Assembly (NCBI GenBank): GCA_017506865.1
Contig: JAFCMP010000532.1
Location: 558,001-622,000, forward strand
From: Tribonema minus
Taxonomy: Eukaryota; Sar; Xanthophyceae; Tribonematales; Tribonemataceae
Length of the DNA: 64,000 nt
Reading direction: 5' to 3'
A program made the position numbers and the translations under genes. How positions within the stretch are numbered: the stretch's first letter is position 1; each line of letters starts with the position of its first letter. This document shows positions 1-64,000 of the stretch, piece by piece. Under the pieces are notes generated by a model. It ran no database searches and was not told the origin of the DNA. It saw only the letters and a list, made by a program, of their open reading frames with translations.

Positions 1-182
1 ATGAGCATAACCTGCTGGGGTCGAATAGAAACTCATTCTGTGTTGCAAGTGTGCTCAAGAACGTGACAGCTGCAAGCTGCATGTTCCTGCAGCAGTAAAT
101 TAAGCAAGCTCACCCCTTGCACTCGCCTGCGCTTTTATGCCGGCATGTATGGATCACCATGACCTTTCTTTTGCTCGACCAG

Positions 183-3100
183 GCTGCATGCACCGGAGAT
201 CATGCCTCCGATCCGCTCCTGAATGACGAAGGCAGTCCACAAACAACACCACCGCAACGGCCTGATATGTGGACAATACTTGACATGGCCAATGGGTGAG
301 TGCTCAACATATCACTTCATAGCTTCCTGTTGTACTACTAGTAGTCGCGCACATCAAAGCCGCATGCGTCCATACCCTGTCTTCAGCAGTTGTCCGACTG
401 AGTGTTTCAATGCTTTCACAGGTGCTCAATGGGGTGAGTGTGCAATTCGCACCATTGCTAGATGTTAAAACAGGAATTGCAGTGTTGCTGGCTCCATGTA
501 GTGAGAACATTCACAGAACATCACCGGGGCTAGCCGGGAGCGGTCATTGAGCTAGATTTGTCAGTACAATTGACAAGTGCCTTGGAAGAGGGTGTAAAAT
601 AGATGGCGCTGATGCGCAGTCAGGGTTACAGTGCTAGCCGCGATTAGCACTTGACATGTAGTTGAAGCGCAGATTGTTCGCGAGCTGTTCCAGATCATAG
701 TTTGGGTGACTCAGCAATCCTGAGCTGGGATGCGCACATTTGCTGTGGATAGTCATATCACTCATCGCTTCCTTCATCTCCTTCCTTCCCGAGTACACCA
801 CGAAGTGTGTGTCTCCTTCCGGCTGCCTCCTTTGCCTCTGCGTTATGCATTGGTACGGAGTGATGTGCTTACATGTGCTCGTGATTCTGCAACACAGACC
901 AGTTGCTCATGTCAACTACACCTGCCAAAAGAGGTGTTCAGCCAATACATCATCAGACCATCAGGATGCGCTTTTGCAACATGTTGACGCTCGCCACCGC
1001 TGCACATGCAGGCCACCGTCAGCACCAGGATGGATGCGCATGGACGATGGAGTCATGGGTGGCGTCAGCAGCAGCACATTGGTGTATGATGACACGGAGA
1101 AGTGCATGACATTCACGGGACATGTCAGCTTGGAACGGAATGGCGGGTTCGCAAGGTGAGCCGGGCGCTTTGTCAAGCTGTCACTTCATGTGATGCAAGT
1201 CGCTGAATACACTTTGGGACTGCAGTCCTGAGTGCATCACGGACGTACGTGCATGCTTCAACTTTTCTTAGCAGTATGCTGCCGCCAGTGCCACGACTGA
1301 CGTTTGGGGCTGGAAGCGCTCCTGGCCTGGGCGCTGGCTGCAGTGGTTCTGATGGCTTCAATGCTGCTGGGAGCATCACCTGTGAGTCATCAACGTTTAC
1401 GACGTGCTGTCGCATTCATGCATCAACTCATGTGCGCCATTCAGTCATGGCATGACCAAGAGTGGAGTATCCTGTGGTGTTGCATACAATCACTGGTGCT
1501 CAGGCAACTTAAGTCCGTAGCTGACTCGACGATCGCATTGTTACAGTGTGGAGCCCTCCGCAACTTTGAAGCTGACGTGGCAGGTCATTTAGTTGTTGCT
1601 GACACTTTCAATTAAAAAAAACAGTACTGGCACTGTTACTTTTGATTGCTTGCTGCCTGGGTTTTTTGCATGCACTGCACGGTGTTTTGTTTGATTGTAG
1701 GCGAGGGACCCTTCAGGGCGCGAGCCTTCTTAAATCACGTAGCGCGCGCGGCTCTGCGCTAGGGTGCATCTGAGTTCGCAAAAATTAGCATGCTGATTTT
1801 TGCGACATGTTGCGCATGGCCTCCAATCAGCGCAGGCGCATTGTTCCTCACGCAGCTCGGCACGACCGTTTACCAATCAGCGTGCAGGGGTTTAGTTACC
1901 CATGTTTAGTGCCGGTTCCATCGGCAACACCAAGGAAGCTGCGAGCTGATTCTGGCGCTGGCACTTCAGCTCGCGACGAGTTGCTGCACAGGCGGCGCTG
2001 ACCGCATGCAGCGTTTTGGCGCTTGGCATGTATCGCATTGCAGTCACAAGCCTGCGGCCACGCTTCGCGGCCTGCAGAGCTCCTGAAGACGAGTCTTTTC
2101 GTTCGCTAGTCTACTTCAAAGCCGTTACGCGCAACTTCACTTCCTGAGGCGCTAACCCTAACGGGCTATGACTACTTCTAAAGGGTTAGGGCAGAAACCC
2201 TGATCACGTGGTGGTGTTCATGCGCTAAGCGTGGCAGGACGGCTCAATGGCAATGCAGATGTAATCCCGCAGCATGGGCATAACATGATCTCAATGCAAC
2301 AGGAAACATGAGGTGATGCGCATGTTTCAGATTTAAGCAAATGTTGAGGTGATGGTCTCTGTGACTTGCTTTAAGCGCAACTTACAGAAGCTGTCTGTTT
2401 CCGGGTCGCTCGCCCCCCATTCCTACAGGAGGGGGGTGCTTTCTTGTAGGCGAGGGACCCTTCAGGGCGCGAGCCTTCTTAAGTCAAGGCGCGCGCAAGC
2501 CTCCACTACCGATGCATCTGGGCTTGCTAATTTTTACGGTGTGGGTATGCGTACGTGCGTATCGCTACAACCGTTCACCAATCAGCGCGCTGGGGTATAG
2601 TTGCCGCTCCCAGCGGCAACGCCCAGGAAGCTGCGAGCTTATTCTGGGCGCTGGCTCTCCAGCTCGCGAGGTGTTGCTGCACAGGCGGCGCTGACTGCAT
2701 GCAGCGGTGCAGCGCTTGGCACGTATCGTACTGCAGTCTGAAGCCTGCGGCCACGCTTCGCGGCCTGCAGAGCTCTCGAGGGCTCACGGTCTCTACTTTT
2801 CAGTTCGCAGCGTCTACTTCAAGCCGTTACGCGCAACTTCACTTTTGGCCTAACCCACTGAGGGTTAGGGCTACATATGGTTTGGCAGAAACCCTTTTTG
2901 GCGCTGATCGCGAGAGCGTGATGGTGTTGATGTGCTAAGCGTTGCAGGACGGCTTACTGGGCAATGCAGATGTAATTCCGCAGCATGCGCATAACATGAT
3001 CTCAATGCAGCAGAAAACATGAGGTGATGCATATGTTTCAGATTCAATCAATGCTGAGGTGATGGTCTCTGACCTGCTTTAAGCGCAACTTACACAAGAG

Positions 3101-4964
3101 GCTGTCTGTTCCCGGGTCGCTCGCCCCCCATTCCTTTAGGAGGGGGGTGCTTGTACGCCAATGCTGACCGCGGGTTGTTGTCATGACGGTGTTTGTTGCC
3201 TCAGCACACGATCACAGAGCTGGCAGGGATGGGACTTTGCTGAGGCCAAGGGCATTGGGTTACTGGCTAAAGGCGATGGCAGACTGTACAAGGTGATCAT
3301 TGGTTGACACTGTACTACTTGCGATATGGAAGAGCAAATTGACAGATGGCCGACGTAGCTGTGCTGTGCACTCAAAACATCCTGCCACACAGAAACTATA
3401 ACTCACCGCCAAGTATCACTTCTGCACAAGGTGCCACAGTAGGTGTGAGGATGCTTCAAGTATGTGCTGGCTTAGGTTGTGTCATGGCCCCACACATAAA
3501 TAAGGTGTGTGGATGGTGGCCGCTCGCACATCTATCTTGTCGTTAGCATGCGCCATGTACATTCAAGTATAGATTTGCGTGCTAAAGGCTAGGGCAGCTG
3601 CGGTGCAGTGTAGTATGCTGTGCTGTGCTCCACACATGCATTGTCTACCTCATCTCTGTAGGCACTGCATCTCCTACTGCCTTGACGTCCCTGGACTTTT
3701 ATACATATACTTCGAAGTAGGCTACTTCAATGTAGGAGTCGCAGTGTTTCAGCATTAAAGTGGCATGTCGGTGCTAATGAAATGGTTTGACCATGCAATA
3801 TCCGGCGGTGTTGCACATTGATAGAAGCAAAGAAGTGGTGCTCTTGCTGGGTCAGTGCCAGAACTCACCTGCATCAATGAGAACCCTAGCCGTACACACA
3901 TGCGCTTGCCATGCTGTTTTTTATGAATGCCCCAGCATCTGCTTGCTACGTTTGGCACAGGGCACCACAGTTTGATGTCCGAGTGGAATCACACTGACAG
4001 TACTGTACCACCATTAAACTCCAGGCGTACGACATTGTTCTGAAAAGAGCAGCCATATGTGTTCTGCAAACAGTGGTCGGCAGAGCAGGCGTGTTGTAGG
4101 TGTCTGTTTGTAAAGGTTGTTTTTCAAGCATCCAAAGGGCGAGATCTTGGTCTCCATCGATTCCTTCGCGCGCTCACAATTGCCTGCTTTCTGTCCCTTT
4201 GATTGGCAGTTGAGCATCAAGACGGACGATGCGATGAGCGCAGTCGTCTACGAGCATGACTTCAGGCCGTCTGTTGGCCAATACCAGGAGTGCAGGCTCA
4301 ACTTCAAAGACTTCAAGCCCACATTCAGGTATGTTGGTGGCACACCTTAAATGTATGGCTGAAGCGTGGGGACAACGAGCAAGGATTGGCTGTCCTGATT
4401 GTCGGATGTCACTTCACGCAGCAATGCATGCAATGCATCCCAGCATGCGCATGGCTCACTCATTGCATCGACTTTTTGCTTCTTGATTGTAATCAGGGGG
4501 CGTCTGGTCCCAGGTTCTTCTTCGCTGGATGGATCCAGGTACGGGTCTTCGTAGGGTCAGCAACTCGATTTGTATCCACTATTCTTGTCTGTGACAGTAT
4601 TCAAATTCAACAATGTTTTGATCCATTACCTCGATGAATGCATGGCAGATGTTCAGGATGATATTCTTGAATAAAATGTCATGCCAGCATGATGCACGTG
4701 ATCGCGGCCAACCAGGCCAAACGGGCGAAAGTCTGTGAGCATTTGCATCTCTGTTCACATGATGTCATGCGTGCCACACCTGCCATTCGCAATAAATGCT
4801 CTACCCTTATAATTGCTGGTGGTTTTGCTGGTTTTTGTCGCTGGCACAGGGTTCGACAGGTTGGATTTATGTGCAGCAAGTTGACGGATAGCGGAGCTGC
4901 AGTGCACGGTTTTGAGCCTGGCCACTTCAAGCTGGACATCAGGAAACTCAGCGCTTATAAATGA
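183..4964 (+). CDS. CIA30-domain protein (NDUFAF1-like family), 5' end uncertain
   Basis: Proposed exons 183-295, 1012-1155, 3205-3292, 4210-4328, 4497-4538, 4850-4964; every junction keeps codon phase (2,2,0,2,2) and the product is about 206 residues. Visible CIA30 hallmarks in order: DDGVMGGVSSS, NGGFASTRS (made by joining exons 2 and 3), KGDGRLYKLSI (exons 3/4), FRGRLVPGSSSLD (exons 4/5), VRQVGFM and the terminal GHFKLDIRKLSAY. The family includes complex I assembly factor NDUFAF1/CIA30 in mitochondria and plastid or cytosolic relatives in algae, so the precise role is inferred. The first exon is preceded by a pyrimidine-rich acceptor ending at 182, so further 5' exons may lie outside the window; an alternative start is the ATG at 159. 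The 2.0-kb second intron is filled by a tandem repeat dimer. Domain call is secure, N terminus is not. Confidence 0.88.
1696..2444 (+). repeat. 0.7-kb dispersed repeat, unit A of a tandem dimer
   Basis: Starts with TGTAGGCGAGGGACCCTTCA and ends just after a G-rich block (AGGAGGGGGGTGCTT). The next unit begins immediately after it with the same 5' sequence. Contains two TTAGGG-type patches in opposite orientation (about 2152-2162 and 2182-2191). No coding capacity recognised. Lies in intron 2 of the CIA30 gene. Confidence 0.85.
2445..3152 (+). repeat. 0.7-kb dispersed repeat, unit B of a tandem dimer
   Basis: Second head-to-tail copy of the same family, similar along its whole length to unit A with scattered changes and small indels. 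It holds a perfect hairpin at 2849-2869 whose 8-bp arms are CCTAACCC and GGGTTAGG, i.e. telomere-like motif in both orientations. Ends near AGGAGGGGGGTGCTT, 50 bases before the next CIA30 exon. Confidence 0.85.
3708..3719. repeat. 12-bp palindrome TACTTCGAAGTA, copy 1
   Basis: Perfect palindrome in CIA30 intron 3, preceded by ATACATA and followed by GCTACTTCAATGTAG. The same 12-mer recurs at 11236, 34584 and 34809. Confidence 0.7.
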
Positions 4965-5634
4965 CATTTCTTATTTCTTTAAACCCACTGGATTTGTTTT
5001 ACTGTTGATCGGGCTTGGGACACGTTAATGCTGCATGCAAAAACTTGATGAGATCAAGGTGGTGCAGTAGCTGCCGCCTTCGTGCTTGAGCACCTGCGTT
5101 TGCCTGATCAAACATGTACTTCGTCTACTTCCGCTTGATGGGGCGGAAACATGTACACGTCCTGTTCTACGACGTCCAGAGACTGGCATCAGCCGTCTAG
5201 TGCATCAACGCGCCGCTGTGTTGAGACAGGGACAAGAAGATGCTTTGTGGAAGAGCCGGAAAGTTGTGCACGCAAGCCGTGCACGTGCACGCTCGCGCTC
5301 CGCCCGCTGCACATGGGATTCCTCGTTCTCGTTGTTGTTCCCTCTCTCGTCATCTCATCTCATCTCATCCTCATCCTACTCCAATCCATTCTTCTGGCGT
5401 CTGTGTCGGTTTCACGGAAAGTAACGGCAGGTGCAAGTAGTAGGGCAACGTGGCGCACATTTGAAAATGTGACTCAGGCGCTGGCTCTTTGTATTATTTG
5501 TGTGTGCGTGGCGACGCCGACCGTCCTGGAAATCCAGGCTCTATTTCAACAAGCCGTGGGCATACGGAGGCACTTTGCACACCGCGTTCAAAGCCTCAGT
5601 TGACCGCGACCGCGCTCGCAAATTCACCGTCAGC
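4965..5634. other. Intergenic region upstream of the ankyrin-repeat gene
   Basis: Holds the 3' flank of the CIA30 gene and the 5' leader of the ankyrin gene. A pyrimidine-rich tract with CTCAT repeats lies at about 5336-5395. The frame of the downstream gene is open for some distance upstream of its ATG (from about 5500) but offers no earlier ATG. No other gene seen. Confidence 0.6.
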
Positions 5635-7731
5635 ATGGCGGCTGCAGGGGTGGGGAGCAGAGGCCTGCATCATGCGCTTTTTGGTGGCGCCAACATCAAG
5701 ACGAGTTCTCCTCCAGGGTCATCTCGAGGCAACAGCAGTAGTCCTCGTGTCGATCCCAGCGACAGGCGGCCCAAGCTTCAACAGTTGAACGAGACGACGA
5801 CGACCTTCGAGGAAATAGCTGCGCAGGCTACGGCAACGGGATTGCATCACTCACGCAGCGTGCTGTCCTGCACCGAGCTCGGAGAACCCGACGAGCAGGA
5901 CTTCGAGCGTAGCAGCAGACAGAAGTCGAAATCTTCAGATGACCTCGTTTCGCTGGCCAAGCAGCAGCAGCAACAGTTGTCGCCGAGTAGGCTGGTGCAG
6001 GGCGTTGTTGTGCACGGAGGCAAAAAGGGTGCACCCAAGAAGAAGTCGCCCACGTCGGTCCTCCGCAAGGGTCCCTGGGCTCTATTTTCCAAGGAGAAGA
6101 CGACCTCAGGCATGGGAAATCCTTACGAGTACCTCGTCTCTCTGTTGGAGGAGCGAGGGTACCCCACAGAAACCGTGGTCGCGCTCGACAGCCACTATGC
6201 TGTGGAGCCCACGTCGCAGCAGATGCACGACTACACGATGGCCACCATCAACGCTGTGCGCCAGGCAGACCTTGACGCGCTGCGGATGCTCCACGCCGAG
6301 GGCCACGGCATGAACGCGTGCAACAAGTTCGCAGAATCTTTGGTGAGTGCAAGCGTACCCAATAGCTTGCTTGCTTGCTTGTGAGCTCGTACCCTCTCGG
6401 CTTCGGTGGCTCGTCCACTGAGTCGATTGCAGCAATTCTGGATATCTGATGCTCATGCACTGCTCTTCTGCGTGCAGGTGCACATGGCGGGCAGGTCTGG
6501 CAATTGCGCTGTGATGGAATTCTTGATCGACTGCACAGGACCGGAGGGGCTGACAATATGTGACGATTATGGCAGGTAAGCTATTCACCTGATCTCGCCC
6601 GTGCCTCAGGCAATGTGTAGTAGTCCCGCAATTTATTTTAACCTGTTGCTGATTATTCCTGCACGCGAACAGCAAGCAGCGCAGTTCATGCCAGGGACAT
6701 CACGTCATGTCTTGCCCAGCGTACACGGGACTGCTGCGGTAGATGCATCCATGTGTTGCCCGCGCAACATGACAGAAGTTGAACAACATTGGACTAGTGT
6801 ACCCCTGACAGGATTGGCGTCTCTCAACAACGGAGGCATGGGCAGTTCTGCACATGACATGTACACAGCAGCTACCAGCAAAATGAAGAATGTATTGACA
6901 TCAAGTGCGAGTTCATACAGCACGCATAGTCTTGATGGTGCAGTCAGCGCTTGTGTGACATTGCTTGACGGTAACGTCAGCTGCGTCGCAATTTTGTCTC
7001 CGCTGCAAACAATGGGGTTTGGCTACAAACCGGTGTCACAGACAAAACGCGCCATGACAAGTTATCTCACAAAATGTATTGCCCGACGTAGTTTGCGTCT
7101 GCTCGATGTGCACTACTTGATAGTCAAGCAATTTTGGCGTCTTTTGAACTGTGGCAGTGGTTCATATTCACAAGCCAAGGTGCTAGGCATAATATGCCAA
7201 TTTCCATGCCCTACAAAGACTGTTGCAGTCCGCATCATGTCCATACTTCTCTCCGAATTGCTGGAGATGTGTGGATCTACACACTTGAAAACTTTATTTA
7301 TAAATGAAGACCATCATAAAGACCAAAACCCACATGTCATGCACTCATTACCAAGTGGAGTAACCTCTCTTGGGAACGTGACATGACATCACAATCAACG
7401 AGCCTGGCTTGTGGCATCACGGCTGCCTGCGTTTCAGTTTCCACAACCTCTCTGCACACCTGTATGCAGCACGTTCACACCACCGCGCTAACATCGCAAC
7501 ATGATGCTGCACTTTTCTGTGAGCAGGACCCCTCTGCACGACGCGTGCTGGGCGACGGAGCCCTGCTTTGACCTGGTGTCGTTCATACTGGACCACGACA
7601 GCTCGATGCTGATGGTGGTAGACCGCCGCGGCTACACGCCTCTCTCATACGTCAAGCGCGACCAGTGGGGAGCGTGGCACGCCTTCATAGATGCCGTCAA
7701 GGACAAGTACTGGCCAACGCTGCAGGGCTAG
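5635..7731 (+). CDS. Ankyrin-repeat protein with disordered N terminus
   Basis: Exons 5635-6342, 6478-6575 and 7527-7731 (phases 0 and 2) give 336 residues. Residues 1 to about 155 are Ser/Gln/basic low complexity (including a Gln run), then about 170 residues carry three ankyrin repeats: INAVRQADLDALRMLHAEG with NACNKFAESLVHMAG, then CDDYGRTPLHDACW, then VDRRGYTPLSYVKRDQWGAW. The motif order resembles short ankyrin proteins common in diatoms and other algae, from family knowledge only. Ankyrin repeats bind other proteins; no catalytic domain is visible, so the role is unknown. ATG at 5635 is the first in frame. Intron 2 is 951 bases and contains an unusually long open frame. Converges with NTAN1, whose stop lies 1.2 kb downstream. 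Confidence 0.85.
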
Positions 7732-8932
7732 CCGCAGCCGCAAGCCATCGCTGGCCTTGTTTGAGAGCATGGATGTCTGTGCTGGCCACGGGCGGCGTCC
7801 CGTTGGTGCAGCACCACTGTGCCTTCATTTCTTCCCTAGACGGCAGAGCCCCAGCCGTTGGTGGTCCAGCACGTGTCGGGGGAGGCAGGATCCGCGGAGA
7901 GGGGCAATGCAAGCCGCTTGAGTTCGGCAGAACTCAGGTTGTGGAGCAGCAGCAGGACCAATGCAGAGCTGGAGGAGGACGCAGGTTTAGCTTTGTCCGC
8001 CGATAGACTCTGTTGTACATGCGTCACACCTTGTTGTCGTGACGCTCTCGTTTTGTGGCGTACGCAACAGCAGCTTTGCGCGTACGGCTGCGTACCATCT
8101 GAGCAGCTGTGCGCTGCTGTTGCTGCCGCCTTCTTTTCATGTGTATACCATCTTCAAGCTTGTTTCTCACCCGGTTAACACACATTTGATCGCTCTCTCG
8201 CTGAAGGATACATTCGTTTGAGGTCCGTCTGTGCTCCTCTCGCCACATCATTTTACTGTAAGGCTCCCCCGGGTGCATGTGCCCTGGCCTCCATAAATAT
8301 TATGCGTCTGAAGGGTGCCACTTTTTTACATATGTTTCGTCTCTTGTGTTTTGGTTCGTCACATGAATTGAAGGTTTACATGTGCTGCATGATGTTTCCG
8401 GCTCGAAGAGCATACACCTGCACGCAGTCCATGTTTTCTATGTGGCATTGGCATTTTGGTGTAAGTGATTAAATGAACTTCAAGTGCTGCTTGAGGTGAT
8501 GAGACAAGTACCAACTGTTTTTGTTGGGTGCAGTGAATGTTGACGACGCTACATGCAGCATTTAAAACACACTCCATTTGCATGTTTTACACAGCAGTGC
8601 ACTGCCAACCTGATGCTGAATTGTGGTCCGCGAGAATAAGGCAGCATTCAACATGTTGCATTGAGTGCATGCAGATCTTCCTGTGTCAGAGACACAAGGC
8701 CAAGCATTTCATCCTTGCTCGCATATGCCGTGATGTGTACGTGTGCACAAGCGATGCTACCCCCAGTGTAGCTGACTGACATTGCAACATTCATACCACA
8801 GCAGCAGCAGACACACAAGGAGTGCAACAAGCCTGAGCGTACGCGGCAATCCGTGTTGCTACATGAGTATACACAGCAGCAACAGTAACAACTTAACTAT
8901 GGATCGGCCCACACTCAGTAACTCTGCTGTGC
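7732..8932. other. Intergenic region between convergent genes
   Basis: Separates the 3' ends of the ankyrin gene (+) and NTAN1 (-). Only short open frames without recognisable domains on either strand. No repeat family member or RNA gene recognised. Confidence 0.6.
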
Positions 8933-10114
8933 CTACATTGCCTTGTCCTCGCTGTCGCCTTCGCGTTCGGAGCCGCAAGCTGGGACCACAATAGGCTGGC
9001 CTTGCGGGAAGACTCTCTCCTCCCATGCGCTGCCCCACTTCACAACGGCCTGCAGTGCCTCCCTCATGTCCGGCACAAACCGATCATCCTCTGCAGCCGG
9101 CGAAGTGGACATGACCTGCAGGAGTCTCGCACTGCCCAAGGCCAGCAGGCACCGCGCATCGCGCACGCGCATCGGCAACGGAAAGGGCGCCACTCGCACC
9201 GCCGCTATCCGCGCATCATATAGTTCCGCCAGTGCCGTTGCACTGCTTAGCACACGGGCGCTGCGTATGACAAAAGCGGGGCCTCGTGCACTGCGGTCAA
9301 AGCGGACCGGCTGCGCATGCCCTGTGCTGGCGTTAACGCTCAGGCCACACTTGACAGGCAACGGCGGCACTGAATGCAGCAGCTTTTTTGGTCGCAGTGA
9401 GGGCAGCTGCAGGTACCAGTGCTGCTGCGGTGCTGAAGTGGCATTGGGCAGTGAAGCACCTATTTGTGCGGGTATAACTGTGTGTCTGCCATCTGGAGCT
9501 GACGGTGTTGGTGCAGCTCCTGGTTCTGCCGCTGCCACCCCGGGCCAACAGGTGTTCAGCGCGCCAATGCATGCCAGTACCAGCCGCATTTGGACGGGAT
9601 GAGCATGCAGAGACCGCAGCAGAGCCTGTGTGGCTGCAGCTCCTTGGCCATCTCCAGTTCGCAAACCTCCGACGATGTAGACATCGACACTTGGGGATGA
9701 GCTTGGCAAGGCTTGGAGCATCTGGTCGACATGTAGTTGTGAACGCTCGGCGCTATCCAGGTGGCCCAAAACGGTGGTGCCCGAGGAGCTGTGTCTTAAC
9801 GCCACGATGTGGCACGTCGTCGCGGCGTCTGAGCCGACGCTATGTGGCACACCTGGAGTAGCATCACCACTAGCTGAGTGGATCACAGCAAATTCACGCT
9901 GAATGACGTGCAAGGTCGACCGACCCTCTGCGCCTTGCAAAACAACGTCAGGGCTGTCACTAAATGCTATGGACTTGTTGCGGAGCACCTGGCACGCTTC
10001 CACCTCGGGCAGGCAGTCCTCAGCAGCAGCCATGGGCATCCAGACCAAGTCTGACAGGGCTGCTGAAGCATAATCCCTGTCGCGCTCCGCGATATAGGGC
10101 AGCAGCAGCACCAT
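8933..10114 (-). CDS. NTAN1: Protein N-terminal asparagine amidohydrolase
   Basis: Single exon, 393 codons. The enzyme converts N-terminal Asn of proteins to Asp, creating a secondary destabilising residue for the Arg/N-degron pathway; it acts in cytosol or nucleus. Diagnostic blocks: QREFAVIHS, the active-site region GSDAATTCHIVALRH with the conserved Cys, VDVYIVGGLRTGDGQ, and near the C terminus LQVMSTSPAAEDDRFV matching the family's TSPLAEPPHFV-type segment. The middle (about residues 190-260) is an Ala/Pro-rich insertion not seen in the roughly 310-residue animal enzyme. Start chosen at the ATG at 10114: the frame is open to 10171 but has no earlier ATG. Intronless, in contrast to all neighbours, which suggests either a retrocopy origin or simple intron loss. 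Two 26-bp repeats lie just upstream. Confidence 0.92.
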   Translation of the reverse strand: MVLLLPYIAERDRDYASAALSDLVWMPMAAAEDCLPEVEACQVLRNKSIAFSDSPDVVLQGAEGRSTLHVIQREFAVIHSASGDATPGVPHSVGSDAATTCHIVALRHSSSGTTVLGHLDSAERSQLHVDQMLQALPSSSPSVDVYIVGGLRTGDGQGAAATQALLRSLHAHPVQMRLVLACIGALNTCWPGVAAAEPGAAPTPSAPDGRHTVIPAQIGASLPNATSAPQQHWYLQLPSLRPKKLLHSVPPLPVKCGLSVNASTGHAQPVRFDRSARGPAFVIRSARVLSSATALAELYDARIAAVRVAPFPLPMRVRDARCLLALGSARLLQVMSTSPAAEDDRFVPDMREALQAVVKWGSAWEERVFPQGQPIVVPACGSEREGDSEDKAM

Positions 10115-10178
10115 GACGTCGATGAGCGGCACACGATGGCAAGATGCGAACTTCAAACTTCCAAACTTCAAAGTTTTG

Positions 10179-10242
10179 TTAAGGCCTTTGTAGAAGGGAC
10201 AAGGAGGCTTTGGTTATTAAGGCCTTTATAGAAGGGACAAGG
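10179..10242 (-). promoter_or_regulatory. Paired 26-bp repeat upstream of NTAN1
   Basis: Two near-identical 26-mers, TTAAGGCCTTTRTAGAAGGG plus ACAAGG, at 10179-10204 and 10217-10242 (38-bp period), differing at one base. They sit 65-128 bases upstream of the NTAN1 start codon, in the place of a promoter. TTAAGGCCTT is itself palindromic. A regulatory role is inference. Confidence 0.45.
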
Positions 10243-10249
10243 GGGGGCT

Positions 10250-11650
10250 TCAGGCCATCTTCTGACGCACTGACTTGCCAAATCTGTGCCGTGAACTCAT
10301 GGTAATGTCTTCAACGGCACCAAACTTAACTTGGCTTGCATGTCCCTTGCAGCTCAAGAGCCGATGTTTCACAGCACCGCATACTTCTATCATGACCTGT
10401 AGATGGCAACCAAGACAGGACGAGATGCGTTGCATCAACAACAGAAGTTTAGCATCCTCTTGTGAGATGAGGCGATGCTGTCCACCTGCTGGTCCAGTCA
10501 ATTTGTCAGGTCAACATCCTCACACAAATCTCGCAGGCATGTTGTCGCACATTGTACTTTGAAGTCAACCATGCACTCGCAGTCGAAAGTCGGTGACGAG
10601 TGCCCGTCACCACAAAGGCATTGTGCTGGCCGCCTCAGTCTGTGCGCCCACTGCCAAACATCACATGGCTTCGGGATAATGGCGAACGTTCCGAGGGTTA
10701 TCTACCTCCCTTCTCATGATGCACTGGATGTTTTTTGTGCCCATTAGTTCAGTAGTTACTTGCAGAACAGGGGCATGAGCATTATTGTGTCCAATGGTAT
10801 ACTGGTCACTTCCGCAACAGAAGAATGTGACGCACAGGTGCTTCACCGTGCTCCAGGCTGGCATTTTGTGATGCCAGGTGGCAGTCTGCTCGAATTGGTC
10901 GCTCACACGCATGCAAAGTGTGTCCTTGTACACCTGAGACGTTTGGTGGTTATAGTTGAGACTGTGCTTACTTGGGGGAGCCATTTGGTCTGTTGGGCTT
11001 GTATCAGGGCCAGCTTCCGTGCTTGTCTCTCAGTCTCCAAGGCTCCCAGTACTGCTGTGATCAGAACAACTGAAACTTCCCAGGTCACAAGTTCAAACAC
11101 TAGCAGTGGGTCTTGAACTTGTTCCCTTGGGAACCTTAAGTCATTTCTAACTGCTGCATTCTGAACTCTTGAGTATGACCGGATACCAGAAACTGCTCAT
11201 CATATCAGCGGAGTGATTCGTTTGTGCATGATACATACTTCGAAGTATATCAAACCGTGTCACACGAGTGCACCTACAGCAGCAATGGCAGGAGGCCCGC
11301 TGGCATCTTCTCTCTACTTTGCCATCTTTATGAACGCCATTTTGCTGGTTCTTTTTACTTGCTGGTGCGTTTACTGATGGGGCCTTGGGCCTTAGGACTT
11401 GACTAATACTGTGCTTACGACATGCTGCATGGCCTATCAACCTTGACAAGCACACTTGGCAACGCACATGCTATCATGTACTTTTTATTAATTCTCGCTC
11501 AGGGCGCGAAAAAGCCCAGATGATTGGCATCTAGCTGTAAGGAATCTACATGTCGTATGACAGTCTAAAAGTGTCGCAACGACAACCACTCAAACGCCGC
11601 CGCCGCCAAATGGCATCTCGGGGTCCTCCCCTACGTCCTCCTCCATGTGC
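10250..11650. other. Unassigned region upstream of NTAN1
   Basis: Several 65-107-codon open frames on the minus strand (10250-10501, 10661-10984, 10903-11100, 11147-11467) are not linked by convincing splice sites and show no domain I know. It may be a decayed repeat or unrecognised exons. Contains palindrome copy 2 at 11236-11247. Confidence 0.4.
11236..11247. repeat. 12-bp palindrome TACTTCGAAGTA, copy 2
   Basis: Same perfect palindrome, here extended to 14 bp (ATACTTCGAAGTAT) and preceded by ATAC as at copy 1. Intergenic. Confidence 0.7.
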
Positions 11651-11658
11651 CCCCCCCC

Positions 11659-12036
11659 CTAGGATTCTGCCATGTGTGTCATGACACGGCCAGAGTACGC
11701 CATGTGGAGCGCTGCCGACAGTGCCGAGCGTAAGCGCGCCAGGGCGATGCCCTTGAGAGCTTTAGGGCGCGCTCCTCCGGGCACTGACATCCTGCTGGCA
11801 TACTCCGTCGCCACAGCCTCCAGCAGCTTCCGCCCCTGCTCCCCGATGCTGCCAAATGACCCTATTGCCAAAGTGGCAAGTTTGTAGCAATTCTGATCAT
11901 AATGACCAGAATAGTGGGGACTTGATGCTATACCAAGCAGTTCATCCAGGCTTGATGGTGTTGTGCGCCGTACGTAGCTCACACAAACAACAACCTTGTA
12001 CATAAGTGGCAAACGGATAGAGAGTTGGAGCGTCAA
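11659..12036 (-). mobile_element. Possible C-terminal tail of a LINE-type reverse transcriptase
   Basis: The last ~90 codons before the stop at 11659 read KLATLAIGSFGSIGEQGRKL, then an Ala-rich helix ending RLRSALSAALHMAYSGRVM. This resembles the short tail after the thumb of algal and animal non-LTR reverse transcriptases (F-FG--G, then L--ALSVAL-RGN). Nothing upstream on the same strand gives palm-domain motifs, so if real it is a 5'-truncated copy. A 10-base G run follows the stop. Alternative: last exon of an unknown host gene. Low confidence. Confidence 0.3.
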
Positions 12037-12398
12037 TCAATGTAGTCCCCATTGCATTTGCACTAGCCGATGCTGCTGGCAACAGCGGAGGCTCTTGTCG
12101 TCGCACGGACACACTAGCACCAAGCGCCCAAATCTGTGAGCCTGTGCATTGTGTGCACTGGGAACGTGCAGCCAATGAAACCCTCCCAATAATACTATCT
12201 ACTTCAGCCCCACCGCCGCGACACTGAATGTTATACCTGTGACAACACCCATACACACCGCAGCAACACCGAGACTGCAAGGAAGTTGCAACACACCACG
12301 ACTGCACCCATTTGGGGCATTCCAAGAAGCAGCAATCCTCATACCATGTCATCCATCCCTCTACGCCCCTCATCCACTCCGAGCACGCCCGCCACGCA

Positions 12399-15300
12399 TC
12401 ATGGCACCCTGAGGCCGTTGTCCTTGATCACCTTCTCCAGCAGCAGTATGCGAGCCAGCGCCGCCGACAGCTCGCTCTCCAGCACCGGTGCCGTCTTGCT
12501 CGGGATGCCGGTGCCAGAGCTGGGGCGTGAATTGGGGGCCGAGCTCGCTGCCGATGACACCACGGTGGAGGCAGCGCTGCTGGGCGCCGCCTTCTTGAGA
12601 CCAATGGCAGGAGCTGCCGAGCCAATTATTGAGGGGGCCACAGGGGCCTTGGCGCCTGGACGCAGGTCCAGAAGCACGGGGGGTCTGCACGTTCGAGTAG
12701 GGGGGGGTAGGGGGGAGGTCACGATGTTTTGTACAAAAGCAAGGAAACGTGTGCTGGTGGCGCCGAGTTGTGTATAACGAGGTGATCGTGGTGATAAAAC
12801 CTGCTGTGTCCAATGTCTGTAGGCACTCAGTCTTGGGAAGTACGAAGGAAGGGTCTCGTGAACTGATTGCAATCTGCATTGGCAAATCAACGCAACGTGA
12901 ACGAAAACTGCCCACTGCTACAATACTATGCTAGCCTGCAGTTACTTCAAGCACTAGCCTGGTATCATGAAGTGGTCAGAAAATGCAACTTCGCCATCAC
13001 ATGCACTGACGATACTCAAGTGGTGCGTGGATGTGGTGCCTGTGACCTCTGTAGCATCAGCAGAATGGTACCTGTCAATGCCCGAAAGCCACTGGTCAGC
13101 GCTCAGGCTTGCCGTCCCCGACTGAGTGGGGGGGAACAGGTCATCCTGGAAAGCATCGCTCTTGCGGGGCACCATGAAGGAAAGGGGCTCCACCGATGAA
13201 GTTGTGAGCTTGAGCAGCCTCGCCGTCTCACACTGCATGATGTTGAGCCCACGCTTGGGCACCATCGCCATACCCTTGGCAGCAACCGTTGACCTGCAGA
13301 TTTCATGGATTCAATGCATGGAGAGCATAAGCGCACAAGAAGACATGACTGCTGGCAACGCATTCCAACATATCTTCACCATGGCCACGTGATGATGCGG
13401 CAGCCTGGTGGTCATTGGGCAGCCATGACTGCACTTGCGCCACTTTGACTTGGGGTGTATGACTATGGCAGCATGCCAGGTCCGAAGGTGGTGCTCGATG
13501 CTTCAAGGTGGAGAAACGGACATGCTGTCTTCTTTTGTATGCACTAGGGTAACAGATACGAAACCGAGAAGCCTCTGGCCGCCCACACATCACCAGCACC
13601 ATGCATCACTGGTATTATATACCTGTCCATTGCGCCAGGCAGTGCTAGTCACGACAAAGCAAACAAAGCCAACAAGAGAGTTCACAGTCAGCAGTGCGTA
13701 CCTGTACTCGGAGATGGCAAAGCAGAAGGGGTTCTCATCCACAAACTCGTAGTAGCGTATGTTGCCGTCGCCCTTGCCGGCGAGGTACAGCAGGTTTGTG
13801 TCGTCGTCGTAGAACGGCATGATGACACCCGCGGCCTGGTCAATGTCCACCTTCTTGATCTCCGCAGACGTGTTGCGCGGGTCCCAGATCTTGAACTGGC
13901 GCTGCGACTGGCGCGTGAACCCGACGCTCAGCAGCTTGTCCTTGGAGCCGAGGTACGTGAGCTTGGTGCTGCGTGCGCCCTCGTGCGCGTTGGGGATGAC
14001 CGTGGAGACAGTGGCCGCGCGTGCGTCGCAGATGCGCATGCTCTTGTCCTTGCATGTGGTCGCATAGTTGGCGCCCATGTAGTCCCAGACAATGTCTTGG
14101 ATGAGGCCTTCATGTCCCCCCAGACAGTTCACCTCGCAGGCCTTCTCAATGTCCCAGAGTTTGATGAGCTGGTCGGCGCCGACGCTCGCCAAGATGTTGT
14201 TGGCGGTCGGGTGGAAGCGTAGGAGCGTGACCTGGGGTTGGGCAAAGCATGGGGGGGGGGGTGGAATTACCAGTGCTTTTACCTACCCCAGTAAAACAAA
14301 ATAAGGCCCACAGCAACGTTCGCCTCAGCTTACATCAAGTCAGCACAGCTGACACTGCAGCAGTCAATAGGGAATGTGCAAAACCCTGGGCATCAAGATT
14401 TCTGCGGTTGGTCGCGTATGCCATGGCGGAACGTTGGCTGTCACTGTCTGCCAGTCACCAGGCCTGTCAGATATATACTTGTATAGAACATGAACATGTC
14501 AGACGTGCGCTGCACATGCTGACATGCCAACTGCACCACCACGTGAAATGATGCATTCTAAAATGCAACAGGAACCGACTGCGTATCCGCGTGTGTGCGC
14601 CTGCACCTCCAGGAGATCAGCGGTGCTGAGCACTGACCTTTCGCTGATGCCCGCCAAGATCAACCAGGGATTCGGTGATGGTCTCTGTCACGCCACCGTC
14701 GGGGATGCCCCAAATCTTGATGGTGCAGTCTTCACTGCACGATGCCACCAGCTGCGTGAGAGATGCACGCGCAGCGCCAGGTCCTGTGTAAATTGATCTG
14801 ACCTTGACACAATGTATTACACCTACCACATGTGATCAATTCATTGAATGACAGAACATGACTTACCATGGATGCTGACCTCGCTGTTCTGTTCGAGTAT
14901 GTGTGACGTAGGTACGGCAGATCCAATGTACATGCGGGTAGCACTTCTACAGCTTGTGACTACAACAAGTTTTCTATACTAACCTCTGCAATATGAACCT
15001 CGAAAGCACAGCCCTCAGACATTTGAACAAATGGTAGTCCATCCATAGAGTAGGATGTGGCATCAAAGACTTCCCTGCTCCATGAGACATGACCCGACCT
15101 GAGCAGGTCTAGGCCACGCCTGCGTTCTATGAATGGTGAGGGCATATTGTGGTTACCACCAGAAGCTGCGCACAAATAACTACAGCCACTTTTGAAACGT
15201 CATGCTGGGCTTTGTTTGTGCGTCAGACATGGGAGCTCATTCAGCAACATCTCTCCAGCTGTTCAATGGTAGCCCGCAAATGCTCACTGAAAATCTGCAA

Positions 15301-15817
15301 CTCAGATATATGCATGCTCGGGCAGGCTGGTCGCGGGATTTGCAGATGCACATGACGAGCTAGCGCCAGCGCCTAGCTACACTGATTTTGTCAGTGCATC
15401 ACTGCCCAAAATGCTCCAGCAATTGCACAAAACTAGGCTCTTGAGGTTCCTTCTGAGAAAGTGATGTTAGGAACATGCACAGTCGTTGACTCAGGTCACA
15501 GTGGGTTTGGTTTACATTACACATCAATGCCTTCTCACCTGTTCATGGAACGGGTTGAAATCAAAGTCGAGAACCGCGCCAGTGTGGCCCGCAATGACCG
15601 GCACGTTTCGTTCAAAGCGCCCCGGCTTGTCGTATGGCAATATCGTGAACGGTCCGCCGCCGCCTTGCACTGCTACCGCTGCATATTTGGTATTGCCCTT
15701 GATGTAGTTTTGCTCGCCGGAGGTCGAGCTTGTGGGTATGTTTGTGAAGGTGGACTCCACTTTTGGCGCGTCCACATATACGTGGCGGTATTTGGATGCT
15801 CTCACAAAGTGTGACAT
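12399..15817 (-). CDS. Coronin (actin-binding WD40 protein)
   Basis: Exons, in transcript order: 15817-15539, 14751-14638, 14231-13702, 13293-13072, 12684-12399 (phases 0,0,2,2), 476 residues, typical of short coronins. Coronins bind F-actin and regulate Arp2/3 and cofilin. Visible features: N-terminal MSHFVRASKYRHVY, matching the basic RxSKFRH signature; WD repeats with VASCSEDCTIKIW, ASVGADQLIKLWD, SMRICDARAA and RQFKIWDPRN; GVIMPFYDDDTNLLYLAGKG; the coronin-specific extension KGMAMVPKRGLNIMQCETAR and MVPRKSDAFQDDLFPP; a Pro/Ala/Ser-rich linker; and a short C-terminal coiled coil (LESELSAALARILLLEKVI). Start is the ATG at 15817. It is divergent from the GT14 gene. The last intron is the least certain boundary, but it yields GIDRPPVLLDLRPGA, as expected for the family. 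Confidence 0.94.
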
Positions 15818-16751
15818 GACAGCTACAGCTCCCTGCGAAGGCTCGTGGTGCTGCAAAGCAGAAAGGCAGGGAGCACAGTGAGTTCGGCTTGAACAACAAT
15901 GGGTGATATCACGCTTATTATTTGCAGAGACATTGCACCTGTAATGCTTTACAACTGATTGGTTCAAATTGAGCCTCCAGATACAAAATCAAGCTAGCAC
16001 CAGTCCACCCGAGCTACTGATCGTACCTCTACATAGAGCATCGCGCAAGACATGGTAGCAAGATCCTGTGGAGTGTCGATCCGGCCTCGATTGCGACCTC
16101 GTCGAGCAGGAGAGTATGCCAGCAACATAAGCTATACCAGCCAGTTTTTGATGGTAATGTCCAAATGTATACTCTACGACTATTGCAGGCATCAGCGGAC
16201 GGACTGCACATCGAAGGTTCTGGCAGCGAGCTGCGTAGGTGTGGGATCGAAGGCCGATTGCGGGGGCGCATCGGCTTGACGTGTTTCTGTCCTGTGATGA
16301 TCAGGCATTGCCTCGACGTCTGCTCTTACCGAGTGACAAGTGCGTGCTGATTAGCTGCTTCCACTGACTCCTTGTTTTCAGGTGCCTACGCCAAGGCTTT
16401 GTCTCTCACTCCGCAGCTGTTGTGTTACCCTCCACGTACTTCACGCCTGCACGCAGCGACTGCAGAACTTGCGCACAGCTATGTCTGCGCAGAAAGCTGT
16501 GCGTCTTGTACGAGCTGCGAGCTGCGAGCTGCACAGCAGTTCTAAAAAAAGAGGCTGTCGGTCTGTCAATCGATCCTTTCATTTGGCAGTTACGGTTCAG
16601 GAAAGTCAAAGAGGTGAAGTTTGATGTTTTCATGTCGACACGAGAGCTTGAGCGGGTGCTGGAGCCTTACCTAGGGCTTGCTGGCGGTGATTGCAACGGC
16701 CATGGCAGTGTTTGAAGCAGAGCGACAAGCGGAAGAGGCTGTGTGTCGCTC
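15818..16751. promoter_or_regulatory. Divergent 5' region between coronin and GT14
   Basis: 0.93 kb separates the two start codons, so both promoters and leaders must lie here unless non-coding first exons exist. No clear TATA box or repeated operator-like motif recognised. A tandem AGCTGCG triplet-like patch lies at about 16518-16533. Confidence 0.5.
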
Positions 16752-19700
16752 ATGAGGCGGGCCGGGGTTACGAAGCGAGCCGGCAACAGCAGGCTCTGGC
16801 GTTGGGCTGCACTGCTGTCCGCTGCACTCGCACTATGCCTGCTGCCAACACTGCGTACGGCGCTACGGCTCTCAATGGGAGAGGAGGAGGAGGAGCTAGT
16901 CAGGTACACAACATGACAAATCCGTGTTCTGTCGCTCAACAACTTCGTTTGTGCTGCTTATGTTTTAACTCAAAAGAGCTGATCTGCAGCTGTGAGATAC
17001 ACGATGCAAATCCATGATCGATCTTACGGCAATCGCCGGTTCGCAGCCGTCAGTTGTGGAATATTACAATTTTTCCTAGACTAAATGAAGAGACTTACGC
17101 TCCAGGCCACTGGAGCTGCGGGCATAGCAAGTGAGGACTCACTAAACTTCCCTTTAAGGGTGCATGCATGCATGCTCAGCCTCAACAGCACCAAAAAAGT
17201 CTACGTCTCAAATTTGACGCAAACCATTTGTCACTCCTCTAGCCAAGTGATTGGTGGCCTCACAAACTTCAGCAAGTGTGCATACTATTTGATGTCAACT
17301 GGTTTCAAAGGGCGGAGGTGTTGCAGTGACGAAGAATTTTCAAGCAGATCGTGTCCGCTGACACTGCATGGGCAGTTGCATTTTCAAGGGTGCGCCTGAT
17401 GTAACGGTCACACTTGCTGCCGAAACTGTGTTGACGCATGATTCTCATGCATGCTTCAATGGCGGGTCACTCACTGTGGTGTCAATTCCATTTGTTTTTT
17501 GTCAGAATTAAATCAGCATGTAGCTTGCTGGCATCTTGACTTTCAGCTTCTGAAGCAAAACAGTCTGCTAATTTCTTGGCCGGCTGCTTTGCAGGTACTC
17601 AACGACACCATTTACTTCTCTGAGACTCTGACAGCCCACAGCTTCATGACAACAATCGTACCTTTCACGAACCTGCATGTCGCTGAAATTACAGGGCAGT
17701 TAATCTGTACTACGCCATGATGCAATGCGGTCATCATTGACTCAAATATGATGGGCATTTGTTCGCTTAATGCGACGTCCAATGAAGTATACTTGAAAGC
17801 GAAGGACATATCGCCAGATACACAACGGGCTTGGAATAAATGTGGCTCGATGGGGTTATTAGGAGGCCGCACTCAACCACAAGCTTTTCGTTGATGACTA
17901 AGAAGTGAATGGTCGATGACAGTGTGTCTTCTCTGCTTGCACATACCTACTCTGCAGAGTGTCACAAGGGCATCTCCCAGCAGCACTGGTATACAGTATT
18001 CCGTAACATCGACCATACTGCGTGATGCTGCTGAAGGGCCCGTCCCCATGCATCTGTTTCCTGATGATCGAATGAACGCATTTGCCGTGGCTGCGCAATG
18101 CAAGAGACCAGCTGATCCCAGAATGAGGGCCCGATGGTATACAGCCCCTTTCATCAGGTTCTTCTTCCACGCACATGATGTCAATGAGTGCCACATCGGC
18201 AGCAGTACGACATTTATGTCAGCTTCTGCTGGCTTCACATGGCACCTGTCGTGTGCGATCTCACCCTTCCTTCCGGTGGTGAATTACTTTCTGGTCACCA
18301 ATTCACAAGTGACCAAGCGACAGCGTCACTAGCCTGTGCTGGTCTCATCGATTAGTATTCCTGTGATTTCCATGTTCTGCACTCCAACCTGCAGCGTGCC
18401 TTATGTGGCTGGCAAGACACGCATAGCCTACTTTATAACGGTGGGCGGGATGAGCGAAGTGGACGGCTTTGAGCGACTCCTGCGCTCCCTGTACCATCCA
18501 TACGATCTCTTCTACGTGCACCTCGACGCACGTGCCACTCACTCCATAATCGACGTTAAACGAATCATCAACGATGTACAGGTGAGACGCTATCAACTGT
18601 CTCGTTGAAGTGCACTCAATGGTCACATGCATTACGCATCAGCAGTACTTGCAGCGGCCTCCACCAACTGGTAGTGCTGCGCGTGGCTTCATGAACCTTT
18701 TGGATACGACGCTAGCCGTGATTATACCAGTACATGGCAGCATGGGCGACATCATGCTCTGTATCCTCCTTGCCATCAGTCACAGGATGCACCTGGTATA
18801 TGCACTTGGTCGTGAATGTGGCAGTTGTGAGTCTGCTATAGTGGACCCTCATGCTGCTAGTGCTGGAAAGTGGGCTCAGTGTGACCTACTTGAAGTCACA
18901 CTGCATCCCCTCATAGTGATTGAACTTGTGCTATCACCGCACTTCCTCTGTGCGTTGTCGCATGCAGGGCTTTGAAAATGGAGGAAGGTCGCGCAACAAC
19001 GTCGTGCTGCTGGATAACCCCCTATACATAACGTGGGGTGGCTTTACAACGCTCGTAGCGGCCATGTATGGCCTTGCTGCAGCCATTGTGGCGCAGCAGT
19101 GGGACTATTGGATTAACCTGAGCGCGCATGACATGCCCCTCATGCCGCCGGACGAGCTGCGGGAGGTGTTGTCACAGTTCAAAGCAAATGCCACCAGGTA
19201 ATTAAGCCCGCAGTTTGGCACGTGAGCTCCGGCAACATTGCAGAAAGGATAGGCTGCAGTGCGAATGGCAAGTTCGGCAGAACTCAATACCCTTCGGCGT
19301 CCAAATGCCATGCATAGTATGGTTGGTGCATGTCAGGCCCTTCACATAATGGTTGCTGGCAATTGGTGTGAAAGGCAGTCACAGCAATGAAGGCGCAAGC
19401 ACCTCAATGCCTTTCACCTGGTGATCACTGCTGATCTTGTCGACTTGCTAGAAGTAAAAAACAGAGTGCATTGACTTCTTTGATGTTTCTATGCATCATA
19501 AACATAGTTGGTACTTGCTGCTACTTCATGACGAATACATCAGTGTCGCAGTATCACGCGCATGCAACCTCACGTGCAGTGCCACTTCATCAACTTCCGC
19601 AATGTATCCCCTCATTGCTCTGCTACATAGCTTCATAGCTGGGACGCCTTACTCCCCGGAGCTGACTCTTGGAGTGGACTGGCGCAGGCAGTATGCAGAT

Positions 19701-22297
19701 GATGGTGGGCTGTATCGCAAACAGGTGGGTCCCAGAAGACAACTGAGCTGTGGAGCATGACTGCTTGCTCACGATACCCATAAGCTGCAGTGATCGCCAT
19801 CGCTGGCCCAGCACTTGCATGCTTCATCCCGACTCAGTTAGACAATACTTCTATAATCAGCAAAGTGGTTGCATCATGATAGCACTACCATCACCTGTCA
19901 ACGCCAGGCAGTGACGGTCTTTCCTGGTCTAAAGAACCTTTGATATATAGGGTGCAGGCTTCATCTGCCCTTTGAATTCGGCTTGGCTTTTTGTCTGCAT
20001 GGGTTTGAGAAGGTCATCGCTGAGCATGTGTACACTGAAGCAGGATCATGCTTAGTTCTGTGGCTGATCCGTTTCATCATTTGCGCGCCTGCAGAAAGGC
20101 TTTGCAGGCACGCCAGCAACGGCGCGTCTGCCGGCAGCAGTGACCAGGCATCAACGGCCGCAACCGACCCTTTTTGACCTGTACGTGGGGGAGCTGTGGG
20201 TGGTGCTGCATCGCGACTTAGCGGAGTACTTGCACAATTCCCCCGACAACACATCTCGGTCGCTGCTGGCGTACCTCAGGCATGTATGTCAGCTAACATC
20301 GCTGAGCAATGTCGTGTTTAGGGTGCACAATCGTGCGGTTTGATGCAGAAATGTAAAGACAGTGCCTAGGTAGTGGTGGCGCTGCCTCCCGCATGGCCTA
20401 TGATGCTCAGCGAAGCAATGCTATGAAGTACTTGCGTAGGCGCGTTGACAAGTGTGCTGTTGTACATGCGGGCATGAAACATCTATGCATTCAGGAGCTC
20501 ATGAGATGTTTTGTGTCGGTACATGCACAGCGTTGCTTGCTTGACAGCCCACTCATCTGCCAAGAAGAGAGCGAAGGCTTCAGTAACATGCGCATGCGCG
20601 CTGATTTGCAAAGCTTGAACATGGGCAGAGCAACCCACGTGCTGGCATGCGATGCAGGGCCCAACCTGCATAGCGCTGATTATGGGTGCTTGTGTGCATT
20701 TTGAGCGATTGTGCATCATGCATTTCGCCCAGCGCATAGTTGGCCATACACGATCTACAACATCTGCACTCTCAAATGTACATACCGTATTCATTATTGC
20801 AGACATGTGCTGGCCCTAGCTTTTGAGACTTCGTGCAGCTCTGGTAGCGTTTTCATAAGCACGGCAAAGTTTCGTGTGCTTAGTCCTTGATTAGTTCACT
20901 AACACGTGCGGCATTGCTATCTTTTCATACCATCCTTGTTGCGCAGCAAGGTGCCATTTGCAAACGACCTGTTCTTTCCAACGGCGGTATGCTACCAGAG
21001 TACGCAGCAGCAGTTCAATGTGTTGGCCACAACTCTGCGCTACACGCAGTGGCCTGCCACGACTGACACCACCGACCCCACACGCACCAGCGCCACAACA
21101 ACTTCAAGTGACACCGACGAAGAACCAGAAGATGGGGACACGGCAGTAAAGGACAATAATGACGCCAATGCGGAAGCATCGGCAAGTGATGACGACGTCA
21201 CCGCTGGCGGGGGAGCTGCTGCCACCAGCGCACCTGCACTGGTCGCTGATGAGGCAGTCGATGTGGCCAAAGACGAAGGTCGCGATGGCAGCGTCGGCGA
21301 TGACGGGGAAGAGGGGCATACAGGCGATGCGGGCGCCCAGGGGCTTCTTGAGGGGCTTTTTAGTGGCACACCATCGGAAGAACTCACTGCACACTCCGCA
21401 TCTGTGGCCAAGGCGTCGACGTCCACGTCCGCCGCGTTCACAACGGCTGCAGCGTCATTCGCCTCCACTGTGGAGGCGTCTGCGGATGCGCATGACGCTG
21501 AAGCAGCAGCGAGGACACCAGCAGATCCTGACCTGGCGGCGGCAACTCATGCAGCCGTGCCACCTTCCGAGTCATCAGCGATTCTGCATGCGTGGTCACC
21601 AGAGGACGCGGTCACCGTGACAAACGCGCCAGCAGGTGATGCCGCATCAGAAAACGCGTTGAAGTCTGCAATGGCAGCAGCCTCATCTGCTGCATCAACG
21701 GACACCGCAGCCTCTCAGATAGGGGAGGCGAATGCCGCCGGAGCAACGCATGCAGAACAATCAACACAGGCAGCAGCAACGGCGGCGGCACGAGAGAAGG
21801 ACATGGGAGATGTCACAGCAGAGCAGGAGGACCAGACATCGGGGTATGCTGGGGGCGCAGTGACGACATCAGAGGAAGATGGCGTGAACTTAGAAGGGCG
21901 CCGCCTTGGGGCAGCTGCAGCAGTGACGACATCAGCTGAAGGTGTGGAGACGCGGGGCGAGAGGGGGGGCTTGCTGCAAACGCCAGCTTCACAAGCGCGG
22001 GCGCTTCATTCGCTGAGGCGCAGCCTTCGGCAAAGGCAGGCAGCATCCACGCGTACAAAAGCAGTGCCGCTGCCGAAGTGGCTTGATGTCAAGAGCGTGA
22101 AGATGGCAGCGGAGAGTGGTGCGCTGTTTGTCCACATGGTGGGCACCACCACTGGGACCGGATATGCATCAGGCGCATGGATCGTGGAGCACATCAGCAA
22201 TGGCAAGCTCAAGCAGGAGAGGCTCACGAGATTCTGGCAGCATGCTGCGGACCATGGTTTCACCGCAAACAAACCGCAGCTTTGCGAGGTGCGGTGA
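16752..22297 (+). CDS. GT14-family (core-2/I-branching, xylosyltransferase-like) glycosyltransferase
   Basis: Exons 16752-16903, 18395-18581, 18968-19197, 19631-19724, 20095-20279, 20947-22297; phases 2,0,2,0,2; 732 residues. A short basic N terminus and one hydrophobic segment (about residues 14-35) predict a type II Golgi membrane protein. GT14 blocks in order: RIAYFITVGG, LLRSLYHPYDLFYVHLDARA, VLLDNPLYITWGGFTTLVAA, WDYWINLSAHDMPLMPPDEL, DDGGLYRKQ, PTLFDLYVGELWVVLHRDLA, ANDLFFPTAVCYQ and LRYTQW, matching plant GT14 proteins that transfer a sugar to proteoglycan or arabinogalactan-type acceptors; donor and acceptor here are unknown. Residues from about 21056 to 22060 form a roughly 335-residue acidic Ala/Thr/Ser insert, after which PLPKWLDVKSVKMAAESGAL resumes the family's C-terminal end. 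The fifth intron is either GC-AG (20280-20946) or GT-AG (20284-20950); both keep frame. Confidence 0.9.
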
Positions 22298-23315
22298 GGC
22301 AGCAGTATGGCACTCAGAAGTTACAATCATGATGCAGTCTCATGCCTCAACAGTCCCCACAACAAGTTGCAGTCTGCAGCTGTCGGACGAATTGCAGGGA
22401 CGAGCAGCGCAGCAGGATGCATGCACGTGTCAAGCTCATGTGCAGATATGCATGAGTATCGTGCCAGCGCATCAGTCGCAAGCATTCAAGGCTTGGTACA
22501 GAGGACTCATATGATGTTGCATCAGGCTTGCCCCTGACATGCAAGCAGCATGGGCACCACAATGACATCATGACCTCACCTTACTGTTGGCAGTTGACAG
22601 CCAGACGCTTCATGCGTAGCTTGCAGGGCGTTTGGCATATGGCATGCCTGCGCTACATGGCATGTGACAGCATACGACAGATGCAGTCATATGTGTTCAT
22701 GGCAACGCTCACGCCACATCATCAGTCACAAGAGGCACCGCTATAGCATGCAGAGTTAATGTGCTGCATCCGACCTGGCCACCACAGCGGAACCATGACA
22801 CCAGCTTGTCAGCAGTTGCACTTTGTTGCACATCTGGTGTGTTTTGTTGTCTGTCACAGTGTGATGCCCAGTGCTTGCTCGCCTGATGTCAACATTGTTC
22901 ATTTGTCATGATGTTGTGCTGGCAAACTTTTGTGTGCATGACTTGCCTTGATTGGGGCTAGAGCTCACATCAGCGCATCTAACAATGCGCGGAGCGCTAA
23001 AGAGGCAGGGCTGTTGTGTGCATGACATGTTTGAAGCACGACTAAACTCAGTTGTTGGTCAAGGTGAAGCACCATCACAGGCTCGTGCTCAACCATCGCT
23101 GCGCCTGGCATTCGGTTCATTGCGTGTCATTCTTTGAGTAGAATAAAAGCTATGTGTGAGCATTCCTCTGTGCAACTGATTTGATGGCTTTCTAAACGGT
23201 TCATCGAACTTCAACTTTTCCAGATGTAACGGAAAACGCGCGCAGCAGAGGTAACGAAGAAGGAAGGTGGTTATCGATGGCAGGGCATTAGGTTGCCCTG
23301 GGCTTCATCAATAAG
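22298..23315. other. Intergenic region between GT14 and IFT140
   Basis: Tandem genes on the same strand separated by 1.0 kb. Holds the GT14 3' flank and the IFT140 promoter. No gene, repeat family member or RNA recognised. Confidence 0.6.
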
Positions 23316-26300
23316 ATGTCGTCTTTATTTTTCGATTACAAATGCAGTGGGGGCAGCACTGCTGCTGCTACGGCCCTGACCTGGTGCAAGTCTGAATATT
23401 TGCTCGCGGTTGCTGCTGAGGATGGGCACATCTACTTCTACCAAGATGAGGTACGCGATCAAGTCATGTAACGTGCTGCGCAATGCGGATTAGATCCTCA
23501 TGTTGTGGGCAGCATTATGGTTGCCGATTTGTGGGGGAGGGTATGTGTTTTCGGATCTTGATCTGCGTATCTTCCCCGAATTGAGGTGGACGCACGAGAA
23601 GTGATAGTAAGATTCTTCTCATCGGCATGATGTAATATGGGCATGCAGGCTCGATGCAGGATCTTGAGCAGTGGTCTCAATGTTGACATCGAGCAGCATT
23701 GCCTTTAAGTCCTGCGCAACTGTGCTGCTCCCCGAGGCGGCTGCCCAGTGCCGTTGAGGCCGTCAAACCCAATGCAAACCACCATCATCAACGAGCCATG
23801 TGTCTGATGCCGTGCTGCCCACATGCAGGGAGTGGTGGCACCTGCTGCAACCATCGTACGTGAGACTCATGTGCCCACACTCATGGACTGGCACAAGAAG
23901 GGCAAAACGCTAGCAGTGGGATGGGCAGATGGCCAGATATCCTTGTGGAGCGTGCAAGACCAGATTCAGGACAGCAGGACAACATGCAGCTGCGCAAATG
24001 GCGCCGTTCACCGGGCTCCTGTCACTTTGCTGCTCTGGAATCCAGCGGGGACCTGCCTTGTCACAGGAGACGCTGCGGGCACTGTTTGTGTCTGGAAGTG
24101 TGACTCGCATGGAGGGACTGTGCTGCCTCTTGTCCAGTACCGCAAGAAGGGAGCCGTCACCGCTGCAGTATTTTGCGGCAGCACAAGCAGTTCGCAGGAC
24201 GATCCCGTTGCAGCAGCACTGTCGCCGCCCTTCTTCTTTGCCACAGATACGGGGACGGTATGCTATGCTGACGACCTGGGGCACTGCACCGACATACAGC
24301 AGCTGGGGTCATGCGTCGACACTCTGATGTTTTACGAGGGGGCAATGCGGCTGATTGTGGTGACGCGGTCGCTGCTGATGGTGCAGCTGCAGGTTGCTGA
24401 TGACGCGCACGTCACGCAGTTCATGAAGGTCAAGCTCAGCGTTTCAGCAGCCGCAGTTGCAGAGGTGAGTGAGTGTCATCTGAACTACTGACAAGTAAAA
24501 AATGCCATGACGACACACATCAATTTAAGGTTGCATGTCATACACACAGGCGCTACATGTGCAATGCTCTTGTCATCGATCGAACAGTATAGTCTGAACC
24601 CTGATGCTTCTTCAGTAATGATGTTGCAATTGTCCATTCCGGTTTCCGGTCACTCTGTGTTTGTGCTTGTGCTTGTACTGTGCTTGCTTATGCCAAGTGC
24701 GGTTTCCCTGTGACATGAACAAGTGCTTGCTACTACCAGTAGCTTACACACACTGTGCTACATGCACTGACTGCATGTGCAGAGAGGGGTGCGGGACGTG
24801 GCATGGGCTGGGCCTGGGCTACTGGCAGCTGCTACAGGAGAGGGACTGGTGCGGCTGTGGGACCTGGCAAATGACGAGAGTTATGTGCTCTCGCTGGCAA
24901 ACACAGGTAACACAATGTTGTGAGCTTTTTAAAGTGCAGTATGAGTAGTACTGTCCTTGTTGCAGTGAGACCACCAGTCACCGGCAATGCGGGATTGCGC
25001 TGCATTGAACAGCTAATGCATCGACTTTCTGTGCAATGGCTCGATTGGCAGCCAGTAAAGTCCAATGACCTTCTGTGGCACAGCAGAGCTCGATGTAATT
25101 GACATGTTTGCTGTGTGCGCGCAGTATAGCCGCACTCTTGCGCGTTTTGTTCCATTGCTCTAGTCGCTCAAATTAACATGCACACAAGTACCTCGCACAT
25201 ACACAGTCCAAGCTACAGGTTATTATGTGACGAGATACTGTGGCACATATGTCCAGCAGCAAGAGTGGCTCACTCTGCAAATGCTCTAGTGTACATGTAG
25301 TTGAGTACACTTGCTCACACTCAGCAGCAAGGTCCTTGCCATTTCACCCATTTCACATGTACAAATATGTCGCTGGTAATGGTGTTTGCTCAAGCAGCTC
25401 TGTTGCAGAACCTAAAGCTAGAGCTATGCTCGTGTCAGTTGTGCAATGATCGTGTTTCAGCTGGTCTGACAAGCCATTGCCTTGTCAGTGTCACCTCCTT
25501 GCAGCTGTGATCAAGTGACCGTCACAGTGTGTGCTATGCTGCCGCTTAACATATAGCAATGCATCTGCTGCACCCGTGCTGCTGCTGCAGGCTTGGACCG
25601 TGCTGATCGAGCCATCAGTATCGCTTTTGATCCCGTGAAACGCTATCTGGCTGTGGGTACAAAGGATGGACATGCAGCTATGTGGCGTTTTATTGGCGAG
25701 TACAGCACAGACATTGCTGCAGCTAATGGAAAGGAGACAACAGTTGGCGCAAGCCTATCCACATGCACAGATGACTGGGAGCCGCTGCCTACGGTACGCC
25801 CATCCTTGCTTGATGTGGCCAATGGCTTCAGACATGAAAGTCGAAGAAGTAGATGAGGTCATACGGTCACACTCATGCATTTTGAAACAGCATCGAAGAG
25901 ATAACATGTCTGCCTGACCGTGTTTTTACGTCCAGTCAAATCGATTTCAGATGCAGCATCTTTTATAGAGAGGGGTGGTTGCAGCCACAAACGACGCGGC
26001 GTCCAAGGCGCTCAAAGCACTTTCGCAGTCCTGAATTGTAGTGTGATGTGATGGTGACCAAGCGTGGCACTGGCTTGTTCACTCAGATGCCAGGTCATGA
26101 GGGTGGAAACATCTCAATTCCCTGCAATAAGGTGTTAAAGCATACATTTATCACATGTGCGTACCACAGGTACCCATGGGTGGTCCTGTGACACTAATGC
26201 GCTGGAGCTGCCCTGGCAGTTCTGCTGGCATGCTGGCAGCAGCAGCAACCGGCCAGAACAGCAACGCCGCTATGCTCAGCGAAACAGTGCTCCACTCCAG

Positions 26301-29300
26301 CATCACTGTGGTTGCTACGCGGATGGAACGCATTGCTGTCCTACAGGTAAATGGAATGTTGTGTCACTGCGTGCATGTGCGGACATGATTGCAACTGTTG
26401 CACCACATGCGGCATGGCTGATGCAACCAACGTCACAGGCATGCCTCGTCCACAACAACTCAGTAGGCTGGTGCATTCATGTATAGTTCAATAGTGTAGT
26501 ATGTCGCCCCAAAGCGATCCTGGTGTCAGTCACCTCCCTGAGTACACATGGTGATACTTTTGTTTGCATGTTCGCGGCTTTCCTCAATCACAGGCATCTA
26601 GCAGGGTGGTGGTGGTGGAGTACAAGGGACGGCAGGAAGAGAGGGAGGAGGATGTGGGGCCCAGAGTACTGCAAACGGTTACATGCGACATCAACATCAA
26701 GGTTCGCAACAGTAGCTAGAAAGCGCTTGAACTCTTGTGTGACTGCACATGATTAGCGGCCATGATGCTCAGTGACGTGCGTCGGTCTGGTTTGCAACTG
26801 ACTTGCACCAGTATCATGATCAGTAGCCATGATGAACACTGTAGCGATGTGTGCCTGTCTGTTCTGAAACCAGCATCAGCATAGCCCAGGCAGTTAGTAT
26901 CAGTAGTAGTGTCGGTTTTCGATTTGACAGATGCCATTGGTGGCAATGACATTGGCATCACATCAACATCAGCATCAGGCTGCCAACGTGCTCAAGTCAG
27001 CCAACGACCTGCCATAGCAGAGAGATGACTGCGTTTCTTTCCCGCAGGCTGCTTGCCTACACGCACAGCACTCTCTGTGCCTTGGCGCCCAGGCTGATGG
27101 GGTTGCCAGGGACTGGACTTATGCGAGGCTCTGTTTTCGTGGCACTTGAAGTAAATGAAAACTTCAGTAACTGGCATTTGTGAGCACTGGTTGGTCGGTA
27201 TAACCATCCTTGGTACAGTGTAGTAGAAGTACTGCTTACAGCTCAGTACTGCAGACATTGGTTTATACGCAGATATGTATTAAATTGATTCCCAGGGTCG
27301 CATCCTAGAAAGGGGCCCAATACAGATGTGACGGTTGCATCAAACTTCATCATGCCTCTCAACCTATAGTAAGACACTCTGCTACACTGCCCCCCTTGTG
27401 CACAATGAACAGGCAATGAGCCTCAGCGGTGACACACTGGTCATCTTGAGTGGAAAGCAAGCCCAGCTCGTGAGACTGCGTGGACCAGATCAGGCCCCAG
27501 AAAAGGGAGATCCGTTCCCCAGCATGGCTCGGGCCGTCGTCGTTGATGAGCCACGCGACCAGATGTTTCTCGCAACGGAGTCGCGGATTGACATACTGAA
27601 TCTGGCGGGCGGGTTCAAGAGCTCAATCACCTGTACTGAGGGGGAGGGCAACCCAGTCCTCGCGGACGTCAATGGGTCCTTTCTGGCCATCGCTACAGAC
27701 CGCGGTGTCATCAAGTTGTTTGACGTCAGCAAACGCGAGAAAAAGGATGGCGTGCTGCTGCCGGTGCGGCCGCTGGGCAGTGCGGGGCGGTTTGTGTGCG
27801 CGGAAAGCGGGGCCTCCCTGGGGGTCATGCGGTCGATTCGATGCAATGCTGACGGCACTCGCGTGTCTGTTCTCAGCGATCGGGTACTCGGTTCCGTACT
27901 GCAGATCTGCGAGCCTGACCCACGGCTGCACATCTACGATGCTGACAAGGTATGTGCTTGTGTGCAACTGTGGTGTCTGACTGAGTAGTCCTGCGCAGGA
28001 GTGCCATGCAACACAAGTGAGACCTTCACGCAGCACTTATGTCCTGCAATGGAGCTACATTACCGTTTATTTGGAGCTACTGACACTAGCACTGTCCGCA
28101 TCACAGCTCAACCACTTTGCTGAAACCTGGTACTGGCAGGAGAGAGGCTTTGATGTCACAATTAAGGCTGTATATTGATGTGCTGTACCATCGGGACGCA
28201 TACATACCATGTGCCACAAATATATACCGTGCTGTGGCAACTGAACAGGAACATGTGCCACATGCTGGCCCGCAGTCTGACGTGCTTTTTTCACCACCTC
28301 GACCAGCTTGAACACTGTCAGTCAGCTGCGATAAGCAGTGGACATTGTTGCACACAATTTCGCTGCCGCTCCTTGTGTCTTGACCCAGCCCACGCTCTGG
28401 TGTCGTCTGCTTTTGTGTCAGAAGCCAATATTAGCATGAAAGCTTTAACTGGTTGAGTCCGCTGTTTTTGCATGCACATCTGGCCTGTGCAGGACATGAT
28501 GGTGCACTATGATTTTGCGCCAGTGCGGCGGTATCCCACGGGGCACTGCTGGGACGCAGCAGAGCCCAAACTGTTGGCCTGTGAGACGCGCAGACTCCGC
28601 GGGCGCATGCTGACTACAACTGGCAATGGTGGACCAGCAAACGGAACATACATGAACCAGACGGGTAAGCCACTACTACATGCGACAGCCGAAACAATTT
28701 GAGGACACGCTCTCGCACAGATGCGAGTTGTTCATTGTGTTCGTGATGCACACACATCTTGACGGCTGCTCGATGGCATAGTGTTATGTGTAGGTGTTCG
28801 GTGAACAGTTGGCCCAAAGCCAGCAAGGCACCAGTGATGGTGCTGATGCACTGTCCAGTGCCTGCATATGTCGGTGCTCTGATATGTTAACTTGTCAGTA
28901 GAGGCTTGCTTGCTGAGCATCAAAGGGCGTGTGTGCAGCCTCACGATGCAAGGGCAGTAGATCATAACTTGAAAGCCACGCACATGCACCAAAATACCTG
29001 CACACTTGCTTGGTGATTTTTGATCGCAGCCACGTACATCAAGAAGCAAACAGTACATGCAGGCGCTCATTCATGGACGAATAAAGTCCCCCAGTGTCAT
29101 CTGCAAGCCTGTTTCATGCTGAAGTGCGTTTTACACTAGATGAGCCTTCATGCTGCTTGATCATACCGAGTGATAATCACATTTTGGAGCATGTCATAGC
29201 AATCAGGTCCATACTGCCACTCAGTTGAGCATTTGTGTCGCTGCCGGTCTGACGTATCACCACTTGCAGGGCCAGAGGCTAATGGAAACGCCCAAAGACT

Positions 29301-32300
29301 GTCCGTTGACCAGAAGATTGGCCAAGGGGAGGATGATGCCAAATCCGCCAATATCGAGATCACGACACTGTTTGTGTCTGCAGAGCACGGCCCCCTTATG
29401 CAGGACGGGTTTGCATTGGAAGCGCCCCTGGAGTCTCTGCTGGGTATTCAGGTAATTTACTACAAGCAGCTCCTGTTTTGTATCACATGGTTTTGGAGCA
29501 CCTTGACTGGCGTGCACACGCTCACACCAGGAAGACTTGTGCAGGCCCGAGCCATGTAATCAAAATACTCGCTGCGCAAAACCTGTCATAGGGTATCATC
29601 AGTCAATATTGCAACTGCATCAAGTAAGGCACCACGGAACCGACATTCAAGTTGGTGAGTGAATCGAGGTGGCAAAGTCACACTTACACTGTGCCTTGCC
29701 TTCTAATTTCTGTCAACCGCAGGTCCCACACCTGTACTTCACGGCTTCAGTTCCCACCAGTGGCAGTCGGTCCAGTGGCGACAATGCAAACGGACATGTA
29801 CGGCAACAACTAGTGTGCTCGCGCATCATGCGGGATTTTGCGGGATTGGACAGCTCACTTGTCTTTGATGAGAAGGTGGCCCAAGCCCTAGTGGACTTCT
29901 CATACTACCTCACGGTGAGTGCACGGTTCATGAGTGACTGACACCTATCTCAGTGGTGGTGGTGGTGTGATGGCAGCTTTGTGCAACATAGGCTGCACTT
30001 TGATAGTAGTTGTTGAGTTTGAGCGTGTAGTGCACCGCGCTTATGCAAAGCTATGCCTGTGTAGGCATGTGCCCAGGCAAGTGGTTGATGCCAGGTCACT
30101 TGGCATCAAGGAGTCCATCAGGTGCAGGCCGCTCACAGCTCGCTGAACAAAGGCATACTTAGCGTATCAACAAAGTGTTATACATGAATGCCATGCCCCC
30201 CCACACTCTGTCAAGGTGCATCAGAGTTGACATGTTTACATGTTGCAGAGTACCCTGCGGCGACAACAGGGAGAATGAGCACCTGACATGTGTACTGTGT
30301 GAACAAAACACACATTGAGGTGCCATTTGTCCTCCGCGCATTCTGTGAGTTGCCAACAGGTGGGTGATATGGACCATGCATATGCTGCCGTCAGGCTCAT
30401 CCGTAGCCCCAGTGTCTGGGAGAATATGGCTCATATGTGTGTCAAGACCAAGCGGCTGGACGTGGCAGAGGTGTGCCTGGGCAACATGGGCTATGCTCGT
30501 GGTGCTGCCGCCGTGAGACTGGCAAAGGAACACGAGCCTGAGCTGGAAGCTCGTATCGCACAGGCAAGTGCTGCCTGTCGATCACGGCCATTGCACGCCA
30601 TGCACATTTTCAGCGTGGCCTGTACATCTGACAGATATTTACCTATTTACAAAGCACATGGCAACTCCCACCAGTATCACGAAACATGCACCAGCCCTCT
30701 AGCCCCTGGCGCTGCAGCCTCCGACGCGAGACAGAGATCCGTGCAATTCAGTTGTGGACCCAGTACCGATGAGTCAACCGCTCTGTACCATGCGCCAGTG
30801 TCTGAGTTGCGTGCTGGACCTCTAATGCCTGCACATCGCTGCGATTGCACTCGCTGCATACAACATGTAGTGGTCAGGCGCATGCCGCACTGTGCGATAC
30901 ATGCAGGTAAACACATCTCGTGCAAGTGTGCACGCTTTAGCAAACTCACTCCATCATCGCTCTTTGTTGCATGATACCTTCCTTCTCCCCAAGCAACTTG
31001 CGTTCTCTCAGCAGTGGTGTTGGCCGATGTGCATGTTGATTGGCACCCACAACAGCATTTAAATGATCACTTGCTCAATTGTGCCGGACTTGTCCCAATA
31101 TGAGCATCTGCCTGCATTATGAGTTGTGGTAGCCGTAACACCTGGTATGCCCGCACCCAGTTCAGCATAATATACGCTCGCTTTAGTTTAAACAGGAATA
31201 TTCAACAGGAATAATTCAAGCTGGTGCTCCCTCATTTGAATGCATTGTGTCCTCTCACATAGAGCGCCCCTGGCTCTGTGTACCCTTAGGTGGCCATCCA
31301 ATTGGGGCTCTTGGATGATGCCGTAAGGCTATACACTGAGTGCAGCCGATACGATCTGTTGGTGGTTCTCTACAGGTGGGCCTCATGTAGTCAGATTATT
31401 GGAGAAACTTCCTTTCAAATGGCATTACAGCATATGTTCGAATCAATTACTCCCATGACATACACAAAATTGAGGCATGTGCCGATTGCTCACCTGTGAC
31501 AGTGACACAGCACATCATCATCATCACCACCAGAGGCATGAGGGAGACAATCCAGCTTGTGTGTTAGGCGTCCACTAGCATGTAATATCAAGCAGACATG
31601 CGCAATGTGGTGTGCATTCCTTTCAGGGTCACTTTCAAAGCACACCTGCTTGCGTCTTTTAACTTTGATACTGTGCTACTGTAGATGTTCTGGGCTCAGA
31701 ACAGTGACAAATTGTGAGCATCCAGTCTAAGGGATTGTGATGGTGGACCTGCTATGGCCAACTGGTGGTGCCATACAATGAGAGCCACTGGCAGCAACAG
31801 ATTTGTGACTTTACTTTCCGTCCATGGCATTGCCTGTGCCTCGCCTGGTTTCTGCATGCAGGTCTGCAGGGCTGTGGGAGAGGGCATTGGCCACTGCTGA
31901 GGCGTATGACCAAATACACCTCAGAGCCACCCACCACCTCTACGCCAAGCACTTGGAGGGACTTGGGGACACAGAGGGGGCTATCAAGCATTACGAGGAT
32001 GCGGACACACACCGCACTGAGGTGAGGTACATGGCAGGTTACAATGTGCTCATGCAGTCAGCAACTCAGGGTCAGCTGGCTGTGCTTGTGCATGCCACCA
32101 GTGCTCACCAGTCAAGCAGTTTTGTGCATGCCACCAGTGCTCACCAGTCAAGCAGTTTTGGGGTGTGGACCCCACTGCTCACCGCTCTGAGGGGACGTTC
32201 CCTGTAATCGGCCAGCAACGTGCTGAAAGTCAGTGCAGCCAGAAGTATCATAATTGTCAGCACAGTACGAACAAAACATCGGACAGCAAGAATGCGAGTG

Positions 32301-35300
32301 CACTGCTTGTACGTGGTCCACATTGTTGGAAAGTCATTGCTAGATGTGCGGCAACATTATGGTTGAAGATTGCTGCACAATACTTCAGCTGGACAATAGC
32401 CCTCACCATGCATTTGATCTATGAAGCAAATGGCTGCACTATGGTTCTGTGGCAAAGCAGGGCGTGTTTTTGAAGTACTGCCAACTGGGGTGCAGATGAG
32501 GGACGTTCTACATGCCGACAACCTGGTATGTGCCCTAGCACAAGTGTAGGGTGCATGTCTTTCATGTCTTGCCGATCAGTGTATGGGATTAGACCGTGTT
32601 AAGGGGCATTCAGCCTGTGAATCATATCTGTGCACACGCTTGGCTTACCAAAAGCATGTGGTGCACTGGTTTGCCAGGTGCCGCGCATGCTTCTAGAAAG
32701 GGGACGGCTGGGCGAGCTGGAGGCCTATATAGCTTCTCGAGGGGACCCAGAGCTCGTGAAGTGGTGGGCCAAGTATTGCGAGAGCATCGGAGATCATGCT
32801 GCTGCACGCCTGTTTTACGCTCGAGCTGCAGATCACCTATCCCTGGTAAGAGCATCACTTTCTCATGCAGCGTGACATTGACAGCCTCGTTATAACTTGC
32901 TTTATAGATTAAAACAAGGCTTTGACTTCCAATATCCAAGAGGTGCAATGTGGTGCGAGAGTAGGGCAGTAGCACTAACCCTAACCCTAAGCAGCAGGTC
33001 TTGTCCGTGCATTAGTGGCAATCAATGAGGACGTGCTACTTACGCAAGCCCAACTGCCATTCCCGTGTTTAGTGATGGCCCTTCAAAGCGTGCTCAGGAA
33101 AGGTTACTGAGAGCAACAGCTGTTCATCTTTTGTTAGCATGCCGTCACATAATGTGCTGAGGGGCAAGCCATGTGCATTGCATGGTTTCATATTGACACC
33201 GCTCTCATGATGCGTCATTCTGTGATGGCTATCATTGTGCTAACTCTGATGTGAGCAGGTGGCTGCAGCCAACACATGACTCCCTGCAACAAGAGCCTTT
33301 TTCAATGTGACTTGCCCAGGTATCATTCCACAGTAACTGCTGCGGTGACCTCTCATTATGTATACTCAGCATTCAGCCGTAACGGTGTGATAGGCGTTTT
33401 TGAGTGCTCGGCGATGAATGGTCTCCTCTAACAAAAGCCACTGGAGCCCACATTCAAACAAACTCCTCTTGTTTCCTACCACCACTGGTCTTGCATGCCG
33501 GCAGCGTCACATTTCACACACGGAGGCTCAAGGCAACAAGCCAAGAGCTTGTGGACATGTGCCCCTAGCTCACCCCAGTGCTTATCTGCTGCACGTTGCT
33601 GCTTGTCGCTGATCGCTGCTTGCGACTTTTAGGTTCGACTGGCATGCTATGCTGGCGACATGAACAAGGCTGCCGCCATAGTGAGAGACACTGGCTCGGT
33701 TGCTGCTGCTTATCATCTGGCACGACAACACGAAGGGCGTGGCGAGTGGCAGGTAATGGGTGTATGTATGTATGCCTTTAATGATTGACAGATGTTCGTC
33801 CAGCGGTTTGATGTGAAACAATGACTGCAGCGGGCACAGTTGTGGGCTTACAAAGTTATTATTGTCCACCGCACCTGTATTGTTCATTCCTTTGTTTGTA
33901 CAGTGCCAAACGAGCTTCGTGCCAGTGCCAGAAAAAGCTCATGCCCCAACCAGCAACATTGTATACTTCTTCATCCAGGTCTTCTTGCCACAACCGTCAA
34001 TAGTGTACAATTTCCTCAGCCTCTACACTTACTTAGCACGTGTGGCCGTTACAGCAACTCCAAAATGCAAGGTTCGAGCATCAAACGAGCCAAACTCATG
34101 ATCAAACGAGCCAAACTCATGCTGACTTGTCATTGTTTGCATGTGCTTTGACAGGAGGCGGTGGCACTGTATGCACGCTCCCGGTGCTACAACCATGCAA
34201 TGCGGCTGGCAAAGTCACACGGCATGGATGCAGAGTTGATGAGCTTTGCCATGCAAAGCAGACCCAGTCTCATGGTGGACGCAGCACAATACTTTGAGGT
34301 ATGTGTGAAGTAACGATTCCGAAAGCACTGCCAAATACCAGTGGTGAGATGCTCCGCTTCCGCCAACATATTTACAACCCGGCAGCGACACATTTATCCC
34401 GGCTCGGCCACTACTGTACAGCCTTGGCCTTCGCGATCCATCTGCATCTATACAAGCTTGAATGTCTCAACATGTAGTGTTATGTAGCGTGACAGCATTG
34501 CACCAACTATATTAGCACCTCTGGCACGCGACTACTGGGCTTTGACATATGCAAGTACATTATACTTCAATTAGAGAAACTGCTACTTCGAAGTAGAATA
34601 GTTGATTCCAGTGCCCTTCGCAAAGCAGAGCTTACTACGCACAGCGTGCATTCAGCAGGACATTGTGGAGGCAGCAGCCTGCAGTGAGATATCAGGCAGA
34701 GACTTCAAAACTGCAGAGAGCAACAGTGGTGACTTTCCATGAATGCTGTTATGCTTCAAATACTGCATGCAAAGGAAATGCTATAGCTTCATTGATGCAA
34801 CAAATGTGTACTTCGAAGTATCTGCTCGCTCACTAACCAGACAATGGCTACTGTTTGCTCACCGACAAGACATGAAATGGCACCTGTGTGTGCACCTGAC
34901 TGCTGTACACAGGACAAGGGAGAGCTAGACAAGGCTGTGCAGTTGTATCACAAAGGCGGTGATGTTGCACATGCACTGGAAATATGCTTCAAGGCCGGTG
35001 CGGATGGGCAAACTGGGATGTTTGAACTGTTGAGGGCCATCACAGAGGAGCTGGGGCAAGCGTCAGGCAGCACAAACCCGCAGGTCAGCAGACAAAAACC
35101 TCACTTGCTTACATGCATATGCGTTGATGACTCCACGGAGCCAAACACACAGGCATGAAGAACTGTTTCCGGCCAACATGTTTGCAGCGTCCTGTAGCAC
35201 TTCGCCAGCATGTTGCAGGCTTTTTTGCGTGCGCACTCTCAGAACATGAAGCTGTGATGTTCATAAATGGCTTGCTGTTGCCATGCATCATCGCTGCTGT

Positions 35301-38300
35301 GAAGCATTATAGTGGGTGACTTGCTGCACGGGCATCCTTGACTGAGAGCCACATCAGCTTTCACAGGAGGTAAGGGCGGTCATTATCCTACCTGACTTTA
35401 GGCTTGCGCTATCACATTTTTTTGGCAGCGTCGTTGGTGTTGCTGATTTGAGGCGTGGGCGATGGTGCTGATGGTGCGTTCATCATGACCTTGTATGTTT
35501 GGGTGAATGATGCATGCTGATACTGGGAATTTGATTCACCAACAAGCCTGTAAACCATAGAGCTGCGCTCCGCGTGATGCTGTGCAGGTGCTGGTGCAGT
35601 GTGCTCAATTCTTCCTCGAGCATGGCCAGGCCGAGAAAGCAGTGAGCCTGTACATCAGCAGCAAGCAATATCGACAAGCACTCGACCTTTGCGCGACGGC
35701 CAAAGTGAAGATCACGGAAGAAATGGCGGAGAGCATTACACCATCCAAAGACGCGGTGGACAGGACACAGCTGCTACAGGAACTGGCTCAATGCTGCAAG
35801 CGGCAGGGATCTTACCACTTGGCATGCAAGAAGTACACACAAGCAGGCGAACGGCTCAAGGTGCGATTCTGAAGATGTTAAGCGCTGGTGCGTAGGAACT
35901 TAACTCACCTTTGACCAGTAAGTGCCTGAGTCTTCAACAAACAGCTTGTACACATCGAATGTCATTGTCGTAAGGCTGTGAATAATGCATACGCACACAC
36001 TCCGTCAACGCTTAGTGACAACATTCAAGTATAGTACTTTGATGAGAGGCTGTCACAACAGCCTTCAGCTTCTAGTTGCCGTGAAAAGTCAGCGTAGTTG
36101 ACGGTTGTATGCCAACGTTATGCACGGGAAGAGTAAATGGCACTTCATGTGGCGTTTGCTGCATCTGCCCAACTGTATTGTGTATGCTTGCCGCGCTCAG
36201 GTTCTTTATGTGTGAGTTTAGGTCCTCAAGTGGTCTTTCGTTCAGTGATGGTTGGAGTCATGCCTAATCCTACTGGTTGCCTAGGTATGGGGCTACAATT
36301 GCAACGACAAAGGTACTCCATCAACATGAGTCGTATACAGCCGGGAAAAGCGCCTATCGCGCGCTTGACCAGATGCGCTGATCAACCGAACTAGCCACAT
36401 CTTCTTTGTGCAAATCATATAGAAGTATGTTCAAGACAAAACGCATTCCATGGTGGCCGGCCGTTCTCAACTCGTTTGCGTGCTCGATGATCGCTGCATC
36501 ATTCAATCATTGCTACGCGAGCTGGTGTTCGCTGAAGGCTATCGTCACACTTGATTGCGTTCAAAGCTGTTTATGCACATGCCATATCCTCGTCGTGCGA
36601 AATGCTGTCAGTAATCTGTGTTTTTTTGTGTGGCATTATTGAGTGAAAGCAGTATAAGTTGGCAACATGCTAATATTCTGCGTGAAGAGGTGTTGCTGAG
36701 GGAGCAGATGCACACTGACAGTCATGGCGCAGCGTCTGCTGCACACATCACTTGTGAGCATGGTCCGTGACAGAACTCATCGCAAGCTATCTGCTGGTTC
36801 CCTTACCCTATATCGCCTGTGTACATTTACGATGCTCGAATTGTCTACAGGCCATGAAGTGTCTGCTGAAGACGGGTGACACCAAGTCTATCATCTACTA
36901 TGCCAGCGTGGGTCGTTCGCGGGATATGTACGTGCTGGCTGCCAACTACCTGCAAAACCTGGACTGGCACAGCGATGCTGAGGTCATGCGCTCCATCGTC
37001 AGCTTCTACACCAAAGCTAAGGCCATGGAGCAGCTCAGCGGCTTTTACGAGGCGTGTGCTCAGGTACTCTCACCAGTGACGCTTCGATCTGATTCAGTGC
37101 CTGCCGCCCCGCATAGTTGCTGCTGCACTTGATATCTTGGAATAGAGTACATAGCATGCAATGCGGCACATCAGCAGTACGCTTCTATGGATCTAGCATC
37201 CGGGATTAATACTTGCAGGGCAAGAATATGACATGCTTTGCAAATTCAATATACACAAGTGCAAAGACCTGTGGGGGATCACCTGTATACATAAATTATT
37301 GACATGATTTGAGGTACATTAAGAGCGAACTGTTCGGCATCATCTATGCTGCTGGCAGCATTGAATTGTACACACACATCATGATAGCTATATGGTTCGC
37401 TCGCCTTGTACAGCTACAAGCCACAATGTTTTGCTCATGTTGTGTCTGGTGAATCAAAGCTTCTGAGCTAATGCAATGTGACCATGAGGCTTGACCACAG
37501 GTGGAGATCGACGAGTACCGCAACTATGAAAAGGCATTAGGTGCACTGCATGAGGCCCAACAGTGCCTGTCCAAGGCCAACACGCCGTCTAGCGCCAGCG
37601 CCCTCTCAGGTGAGCACAACTGGAGCAAAATGTTCATTGAACGCAACGTACGTGCAGTCTTCTACGTCAAAGTATAAAATTTGATGTCGATGTATTGTGG
37701 TCATCCTGTTGCTGCCTTGTGGTACTTGCACTTGCAATGAAAGGGCCTGCTTGGTTTCATCTAATCACGAAGAGTCAGCTTCCTTGGTGTTTGGGGCACG
37801 CCTGTTTCACCTCTGCAGGTGTACTTTCCCTGTTCACCTATGCCTATTGCTAGGGTTGTTGGAATCGTAAATTTTTGAAAATTCAAGTCGTAAATCGTAA
37901 TCGTAACGTAACGTACCGTAATCGTAAGCCGTAAAAATGCTGCTAATCGTATATCGTAATCGTAACATAAGTATGCCGTAATCGTAAATAGTAAAAGCCG
38001 TAAATGTCGTAAATGAGCTCAACACTGAGGGGTTTTGTAATATGGGCACACCCCAACCTCAAACCAGATATGCCCCACACATCATGATCAATGCAACATG
38101 GTGGAGGACAATTATTATGTCTATTGCTTCAGAGCAGTACAGAGAGACCTCCGTGAACATGTGCTGGCGAAGCCCTGAGCTCAATCTGGGCCTGTCATGC
38201 GGTCGTTTGGGGTACCCCAGCATCGTTCTTGCAGGAGTGACAGTAAAAAGTGTTGGCCGTAGTGGTTGCATCTAGCAGCCGCCTTCCTTTTGCAAGCTCG

Positions 38301-40276
38301 CCAGCACCAAGTCCCGCTCTGCTTTCGCGGTGTAAGCTTTGTGCGCTTACATGCACATCAGCAAGTACTTGTTCCGCAACGCAAAGAAGCTTGTCGGCGC
38401 ACGCTGTCCAACAGCGTTGCACCTTCATTGCATCATCGCCACCAGTCACATGCAGCACTGCACTCTTTTCTCTCCCACGCAACTTCACTTCAACCTGATT
38501 TTTTTAGGGTGCGTGTGCAGAGAAAAAAAACGATCGTATAGAAACACGGGTAGCCTACTAGCAGGCTCTGCCTACTACATATATACAGTATATGCCGCAA
38601 GTTACGGCACCAACACCGTAACTTAATGGAACCGTAATTTACGGTCTTACGATATGCGTTCTGATTTACGGCATAAATTACGGCATAAAACGTTACGCGT
38701 AACTTTACGATTTAAGATCGCAACAACCCTACCTATTGCATAACCGGTGCAGCACAGGTCAGGGCGCTGGCTTGTGTTTCTCTTCGTTACTCTACCTTGT
38801 TTGCGTGCGGCACTTTCTTTTGCATTGCTTCATTGCACATGGCTTTCACCAGCCATCAGCGTCGGGAAACTTTTAGCGGTGGTTGGTTGAACTACTGTGT
38901 TGACGTGCTATCCTGAGCTTAATGCAGGTTGGCGCACCCTCTGAGAATGCGACAGACAATTGCAGGTCAAACGGAGAATTTGCACAGCGCTGCAACACAC
39001 CAAGTAGTCCATGCCCAAACCTGCCTGACATGTGCCACTTCCAACAGCTTAAGTTAAGTGGTGTGCCTGTCAGCGCTTGGTGACTTGACTTGGTGCAGCA
39101 TATCAATCATGCCATGAAAAATGTAAGAGCGGCGTGGGAGCGGCAGTATTCACATGTTGCAAACAACTTTCATGGGCCCTTCTACGTACTTAACAGCTAC
39201 GGTGGTCGCTTGAGGGCAAGCAATCATAGTGGAACCCATTGAAACTTCATCTGAACCATCATTTCATTCTGCTTTCTGCCCAAATGAAACAGCGTTACAC
39301 CAGCGAGTGCAACTGGTGCAGCAGTTCGTTGCAGCACGGCGCATGGCCCTCGACGACCCGCCAGAGATGTTGCGCATTTGTCATCGCCTGTTGGAGGAAC
39401 CTCAGCTGGATGCCGCAGTGCGCACAGGCGATTGTTGCGCGCAACTTGTCAACTGGTATGCGGCCCAGCAGGACTGGCGGCAAGCCTTGGCACTTTTGTC
39501 ACTTCTCCGTGAACGCAACATTCCGCTGAGGCGTTACATCAATATGCAGGTAAGCAAAGCAAACCTTGTGTGTATTTTCCAGCTTTGTCTGATGCAACAC
39601 GCACACACAAGTGACAGCAATCATCATGATGGGTCTGGGCAGGGTGACGGTTAGGGTTAGGGTTAGGCTGACCCTAATCAAAAGGCGCTTTGCACAAACG
39701 CCACTCATTCTGCTTTTGTTCAATGGTAAGACAGAAAGGAGGTTATTCAGTGTCTCTGTCGCACCGCAGCATCATTTTTGTCCAGGTATGTATGCTGAAG
39801 ACATTGCACATTGTGTGCACAATGGCTTCCCAGGTCCTTGACAAGTTGTCTGGTAGTTTGTGTATCTGCTGCAGAGGTTTAACTGAAGGTGTGATTCAGG
39901 AACATGTTTCTGCATGAAAACTGTTGCGCATCGGCCCTGAACACAACAGATGCAATTGTTTGCTGCGGTTGCATGCATCGTCTTTGGCCGTGAATGTTAC
40001 ACAATATGGATTTCAGACACATTTTTGTTGGCGATGCATATGCTACTGCAGGTGGTTGCTGCAGTGTGCAAGGGTGCCGGTGTTCACTCCGCGGAATTCG
40101 AAGATGCGGATGGGAATGCAGGGGCTAGAGCTGCCCCAACAGGCGGTGCATCTAATGGCGGAGATGGCGATGAGGATGAGGACGAGGTTGGGGAGGATGT
40201 AAATGGAGAGGATGATGATTCACAAAATGACCAGGATGGCTATGGAATAAGCAGCCAGTTTGGCTACCGTAAATAA
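23316..40276 (+). CDS. IFT140: Intraflagellar transport protein 140 (IFT-A core subunit)
   Basis: 22 exons: 23316-23450, 23829-24464, 24783-24906, 25591-25793, 26170-26346, 26594-26701, 27413-27949, 28493-28664, 29270-29451, 29723-29914, 30360-30563, 31290-31375, 31862-32021, 32678-32845, 33633-33752, 34155-34298, 34913-35083, 35588-35860, 36851-37063, 37501-37609, 39293-39549, 40052-40276. All phases agree; 1531 residues against about 1460 in human. IFT140 is a core subunit of the IFT-A complex, which drives retrograde transport in cilia and entry of membrane proteins. Residues 1 to about 700 are two WD40 propellers ([45 protein letters not shown]); from about 820 TPR-like repeats follow: [76 protein letters not shown]. 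The last exon adds an acidic tail ([18 protein letters not shown]). Intron 11 has a GC donor (GCAAGT at 30564). 17 of 21 introns are phase 0. Start is the first ATG in frame. Confidence 0.97.
32087..32158. repeat. 36-bp tandem repeat, two units
   Basis: Two identical 36-bp units (beginning TGTGCATGCCACCAGTGCTC) in IFT140 intron 13. Too short to carry any function I can name. Confidence 0.9.
32975..32990 (-). repeat. Interstitial telomere-type tract
   Basis: CTAACCCTAACCCTAA: about 2.7 perfect units of the TTAGGG repeat (complement strand) inside IFT140 intron 14. Confidence 0.85.
34080..34121. repeat. 21-bp tandem repeat, two units
   Basis: ATCAAACGAGCCAAACTCAT plus G, twice in a row, in IFT140 intron 15. 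Confidence 0.9.
34584..34595. repeat. 12-bp palindrome TACTTCGAAGTA, copy 3
   Basis: Third copy, extended to CTACTTCGAAGTAG, in IFT140 intron 16, with a related half-site ATACTTCAATTAG 20 bases upstream. Confidence 0.7.
34809..34820. repeat. 12-bp palindrome TACTTCGAAGTA, copy 4
   Basis: Fourth copy, 225 bases from copy 3 in the same IFT140 intron. Confidence 0.7.
37851..38731. mobile_element. Non-autonomous hAT-type DNA transposon (MITE)
   Basis: 881 bp in IFT140 intron 20. The ends are inverted: TAGGGTTGTTG on the left, CAACAACCCTA on the right. The element is flanked by a perfect 8-bp target duplication CCTATTGC (37843-37850 and 38732-38739), the length produced by hAT transposases. Both subterminal regions are packed with CGTAA and TTACG motifs (about 37868-38015 and 38620-38715), as expected for transposase-binding repeats. 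The centre has no long open frame resembling a hAT transposase, so it depends on a transposase elsewhere. Perfect target duplication suggests a fairly young insertion. It leaves IFT140 splicing signals intact. Confidence 0.92.
39649..39667 (+). repeat. Interstitial telomere-type tract
   Basis: Three consecutive TTAGGG-type units (GGTTAGGGTTAGGGTTAGG) in IFT140 intron 21, followed a few bases later by CTGACCCTAAT in the opposite sense. Confidence 0.85.
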
Positions 40277-40634
40277 GCAAAGCAAAGTTGCAAAACAAAA
40301 CGCTGGCACCTGATGTGCCCCGCAACGCATGCATTTCACTGCTCACTTTCCCCGCTGCTGCTTCAAGTACTTGTATCGGCTCAAATGGCTAAAAGATGAC
40401 TGCCGAAGCGTTACCTGACACAAAGGAAGGTAGAGCACTCTTACAGCGTCAGACTCTGATGCGCAGAGTAGAGTCGCCACGAGATGCTGTTGTGCGCCTC
40501 GTCTGCTGGACTACAAGTCCGAGATAGCCAGGTTCACACACGACAAACACTCATTCGTGAAATGTCATTGTAATGACACCAACAGCAGCGTTGAATCTTG
40601 ATCAATCACAACTGATCCATGCAGTGACAACGCC
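40277..40634. other. Region downstream of IFT140
   Basis: 3' flank of IFT140, then no gene or repeat recognised; marks the change from the host gene block to the accessory block. Confidence 0.5.
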
Positions 40635-41987
40635 CTAATTTGATTTAAGATACAGTTGTGCCGCCACACCGCACAAGTCCCTCAGCCCCTGGTGTGGGAG
40701 GCGACGATATGTGCCTGGTACCCCTCCACCGCAACACAGCAGAGCTCGTGCAAAGACCACGGGCACCATGTCCCCCGCCAGAGTGTAGAGTTTGCTGAGC
40801 ACCTTGGCCTCAGTCCACTCCGAGTCGCAGGCCTCCACAAACATTGTAACTGCCTCCTTGAACTTATCCGTATCAAATACCTGCGGCGGGAAGGTTTGCT
40901 TCAAAAGCTTGAGGTGAATGCTCTCTACATGCTCATGTTCACCTACTGCATCGCAAAATTTTGGCCATGTGCCTGTGGTCACTGTACCAACTGGCTTGTC
41001 AATGCCACCTCTGAGGATTTTGGCCATAACCCTCCTTCAACTTGGAGTGCCCCTTAAAATGCGTGCATTTGGCAATACTAGTGCCATCTTTGCACGCTTT
41101 GTAGCCGAGCATCAACCCCTTCTTGTCTTTCATCTGTTCCAATCTGGCTGCACACCCCCACTGTGACTCAGTGCCCTTGCACTTGCTGGTTTACCCCCTG
41201 CCGTGCACGCCCTTGCTGTGCAGCTTGCCTGACTCTACGGTGCCTCCTATGATCCGCGCCCAGTGCTGGGGCACCCCGTAGTTGAAAGCATCCAAGTCCT
41301 GGCTTGGGATGCTGGCTCTAGTCAGCGCCTCGCGAACGGGCTGATGCAGAACCTCTTCAAACAGAAACTGCTTGTTCAGTCCGTGTCTCAGCAGCACGTC
41401 TGCCTGACAAGCTTGATGAACTCTACCGCCCAGTCAACCAGCTTCATGCCTGCGCTACGGTCCCTGTGCACGTTATGGCCGCTGAAGTCGTTGCATGGGG
41501 GAGACATCACGTACACCAGCTGACTCAGGATGCCGTTCTGCTTACAGTGCTTGCTGATGCGCTTCCAGCACCGGAAGGGGTCATACCCTCTTCCTCTGCA
41601 CCCAGACCCTGTAGTACATGTTCGCACATCGGAAACAGGTGCTGATGTACCAGGTGGGCAATGAATTGGATTATTGTCAAACCACATCAACGGCACCAGG
41701 CCCGCCATGGCGCCCCCCAGGGTCCAGCCCCCCATGCCCCCAAAGAGGGTGACCAAGTACCTTTTCTCGTGCGTGTCAGCGCGGCACGCACGAGTCCGCT
41801 CTGGTGCGGGCGGTGGGCTGGGCGCCTGATTGCGCCCATGGCTGCCACCAGAGTCGCCCACTGAGCGTGTACCAGCCCCGCCCCTGGCGCTGCTCCTGCT
41901 GCTGGTGCTTCTGCTGCCACGATACCAAGCAGCATCCCCCCCGCTGGCATCCTGAAGGCAGCAACAGCGACGGCGCGCAGACCGCAA
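40635..41987 (-). pseudogene. Cytosine-5 DNA methyltransferase relic
   Basis: Minus-strand coding remains of a C5 DNA methyltransferase: a motif I-like LVTLFGGMGGWTLGGAMAG, the catalytic motif IV block VYVMSPPCNDFS with its Pro-Cys pair, and a motif VIII-like NYGVPQHWARIIGGT. These occur in the usual order. Further 3', a Lys-rich segment (KGLMLGYKACKDGTSIAKC) and a block around EAVTMFVEACDSEWTEAKVL look coding but have no domain I know. The reading frame is interrupted several times, so the copy is not functional as a single gene. Such enzymes methylate CpG or other C sites and are carried by host genomes, viruses and some mobile elements. Its position beside the unknown 10.5-kb element suggests, but does not prove, a link. 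Confidence 0.7.
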
Positions 41988-42576
41988 GCTGGACGTGAGT
42001 GCGGGAGACTGTCATGTGCACAAAAATCCTCCGTTGCACATGAACTTTGTTCAAATGATCCTTCAAGACGTTCTCGCAAATCACCCTACAGCAACCAGTT
42101 CATGCTTGGCCCTCCAATTTTTTAAACTTATTGAAACGTACACCTGCTGCACTGTAATCCGTCCTGGTTCTCCATCAGGCGTGCACAGGAAAGTCAGACT
42201 CTGTCAAACCGGGCCAGTCTGAGACACACAATACCACCTTCTTATTGGGCTGCTGGGGAGGCTGCACTGCAGCTGCAGCTCCGTCTACCAGCATCAGAGC
42301 TGTGAGCCATCACCTCTGCCCTCGTCACCAGAAACGCGGAGTCAATCGCGGATGCAGCGACTCTCACCTGCTCCGAGCCTGAGTCGCTGAGAGCCATGTC
42401 GTTTGGCCCCGAGTCGCTGAAAGCCATGTCATCAGCGCCGCCTGTATCATGGTTTGCATTGCAATAAATGACACCCACAGGCGCACTATTGTGGCCTGGC
42501 CGCCTTGATGTGTATACATACTACGCATTTCCAGGGCGGGGGCCATATATACAGTGACCAGATCCATGAGGTAAGC
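41988..42576. other. Region between methyltransferase relic and copy A
   Basis: No gene recognised. On the minus strand it carries a short duplicated DMAFSDSG/DMALSDSG-type peptide repeat near 42380-42440, possibly part of the 5' coding region of the methyltransferase. Confidence 0.35.
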
Positions 42577-42907
42577 TGTGGCCTTGGGCCCAAGAAGTGT
42601 GCTGTCAAGTCATGACAGCGATCCAAGCAAGCTCCGTGGCTGAACAAGAAGAAGTCTTCATTCCATGATTTTGGGTGTTCAGCGATTATTATCCAGATAG
42701 ACATGCATGCAGCATTGCTCAGCGCAGCCCGCTGAGCATCCACTCCAGATCAGTCTCAACCTCAACTGGGAGTGTGTTGAACATTGCACAACCTCAACTT
42801 CAACACTTGCCAAACTTCAACTTCAACCTTGGAGTTCAACTTCAACTTAAACTGTTGCAACAGTGCTCAACATGCATTTTTGCACACTTCTGCCTACCGC
42901 TGCCACA
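42577..42907 (-). repeat. 0.33-kb direct repeat, outer end of copy A
   Basis: Begins TGTGGCCTTGGGCCCAAGAA. Nearly identical to 52780-53110 in the same orientation and to the complement of 58807-59125. Contains a CTTCAA/CAACTT-rich tract at about 42790-42850. Confidence 0.85.
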
Positions 42908-43898
42908 TACCCCCCCTGCATGGTGCTCTCTGCATCCATGCACAACCTGCAGCGGTACAAGCAATACGCATGTGCTGTGCCATCACTGGATGTCCTCACA
43001 TCACGTGCAAACAATCCGTTACATCTAGCACCTTGCTGCAAAACAGAAGCAGAAAACGCGTACAGCACAATGGCCGGTGCCAACGCACTGCGCTTGCGCA
43101 AACGCACAAACAACACTCCCCCCCCCCATGTCCTAGGCTGGGGTAGCAGCCCAGTTGTATAGTCCGTCGCACCACGCTAAAGGTCGCGACCAACCTCTTG
43201 GTACCCCAAACCCCGGCCTCGTTCCAGGCGCTGAATAGTCAGCGGCCAGAACTCTCGGGCGTTAGCTGCGTGATGACGACCTCCTCCTGCACTCGGCTAC
43301 GTGGAATGGGTGTGTGGCCAAACATTGCTAAGCTACAACATGTGCCCTCTTGCACATTTGAAAACCCGCTTGAGGCCTATAGCAACCACGGGTAAGCAGT
43401 CGGAGAATCTACGGTACTCCGTATTGTGTAGCGACAACTTTCTCCGCCAGACGCCGTGCCGCCTGCACTAACGCGAGGTCTGACATTTGATTGCCCATCA
43501 CCGAGCCAGATAGCCGGTGAAAACAACACTATGCTCCTGCTACCTGCGTATATAGTGGGAAACAGGCCAATAATATCTACCCCCCCATGACAGAGACGGG
43601 CTCCTCGTTTCCTCCCCGCCAAGACCACGCTCCGGCATGTTGCCTTGCCGCCATAGCTTGCACGCCAGGCATGCGACACTGTAACTCACGTGTCATCTCT
43701 TGCTCTACTAGTAGCGTCAAGCAACCTCGCCGGACTTGCGGTCAAAACAACAACTGTTGTACGCCAACGGCTCCTACAAGTGTCTGAGGCACAACCACCC
43801 CTCAACACCTCAGGCTGTCCTCCTCCGGCACCGCCTCCTCTCCTTGCCGCCTCAGGCGTCGGCGGTACTGAGCTCCACTAACGCGTATGACCCTCCGG

Positions 43899-46800
43899 TC
43901 AGCACATGATAGCCATGACACTTGGCCGCATGCACCTCCCTGACCTGCGTAGTGAGGAAAGCAGCATCACGCCGCCCTTGAGATTGCTCCTCCTCGGGCA
44001 CTCCGCCAAGTCCTGCCTGCTGTAAGCTGCCCCGCTGCGGTGTGAACGACCCACCAAGTCCGCAGTGAGCCGCCACCTGCGCACGTGAGCCCAATTGCTG
44101 GACACCACAACCTCCTCAGTGGCGACTGCCGCCCGAGCTCTAGCCCTCGATGCGTACCCAGGTGTGCGCATCATTGCTCTTCGTGGCACCGTTTGCACTC
44201 CGCTACTGCCGCCGACTTCCCCTGTCGCGTTAGGCTCCTTGTCCTCGAAGCCACGCGCCACCACATCACCATGCGCCTTCCGCCGCAAGCCTGCGGTGTG
44301 TGCCATCGGCTGTACATCTTTCTCCCTGCCGCGTAGCACCACCACATCATGCGTCCCGACCTCGTCGTCACGCAGCACAGCATAGCTGTAAGCCTTGCCT
44401 CCGCCGTTGCATATTGCATCGCAGCTGCCAGCAGTGTGTGCCTCACCCTCGCCGCTTGTATGCCCCGTATAGCTGCCGTTGTTGCGTGCGGCTACCTCTC
44501 CGGGGTCAATACTGCGTGTCGTCATTGCTGTACGCCCTGCCATCGGACTATGCTGCGCAGGCACTAGTGTTGCGCATTGCGCAGACGTCGTGATCCCAGC
44601 TCTTGCAGTGCCTTGCTGTACGAGCACCATTGCCTTGCGTCGCACGGCCTCCGCCAACCGACATGCGCCAGCTGTAGCCACTGCAACGAGCTGAACTGCC
44701 TCCATGGTGCACTCAACTGCCGAAGGGCTCCCAGCGATTGAGTGGTGCCCGTTGCTGGTGCTGATGGACACTGCTGCGCCACCACCTTCGCTGCTGTATA
44801 CAAGTGCAGGAGAAGCCGTGGCAATCACCATATTACTGCCCGCCGCGATAGGATCATGGCTGTTGGGCACTGCTGTCAAGGGTGCTAAGACGCCACAGTT
44901 GCTTCCAACCTCTCCGAACGATGCAGAGCCTTCACTGCTGTGGCACGATGCAACTCCTGTCCCTGTGTTGCTGCTGGTGCTGCTGAGCAACGTGACAGGT
45001 GTGCACTCCGTGCAGCGTCGAACTGTCAGAGGCAATGAGGGCAGCTGCACCTCGCCGTTGAGTCCTTCATTTTCGAGAGACTGTCGCTGATGCGCGTTGC
45101 AGGCGGTTTCGAAGAGACGCCCATGGCAGCAGGGACTGTTGCATATACCTTGCTACAGATCCCTGGGTCGAACGGCACAGAGGCGTCATCAATGCCATTA
45201 GCGGGCACAAGAGCGGCCTCCTCTGTTCTGGGCCCTGCAACCATGTGCGTTCGTGTTGGTGAGCCTGCCCACTGCACTTTAGGACACAGTGCCTGATGAA
45301 AACAAATGCCGCCTGTCAGTACAGAGCACTGCTGTTGCTGTGGTGCTGCGAGGAGGAGCTGCCGCTGATGCTGGTGCTGCGCTGGTGATAAACGCTGGAC
45401 CGGTGCTGACCGCAGCTGCTGCATTGCGGACGCTTGCTGTTGATTCGGCAGTGGTGGGCGTTGCCGTTGCAGAGCCTTGTGTGCCTTATGCGGCAGTAAT
45501 TTGCCAGTCCGCAGACCGAGTTGTGCTGTCTGGCTGATGTCGAGGGCCGCCCTTGCGGTACCACCACTGTCTGAAACCCATGCCGCCGTATCACCACCAG
45601 AATGACCAGCTGCCACCAACCGTTGTTGCTGGCGCAGCAAGTGGCCAGTATGCTGGCCGATCGCATATGTTGTACCTGTAGCCTCGTTTGACAGATGTGG
45701 TCGCTGATACTGTAAGGTTGTACGCGCCCGCTGCTGCAGCAAGAGGTCGCCGTTGCCAGTGCCAGCCGATGCTGCCGTGTCATCATTGCCGATATCTCCC
45801 CCCCCCACGCTCGAGAGCGAAGAAGAGAGCGTGCCAACACAGCAGCCAGGGCGGGAGGGCGGGTGGGAGCTAATGGCCTGCTGCTCAAGCAGTGCACCTG
45901 TGTGTAGATCCTGCATTACGTTGCTTGCCGCCTCCAGCAGGAGAGTAGAGCACTCCCCCATTCGGGATTGCTCAACCCCCTTAGTCGGGCCTGAGCCCAT
46001 GCCCATTGGCTGCAAGGTACCATCATGACCCGTTATCGCCTGTGCAGCATGAGAGCCCTGTAAATTGCCGGCATGGCCACCGACCAGGCTGAGCGTTATT
46101 GCTTTGGCTGTGCCGTTGCTAGCGGTTCCAGCCTGCGATACCAAGCTCTGTGCGCTGTGGAAGCTGCTGCATTGCCCAGCACCTGTCACACCTGAAGTCA
46201 GCGCAAAGCCGTGCGCAGTGCTGATGATACCACTGTCATGTGTACCGCCATCGAGAAGAACAGATAGCGGCACTGAGCTGTGGGTCCCAACACCACCTTC
46301 ACCTCCATCGACAGCTGACTGTGCAAAGCCTTGTGTAGACCGAGGCCCTGAGCTACAAGTCTCGTCGCCATTGGCGCCAGTAGACTTTGCCAGGCCTTGA
46401 GCGTTGCTGCCAGCACTCTCCATCGGCGGCTCCGAGCTTGGAGTCTGTGTGTGGCAGTCGCACCGTTCTGCGACACCATTAATGGCTGCACATGTGCACA
46501 CCTGAATGACACGGCCATGTCCATACAAAGCAGCGCTGAGCCTTGCGCCGTATCATGACGACCACCACTACTGACGGCGGATTGCGCGGTACTGTTTGTA
46601 ATGCTGCTACCAGCAGATGGTACTGTTGAGCTCCGTGATGGGCTGATAGCGTCACGACCACCACCATTGCCTGTCAACTGCGTGGAGCTTCCCGTACCCG
46701 TGTCGCCAGCAGGCGGCAACGCTAAACCACGTACCCCGTCGCCATTGCCACCACCGGCGTCAGCATGCTGTGCCAAGCTGTGAGCACTGCTGCTTATTTC

Positions 46801-49800
46801 CTCTGTCCGTGGCACTGAGCTTTGTATGTTGGCGCCTATGGTTGCGGCTGAGCTTCTCGCATTGCGTATGTGACCAGGTAGCTGCGTTGAACTGTGAGCC
46901 ATTCTGTCACCGTCAGCAATGCCGGCAGTCTGTGCCAAGCCCTGAGTCGGCACTGTGCTACTCTCATCGGGCCCAGCGAACGGCCCCACTTTCCACTTTG
47001 GACGCCAAGTTCTCCAGCAGCCCCTACGGCCACCGCCAAAACCTGTGTATCGTGCCCTTGACCGCCAGAAAGTGCCGCTGTGCTGTGCGTTGCGTCGCGG
47101 CGACCACCAATCACTTCAAAAGGCTCTGAGCAATGTCATCGACGCCGTTGACCAGGCTGAATGACGCTGGCCGTAGTGCCCTGCTGCAAGAACCCGTCGG
47201 CGTCTCTGAGCTCTGTGCATGGCCCCCGCGCTCGCCGATAGTCAGCAGTGTTGTGTCGGGGACGCTGCCCCCTTGACCATCAGGAACGTCCGAGCACTGT
47301 GTCAAGCCCGGAGCACCACCGCCATCAAGTGCGTAGGACAGCGTTGATGACTGCCCAGAACATGGAGGTCCACCTGCAGAACTTGACAAATGCACCAGGC
47401 CCTGAGTATTGCTGCCATGCGTGTCCAGCAGTGGAGTTGATTGCTGAGTTGTGCCGAAAGGACGGTCGATGCTGTGGGCGGAACACTGCCGTCTAAGCGA
47501 AGACACTGTGGTACTGTGCTGCGTGTGTCGCTGTCATGCCTGGAAGCAGCACCTGCAACCCTTGCTGAACACTGTGCACCACTGCTGCAAGGTCCAGTCA
47601 GCAGCGCTGAGGCAGACGTGCTGTAGATAGAGCCCGTATCCGATAGCGCTATGCAGCTGCATGCAGTGTTGCCATGCTCACAAGCAGCGCCTGCACCCTT
47701 TGCAGAGCACGGCTGCACGCCGACTTCACCACGACAGAGAGGCGCGGACGAGTGTGTTGTGCCGCCATTGCCACTACCGCTGCAAGCAGACTGTATGACG
47801 TTGTCCGTGATGTTATTGCCGGCCATTGGCCTAGCCGCCGTAGGTGCTGCTGCTTCATGTCCCTGGGCCTCGTCGTTGAGACTAGCACCGCCTCCTCCAC
47901 CCAGCACACAGCCCTCGTTGCCGCTGCCAAACTCATCTGTCCGCAGCATTGAGCACTGTTCACAGCGGTTCCCGCCTCCAACAGGACTCATAGATGGAGC
48001 AGACTGAGTGTCTTGCCCACTGCTGTGATGACCGGCAGACAGCTGAGTTGAGACGCCAGCGCTGCCATCATCGCTCCTGTCTGTCGACGTGAAGTCCGAT
48101 AAGTTGCCGCCACAACTAGCCTCCGATGCTGAGCTCCAAGGGCAGTATCCATGCTGACTAGCGATCTGTGGTGCCATGCTGAGGGTATTGCTGCCATGGC
48201 CACCAACAGTGTCCAAGAACTGCATGGAGCTGTGAGCACTGCTGCAATGAACACGTGGCTTTGAGATGTTCTGCATTGTCCTCTGTCCACGACCGCCAGG
48301 TGGATCCGTAGAGCCTGTGTGTTGCTCAGAGCACGTGGATAGAAGTATGCTTTCATGACCCTCCGCCGGCGGAGTTGGGCGACGAGCACTGCCAGCAGAA
48401 CTGTTGATCAACGACTCTGACGGCTGCTGCAGAACACTGCCGTCCATGTCCTGCCACGGACTCCGCGACATGCTACTGATCTCACACGCGGCACCTGCAA
48501 CCCCTGCAGACCACTGAGCACTGCTTTCCTGATCTTCAGGCAGCACCGCTGCATCCGGCGCAAAGCCATTCGGACCAGCTGTCACCATTGCTATGTTGAG
48601 CCTGAGTGAGCAGCCGACGAGAACACCTGTCCTTTGCACTTGGCCCGGTGCGCCGCTGTTGCAAACACCAGCCCGTGCTGAGCTCGGTGAAGTGCTGCCA
48701 TGCTGGCAAGCAGTCAGTGTTGCTGAGCCTCGTGCGCTGCTACCAACATCGTATTCCAGCCGCGCTGGCACAACGATGCCCAGGGTGCTGTCGCCTTCCA
48801 CAGCGGCATGGCTCCGAGACTGCAATCCAGTGCCAGCGTCACTAGTGCGTGTTGCTGACAGCAGTGCTACCGCGACGGCAGACAAGATGCCATGAACCGA
48901 TCCCGTATCTGCAGTACTAGCTGAGGTTTCTGCAGACAGGGACAGCGATACTGGTGCAGGCAACAGAGTACCTGACTGATGTGCCACGACAGCAAATTCC
49001 GTGTCCCTGCCCTGTTGTACCGCTGACGGATGTGCCACCTCCGCAAATGCCGTGTCCTTGCCCTGACTTCTACGCTTTGCAACCGCTCCACTCGCACCAG
49101 CCTGTGCTGCCGTTACTCCCGCCTAAGCTGCTGTTGACATCACCTCTGCCTGAGGCATGTGTTGCTGAGGTGCGCCCAATGCAGGTTCGCACAGTGTCGT
49201 CGGGAAGATGTTGTACCCGAGCCCTGAACACTGCCATCGACGCCCTTGACCAGCGGAGGCGCACTGACATCAACGTTACTGATTGCGTGTGGGTTCCGTG
49301 CATCGCTGCCACGTTCACAAGCAGCACATGCACCACTGCCCACTGGTGTTCTGTCTTCCCAACGCCCCCTGCTGCTGCCATCAGCTACTTGAGGTACCGG
49401 CAGCCCAGCAAGGACGATGCCCTCTCCAATGGCAACATGGCTGAGATACTGCAGCTCAGCAGCGTCACTACCTGACACTGATGTTGATGCTGATACAGCA
49501 ATGAGCAAGCCGTCACCAGTTGCTGCAGACCTCGCAGTGGCAGGCAGACGTTCTGCAGCCAACAGGGTACCTGATGTGATCTCTCCTCCAGCAGATTCCA
49601 TCCTTCCGACCCCGTGCTCCGCAACAGCCTCCATTGCATCTGCTTGTGCTGCAGCTGCACCCGCCTGCACTGTGGCTGGAACACATGCCGGCGCCTGCGT
49701 TCTGGCCAAAACACGCGTCTAGGCTGCCGCTGGAGCAGTTGTCGTTGGAGCACTCGTTCGCCTCGCGTCGCCAACGCGACCACCGCCATCGACATGCAAC

Positions 49801-51433
49801 TGAGCGCCGCCCCCACCGATGCTGAGCGTACTCGCTTGTGCGCCGCTGTCCGCGTCACCGCCTATGACTGTTGAGGCAATGTCGCAATGGCGGGTGGTAG
49901 GCGTGGTACCTCTGTTGGCACTGCTGCCCTAACGAGCCACCGCTGCCAATAAAGCACCGCCAGTGATTGCATGTGCATGATCGCCATCTGCACGCAGCCT
50001 CCCATGCGCGCTGGAGTCACCTGGCCCAGAGCAAACCTGGACCGCCGAGCACATCGGCACCCGCAGAGACTTGCCGGCTGCGCCATTCCCTACCCCGCTG
50101 CACTGACTGCGCGTCTCACCGCCTGCCACAGCCGGCGCATAGCCTGCACACGAGCTGCGCTGGAGCACTGAGGGCTGCATCTGAAACCCTTGAAGGCCAT
50201 TCTTGGGGCGGTGCGAGGAAACCCGATAGCCATCAGAGCTCAATCACGCGCGCAGTGGACTGGACGTATTGCAAGTGTATGCGCAGTCCAGCAAGGTGGG
50301 AGAAGACGCGTACACCAGCGGCCTAGCCCACTCCTCGACATCTGTTGGGACCATTACGTATGAGTCCGTCAGCGCCCGGTCAGGAGGTAGGGTGCGGAAG
50401 GAAGATACACTGCGCCCCAGTGGCTGTTGCTTATGCCACGCAAGCATGACTGCTGGCTGTCTTTTGCCGTTATGATGGGACGTACAAGTACTCCGCCATA
50501 ACCATCACGAATGTCTCGCAGACGCGCCTGGCCATCAAACGAGCATTTCACCTCCACCAGCATTGTAATATCGCCGGTGGTGACCCCCGGAAGTCCACAG
50601 CGTGCCAGCAGACGAGTGTTACGAGGCAACCAACAAGGCGCTAGCTGCCAAGCCGGTATCTCCACTTCCCTGCCGAGCCGAGGGTGCCAGATACGCACCA
50701 TATCAGTCACCTTCGAGAACGGATGTGACACTGGCTGTGCATGATCTGTGACCTGCGCAAAAGAGGGCATCGCCTTCTTGTCTGCGTAACTGATGCTGTA
50801 GTACAGGACCACCTCACCAACCTGAGGCGCCCATGAACTGACCTCGCCAGTTATCCATGCCTCCTTCCAATCCGCCGCCTCGAAGTCCTTGTTGGGACGG
50901 ACCTCACCATTAGGACCTGCGCCGCCGCCACAGACCAGCGTGACTCGACCGGAGTCAGGATGAACCTCAGCCACCGTCCACACAACCCGCTCGTATGCTG
51001 TGCATAGGACCTCGTCATTGTCGGTGAAGGACGCGCAGCAGTCTAGCTCGTCTCGGGGCTCCCACGTTGACACCATACAACCGCTGGTGACCGAGGCCGG
51101 CGGCACCAACCGATAATCCGGCACGTCAGTTGGGTAAGGATGCTCCGAGACGAACGGACCGTACGCCTGATTGAAGTCCCTGAGCTCCTTCGCAAGAGCG
51201 TCAGGCTGGTGTGCTGCTGCTGTGGCTGCCGTCCAGCGTGGTTGCTCACGTGCACCTGCCCCATCCAGCTCGACTGCACCGCGTGTAGAACTGAGGCACG
51301 GCAAAGCAGCTTCGACGGCATCTGTACGTGATGTTGTCATCGGTGGCCTCAAGTTTTTCGACACGTTACTGAGCATGCCGAAGTTCCGCCATGACTGTAC
51401 ACCATCTTCCCTCGGTCTCACCGAAGCTGGCAT
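43899..51433 (-). pseudogene. Coding tract of copy A: unknown N-terminal block plus giant low-complexity region
   Basis: Starts on the minus strand near MPASVRPRED (51433). The first ~330 codons are non-repetitive, with blocks such as WRNFGMLSNVSKNLRPP, FVSEHPYPTDVPDYRLVPP and VTDMVRIWHPRLGREVEIP; I recognise no family. The remainder is dominated by Ser, Gly, Ala, Thr, His and Cys, with recurring modules of the type AGAACE...DGSV and runs like GGNGxTHSSA. The tract keeps long open stretches over 6 kb but is broken overall. Predicted to be largely disordered or a secreted or surface-type repeat protein; this is inference from composition only. Confidence 0.5.
48975..49070 (-). repeat. 51-bp coding tandem repeat, copy A version
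   Basis: One full and one partial unit encoding GKDTAFAEVAHPSAVQQ and a variant. Copy B has one more unit at the matching place. Confidence 0.75.
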
Positions 51434-52779
51434 GTCATGCGCTCTCAACGTCGTTGCCGAATGAGCTCACCATGATTGTCTCGATCATCCGATGATCACT
51501 GAGCTCAATAGACGAGAGTCAAGCAAGCTGATACGCCGTTGCCGAGCCAGTTTGTATGCCAAGTTTCTGCACCAGACGTCTGCAGCACCCCCCCCCCAGC
51601 GCCGTAGGCGGTGTAGAGCTGCAGTACGTGTGACCACTAAGCCAGCGACACCAATGAGCACGCGCAATGTAGCCCACCCGACGGCGTTGCGCCCGAGGCA
51701 GCAGGGTGTGGCAGCGCTGCCTCGCAAGAAAAAGTGGCTGTCGAAAATCAATTGCGCACGCCATGAATTCCGCCAGGCCGTAGGACACTGTGCTCCGAAG
51801 TAGGCAATATCGCAATGCTGTAGAACTAGCAGTTTGCCAGAGCACGCAACCGTGCGACCTCGGCAAACACGCAGAATACGCCTCGAAAACTAGCAACATA
51901 GCGAAAACTGCAACATGAGGCCACAGAAGTACGCTGCGATCGTGCGAGCAGGCCAGCTACGACAATCGAGAAGCAGGCTAGATGACGTACCGATGTACTG
52001 CGCCGCTGCCTCAACGCCACGCCAGCGCTGCTCGCAATCGCTCCTCAGCGCCAACCAATTAACCCGGTTCTCCTGTTTTTCCACCAAGCGCCAGCCCCAC
52101 TGCGCACCCAAGCGCCAAAGCCGCCCAGATGACCCGCAAGGCTCCCACCAGCTCCAAAGCACCACACGCCAGTCCCCCAGTCCTGTGCGTCACACACCGC
52201 TCTGCGCGTTCGACGTGTAACAGCCACCGGAAGTTGAAATGTGTGCGAGAAAACGGCGACGTAGGCGTGATGCGAGCCCACGAATGCCTGTAGATGAAGA
52301 TTGCCACGCTAATCCTTCAAATCTTGTGCGTACGCCACACACCGCCCTGCAAAACTGTGCGCGTTCGATGTGTAACTGCCCACCGGAACAGTTGAACTGC
52401 GTGCGATGGCGATGCGCGTAGGCTGCGGCGAAGCGCACGGATGCCTGTAGAAAGTTTGCCGTTGCCCAATGAACCAAACTACCACGTAGGCTGTCAGCAG
52501 CCCTTAAACTGGCGGTCTGGCGGGCTGGGGTCCTCCCCAGTACCGTCCGGCTGACGATACGATCGCAAACACTTCAAAAAGAAGTGCGTGCGCCAGAAAG
52601 CAGACCTCGGTGCGCCGAGGCTGACAGGAAGAAGGTCCGAACGGTCCTGGATGCCGTTCTGTCCCTGCCACTTGTGAAGTCGGGGCCCCTGTCAGCAGGG
52701 AACACCCGAGGAACCTTTGTCTGCGGGCGGGGCGTGCCCCAGGACGTAGCGTCCAGATCCGCAAACTCCGGTCACCAAA

Positions 52780-53110
52780 TGTGGCCTTGGGCCCAAGAAG
52801 TGTGCTGTCAAGTCATGACAGCGATCCAAGCAAGCTCCGTGGCTGAACAAGAAGAAGTCTTCATTCCATGATTTTGGGTGTTCAGTGATTATTATCCAGA
52901 TAGACATGCATGCAGCATTGCTCAGCGCAGCCCGCTGAGCATCCACTCCAGATCAGTCTCAACCTCAACTGGGAGTGTGTTGAACATTGCACAACCTCAA
53001 CTTCAACACTTGCCAAACTTCAACTTCATCCTTGGAGTTAAACTTCAACTTCAACTGTTGCCACAGTGCTCAACACGCATTTTTACACACTTCCGCCTAC
53101 CGCTGCCACA
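52780..53110 (-). repeat. 0.33-kb direct repeat, inner end of copy A
   Basis: Same sequence and orientation as 42577-42907. Its inner neighbour sequence (below 52780) matches copy B directly, so on this side the repeat joins the element's leader. Similarity to the outer repeat stops at 53110 and resumes for about 50 bp at 53346. Confidence 0.85.
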
Positions 53111-53345
53111 AAGCTTCCAGATTGGCCAAGGTGTCGAGTGAGTAGTAGGGGTTGCAAACAGCGCAGCATTGCTCAGCGCATGACGCTAACCCTCGCCCTA
53201 CATGCGGAGCCACCCTACTTCAACTTCAAGTTGAACATCAACCTCAACTTTAGGTCGAACCTGTAACTTCAACAAATGCATGCAGAGTTGTGCGCTTCTT
53301 ATCAACCGTTACACATGTGCTGTCGCACTTGCACCTCTGCATGCG
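53111..53345. repeat. Possible 235-bp insertion with 11-bp duplication
   Basis: CCGCTGCCACA occurs at 53100-53110 and again at 53346-53356, where similarity to the flank of the outer repeat (CATACCCCCCC.GCATGGTG) resumes. The intervening 235 bp carries its own CTTCAAGTTGAACATC-type tract. This fits an insertion with target duplication, though a segmental rearrangement is equally possible. Confidence 0.45.
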
Positions 53346-55267
53346 CCGCTGCCACATACCCCCCCAGCATGGTGCTCTCTGCATCCATGCACACCACCGG
53401 CAGCTGTCATTGGCTCCTGTCTTTTTATTGTGCATGCCTGTGCAGAACAACTGCATGAATAAGTGTGCAAAATGCTCTGTGGCTCGCTGGCAAACATCAC
53501 TGCGCGAGAGCACTGCAGGCACCACATGCAGCAGCAATTGTGCAAGGCCGCACACACACAGAGCTACGTAAGGATAGTCACAGACTGCCCAGTGACGCAA
53601 AGCATACTCCCTCCCCCCATCGCTGAGCGGTGCAAGACCCATCGCGCTGCGCGTCTCCTCCTCTTGAGGCCACACCTGATGCTGCTATCATCCGCTTGCT
53701 CGGCCTTAAGTGCATACTCTGCAGTACCCTTGCCGCATACATCAAGAAACTGATTGCGGCATGATGTGCATAGGCAAGTCAAATGACCTGCTCGAGGGTG
53801 ACAACAGAAGGCCATGCCAGCAGTGCTACAGCATCAGATGGGCTCCGCTCTCTAGCTCTAGCACCTCAGCGCTCTGAAAGATTGGCATAGGGCCGTTACT
53901 GCGCCATAACACACTTGGTATTGACTCGAACCCCCTGATTCCTAATCGCCAGAGCTCCTCCACGCACGTCCTGCGCCGCCTGTAGCTTCTAGCTAACCCG
54001 AACACACACATTGCCGCAGCGGAAGCAGCATGCCTCTCCAGTTCCTGAGCACTGTCGCCGTGATCCCGCGCTCCTGAGCAGGTCCTGTTCTCCTGCGTGG
54101 CGACCTCTTTGGCCCGCCGTGTTTTGCCCTGTCCCTGATGCACCTCCACCGTCCGCCATGACCGCCTGAGCGCGTGGCCAACAGTGCAGCGCCTACGCCT
54201 GCACTGATACCGCCGCCGCATGTCCACTGCACCATGGCCACCATCCGTCCCTAGGGTTGCAACGCTCGCACATGCCTGCGCGCCGCTGACCTCCCCATGT
54301 ACGGGCCGGGCCGTACATGAACACAGCCAGCGCGCTATAAGGGTGGGTGGGCGGGATTTGTGGCCTGCACCCCGTCCATGTGGCTCGCTACGTTACAAGC
54401 CGCACTCATTAAGGGGTACATGCCACATGCCCCCCCCCAGGATCCAGACGCTTATGTGGCATGTGCAGGGAGACGGCGACAACAGCTGCGCCGTGCTGCT
54501 GCTGCAAGCCGTGCTGAACGGAGCTGGCGCCTGCAACCCCGCGCGCGACAAGTGCCCGCTGCTGGTGACGGGCAGGAGGGCATGCAGGGTAATCAACTTG
54601 AAGAAGGAGGGGGTTGAGTTCATGCAAAACAGGGAGACATGGAGGCACCTGAGTAGGGAGCTGCTTCACTGAGGTTCACACTGGTCAATAGACTTGACAG
54701 AGGCTGCTGCGTATTCTTGACATGTTGTGGCGTATGTTGCTCGAAGTCACTTGGCAGTGCCTGTCGTGATTCTACAAGATCATGATGGCCACAAGCCGGC
54801 CTTCATCACCAGCTCATCTAGATTTCGCCGCATTACGCGTATACTAAGAAGGCAGTGAGCGGCAGCAGCAAATCATCATGTCGGCAATAGTGGCGGCAGG
54901 CGATCATGCATGACAGATGCATGCACGGTCTAGACAGCCTCAGAGCCTTGCGGCGGCACTGCGGGGTAAAAAGCGTTTGCCGCCTCAACGCGCTTCCTGG
55001 CATCTTGACTCGAAGTGCTCGCAAGCGTCATACAGAGCACGCTACTGCATGACTCTGCACCATACTGTGTCGTCCTTTTCAGCAGCACTACTACTCGGTT
55101 CACAATTCTCGAACCCACTTTTCAAGCATTCGGTACTTCGATTGCCCAATGAACTTCCCTGCAAATTGGTGCAACACGCTCGTTAAGTACTACTCTATCA
55201 GCGCATATGCAGTGACCAGCTCCATGCCTGTCGTGTGCTATCTCTCTTTCACTGAAAAATTGCGCAC

Positions 55268-55951
55268 AAGAAAGCATCCCCCTCTTGAAGGAACGGGGGG
55301 CGAGCGATCCGGAACAGACAGCCTCTTTTGTAAGTTGCGCTTAAAGCAAGTCAGAGGCCATCACCTCAACATGTGCTTGAATCTTATGTGCATCACCACC
55401 TCATGTTTTCAGTTGCATTGAGATCATGGTATTCGGCATGCTGCGGGATTACATCTGCATTGCCATTGAGCCGTGCTGCCACGCTTAGCACATCAGCACA
55501 CCACCATTCTGGCGAACAGCGCCAAAAAGGGTTTCTTTCTGACCCTTAGTTAGGGTTAGGGCCTCAGAAGTTGCGCGTAACGGCTTGAAGTAGAGGAAGT
55601 AGGCGATGGCGAGAGCTCTGCAGGCCGCGAAGCGTGGCCGCAGGCTTGCGGCTGCAGTACGATATGTGCTAAGCGCCGCCCGCTGCATGCGGTCAGCGCC
55701 GCTTGTGCAGCAACACCTCGCGAGCTGGAGCCGGCGCGAGAATAAGCTTGCAGCTTCTGAATGTTGCCCTGCGGTGTTCCTCGAGCAGCGGCAAATAGAC
55801 TCCAGCCCGCTGATTGGTGAACGGTTGTAGCGGTACGCACGTACGCATACCCGCTCGCAAAAATCAGCACGCCCAGATGCATCAGTAGCGCGGAGACTTG
55901 CGCACGCCATGACATAAGAAGGCTCGCGCCCTGAAGGGTCCCTCGCCTACA
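55268..55951 (-). repeat. 0.7-kb dispersed repeat, unit C
   Basis: Full-length minus-strand copy of the family present as a dimer at 1696-3152. It keeps the CTCGCCTACA end and the G-rich end. The telomere-like motif is expanded here (TTAGTTAGGGTTAGGG at 55546-55561). Confidence 0.85.
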
Positions 55952-57177
55952 AAATTGCCGACCTCGTTTCTTCAAGCCGCCGTAAATTGCACACCCTTTG
56001 ATGGCTTTACATGCAACTTGGTGAGCTGCAATTTCCACATGTTGAACATCTTGTACATCATACAGCAAACGTGCCAAGGCCATTCCTGTCGCGCGGTATC
56101 TCCATTCGTCTGCATCGTTGTGCTCAAAACTGCTCCACTTGTCAAGTAGTCGTCGCTCACAGACGACATGGTGAATTTCCGCGAAAATTTGAGAAATGTG
56201 ACCGCTCTGTCTCGGCCTAACAGCACAGATGTAGAGAGCATGTCAGCTCCATCGCTGTCACGCGTATCTCCATTCTGCTGCGTTGTTGTTAAGGTTACTG
56301 CAGGATCGTTTTAGGGGCATTTTATCGCGCTCTTGAACGATTAGTACTGCGCAGAGACGGAGGTGCTGGCGACAACAGTGATAACTTTGACGCTGAATGC
56401 CAATCGCAAATCGGCTTGCTCTGCCCCGATCTCACACAGTCAGGCTATGACTTTGCTTAGAAGCGCACATGTCGGTGTGCATGGAACGAGACAAAAGCTT
56501 GCCCCCGTTTTTGAAGGCACTTTTAGCTGAAATGTGCACAAGTCACCGAAACCAGCACGCGCTGCGCAGCGCTCTGGTAGGATGACTCATCACGAGCACA
56601 TTTATGGAATTGCTTAGAATGGCTTTTCTCGACTTTGCCTGCGTCAAAAGCTGTATCAGTCCAAAGAGGTGCACAGTATCACCTTGTACTAGCTCAGGCA
56701 CTGGTTCTGATGTTCCTGCAGCACGTATGAATCATACCCAGATGCCAGCAGTAGAGTTGCGTTGGTTTCTTAGCAGGACGGCCGTGATGGCTGTGGTTGT
56801 CGCATGCTGTCGTGAAAGTGGACTATGTGTGAACATCGTGCTTGAGGAGCACGTACCTGCCTCCCACGGACCTGCAGCCATGATTTGAAGTTCAGTGGCA
56901 TGTCCGGCTATTTGTTGCGCAGATGACATACATGTGTTGATTGCTAAGCGCCCAGCTCACGACGCATGCATGACCACATCGCACCAAATGCAATGGTACG
57001 TACAGTTTTTGGGGGGAGGGAGGAGCTGGGGATTGTAATGCTGTAAGGTCTTCACGTATGAAATTGTATAGGTAATTAACTGCCATCGGGGTGGGGTGGC
57101 TTTTGAATTATATATCACCAACTGCCATCTCAACCAATTGCCATCTTAGTGGCTATTGAATGAGGACAGCGCACCTC

Positions 57178-57237
57178 GGGTTAGGATTAGGGTAACCTGA
57201 ACCCCAAATTTGATCTAATCTTACCCTAACCCTAATG
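57178..57237. repeat. Degenerate telomere-type tracts in opposed orientation
   Basis: GGGTTAGGATTAGGG at 57178-57192 and TTACCCTAACCCTAATG at 57221-57237, i.e. the same motif facing inward across about 28 bases. Confidence 0.7.
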
Positions 57238-58759
57238 TCCCTTTCAGCAACATAGCAGTATGCACTAGCGATACTGTTGTCTGCTTGGGTCTCCTGTGCT
57301 TCCACCTCTGGCACTATATTGAGCAATCACGCTCGCAGCAGCATATATGGTAGGACTGCGAGTGCGCAGGGGCAGCTGCGCCCTGATGAGGCAGAGAGAG
57401 AGCATACTCTCGACAATCTCAGAAGATGGCAAGTATGCTGTGGCGTGATTCTGACTTATGGAGCAACACAAAAAGTTGCAACTTTTGGAAGCTGCTGCTC
57501 ATTCACAAAGTAAAAGGTGTTTTACTCTGCGAATGCGCTAGTTAGGCGCCATCACACGTGGCTTTGTAAACATCCTGTCGCGTAAGAGCAGTGCCACGAC
57601 TCAGTTGCAAGTCTTCCGAAGAGCAAGGCTGTGTATCTACATCAGCGCAAATACATTTGAACAGCACATGAACGTGCTGGTGAAGCAGCCATCTGATTGA
57701 TTCGGCATGACTCGAAGATTGACTCAAAGGTCTGATTTGTTTCTTTTACCCCAGAGCCCAGTCTAACTGTGCCATGTAGAGACAAGGCATCGAGCTGTAG
57801 CTGAAGAGTAGTGGTATAGTGCAGCAGTGTAGCAGTGGAGTAGTGTTCTTTTGCTGCAGTCAACGCCACATGCGGCTTGCCGCAGGTCCTGCCAAAATGG
57901 CCCTTGCACCAGTTCGCGTTGACAGCAAGGCTTGTTGGTGCCAAGGCGTGACTCGCAAGTTATTGTTGCAGCCGATTGATGCCGCCCACAAACTAGACGA
58001 GGAGTGTTGTCAGTGCGGTACACAGCCTATCTTCAGGCTGTGGACCAATTACGCACTGACGTTCAACGCCAACACCATGTACAACAGCAGCAGGTATATA
58101 GGCTGGCGCCTGCTGAGCGCTAATCACTTCGGCCTGTTGTGTGGCGGCGCCAGGACATCAACGGTCACACACAGCATCTGTGCCCAGGTGCTGCTTGCTG
58201 CACTGCAGCAGTCTCTTCCACACAGGCTGCAGCCCGACATCGGCAATTACGGTCTGTCAAACCAGCCTGACCTTGATGATGTGTTAGGTCAACCCTGGGC
58301 AAGGAGCTCCGCCTCCAGTGTCTCAATTGTACGCACAGAACTTGAGCGTTGATGGCCGCTTCCCCGTCCGTACCTTTGCCAACACACCAAGTCTAAAGCC
58401 TTCTAAGTGCAAACAGTCTTTGGCTGAGGACTCGCTGTTCACGCTTGTGGCAGCGGTGCATGCAGATGTGCAAGTGGGACAGCATGTATGGTGATTGTTG
58501 AAAAGTGCACATTTTGCATGCAATCATTGAAGTTAATGTCTATTGAAGCAGAACTAGTTTGTTTGATCAAGCTGCGAGCACAGCTTTGGTGTTCCCACAT
58601 CATATGTCAACAAAAACGAGCACGGCTTTGAGCAGTCTCCTTCCATACGCTGATAACCGTTGACACTATGCCAGGCATACGTGTTTCAGGGCAGATTACG
58701 AGGCCGGCACCTATTTCCGGGATTTCTCCCGACCATAGGGGGTCGCTTTGGTTTCAATG

Positions 58760-58774
58760 CTAACCCTAATCCTA
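58760..58774 (-). repeat. Short telomere-type patch
   Basis: CTAACCCTAATCCTA, two to three degenerate units, about 30 bases before the inner end of copy B. Confidence 0.6.
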
Positions 58775-59450
58775 GGCTGTTGGTTTATGGCGCTGATGAG
58801 CGCTGTAGGCAGAAGTGTGCAAAAATGTATGTTGAGCACTGTTGCAATAGTTGAAGTTGAAGTTGAACTTCAAGTTGAAGTTGAAGTTTGGCAAGTGTTG
58901 AAGTTGGGGTTGTGCAATGTTCAACACAATCCAGTTGAGGTTGAGACTGGAGTGGATGCTCAGCGGGACGCGCTGAGCAATGCTGCATGCATGTCTATCT
59001 GGTTAATAATCACTGAACACCCAAAATCATGGAATGAAGACTTCTTCTTGTTCAGCCACGGAGCTTGCTTGGATCGCTGTCATGACTTGCCAGCACACTT
59101 CTTGGGCCCAAGGCCACATTTGGTGACCGGAGTTTGCGGATCTGGACGCTACGTCCTGGGGCACGCCCCCGCCCGCAGACAAAGGTTCCTCGGGTGTTCC
59201 CTGCTGACAGGGGCCCGGACTTCACAAGTGGCAGGGACAGAACCGCATCCAGGACCGTTCGGACCTTCTTCCTGTCAGCCTCGGCGCACCGAGGTCTGCT
59301 TTCTGGCGCACGCACTTCTTTTTGAGGTGTTTGCGATCGTATCGTCAGCCGGACGGTACTGGGGAGGACCCCAGCCCGCCAGACCGCCAGTTTAAGGGCT
59401 GCTGACAGCCTACGTGGTAGTTTGGTTCATTGGGCAACGGCAAACTTTCT

Positions 59451-59730
59451 ACAGGCATCCGTGGGCTTCGCCGCAGCCTACGCGCATCGCCATCGCACGC
59501 AGTTCAACTGTTCCGGTGGGCAGTTGCACATCGAACGCGCAGAGTTTTGCAGGGCGGTGTGTGGCGTGGCGTACGCACAGGATTTGAAGGATTAGCGTGG
59601 CAACCTTCATCTACAGGCATTCGTGGGCTCGCATCACGCCTACGTCGCCTTTCTCGCACACAGTTCAACTTCCGGTGGCAGTTACATGTCGAACGCGCAG
59701 AGTTTTGCAGGGCGGTGTGTGCGCACAGGA
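59451..59730 (+). repeat. About 160-bp tandem duplication in the element leader
   Basis: Two diverged units, starting at TACAGGCATCCGTGGGC (59451) and TACAGGCATTCGTGGGC (about 59611), each leading to CGAACGCGCAGAGTTTTGCA. The same pair is present in copy A at about 52190-52450, so the duplication predates the copying. Confidence 0.75.
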
Positions 59731-60460
59731 CTGGGGGATTGGCGTGCGGTGCTTTGGAGCTGGTGGGAGCCTTGCGGGTCATCTGGGCGGCTTTGGCGCT
59801 TGGGTGCGCAGTGGGGCTGGCGCTTGGTGGAAAAACAGGAGAACCGGGTTAATTGGTTGGCGCTGAGGAGCGATTGCGAGCAGCGCTGGCGTGGCGTTGA
59901 GGCAGCGGCGCAGTACATCGGTACGTCATCTAGCCTGCTTCTCGATTGTCGTAGCTGGCCTGCTCGCACGATCGCAGCGTACTTCTGTGGCCTCATGTTG
60001 CAGTTTTCGCTATGTTGCTAGTTTTCGAGGCGTATTCTGCGTGTTTGCCGAGGTCGCACGGTTGCGTGCTCTGGCAAACTGCTAGTTCTACAGCATTGCG
60101 ATATTGCCTACTTCGGAGCACAGTGTCCTACGGCCTGGCGGAATTCATGGCGTGCGCAATTGATTTTCGACAGCCACTTTTTCTTGCGAGGCAGCGCTGC
60201 CACACCCTGCTGCCTCGGGCGCAACGCCGTCGGGTGGGCTACATTGCGCGTGCTCATTGGTGTCACTGGCATAGAAGTCACACGTACTGCAGCTCTGCAC
60301 CGCCTACGGCGCTGGGGGGGGGGTTGCTGCAGACGTCTGGTGCAGAAACTTGGCATACAAACTGGCTCGGCAACGGTGTATCAGCTTGCTTGACGCTCGT
60401 CTATTGAGCTCAGTGATCATCGGATGATCGAGACAATCATGGTGAGCTCATTCGGCAACG

Positions 60461-63400
60461 ATGTTGAGAGCGCATGACATGCCAGCTTCGGTGAGACCGA
60501 GGGAAGATGATGTACAGTCATGGCGGAACTTCGGCATGCTCAGTAACGTGTCGAAAAACTTGAGGCCACCGATGACAACATCACGTACAGATGCCGTCGA
60601 AGCTGCTTTGCCGTGCCTCAGTTCTACACGCGGTGCAGTCGAGCTGGATGGGGCAGGTGCACGTGAGCAACCACGCTGGACGGCAGCCACAGCAGCAGCA
60701 CACCAGCCTGACGCTCTTGCGAAGGAGCTCAGGGACTTCAATCAGGCGTACGGTCCGTTCGTCTCGGAGCATCCGTACCCAACTGACGTGCCAGATTATC
60801 GGCTGGTGCCGCCGGCCTTGGTCACCAGCGGTTGTATGGTGTCAACGTGGGAGCCCCGAGACGAGCTAGACTGCTGCGCGTCCTTCACCGACGATGATGA
60901 GGTCCTATGCACGGCCTACGAGCGGGTCGTGTGGACGGTGGCTGGGGTTCATCCTGACTCCGGTCGAGTCACGCTGGTCTGTGGCGGCGGCGCAGGTCCT
61001 AATGGTGAGATCCGTCCCAACAAGGACTTCGAGGCGGCGGATTGGAAGGAGGTATGGGTAACTGGCGAGGTCAGTCCATGGGCGCGTCAGGTTGGTGAGG
61101 TTGTCCTGTACTACAGCAGCAGTTACGCAGACAAGAAGGCCATGCCCTCTATCGCGCAGGTCACAGGTCATGCACAGCCAGTGTCACATCCGTTCTCGAA
61201 GGTGACTGATATGGTGCGTATCTGGCACCCTAGGCTCGGCAGGGAAGTGGAGATACCGGCTTGGCAGCTAGCGCCTTGTTGGTTGCCTCGTAACACTCGT
61301 CTGCTGGCACGCTGTGGACTTCCGGGGGTCACCACCGGCGATATTACGATGCTGGTGGAGGTGGAATGCTCGTTTGATGGCCAGGCTCGTCTGCGAGACA
61401 TTCGTTATGGTTATGGCGGAGTACTTGTACGTCCCATCATCAACGGCAAAAGACAGCCAACAGGCATGCTTGCGTGGCATAAGCTACAGCCACTGGGGCG
61501 CAGTGTATCTTCCTTCTGCACCCTACCTCCTGACCGGGCGCTGACGGACTCATACGTGATGGCCCCAACAGATGTCGAGGAGTGGGCTAGGCCGCTGGTG
61601 TACGCGTCTTCTCCCTCCTTGCTGGACTGTGCATCTACTTGCAATACGTCCAGTCCACTGCGCACGTGGTTGAGCTCTGTTGGTTACCGAGTTTCCTCGC
61701 ACCGCCCCAAGAATGGCCTTCAAGAGTTTCAGATGCAGCCCTCAGTGCTCCAGCGCAGCTCGTGTGCAGGCTATGCGCCGGCGGTGAGACGCGCAGTCAG
61801 TGCAGCAGGGTAGTGGATGGCGCAACCAGCAAGTCTCTGCGGATGCCGATGTGCTCGGCGGTCCAGGTTTGCTCTGGGCCAGGTGACTCCAGCGCGCACG
61901 GGAGGCGGCGTGCAGATGGCGATCATGCAAGTGCAATCACTGGCGGTGCTTTATCGACAGCGGTGGCTCGTCAGGGCGGCACTGCCGACAGAGGTACCAC
62001 GCCTACCACCCGCAACTGCGACATGGTCTCAACAGTCATTGGTGACGCGGACAGCGGCGCACAAGCGAGTACGCTCAGCATCGGTGGGGGCGGCGCTCAG
62101 TTGCATGTCGATGGCGGTGGTCGCGTTGGTGACGCGAGGCGAACGAGTGCTCCAACGACAACTGCTCCAGCGGCAGCAGAGACGCGTGTTTTGGCCAGAA
62201 CGCAGGCGCCGGCATGTGTTCCAGCCACAGTGCAGGCGGGCGCAGCTGCAGCACAAGCAGATGCAATGGAGGCTGTTGCGCAGCACGGGGTCGGAAGGAT
62301 GGAATCTGCTGGAGGAGAGTTTTCGTCAGGCATTCAGTCGGCTGCAGAACGCCTGGCTGCCACTGCAAGGTGTGCAGCAACTGGCGACGGCTTGCTCAAT
62401 GCTGCATCAGCATCAACATCAGTGTCAGGTAGTGACGCTGCTGAGCTGCAGTATCTCAGCCATGTTGCCATTGGAGAGGGCATCATCCTTGCTGGGCTGC
62501 CGGTACCACAAGTAGCTGATGGCAGCAGCAGGGGGCGTTGGGAAGACAGAACACCAGTGGGCGGTGGTGCATGTGAGTCAGAGCGGGCTACGGGCTCTGA
62601 ACATTGCGTGCCTGCTTCAGCGCTGTTCGAACATGATGCCAGCAGTGGTCATTGCCCTTCCGGGTGCACAGGTGCTGCTTGTGAACGTGGCAGCGATGCA
62701 CGGAACCCACACGCAATCAGTAACGTTGGTGTCAGTGCGCCTCTGCTGGTCAAGGGTGTCAATGGCAGTGCTCAGGGCTCGGGTACATCATCTTCGCCGA
62801 CGACACTGTGCGAACCTGCATTGGGCGCACCTCAGCAACACATGCCTCAGGCAGAGGTGATGTCAACAGCAGCTCAGGCGGGCGTAACGGCAGCACAGGC
62901 TGGTGCGAGTGGAGCGGTTGCAAAGCGTGGAAGTCAGGGCAAGGACACGGCATTTGCGGAGGTGGCACATCAGTCAGCGGTACGACGGGGCAAGGACACG
63001 GCATTTGAGGAGGTGGCACATCAGTCAGCGGTACAACAGGGCAAGGACACGAAATCTGCTGTGGTGGCACATCAGTCAGGTACTCTGTCGCCTGCACTAG
63101 GGTCGCTGTCCCTGCCTGCAGAAACCTCAGCTAGTACTGCAGGTACGGGATCGGCTCATGGCATCTTGTCTGCCGGCGCGCTAGCACTGTTGTCAGCAAC
63201 ACGCACTAGTGATGCTGGCACTGGATTGCAGTCTCGGAGCCATGCCGCTGTGGAAGGCGACAGCACCCTGGGCATCGTCGTGCCAGCGCGGCTGGAATTC
63301 GATGTTGGTAGCAGCGCACGAGGCTCAGCAACACTGACTGCTTGCCGGCATGGCAGCACTTCACCGAGCTCAGCACGGGCTGGTGTTTGCAACAGCGGCG

Positions 63401-63888
63401 CACCGGGCCAAGTGCAAACGACAGGTGTTCTCGTCAGCTGCTCACTCAGGCTCAACATAGCAATGGCGACTGCTGGCCTGAATGGCTGTGCGCCGGATGC
63501 AGCGGTGCTGCCTGAAGATCGAGGCAGCAGTGCTCAGTGTTCTGCAGGGGTCGCAGGTGCCGCATGTGAGATCAGCAGCATGTCACGGAGTCTGTTGCAG
63601 GGCGTGGACGGCAGTGTTCTGCAGCAGCTGTCAGAGTCGTTGATCAACAGTGCTGGCAGTGCTCGTCGCTCAACTCCGCCGGCGGAGGGTCATGGAAGTA
63701 TATTCACGTGCTCTGAGCAACACACAGGCTCTACGGATCCACCTGGCGGTCGTGGACAGAGGACAATGCAGAACATCTCAAAGCCACGTGTTCATTGCAG
63801 CAGTGCTCACAGCCCCATGCAGTTCTCGGACGCTGTTGGTGGCCATGGCAGCAACGCCCTGCAGCATGGCACCACGGACCGCTGGTGA
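60461..63888 (+). pseudogene. Coding tract of copy B: unknown N-terminal block plus low-complexity region
   Basis: Starts with ATG at 60461 (or the ATG 18 bases on, at MPASVRPRED). The first ~450 codons are non-repetitive and about 96% identical in protein to copy A; notable blocks are LVCGGGAGPNGEIRPNKDFE, VGEVVLYYSSSYADKK, VTDMVRIWHPRLGREVE and VSSHRPKNGLQEFQMQPSVL. No family recognised. The following Ser/Ala/Gly/Thr-rich part carries the 17-residue tandem repeat and AACERGSD/AACEISSM modules. The tract is not one intact gene. Confidence 0.5.
62938..63080 (+). repeat. 51-bp coding tandem repeat, copy B version
   Basis: Units at 62938-62988, 62989-63039 and a partial third at 63040-63080, encoding GKDTAFAEVAHQSAVRR, GKDTAFEEVAHQSAVQQ and GKDTKSAVVAHQSG. 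One unit more than copy A, showing repeat-number change since duplication. Confidence 0.85.
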
Positions 63889-64000
63889 GCATGGATGCTG
63901 CCCTTGGAACTCGGCATTGGAGACTAGTTCTGGCGGCAACTCATCCGACTCGACATCGACAGACGGGAGCGCCGATGGCAGCGCTTGCGTCTCGATGCAG

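Follow-up and report, generated by a model that had tools for sequence, protein, structure and literature searches.

A long inverted repeat closes the 64-kb window (the whole stretch of DNA that was analyzed) and raises the question of whether one locus was duplicated as a palindrome, two mobile elements inserted head to head, or the assembly is at fault. In a window self-alignment, the similarity of the two arms is far above chance level: positions 49325-53103 align in inverted orientation with 62575-58802 at 95.6% identity (3797 columns, 6078 bits), and 48050-49330 align with 63993-62669 at 89.4% (1334 columns). The first-pass annotation had described collinear inverted arms of about 5 kb and about 95% identity. 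The arms are real, and the annotation was correct about the 5.7-kb spacer and about where the arms end on the inside (53110 and about 58802), but its outer edges were wrong: they reflect the end of the window and the point at which the reader stopped. The arm match runs on past the window end into the sequence beyond it (L009), and the full arms measure 10.5 kb (E1, 42577-53110) and 10.7 kb (E2, 58802-69533 in window numbering, ending at C529:627533).

Anatomy of the two elements and their surroundings

The inverted repeat consists of two copies of one LTR retrotransposon family, here called E, in head-to-head arrangement. Both arms have LTR pairs of their own, in opposite orientation, and the long open reading frames (ORFs) of both point away from the spacer, which bears out one of the two origins proposed in the annotation. 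Regarded as an inverted duplication, such a pair is ordinary.

E1, on the minus strand, is complete on both sides, with sharp boundaries common to copies on other contigs. It has the paired direct LTRs with TG...CA ends expected of an LTR retrotransposon: a 331-bp 5' LTR (52780-53110) and a 331-bp 3' LTR (42577-42907), both on the minus strand, 97.6% identical, and with TGTGG...CCACA ends. A minus-strand polypurine tract (GGGGGGG in that sense, 42910-42916), likewise a hallmark of such elements, lies 2 bases from the 3' LTR, and the flank sequence shows a target site duplication, AAGC, at 42573-42576 and 53111-53114. The frame in gag position, ORF1 (50372-51466, minus strand, read stop to stop), is 90% identical to its E2 counterpart according to the aligner. 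Three other long minus-strand frames of 606, 508, and 417 amino acids (47305-49122, 45029-46552, and 43902-45152) returned no family.

E2, on the plus strand, was delimited by self-alignment and its boundaries, and occupies 58802-64000 within the window. Boundary and flank comparison revealed a clipped 5' LTR (58802-59118, plus strand) with its outermost few bases replaced, and no target duplication was found in the E2 flanks. ORF1 of E2 (60461-61813, plus strand; 450 amino acids) is related to the gag-position ORFs of the partner element introduced below (aligned at 49% over 214 residues and at 69% over 143). A plus-strand frame of 749 amino acids (61639-63888) matched no family.

Judged by sequence comparison, E1 sits in an older repeat, X, which is host to the insertion. 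A minus-strand portion of X flanks E1 at 42490-42576 and is continuous, with a 4-bp overlap, with sequence from 53111 onward at other loci; the portion beyond the other side of E1 (53111-54452, minus strand) comprises an LTR-like end, a polypurine tract, and about 1.1 kb of the inside. The E1 target site was found unoccupied in other copies of X. This bears on a short inverted patch in the spacer, from which it had been argued that the arms were once longer. The patch exists (53264-53356 against 58446-58535; 78.5% over 93 columns, at distances of 154 and 267 bp from the two arms), but rather than an arm remnant it is a piece of a repeat family present at many other loci: one side is part of X, into which E1 inserted, and the other (58446-58535, plus strand) is an X-related fragment that pairs with many X copies. 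Further dispersed repeats occupy 55266-56672 of the spacer, as seen in the self-alignment and in genome matches. Five flank and spacer ORFs had no Pfam match at E values up to 10, and no tRNA or Rfam RNA was reported within the 64-kb window. Exon-like pieces of IFT140 and coronin were also found; together with the assembly size of 158 Mb, they led to the rejection of a bacterial or phage source. A green-algal source was dropped because the rbcL fragments looked red-type, and the host probably belongs to the brown algae or their relatives.

Origin of the head-to-head pair

High identity between the arms is what would be seen if a single element locus had been duplicated as an inverted segment, with the arms diverging afterwards. 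In raw distance over a 4.3-kb internal stretch, E1 is indeed nearest to E2 (3.4%), followed by the copy on C87 (3.5%), and six of the eight 500-bp blocks that match the opposite arm best reach 98.4-99.8%. Those eight are, however, only a fraction of the 31 blocks compared, and a tree of eight copies separates the arms, placing E1 with the copies on C87 and C312 (0.998-1.0) and E2 with that on C537 (0.939). The internal stretch of E2 is nearer to the copies on C9, C540, and C537 than to E1, and its outer part matches those on C537 and C87 at about 98%. E1 has a target duplication of its own; its two LTRs differ by 2.4%, against 3.3% and 5.1% for the two cross-arm LTR pairs computed; and the flanks of the left and right arms gave no mutual match in the window self-alignment. 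Tree and block comparisons favor separate insertions of E1 and E2 over a duplicated palindrome. The palindrome, the other origin proposed in the annotation, was rejected on these two comparisons and is very improbable. E copies are mosaics in the 500-bp block comparison, and the very similar arm blocks may stem from gene conversion between neighbors.

Assemblers can be misled by long inverted repeats, and the pair might on that account be an artefact. The arms, though, differ by 4-10% in aligned stretches, E1 has its target duplication, and the empty E1 site is present elsewhere. Given this divergence, and since copies of X elsewhere have the target site unoccupied, an assembly duplicate is very unlikely.

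We place a probability of roughly 0.8 on an overall explanation in which the pair arose when a single non-autonomous Ty3/gypsy-type family, copied in trans and landing mostly in certain regions, inserted twice independently. The observations behind it are the anatomy of the elements, the relationships among copies, the genes of the partner, and the co-localization of E and X measured against controls. E1 and E2 would have entered a repeat-rich patch beside ordinary genes independently, with 5.7 kb between them. E retains the parts that a helper would need to recognize—the LTRs, the polypurine tract, the first kilobase, and the gag-position ORF. Most likely it is copied in trans, by an RT-bearing family whose LTRs are nearly identical to its own and of which C312:327197-342513 is the copy described here. 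New E copies would go mostly into certain short regions, often within older X elements; nested insertion into such regions would yield head-to-head pairs by chance, with nothing more needed. Mobilization in trans is probable, and targeted insertion is more likely than not.

Coding content and a probable partner with a methyltransferase

E copies look non-autonomous from their sequence. Eight E ORFs gave no protein family above the cutoff, and a tblastn search with nine partner ORFs against window positions 40001-64000, L009, and L010 detected no RT, RNase H, or methyltransferase; its one faint signal was an integrase relic in E2 (L009:4406-4600). ORF1 has a dN/dS of 0.43, versus 0.73 and 1.68 in shifted frames. 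A profile search found no zinc finger in it, and AlphaFold2 models of both window sequences were unusable (mean pLDDT, 28). Direct repeats flank five of nine elements, measuring 4 bp at E1, the partner, and the copies on C537 and C46 and 5 bp at the C312:307498 copy; an exact target duplication is absent at E2 and at the copies on C540, C223, and C87 (the last with 3 of 4 bases). Among E copies, C/T differences occur before G at about twice their frequency before other bases, an excess that would fit CpG methylation without proving it.

The partner is a 15.3-kb element on another contig (C312:327197-342513). It has LTRs, both ends, and the gag-position ORF in common with E, with 91.6% identity to E1 along 1.1 kb of the 5' end and 93.5% along 0.7 kb of the 3' end. 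Its frames, which are split, encode a C5 DNA methylase (2.7e-18), RVT_1 (3.1e-28), RT_RNaseH (2.1e-13), and rve (3.2e-16); the Ty3/gypsy order of RT, RNase H, and integrase was found in the partner only, as was the methyltransferase (PF00145, first half of the profile), E1 and E2 having neither. Beyond these four families, a Pfam search of eight partner and ORF1 frames at E values up to 10 gave none above the cutoff, and the frame following the partner integrase had no chromodomain match at the same limit. Across the genome, 39 of 123 scored methyltransferase matches precede a listed RT match on the same strand by 2.3-6 kb; within 7 kb, none of the 123 lies downstream of RT or on the strand opposite to it.

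On sequence grounds the partner is the likely mobilizer of the E copies. E might instead have been moved by another autonomous family, the methyltransferase-bearing element being a relative that exchanged LTRs with it. The mosaic structure of the copies speaks for such exchange, and it is also suggested by the partner LTR at C312:327197, which is closest (0.6%) to the LTR of the neighboring E copy at C312:307498. We nevertheless consider another mover improbable: the sequence shared by partner and E spans both ends, including the 1.1 kb at the 5' end, and RT matches of at least 84% identity (10 of the 117 listed) fall on six contigs, all with an E or X locus, although that on C176 may be the element's own LTR.

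E resembles the LARD and LGA elements of Ectocarpus, which are large LTR elements with no recognized polymerase (PMC3145265); like a LARD, it has the LTRs of an RT-bearing family and no polymerase of its own. LGA elements are described with a gag-like ORF of about 400 amino acids (PMC3145265). E differs from LARD and LGA, as described, in the absence of a zinc finger from the ORF1 search and in having a probable RT-bearing partner identified here (PMC3145265). The partner recalls KnitGypsy-Dnmt3 of Klebsormidium nitens, a Gypsy-type element whose coding region includes a cytosine methyltransferase domain; that element belongs to another lineage, is of the Dnmt3 class, and has a DIRS-like repeat arrangement instead of the plain LTRs seen here, and the available portion of its description reports no centromere link (PMC5890265).

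Genomic distribution and candidate centromeres

In the 158-Mb assembly, E matches form at least 33 short loci on 32 contigs, with spans of 0-62 kb, and E and X together at least 39 loci on 38 contigs. Positions were kept for 37 of 41, 40 of 40, and 41 of 44 matches in three E searches, with adjacent pieces left out, and for 32 of 105 X matches, after removal of short motif matches, the patch at 58446, other spacer repeats, and adjacent pieces; contigs with only short X-related pieces (e.g., C40, C101, and C119) do not enter the X count. We kept 10 of 15 matches for other spacer repeats, 70 of 72 for the sister RT, 35 of 35 for the distant RT, and 9 of 10 for the partner-type RT, which were used only in the combined E/X count. 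Locus counts for E, X, and RT are lower bounds. In a further search, 3 of 39 matches (71-77% identity; C62 and C40) lay outside E loci.

Among the matches listed, 16 of the 22 X loci have an E locus within 20 kb, compared with 1 of 66 for the sister RT, 1 of 32 for the distant RT, and 0 of 10 for other repeats; this co-localization is not wholly independent, since elements of the two families are in part nested within one another. In fully scored scans, within-contig spacing did not separate E (1 of 4 contigs) from the sister family (6 of 9; p = 0.27). The 14 control genomes, prokaryotes as far as named, have little bearing on eukaryotes.

Restriction to a few short regions, shared with a second family, is reminiscent of the Ectocarpus centromeric retrotransposons ECR-1 and ECR-2, two co-localized families sharing about 64 bp (PMC11541908). 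Like these, E is of Ty3/gypsy type, with LTRs, short regions of tens of kilobases, and 4-bp target duplications, and the two co-localized families share about 60 bp including the polypurine tract (here, 62 bp at 91.9%; PMC11541908). Unlike ECR-1 (6.6 kb, with Gag-Pol and a chromodomain), E is 10.5 kb and without RT, and its 15.3-kb partner has a C5 methyltransferase and no detected chromodomain, a comparison made with the published description only (PMC11541908). Lacking the chromodomain, the E system is not filed as an ECR element.

Centromeres are the favored reading of the E loci, at slightly under even odds; the E clusters are sequence-defined candidate centromeres, with an RT-bearing relative that has a C5 methyltransferase. 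Generic repeat-rich sinks, or self-nesting, in which elements persist because insertions near genes are removed, form a substantial possibility that also falls below even odds. Nested insertion is observed (E1 in X, and the partner beside X on C312), but the sister and distant Ty3/gypsy families are not gathered at E loci in the counts given above. A fuller version of the centromere reading is on the unlikely side: the window would end inside a centromere built by a retrotransposon system in which a cytosine methyltransferase comes with one partner, and the lineage would be a brown-alga-like one whose host methyltransferases except DNMT2 are reported lost. If it is true, the family would serve as a marker of the centromeres that it colonizes and might also contribute to silencing or defining them. 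As a candidate centromeric, methyltransferase-linked retrotransposon system, E and its partner are moderately interesting.

Plant CR/CRM elements are targeted by a chromodomain, and none is known to have a methyltransferase. They are Gypsy elements of other hosts that insert almost only in centromeres, and non-autonomous members are mentioned (PMC4079200, PMC5818461). The open-licence literature searched, as far as its available text extends, names no methyltransferase-bearing element that is confined to centromeres. In stramenopiles, Ty3/gypsy and DIRS elements that encode a methylase have already been noted in general terms (PMC6338049). Except for DNMT2, the brown algal clade is reported to lack DNA methyltransferases (PMC13076208); should the host belong to this clade, mobile elements may supply the missing enzymes.

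Two retrotransposon copies forming the inverted repeat

The first-pass annotation had described a large inverted repeat in this region, and alignment of the window to itself bore it out; its outer limits did not stand, being given by the window end rather than by the repeat. In the assembly (158 Mb, 554 contigs; the window is contig C529, 558001-622000), a further 20 kb past the window end (L009 and L010) was also examined. The arms are two copies, E1 (42577-53110) and E2 (58802 to 69533 in window numbering, past the window end), of an LTR retrotransposon family, E. Both have sharp boundaries common to copies on other contigs, and they lie head to head with 5.7 kb between them. The inverted repeat is a structure ordinary in kind.

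The 331-bp LTRs of E1 (42577-42907 and 52780-53110) are 97.6% identical to each other, and the element ends in TGTGG...CCACA with AAGC flanking both sides. Given that a GGGGGGG run, read on the minus strand, is separated by two bases from the 42577-42907 LTR and that the long ORFs are on the minus strand, E1 most likely reads from 53110 to 42577. E2 has the same element order on the plus strand, with the outer few bases of its 5′ LTR missing; of the two copies, only E2 was reported to have a 51-bp tandem repeat (2.8 copies, 62935-63079). Nine elements were checked for target duplications: exact 4-bp duplications flank four (E1, the copies on contigs C537 and C46, and the reverse transcriptase [RT]-bearing partner described below), a 5-bp repeat flanks the copy at C312:307498, three of four flanking bases match for the C87 copy, and no duplication was seen at the flanks of E2 or the C540 and C223 copies.

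E1 was inserted in an older repeat, X, whose two parts flanking E1 (42490-42576 and 53111-54452) directly adjoin each other at other loci, with a 4-bp overlap (e.g., C38:353942-354033 and C38:354030-355377). The 87 bp before E1 and 246 bp after it make up an LTR-like 333 bp. A short inverted match inside the spacer (58446-58535), previously read as a vestige of longer arms, is related to the end of this LTR-like part of X. The spacer also holds short interstitial telomere-like CCCTAA/TTAGGG patches (57180-57240 and about 58765) and one copy (55266-55952) of a dispersed repeat that is also present as a tandem pair at 1695-3152 (identity, 72-80%).

The pair had been attributed either to two head-to-head insertions or to palindromic duplication of one locus. 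LTRs within an element diverge by 2.4% in E1 and 3.8% in E2, and cross-arm LTRs by 3.3% and 5.1% (two of four possible pairs computed). A tree built from 4.3 kb of internal sequence in eight copies places E1 with the C87 and C312 copies and E2 with that of C537, although the lowest raw distance of E1 over this stretch is to E2 (3.4%; C87, 3.5%). When 500-bp blocks were compared with fetched copies from eight other contigs plus the other arm, the latter ranked first in 8 of 31 (E2, 3/10; E1, 5/21), six of these at 98.4-99.8% identity. Taken together, LTR, tree, and block data are best accounted for by two separate insertions, and the near-identical blocks between neighboring arms may reflect gene conversion. 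Along E1, the blocks at 43577-44076, 45077-45576, and 51077-52076 match E2 at 98.4-99.8% and lie among blocks of 78-96%.

Coding content and the partner element

Eight ORFs from E1 and E2 gave no Pfam family above the cut-off. A 15.3-kb partner element on another contig (C312:327197-342513) has LTRs of the E type, 2.7% apart, with CATG on both sides. Spread over several frames, it encodes, in order, a C5 DNA methylase (E value, 2.7e-18; first half of the profile), RT (3.1e-28), RNase H (2.1e-13), and integrase (3.2e-16). It aligns with E1 over 1.1 kb of the 5′ end (91.6%) and 0.7 kb of the 3′ end (93.5%), and with ORF1 of E at 49% over 214 residues and 69% over 143 residues. A tblastn search of nine partner ORFs against window positions 40001-64000, L009, and L010 returned matches in gag position and, beyond these, nothing but a single integrase-like relic, located in E2 beyond the window (L009:4406-4600, 45% over 69 columns). 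E is most plausibly a large nonautonomous derivative mobilized in trans. ORF1 is under moderate constraint, with a dN/dS of 0.43 across 28 pairs (single pairs, 0.30-0.99) and values of 0.73 and 1.68 in shifted frames.

Genomic clustering and likeness to centromeric elements

Pooling positions from three genome scans, E occupies at least 33 loci on 32 contigs, with spans of 0-62 kb; E, X, and partner RT together occupy at least 39 loci on 38 contigs, only C212 carrying two. Among the matches listed, 16 of 22 X loci have an E locus no more than 20 kb away (E and X being partly nested), compared with 1 of 66 loci of a sister family whose RT is 51-64% identical to that of the partner, 1 of 32 for a more distant RT family, and 0 of 10 for other spacer repeats. 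A fully scored scan with the 5′ region placed 36 of its 39 matches on E contigs; the remaining three were on C62 and C40 at 71-77% identity. Within-contig spacing in the fully scored scans did not differ significantly between E and the sister family (P = 0.27).

Ectocarpus centromeres are reported to carry ECR-1 (Ty3/gypsy, with 4-bp duplications and a chromodomain) and ECR-2, which are virtually confined to a single region on each chromosome (median, 38.6 kb) and have about 64 bp in common, including the polypurine tract (PMC11541908). The E/X pattern is strikingly similar to that described there; the sole match found between E1 and X is 62 bp across the X polypurine tract (91.9%). Unlike ECR-1 as described there, the partner carries a methyltransferase, and a Pfam search (E values up to 10) of the frame after its integrase found no chromodomain. 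This clustered retrotransposon system with a methyltransferase-bearing partner is possibly centromeric and, as such a candidate, merits further study.

Methyltransferases, CpG substitutions, and neighboring genes

Methyltransferase-bearing elements are described from Klebsormidium (Gypsy) and Symbiodinium (LINE and DIRS) (PMC5890265) and, in general terms, from stramenopiles (PMC6338049). Brown algae are reported to be devoid of DNMTs except DNMT2, and DNMT1 to be present in Schizocladia, their sister lineage (PMC13076208); methylation in Saccharina is reported to be low (PMC6916402). This genome holds at least 123 scored C5 methyltransferase matches, many in frames of >1,000 amino acids; 39 of these precede a listed RT match by 2.3-6 kb on the same strand, which suggests that more than one family of retrotransposons carries a methyltransferase, probably several. 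A minus-strand frame (41388-42011) resembles C5 methyltransferase motifs by eye but gave no Pfam match at E values up to 10; the DNA at 40300-42489 matches almost nothing else in the genome.

Between E1 and E2, C/T differences reach 7.1% before G versus 2.0-4.4% before other bases, and G/A differences 4.9% after C versus 1.2-4.0% after other bases. Across 28 nonindependent pairs, the corresponding values are 6.9% versus 2.4-3.6% and 6.2% versus 2.4-3.3%. This excess at CpG, an indirect indication, fits what CpG methylation followed by decay would be expected to leave. CpG observed/expected is 0.70-0.84 in every part measured, genes included.

Beside the repeat region lie pieces of an IFT140-like gene (23808-24488, plus strand; 4.4e-28) and of a coronin gene (13593-14282, minus strand; 3.8e-42). 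The genome also contains rbcL fragments, which we take to be red-type. These fragments, the IFT140 and coronin pieces, and the EsV-1-7 matches given next suggest that the host is a brown alga or a close relative of one. The EsV-1-7 cysteine motif shows a large expansion, with at least 150 matches (150 scored of 550 candidates); EsV-1-7 genes are described in the cited source as expanded in brown algae and patchy elsewhere (PMC7457493).
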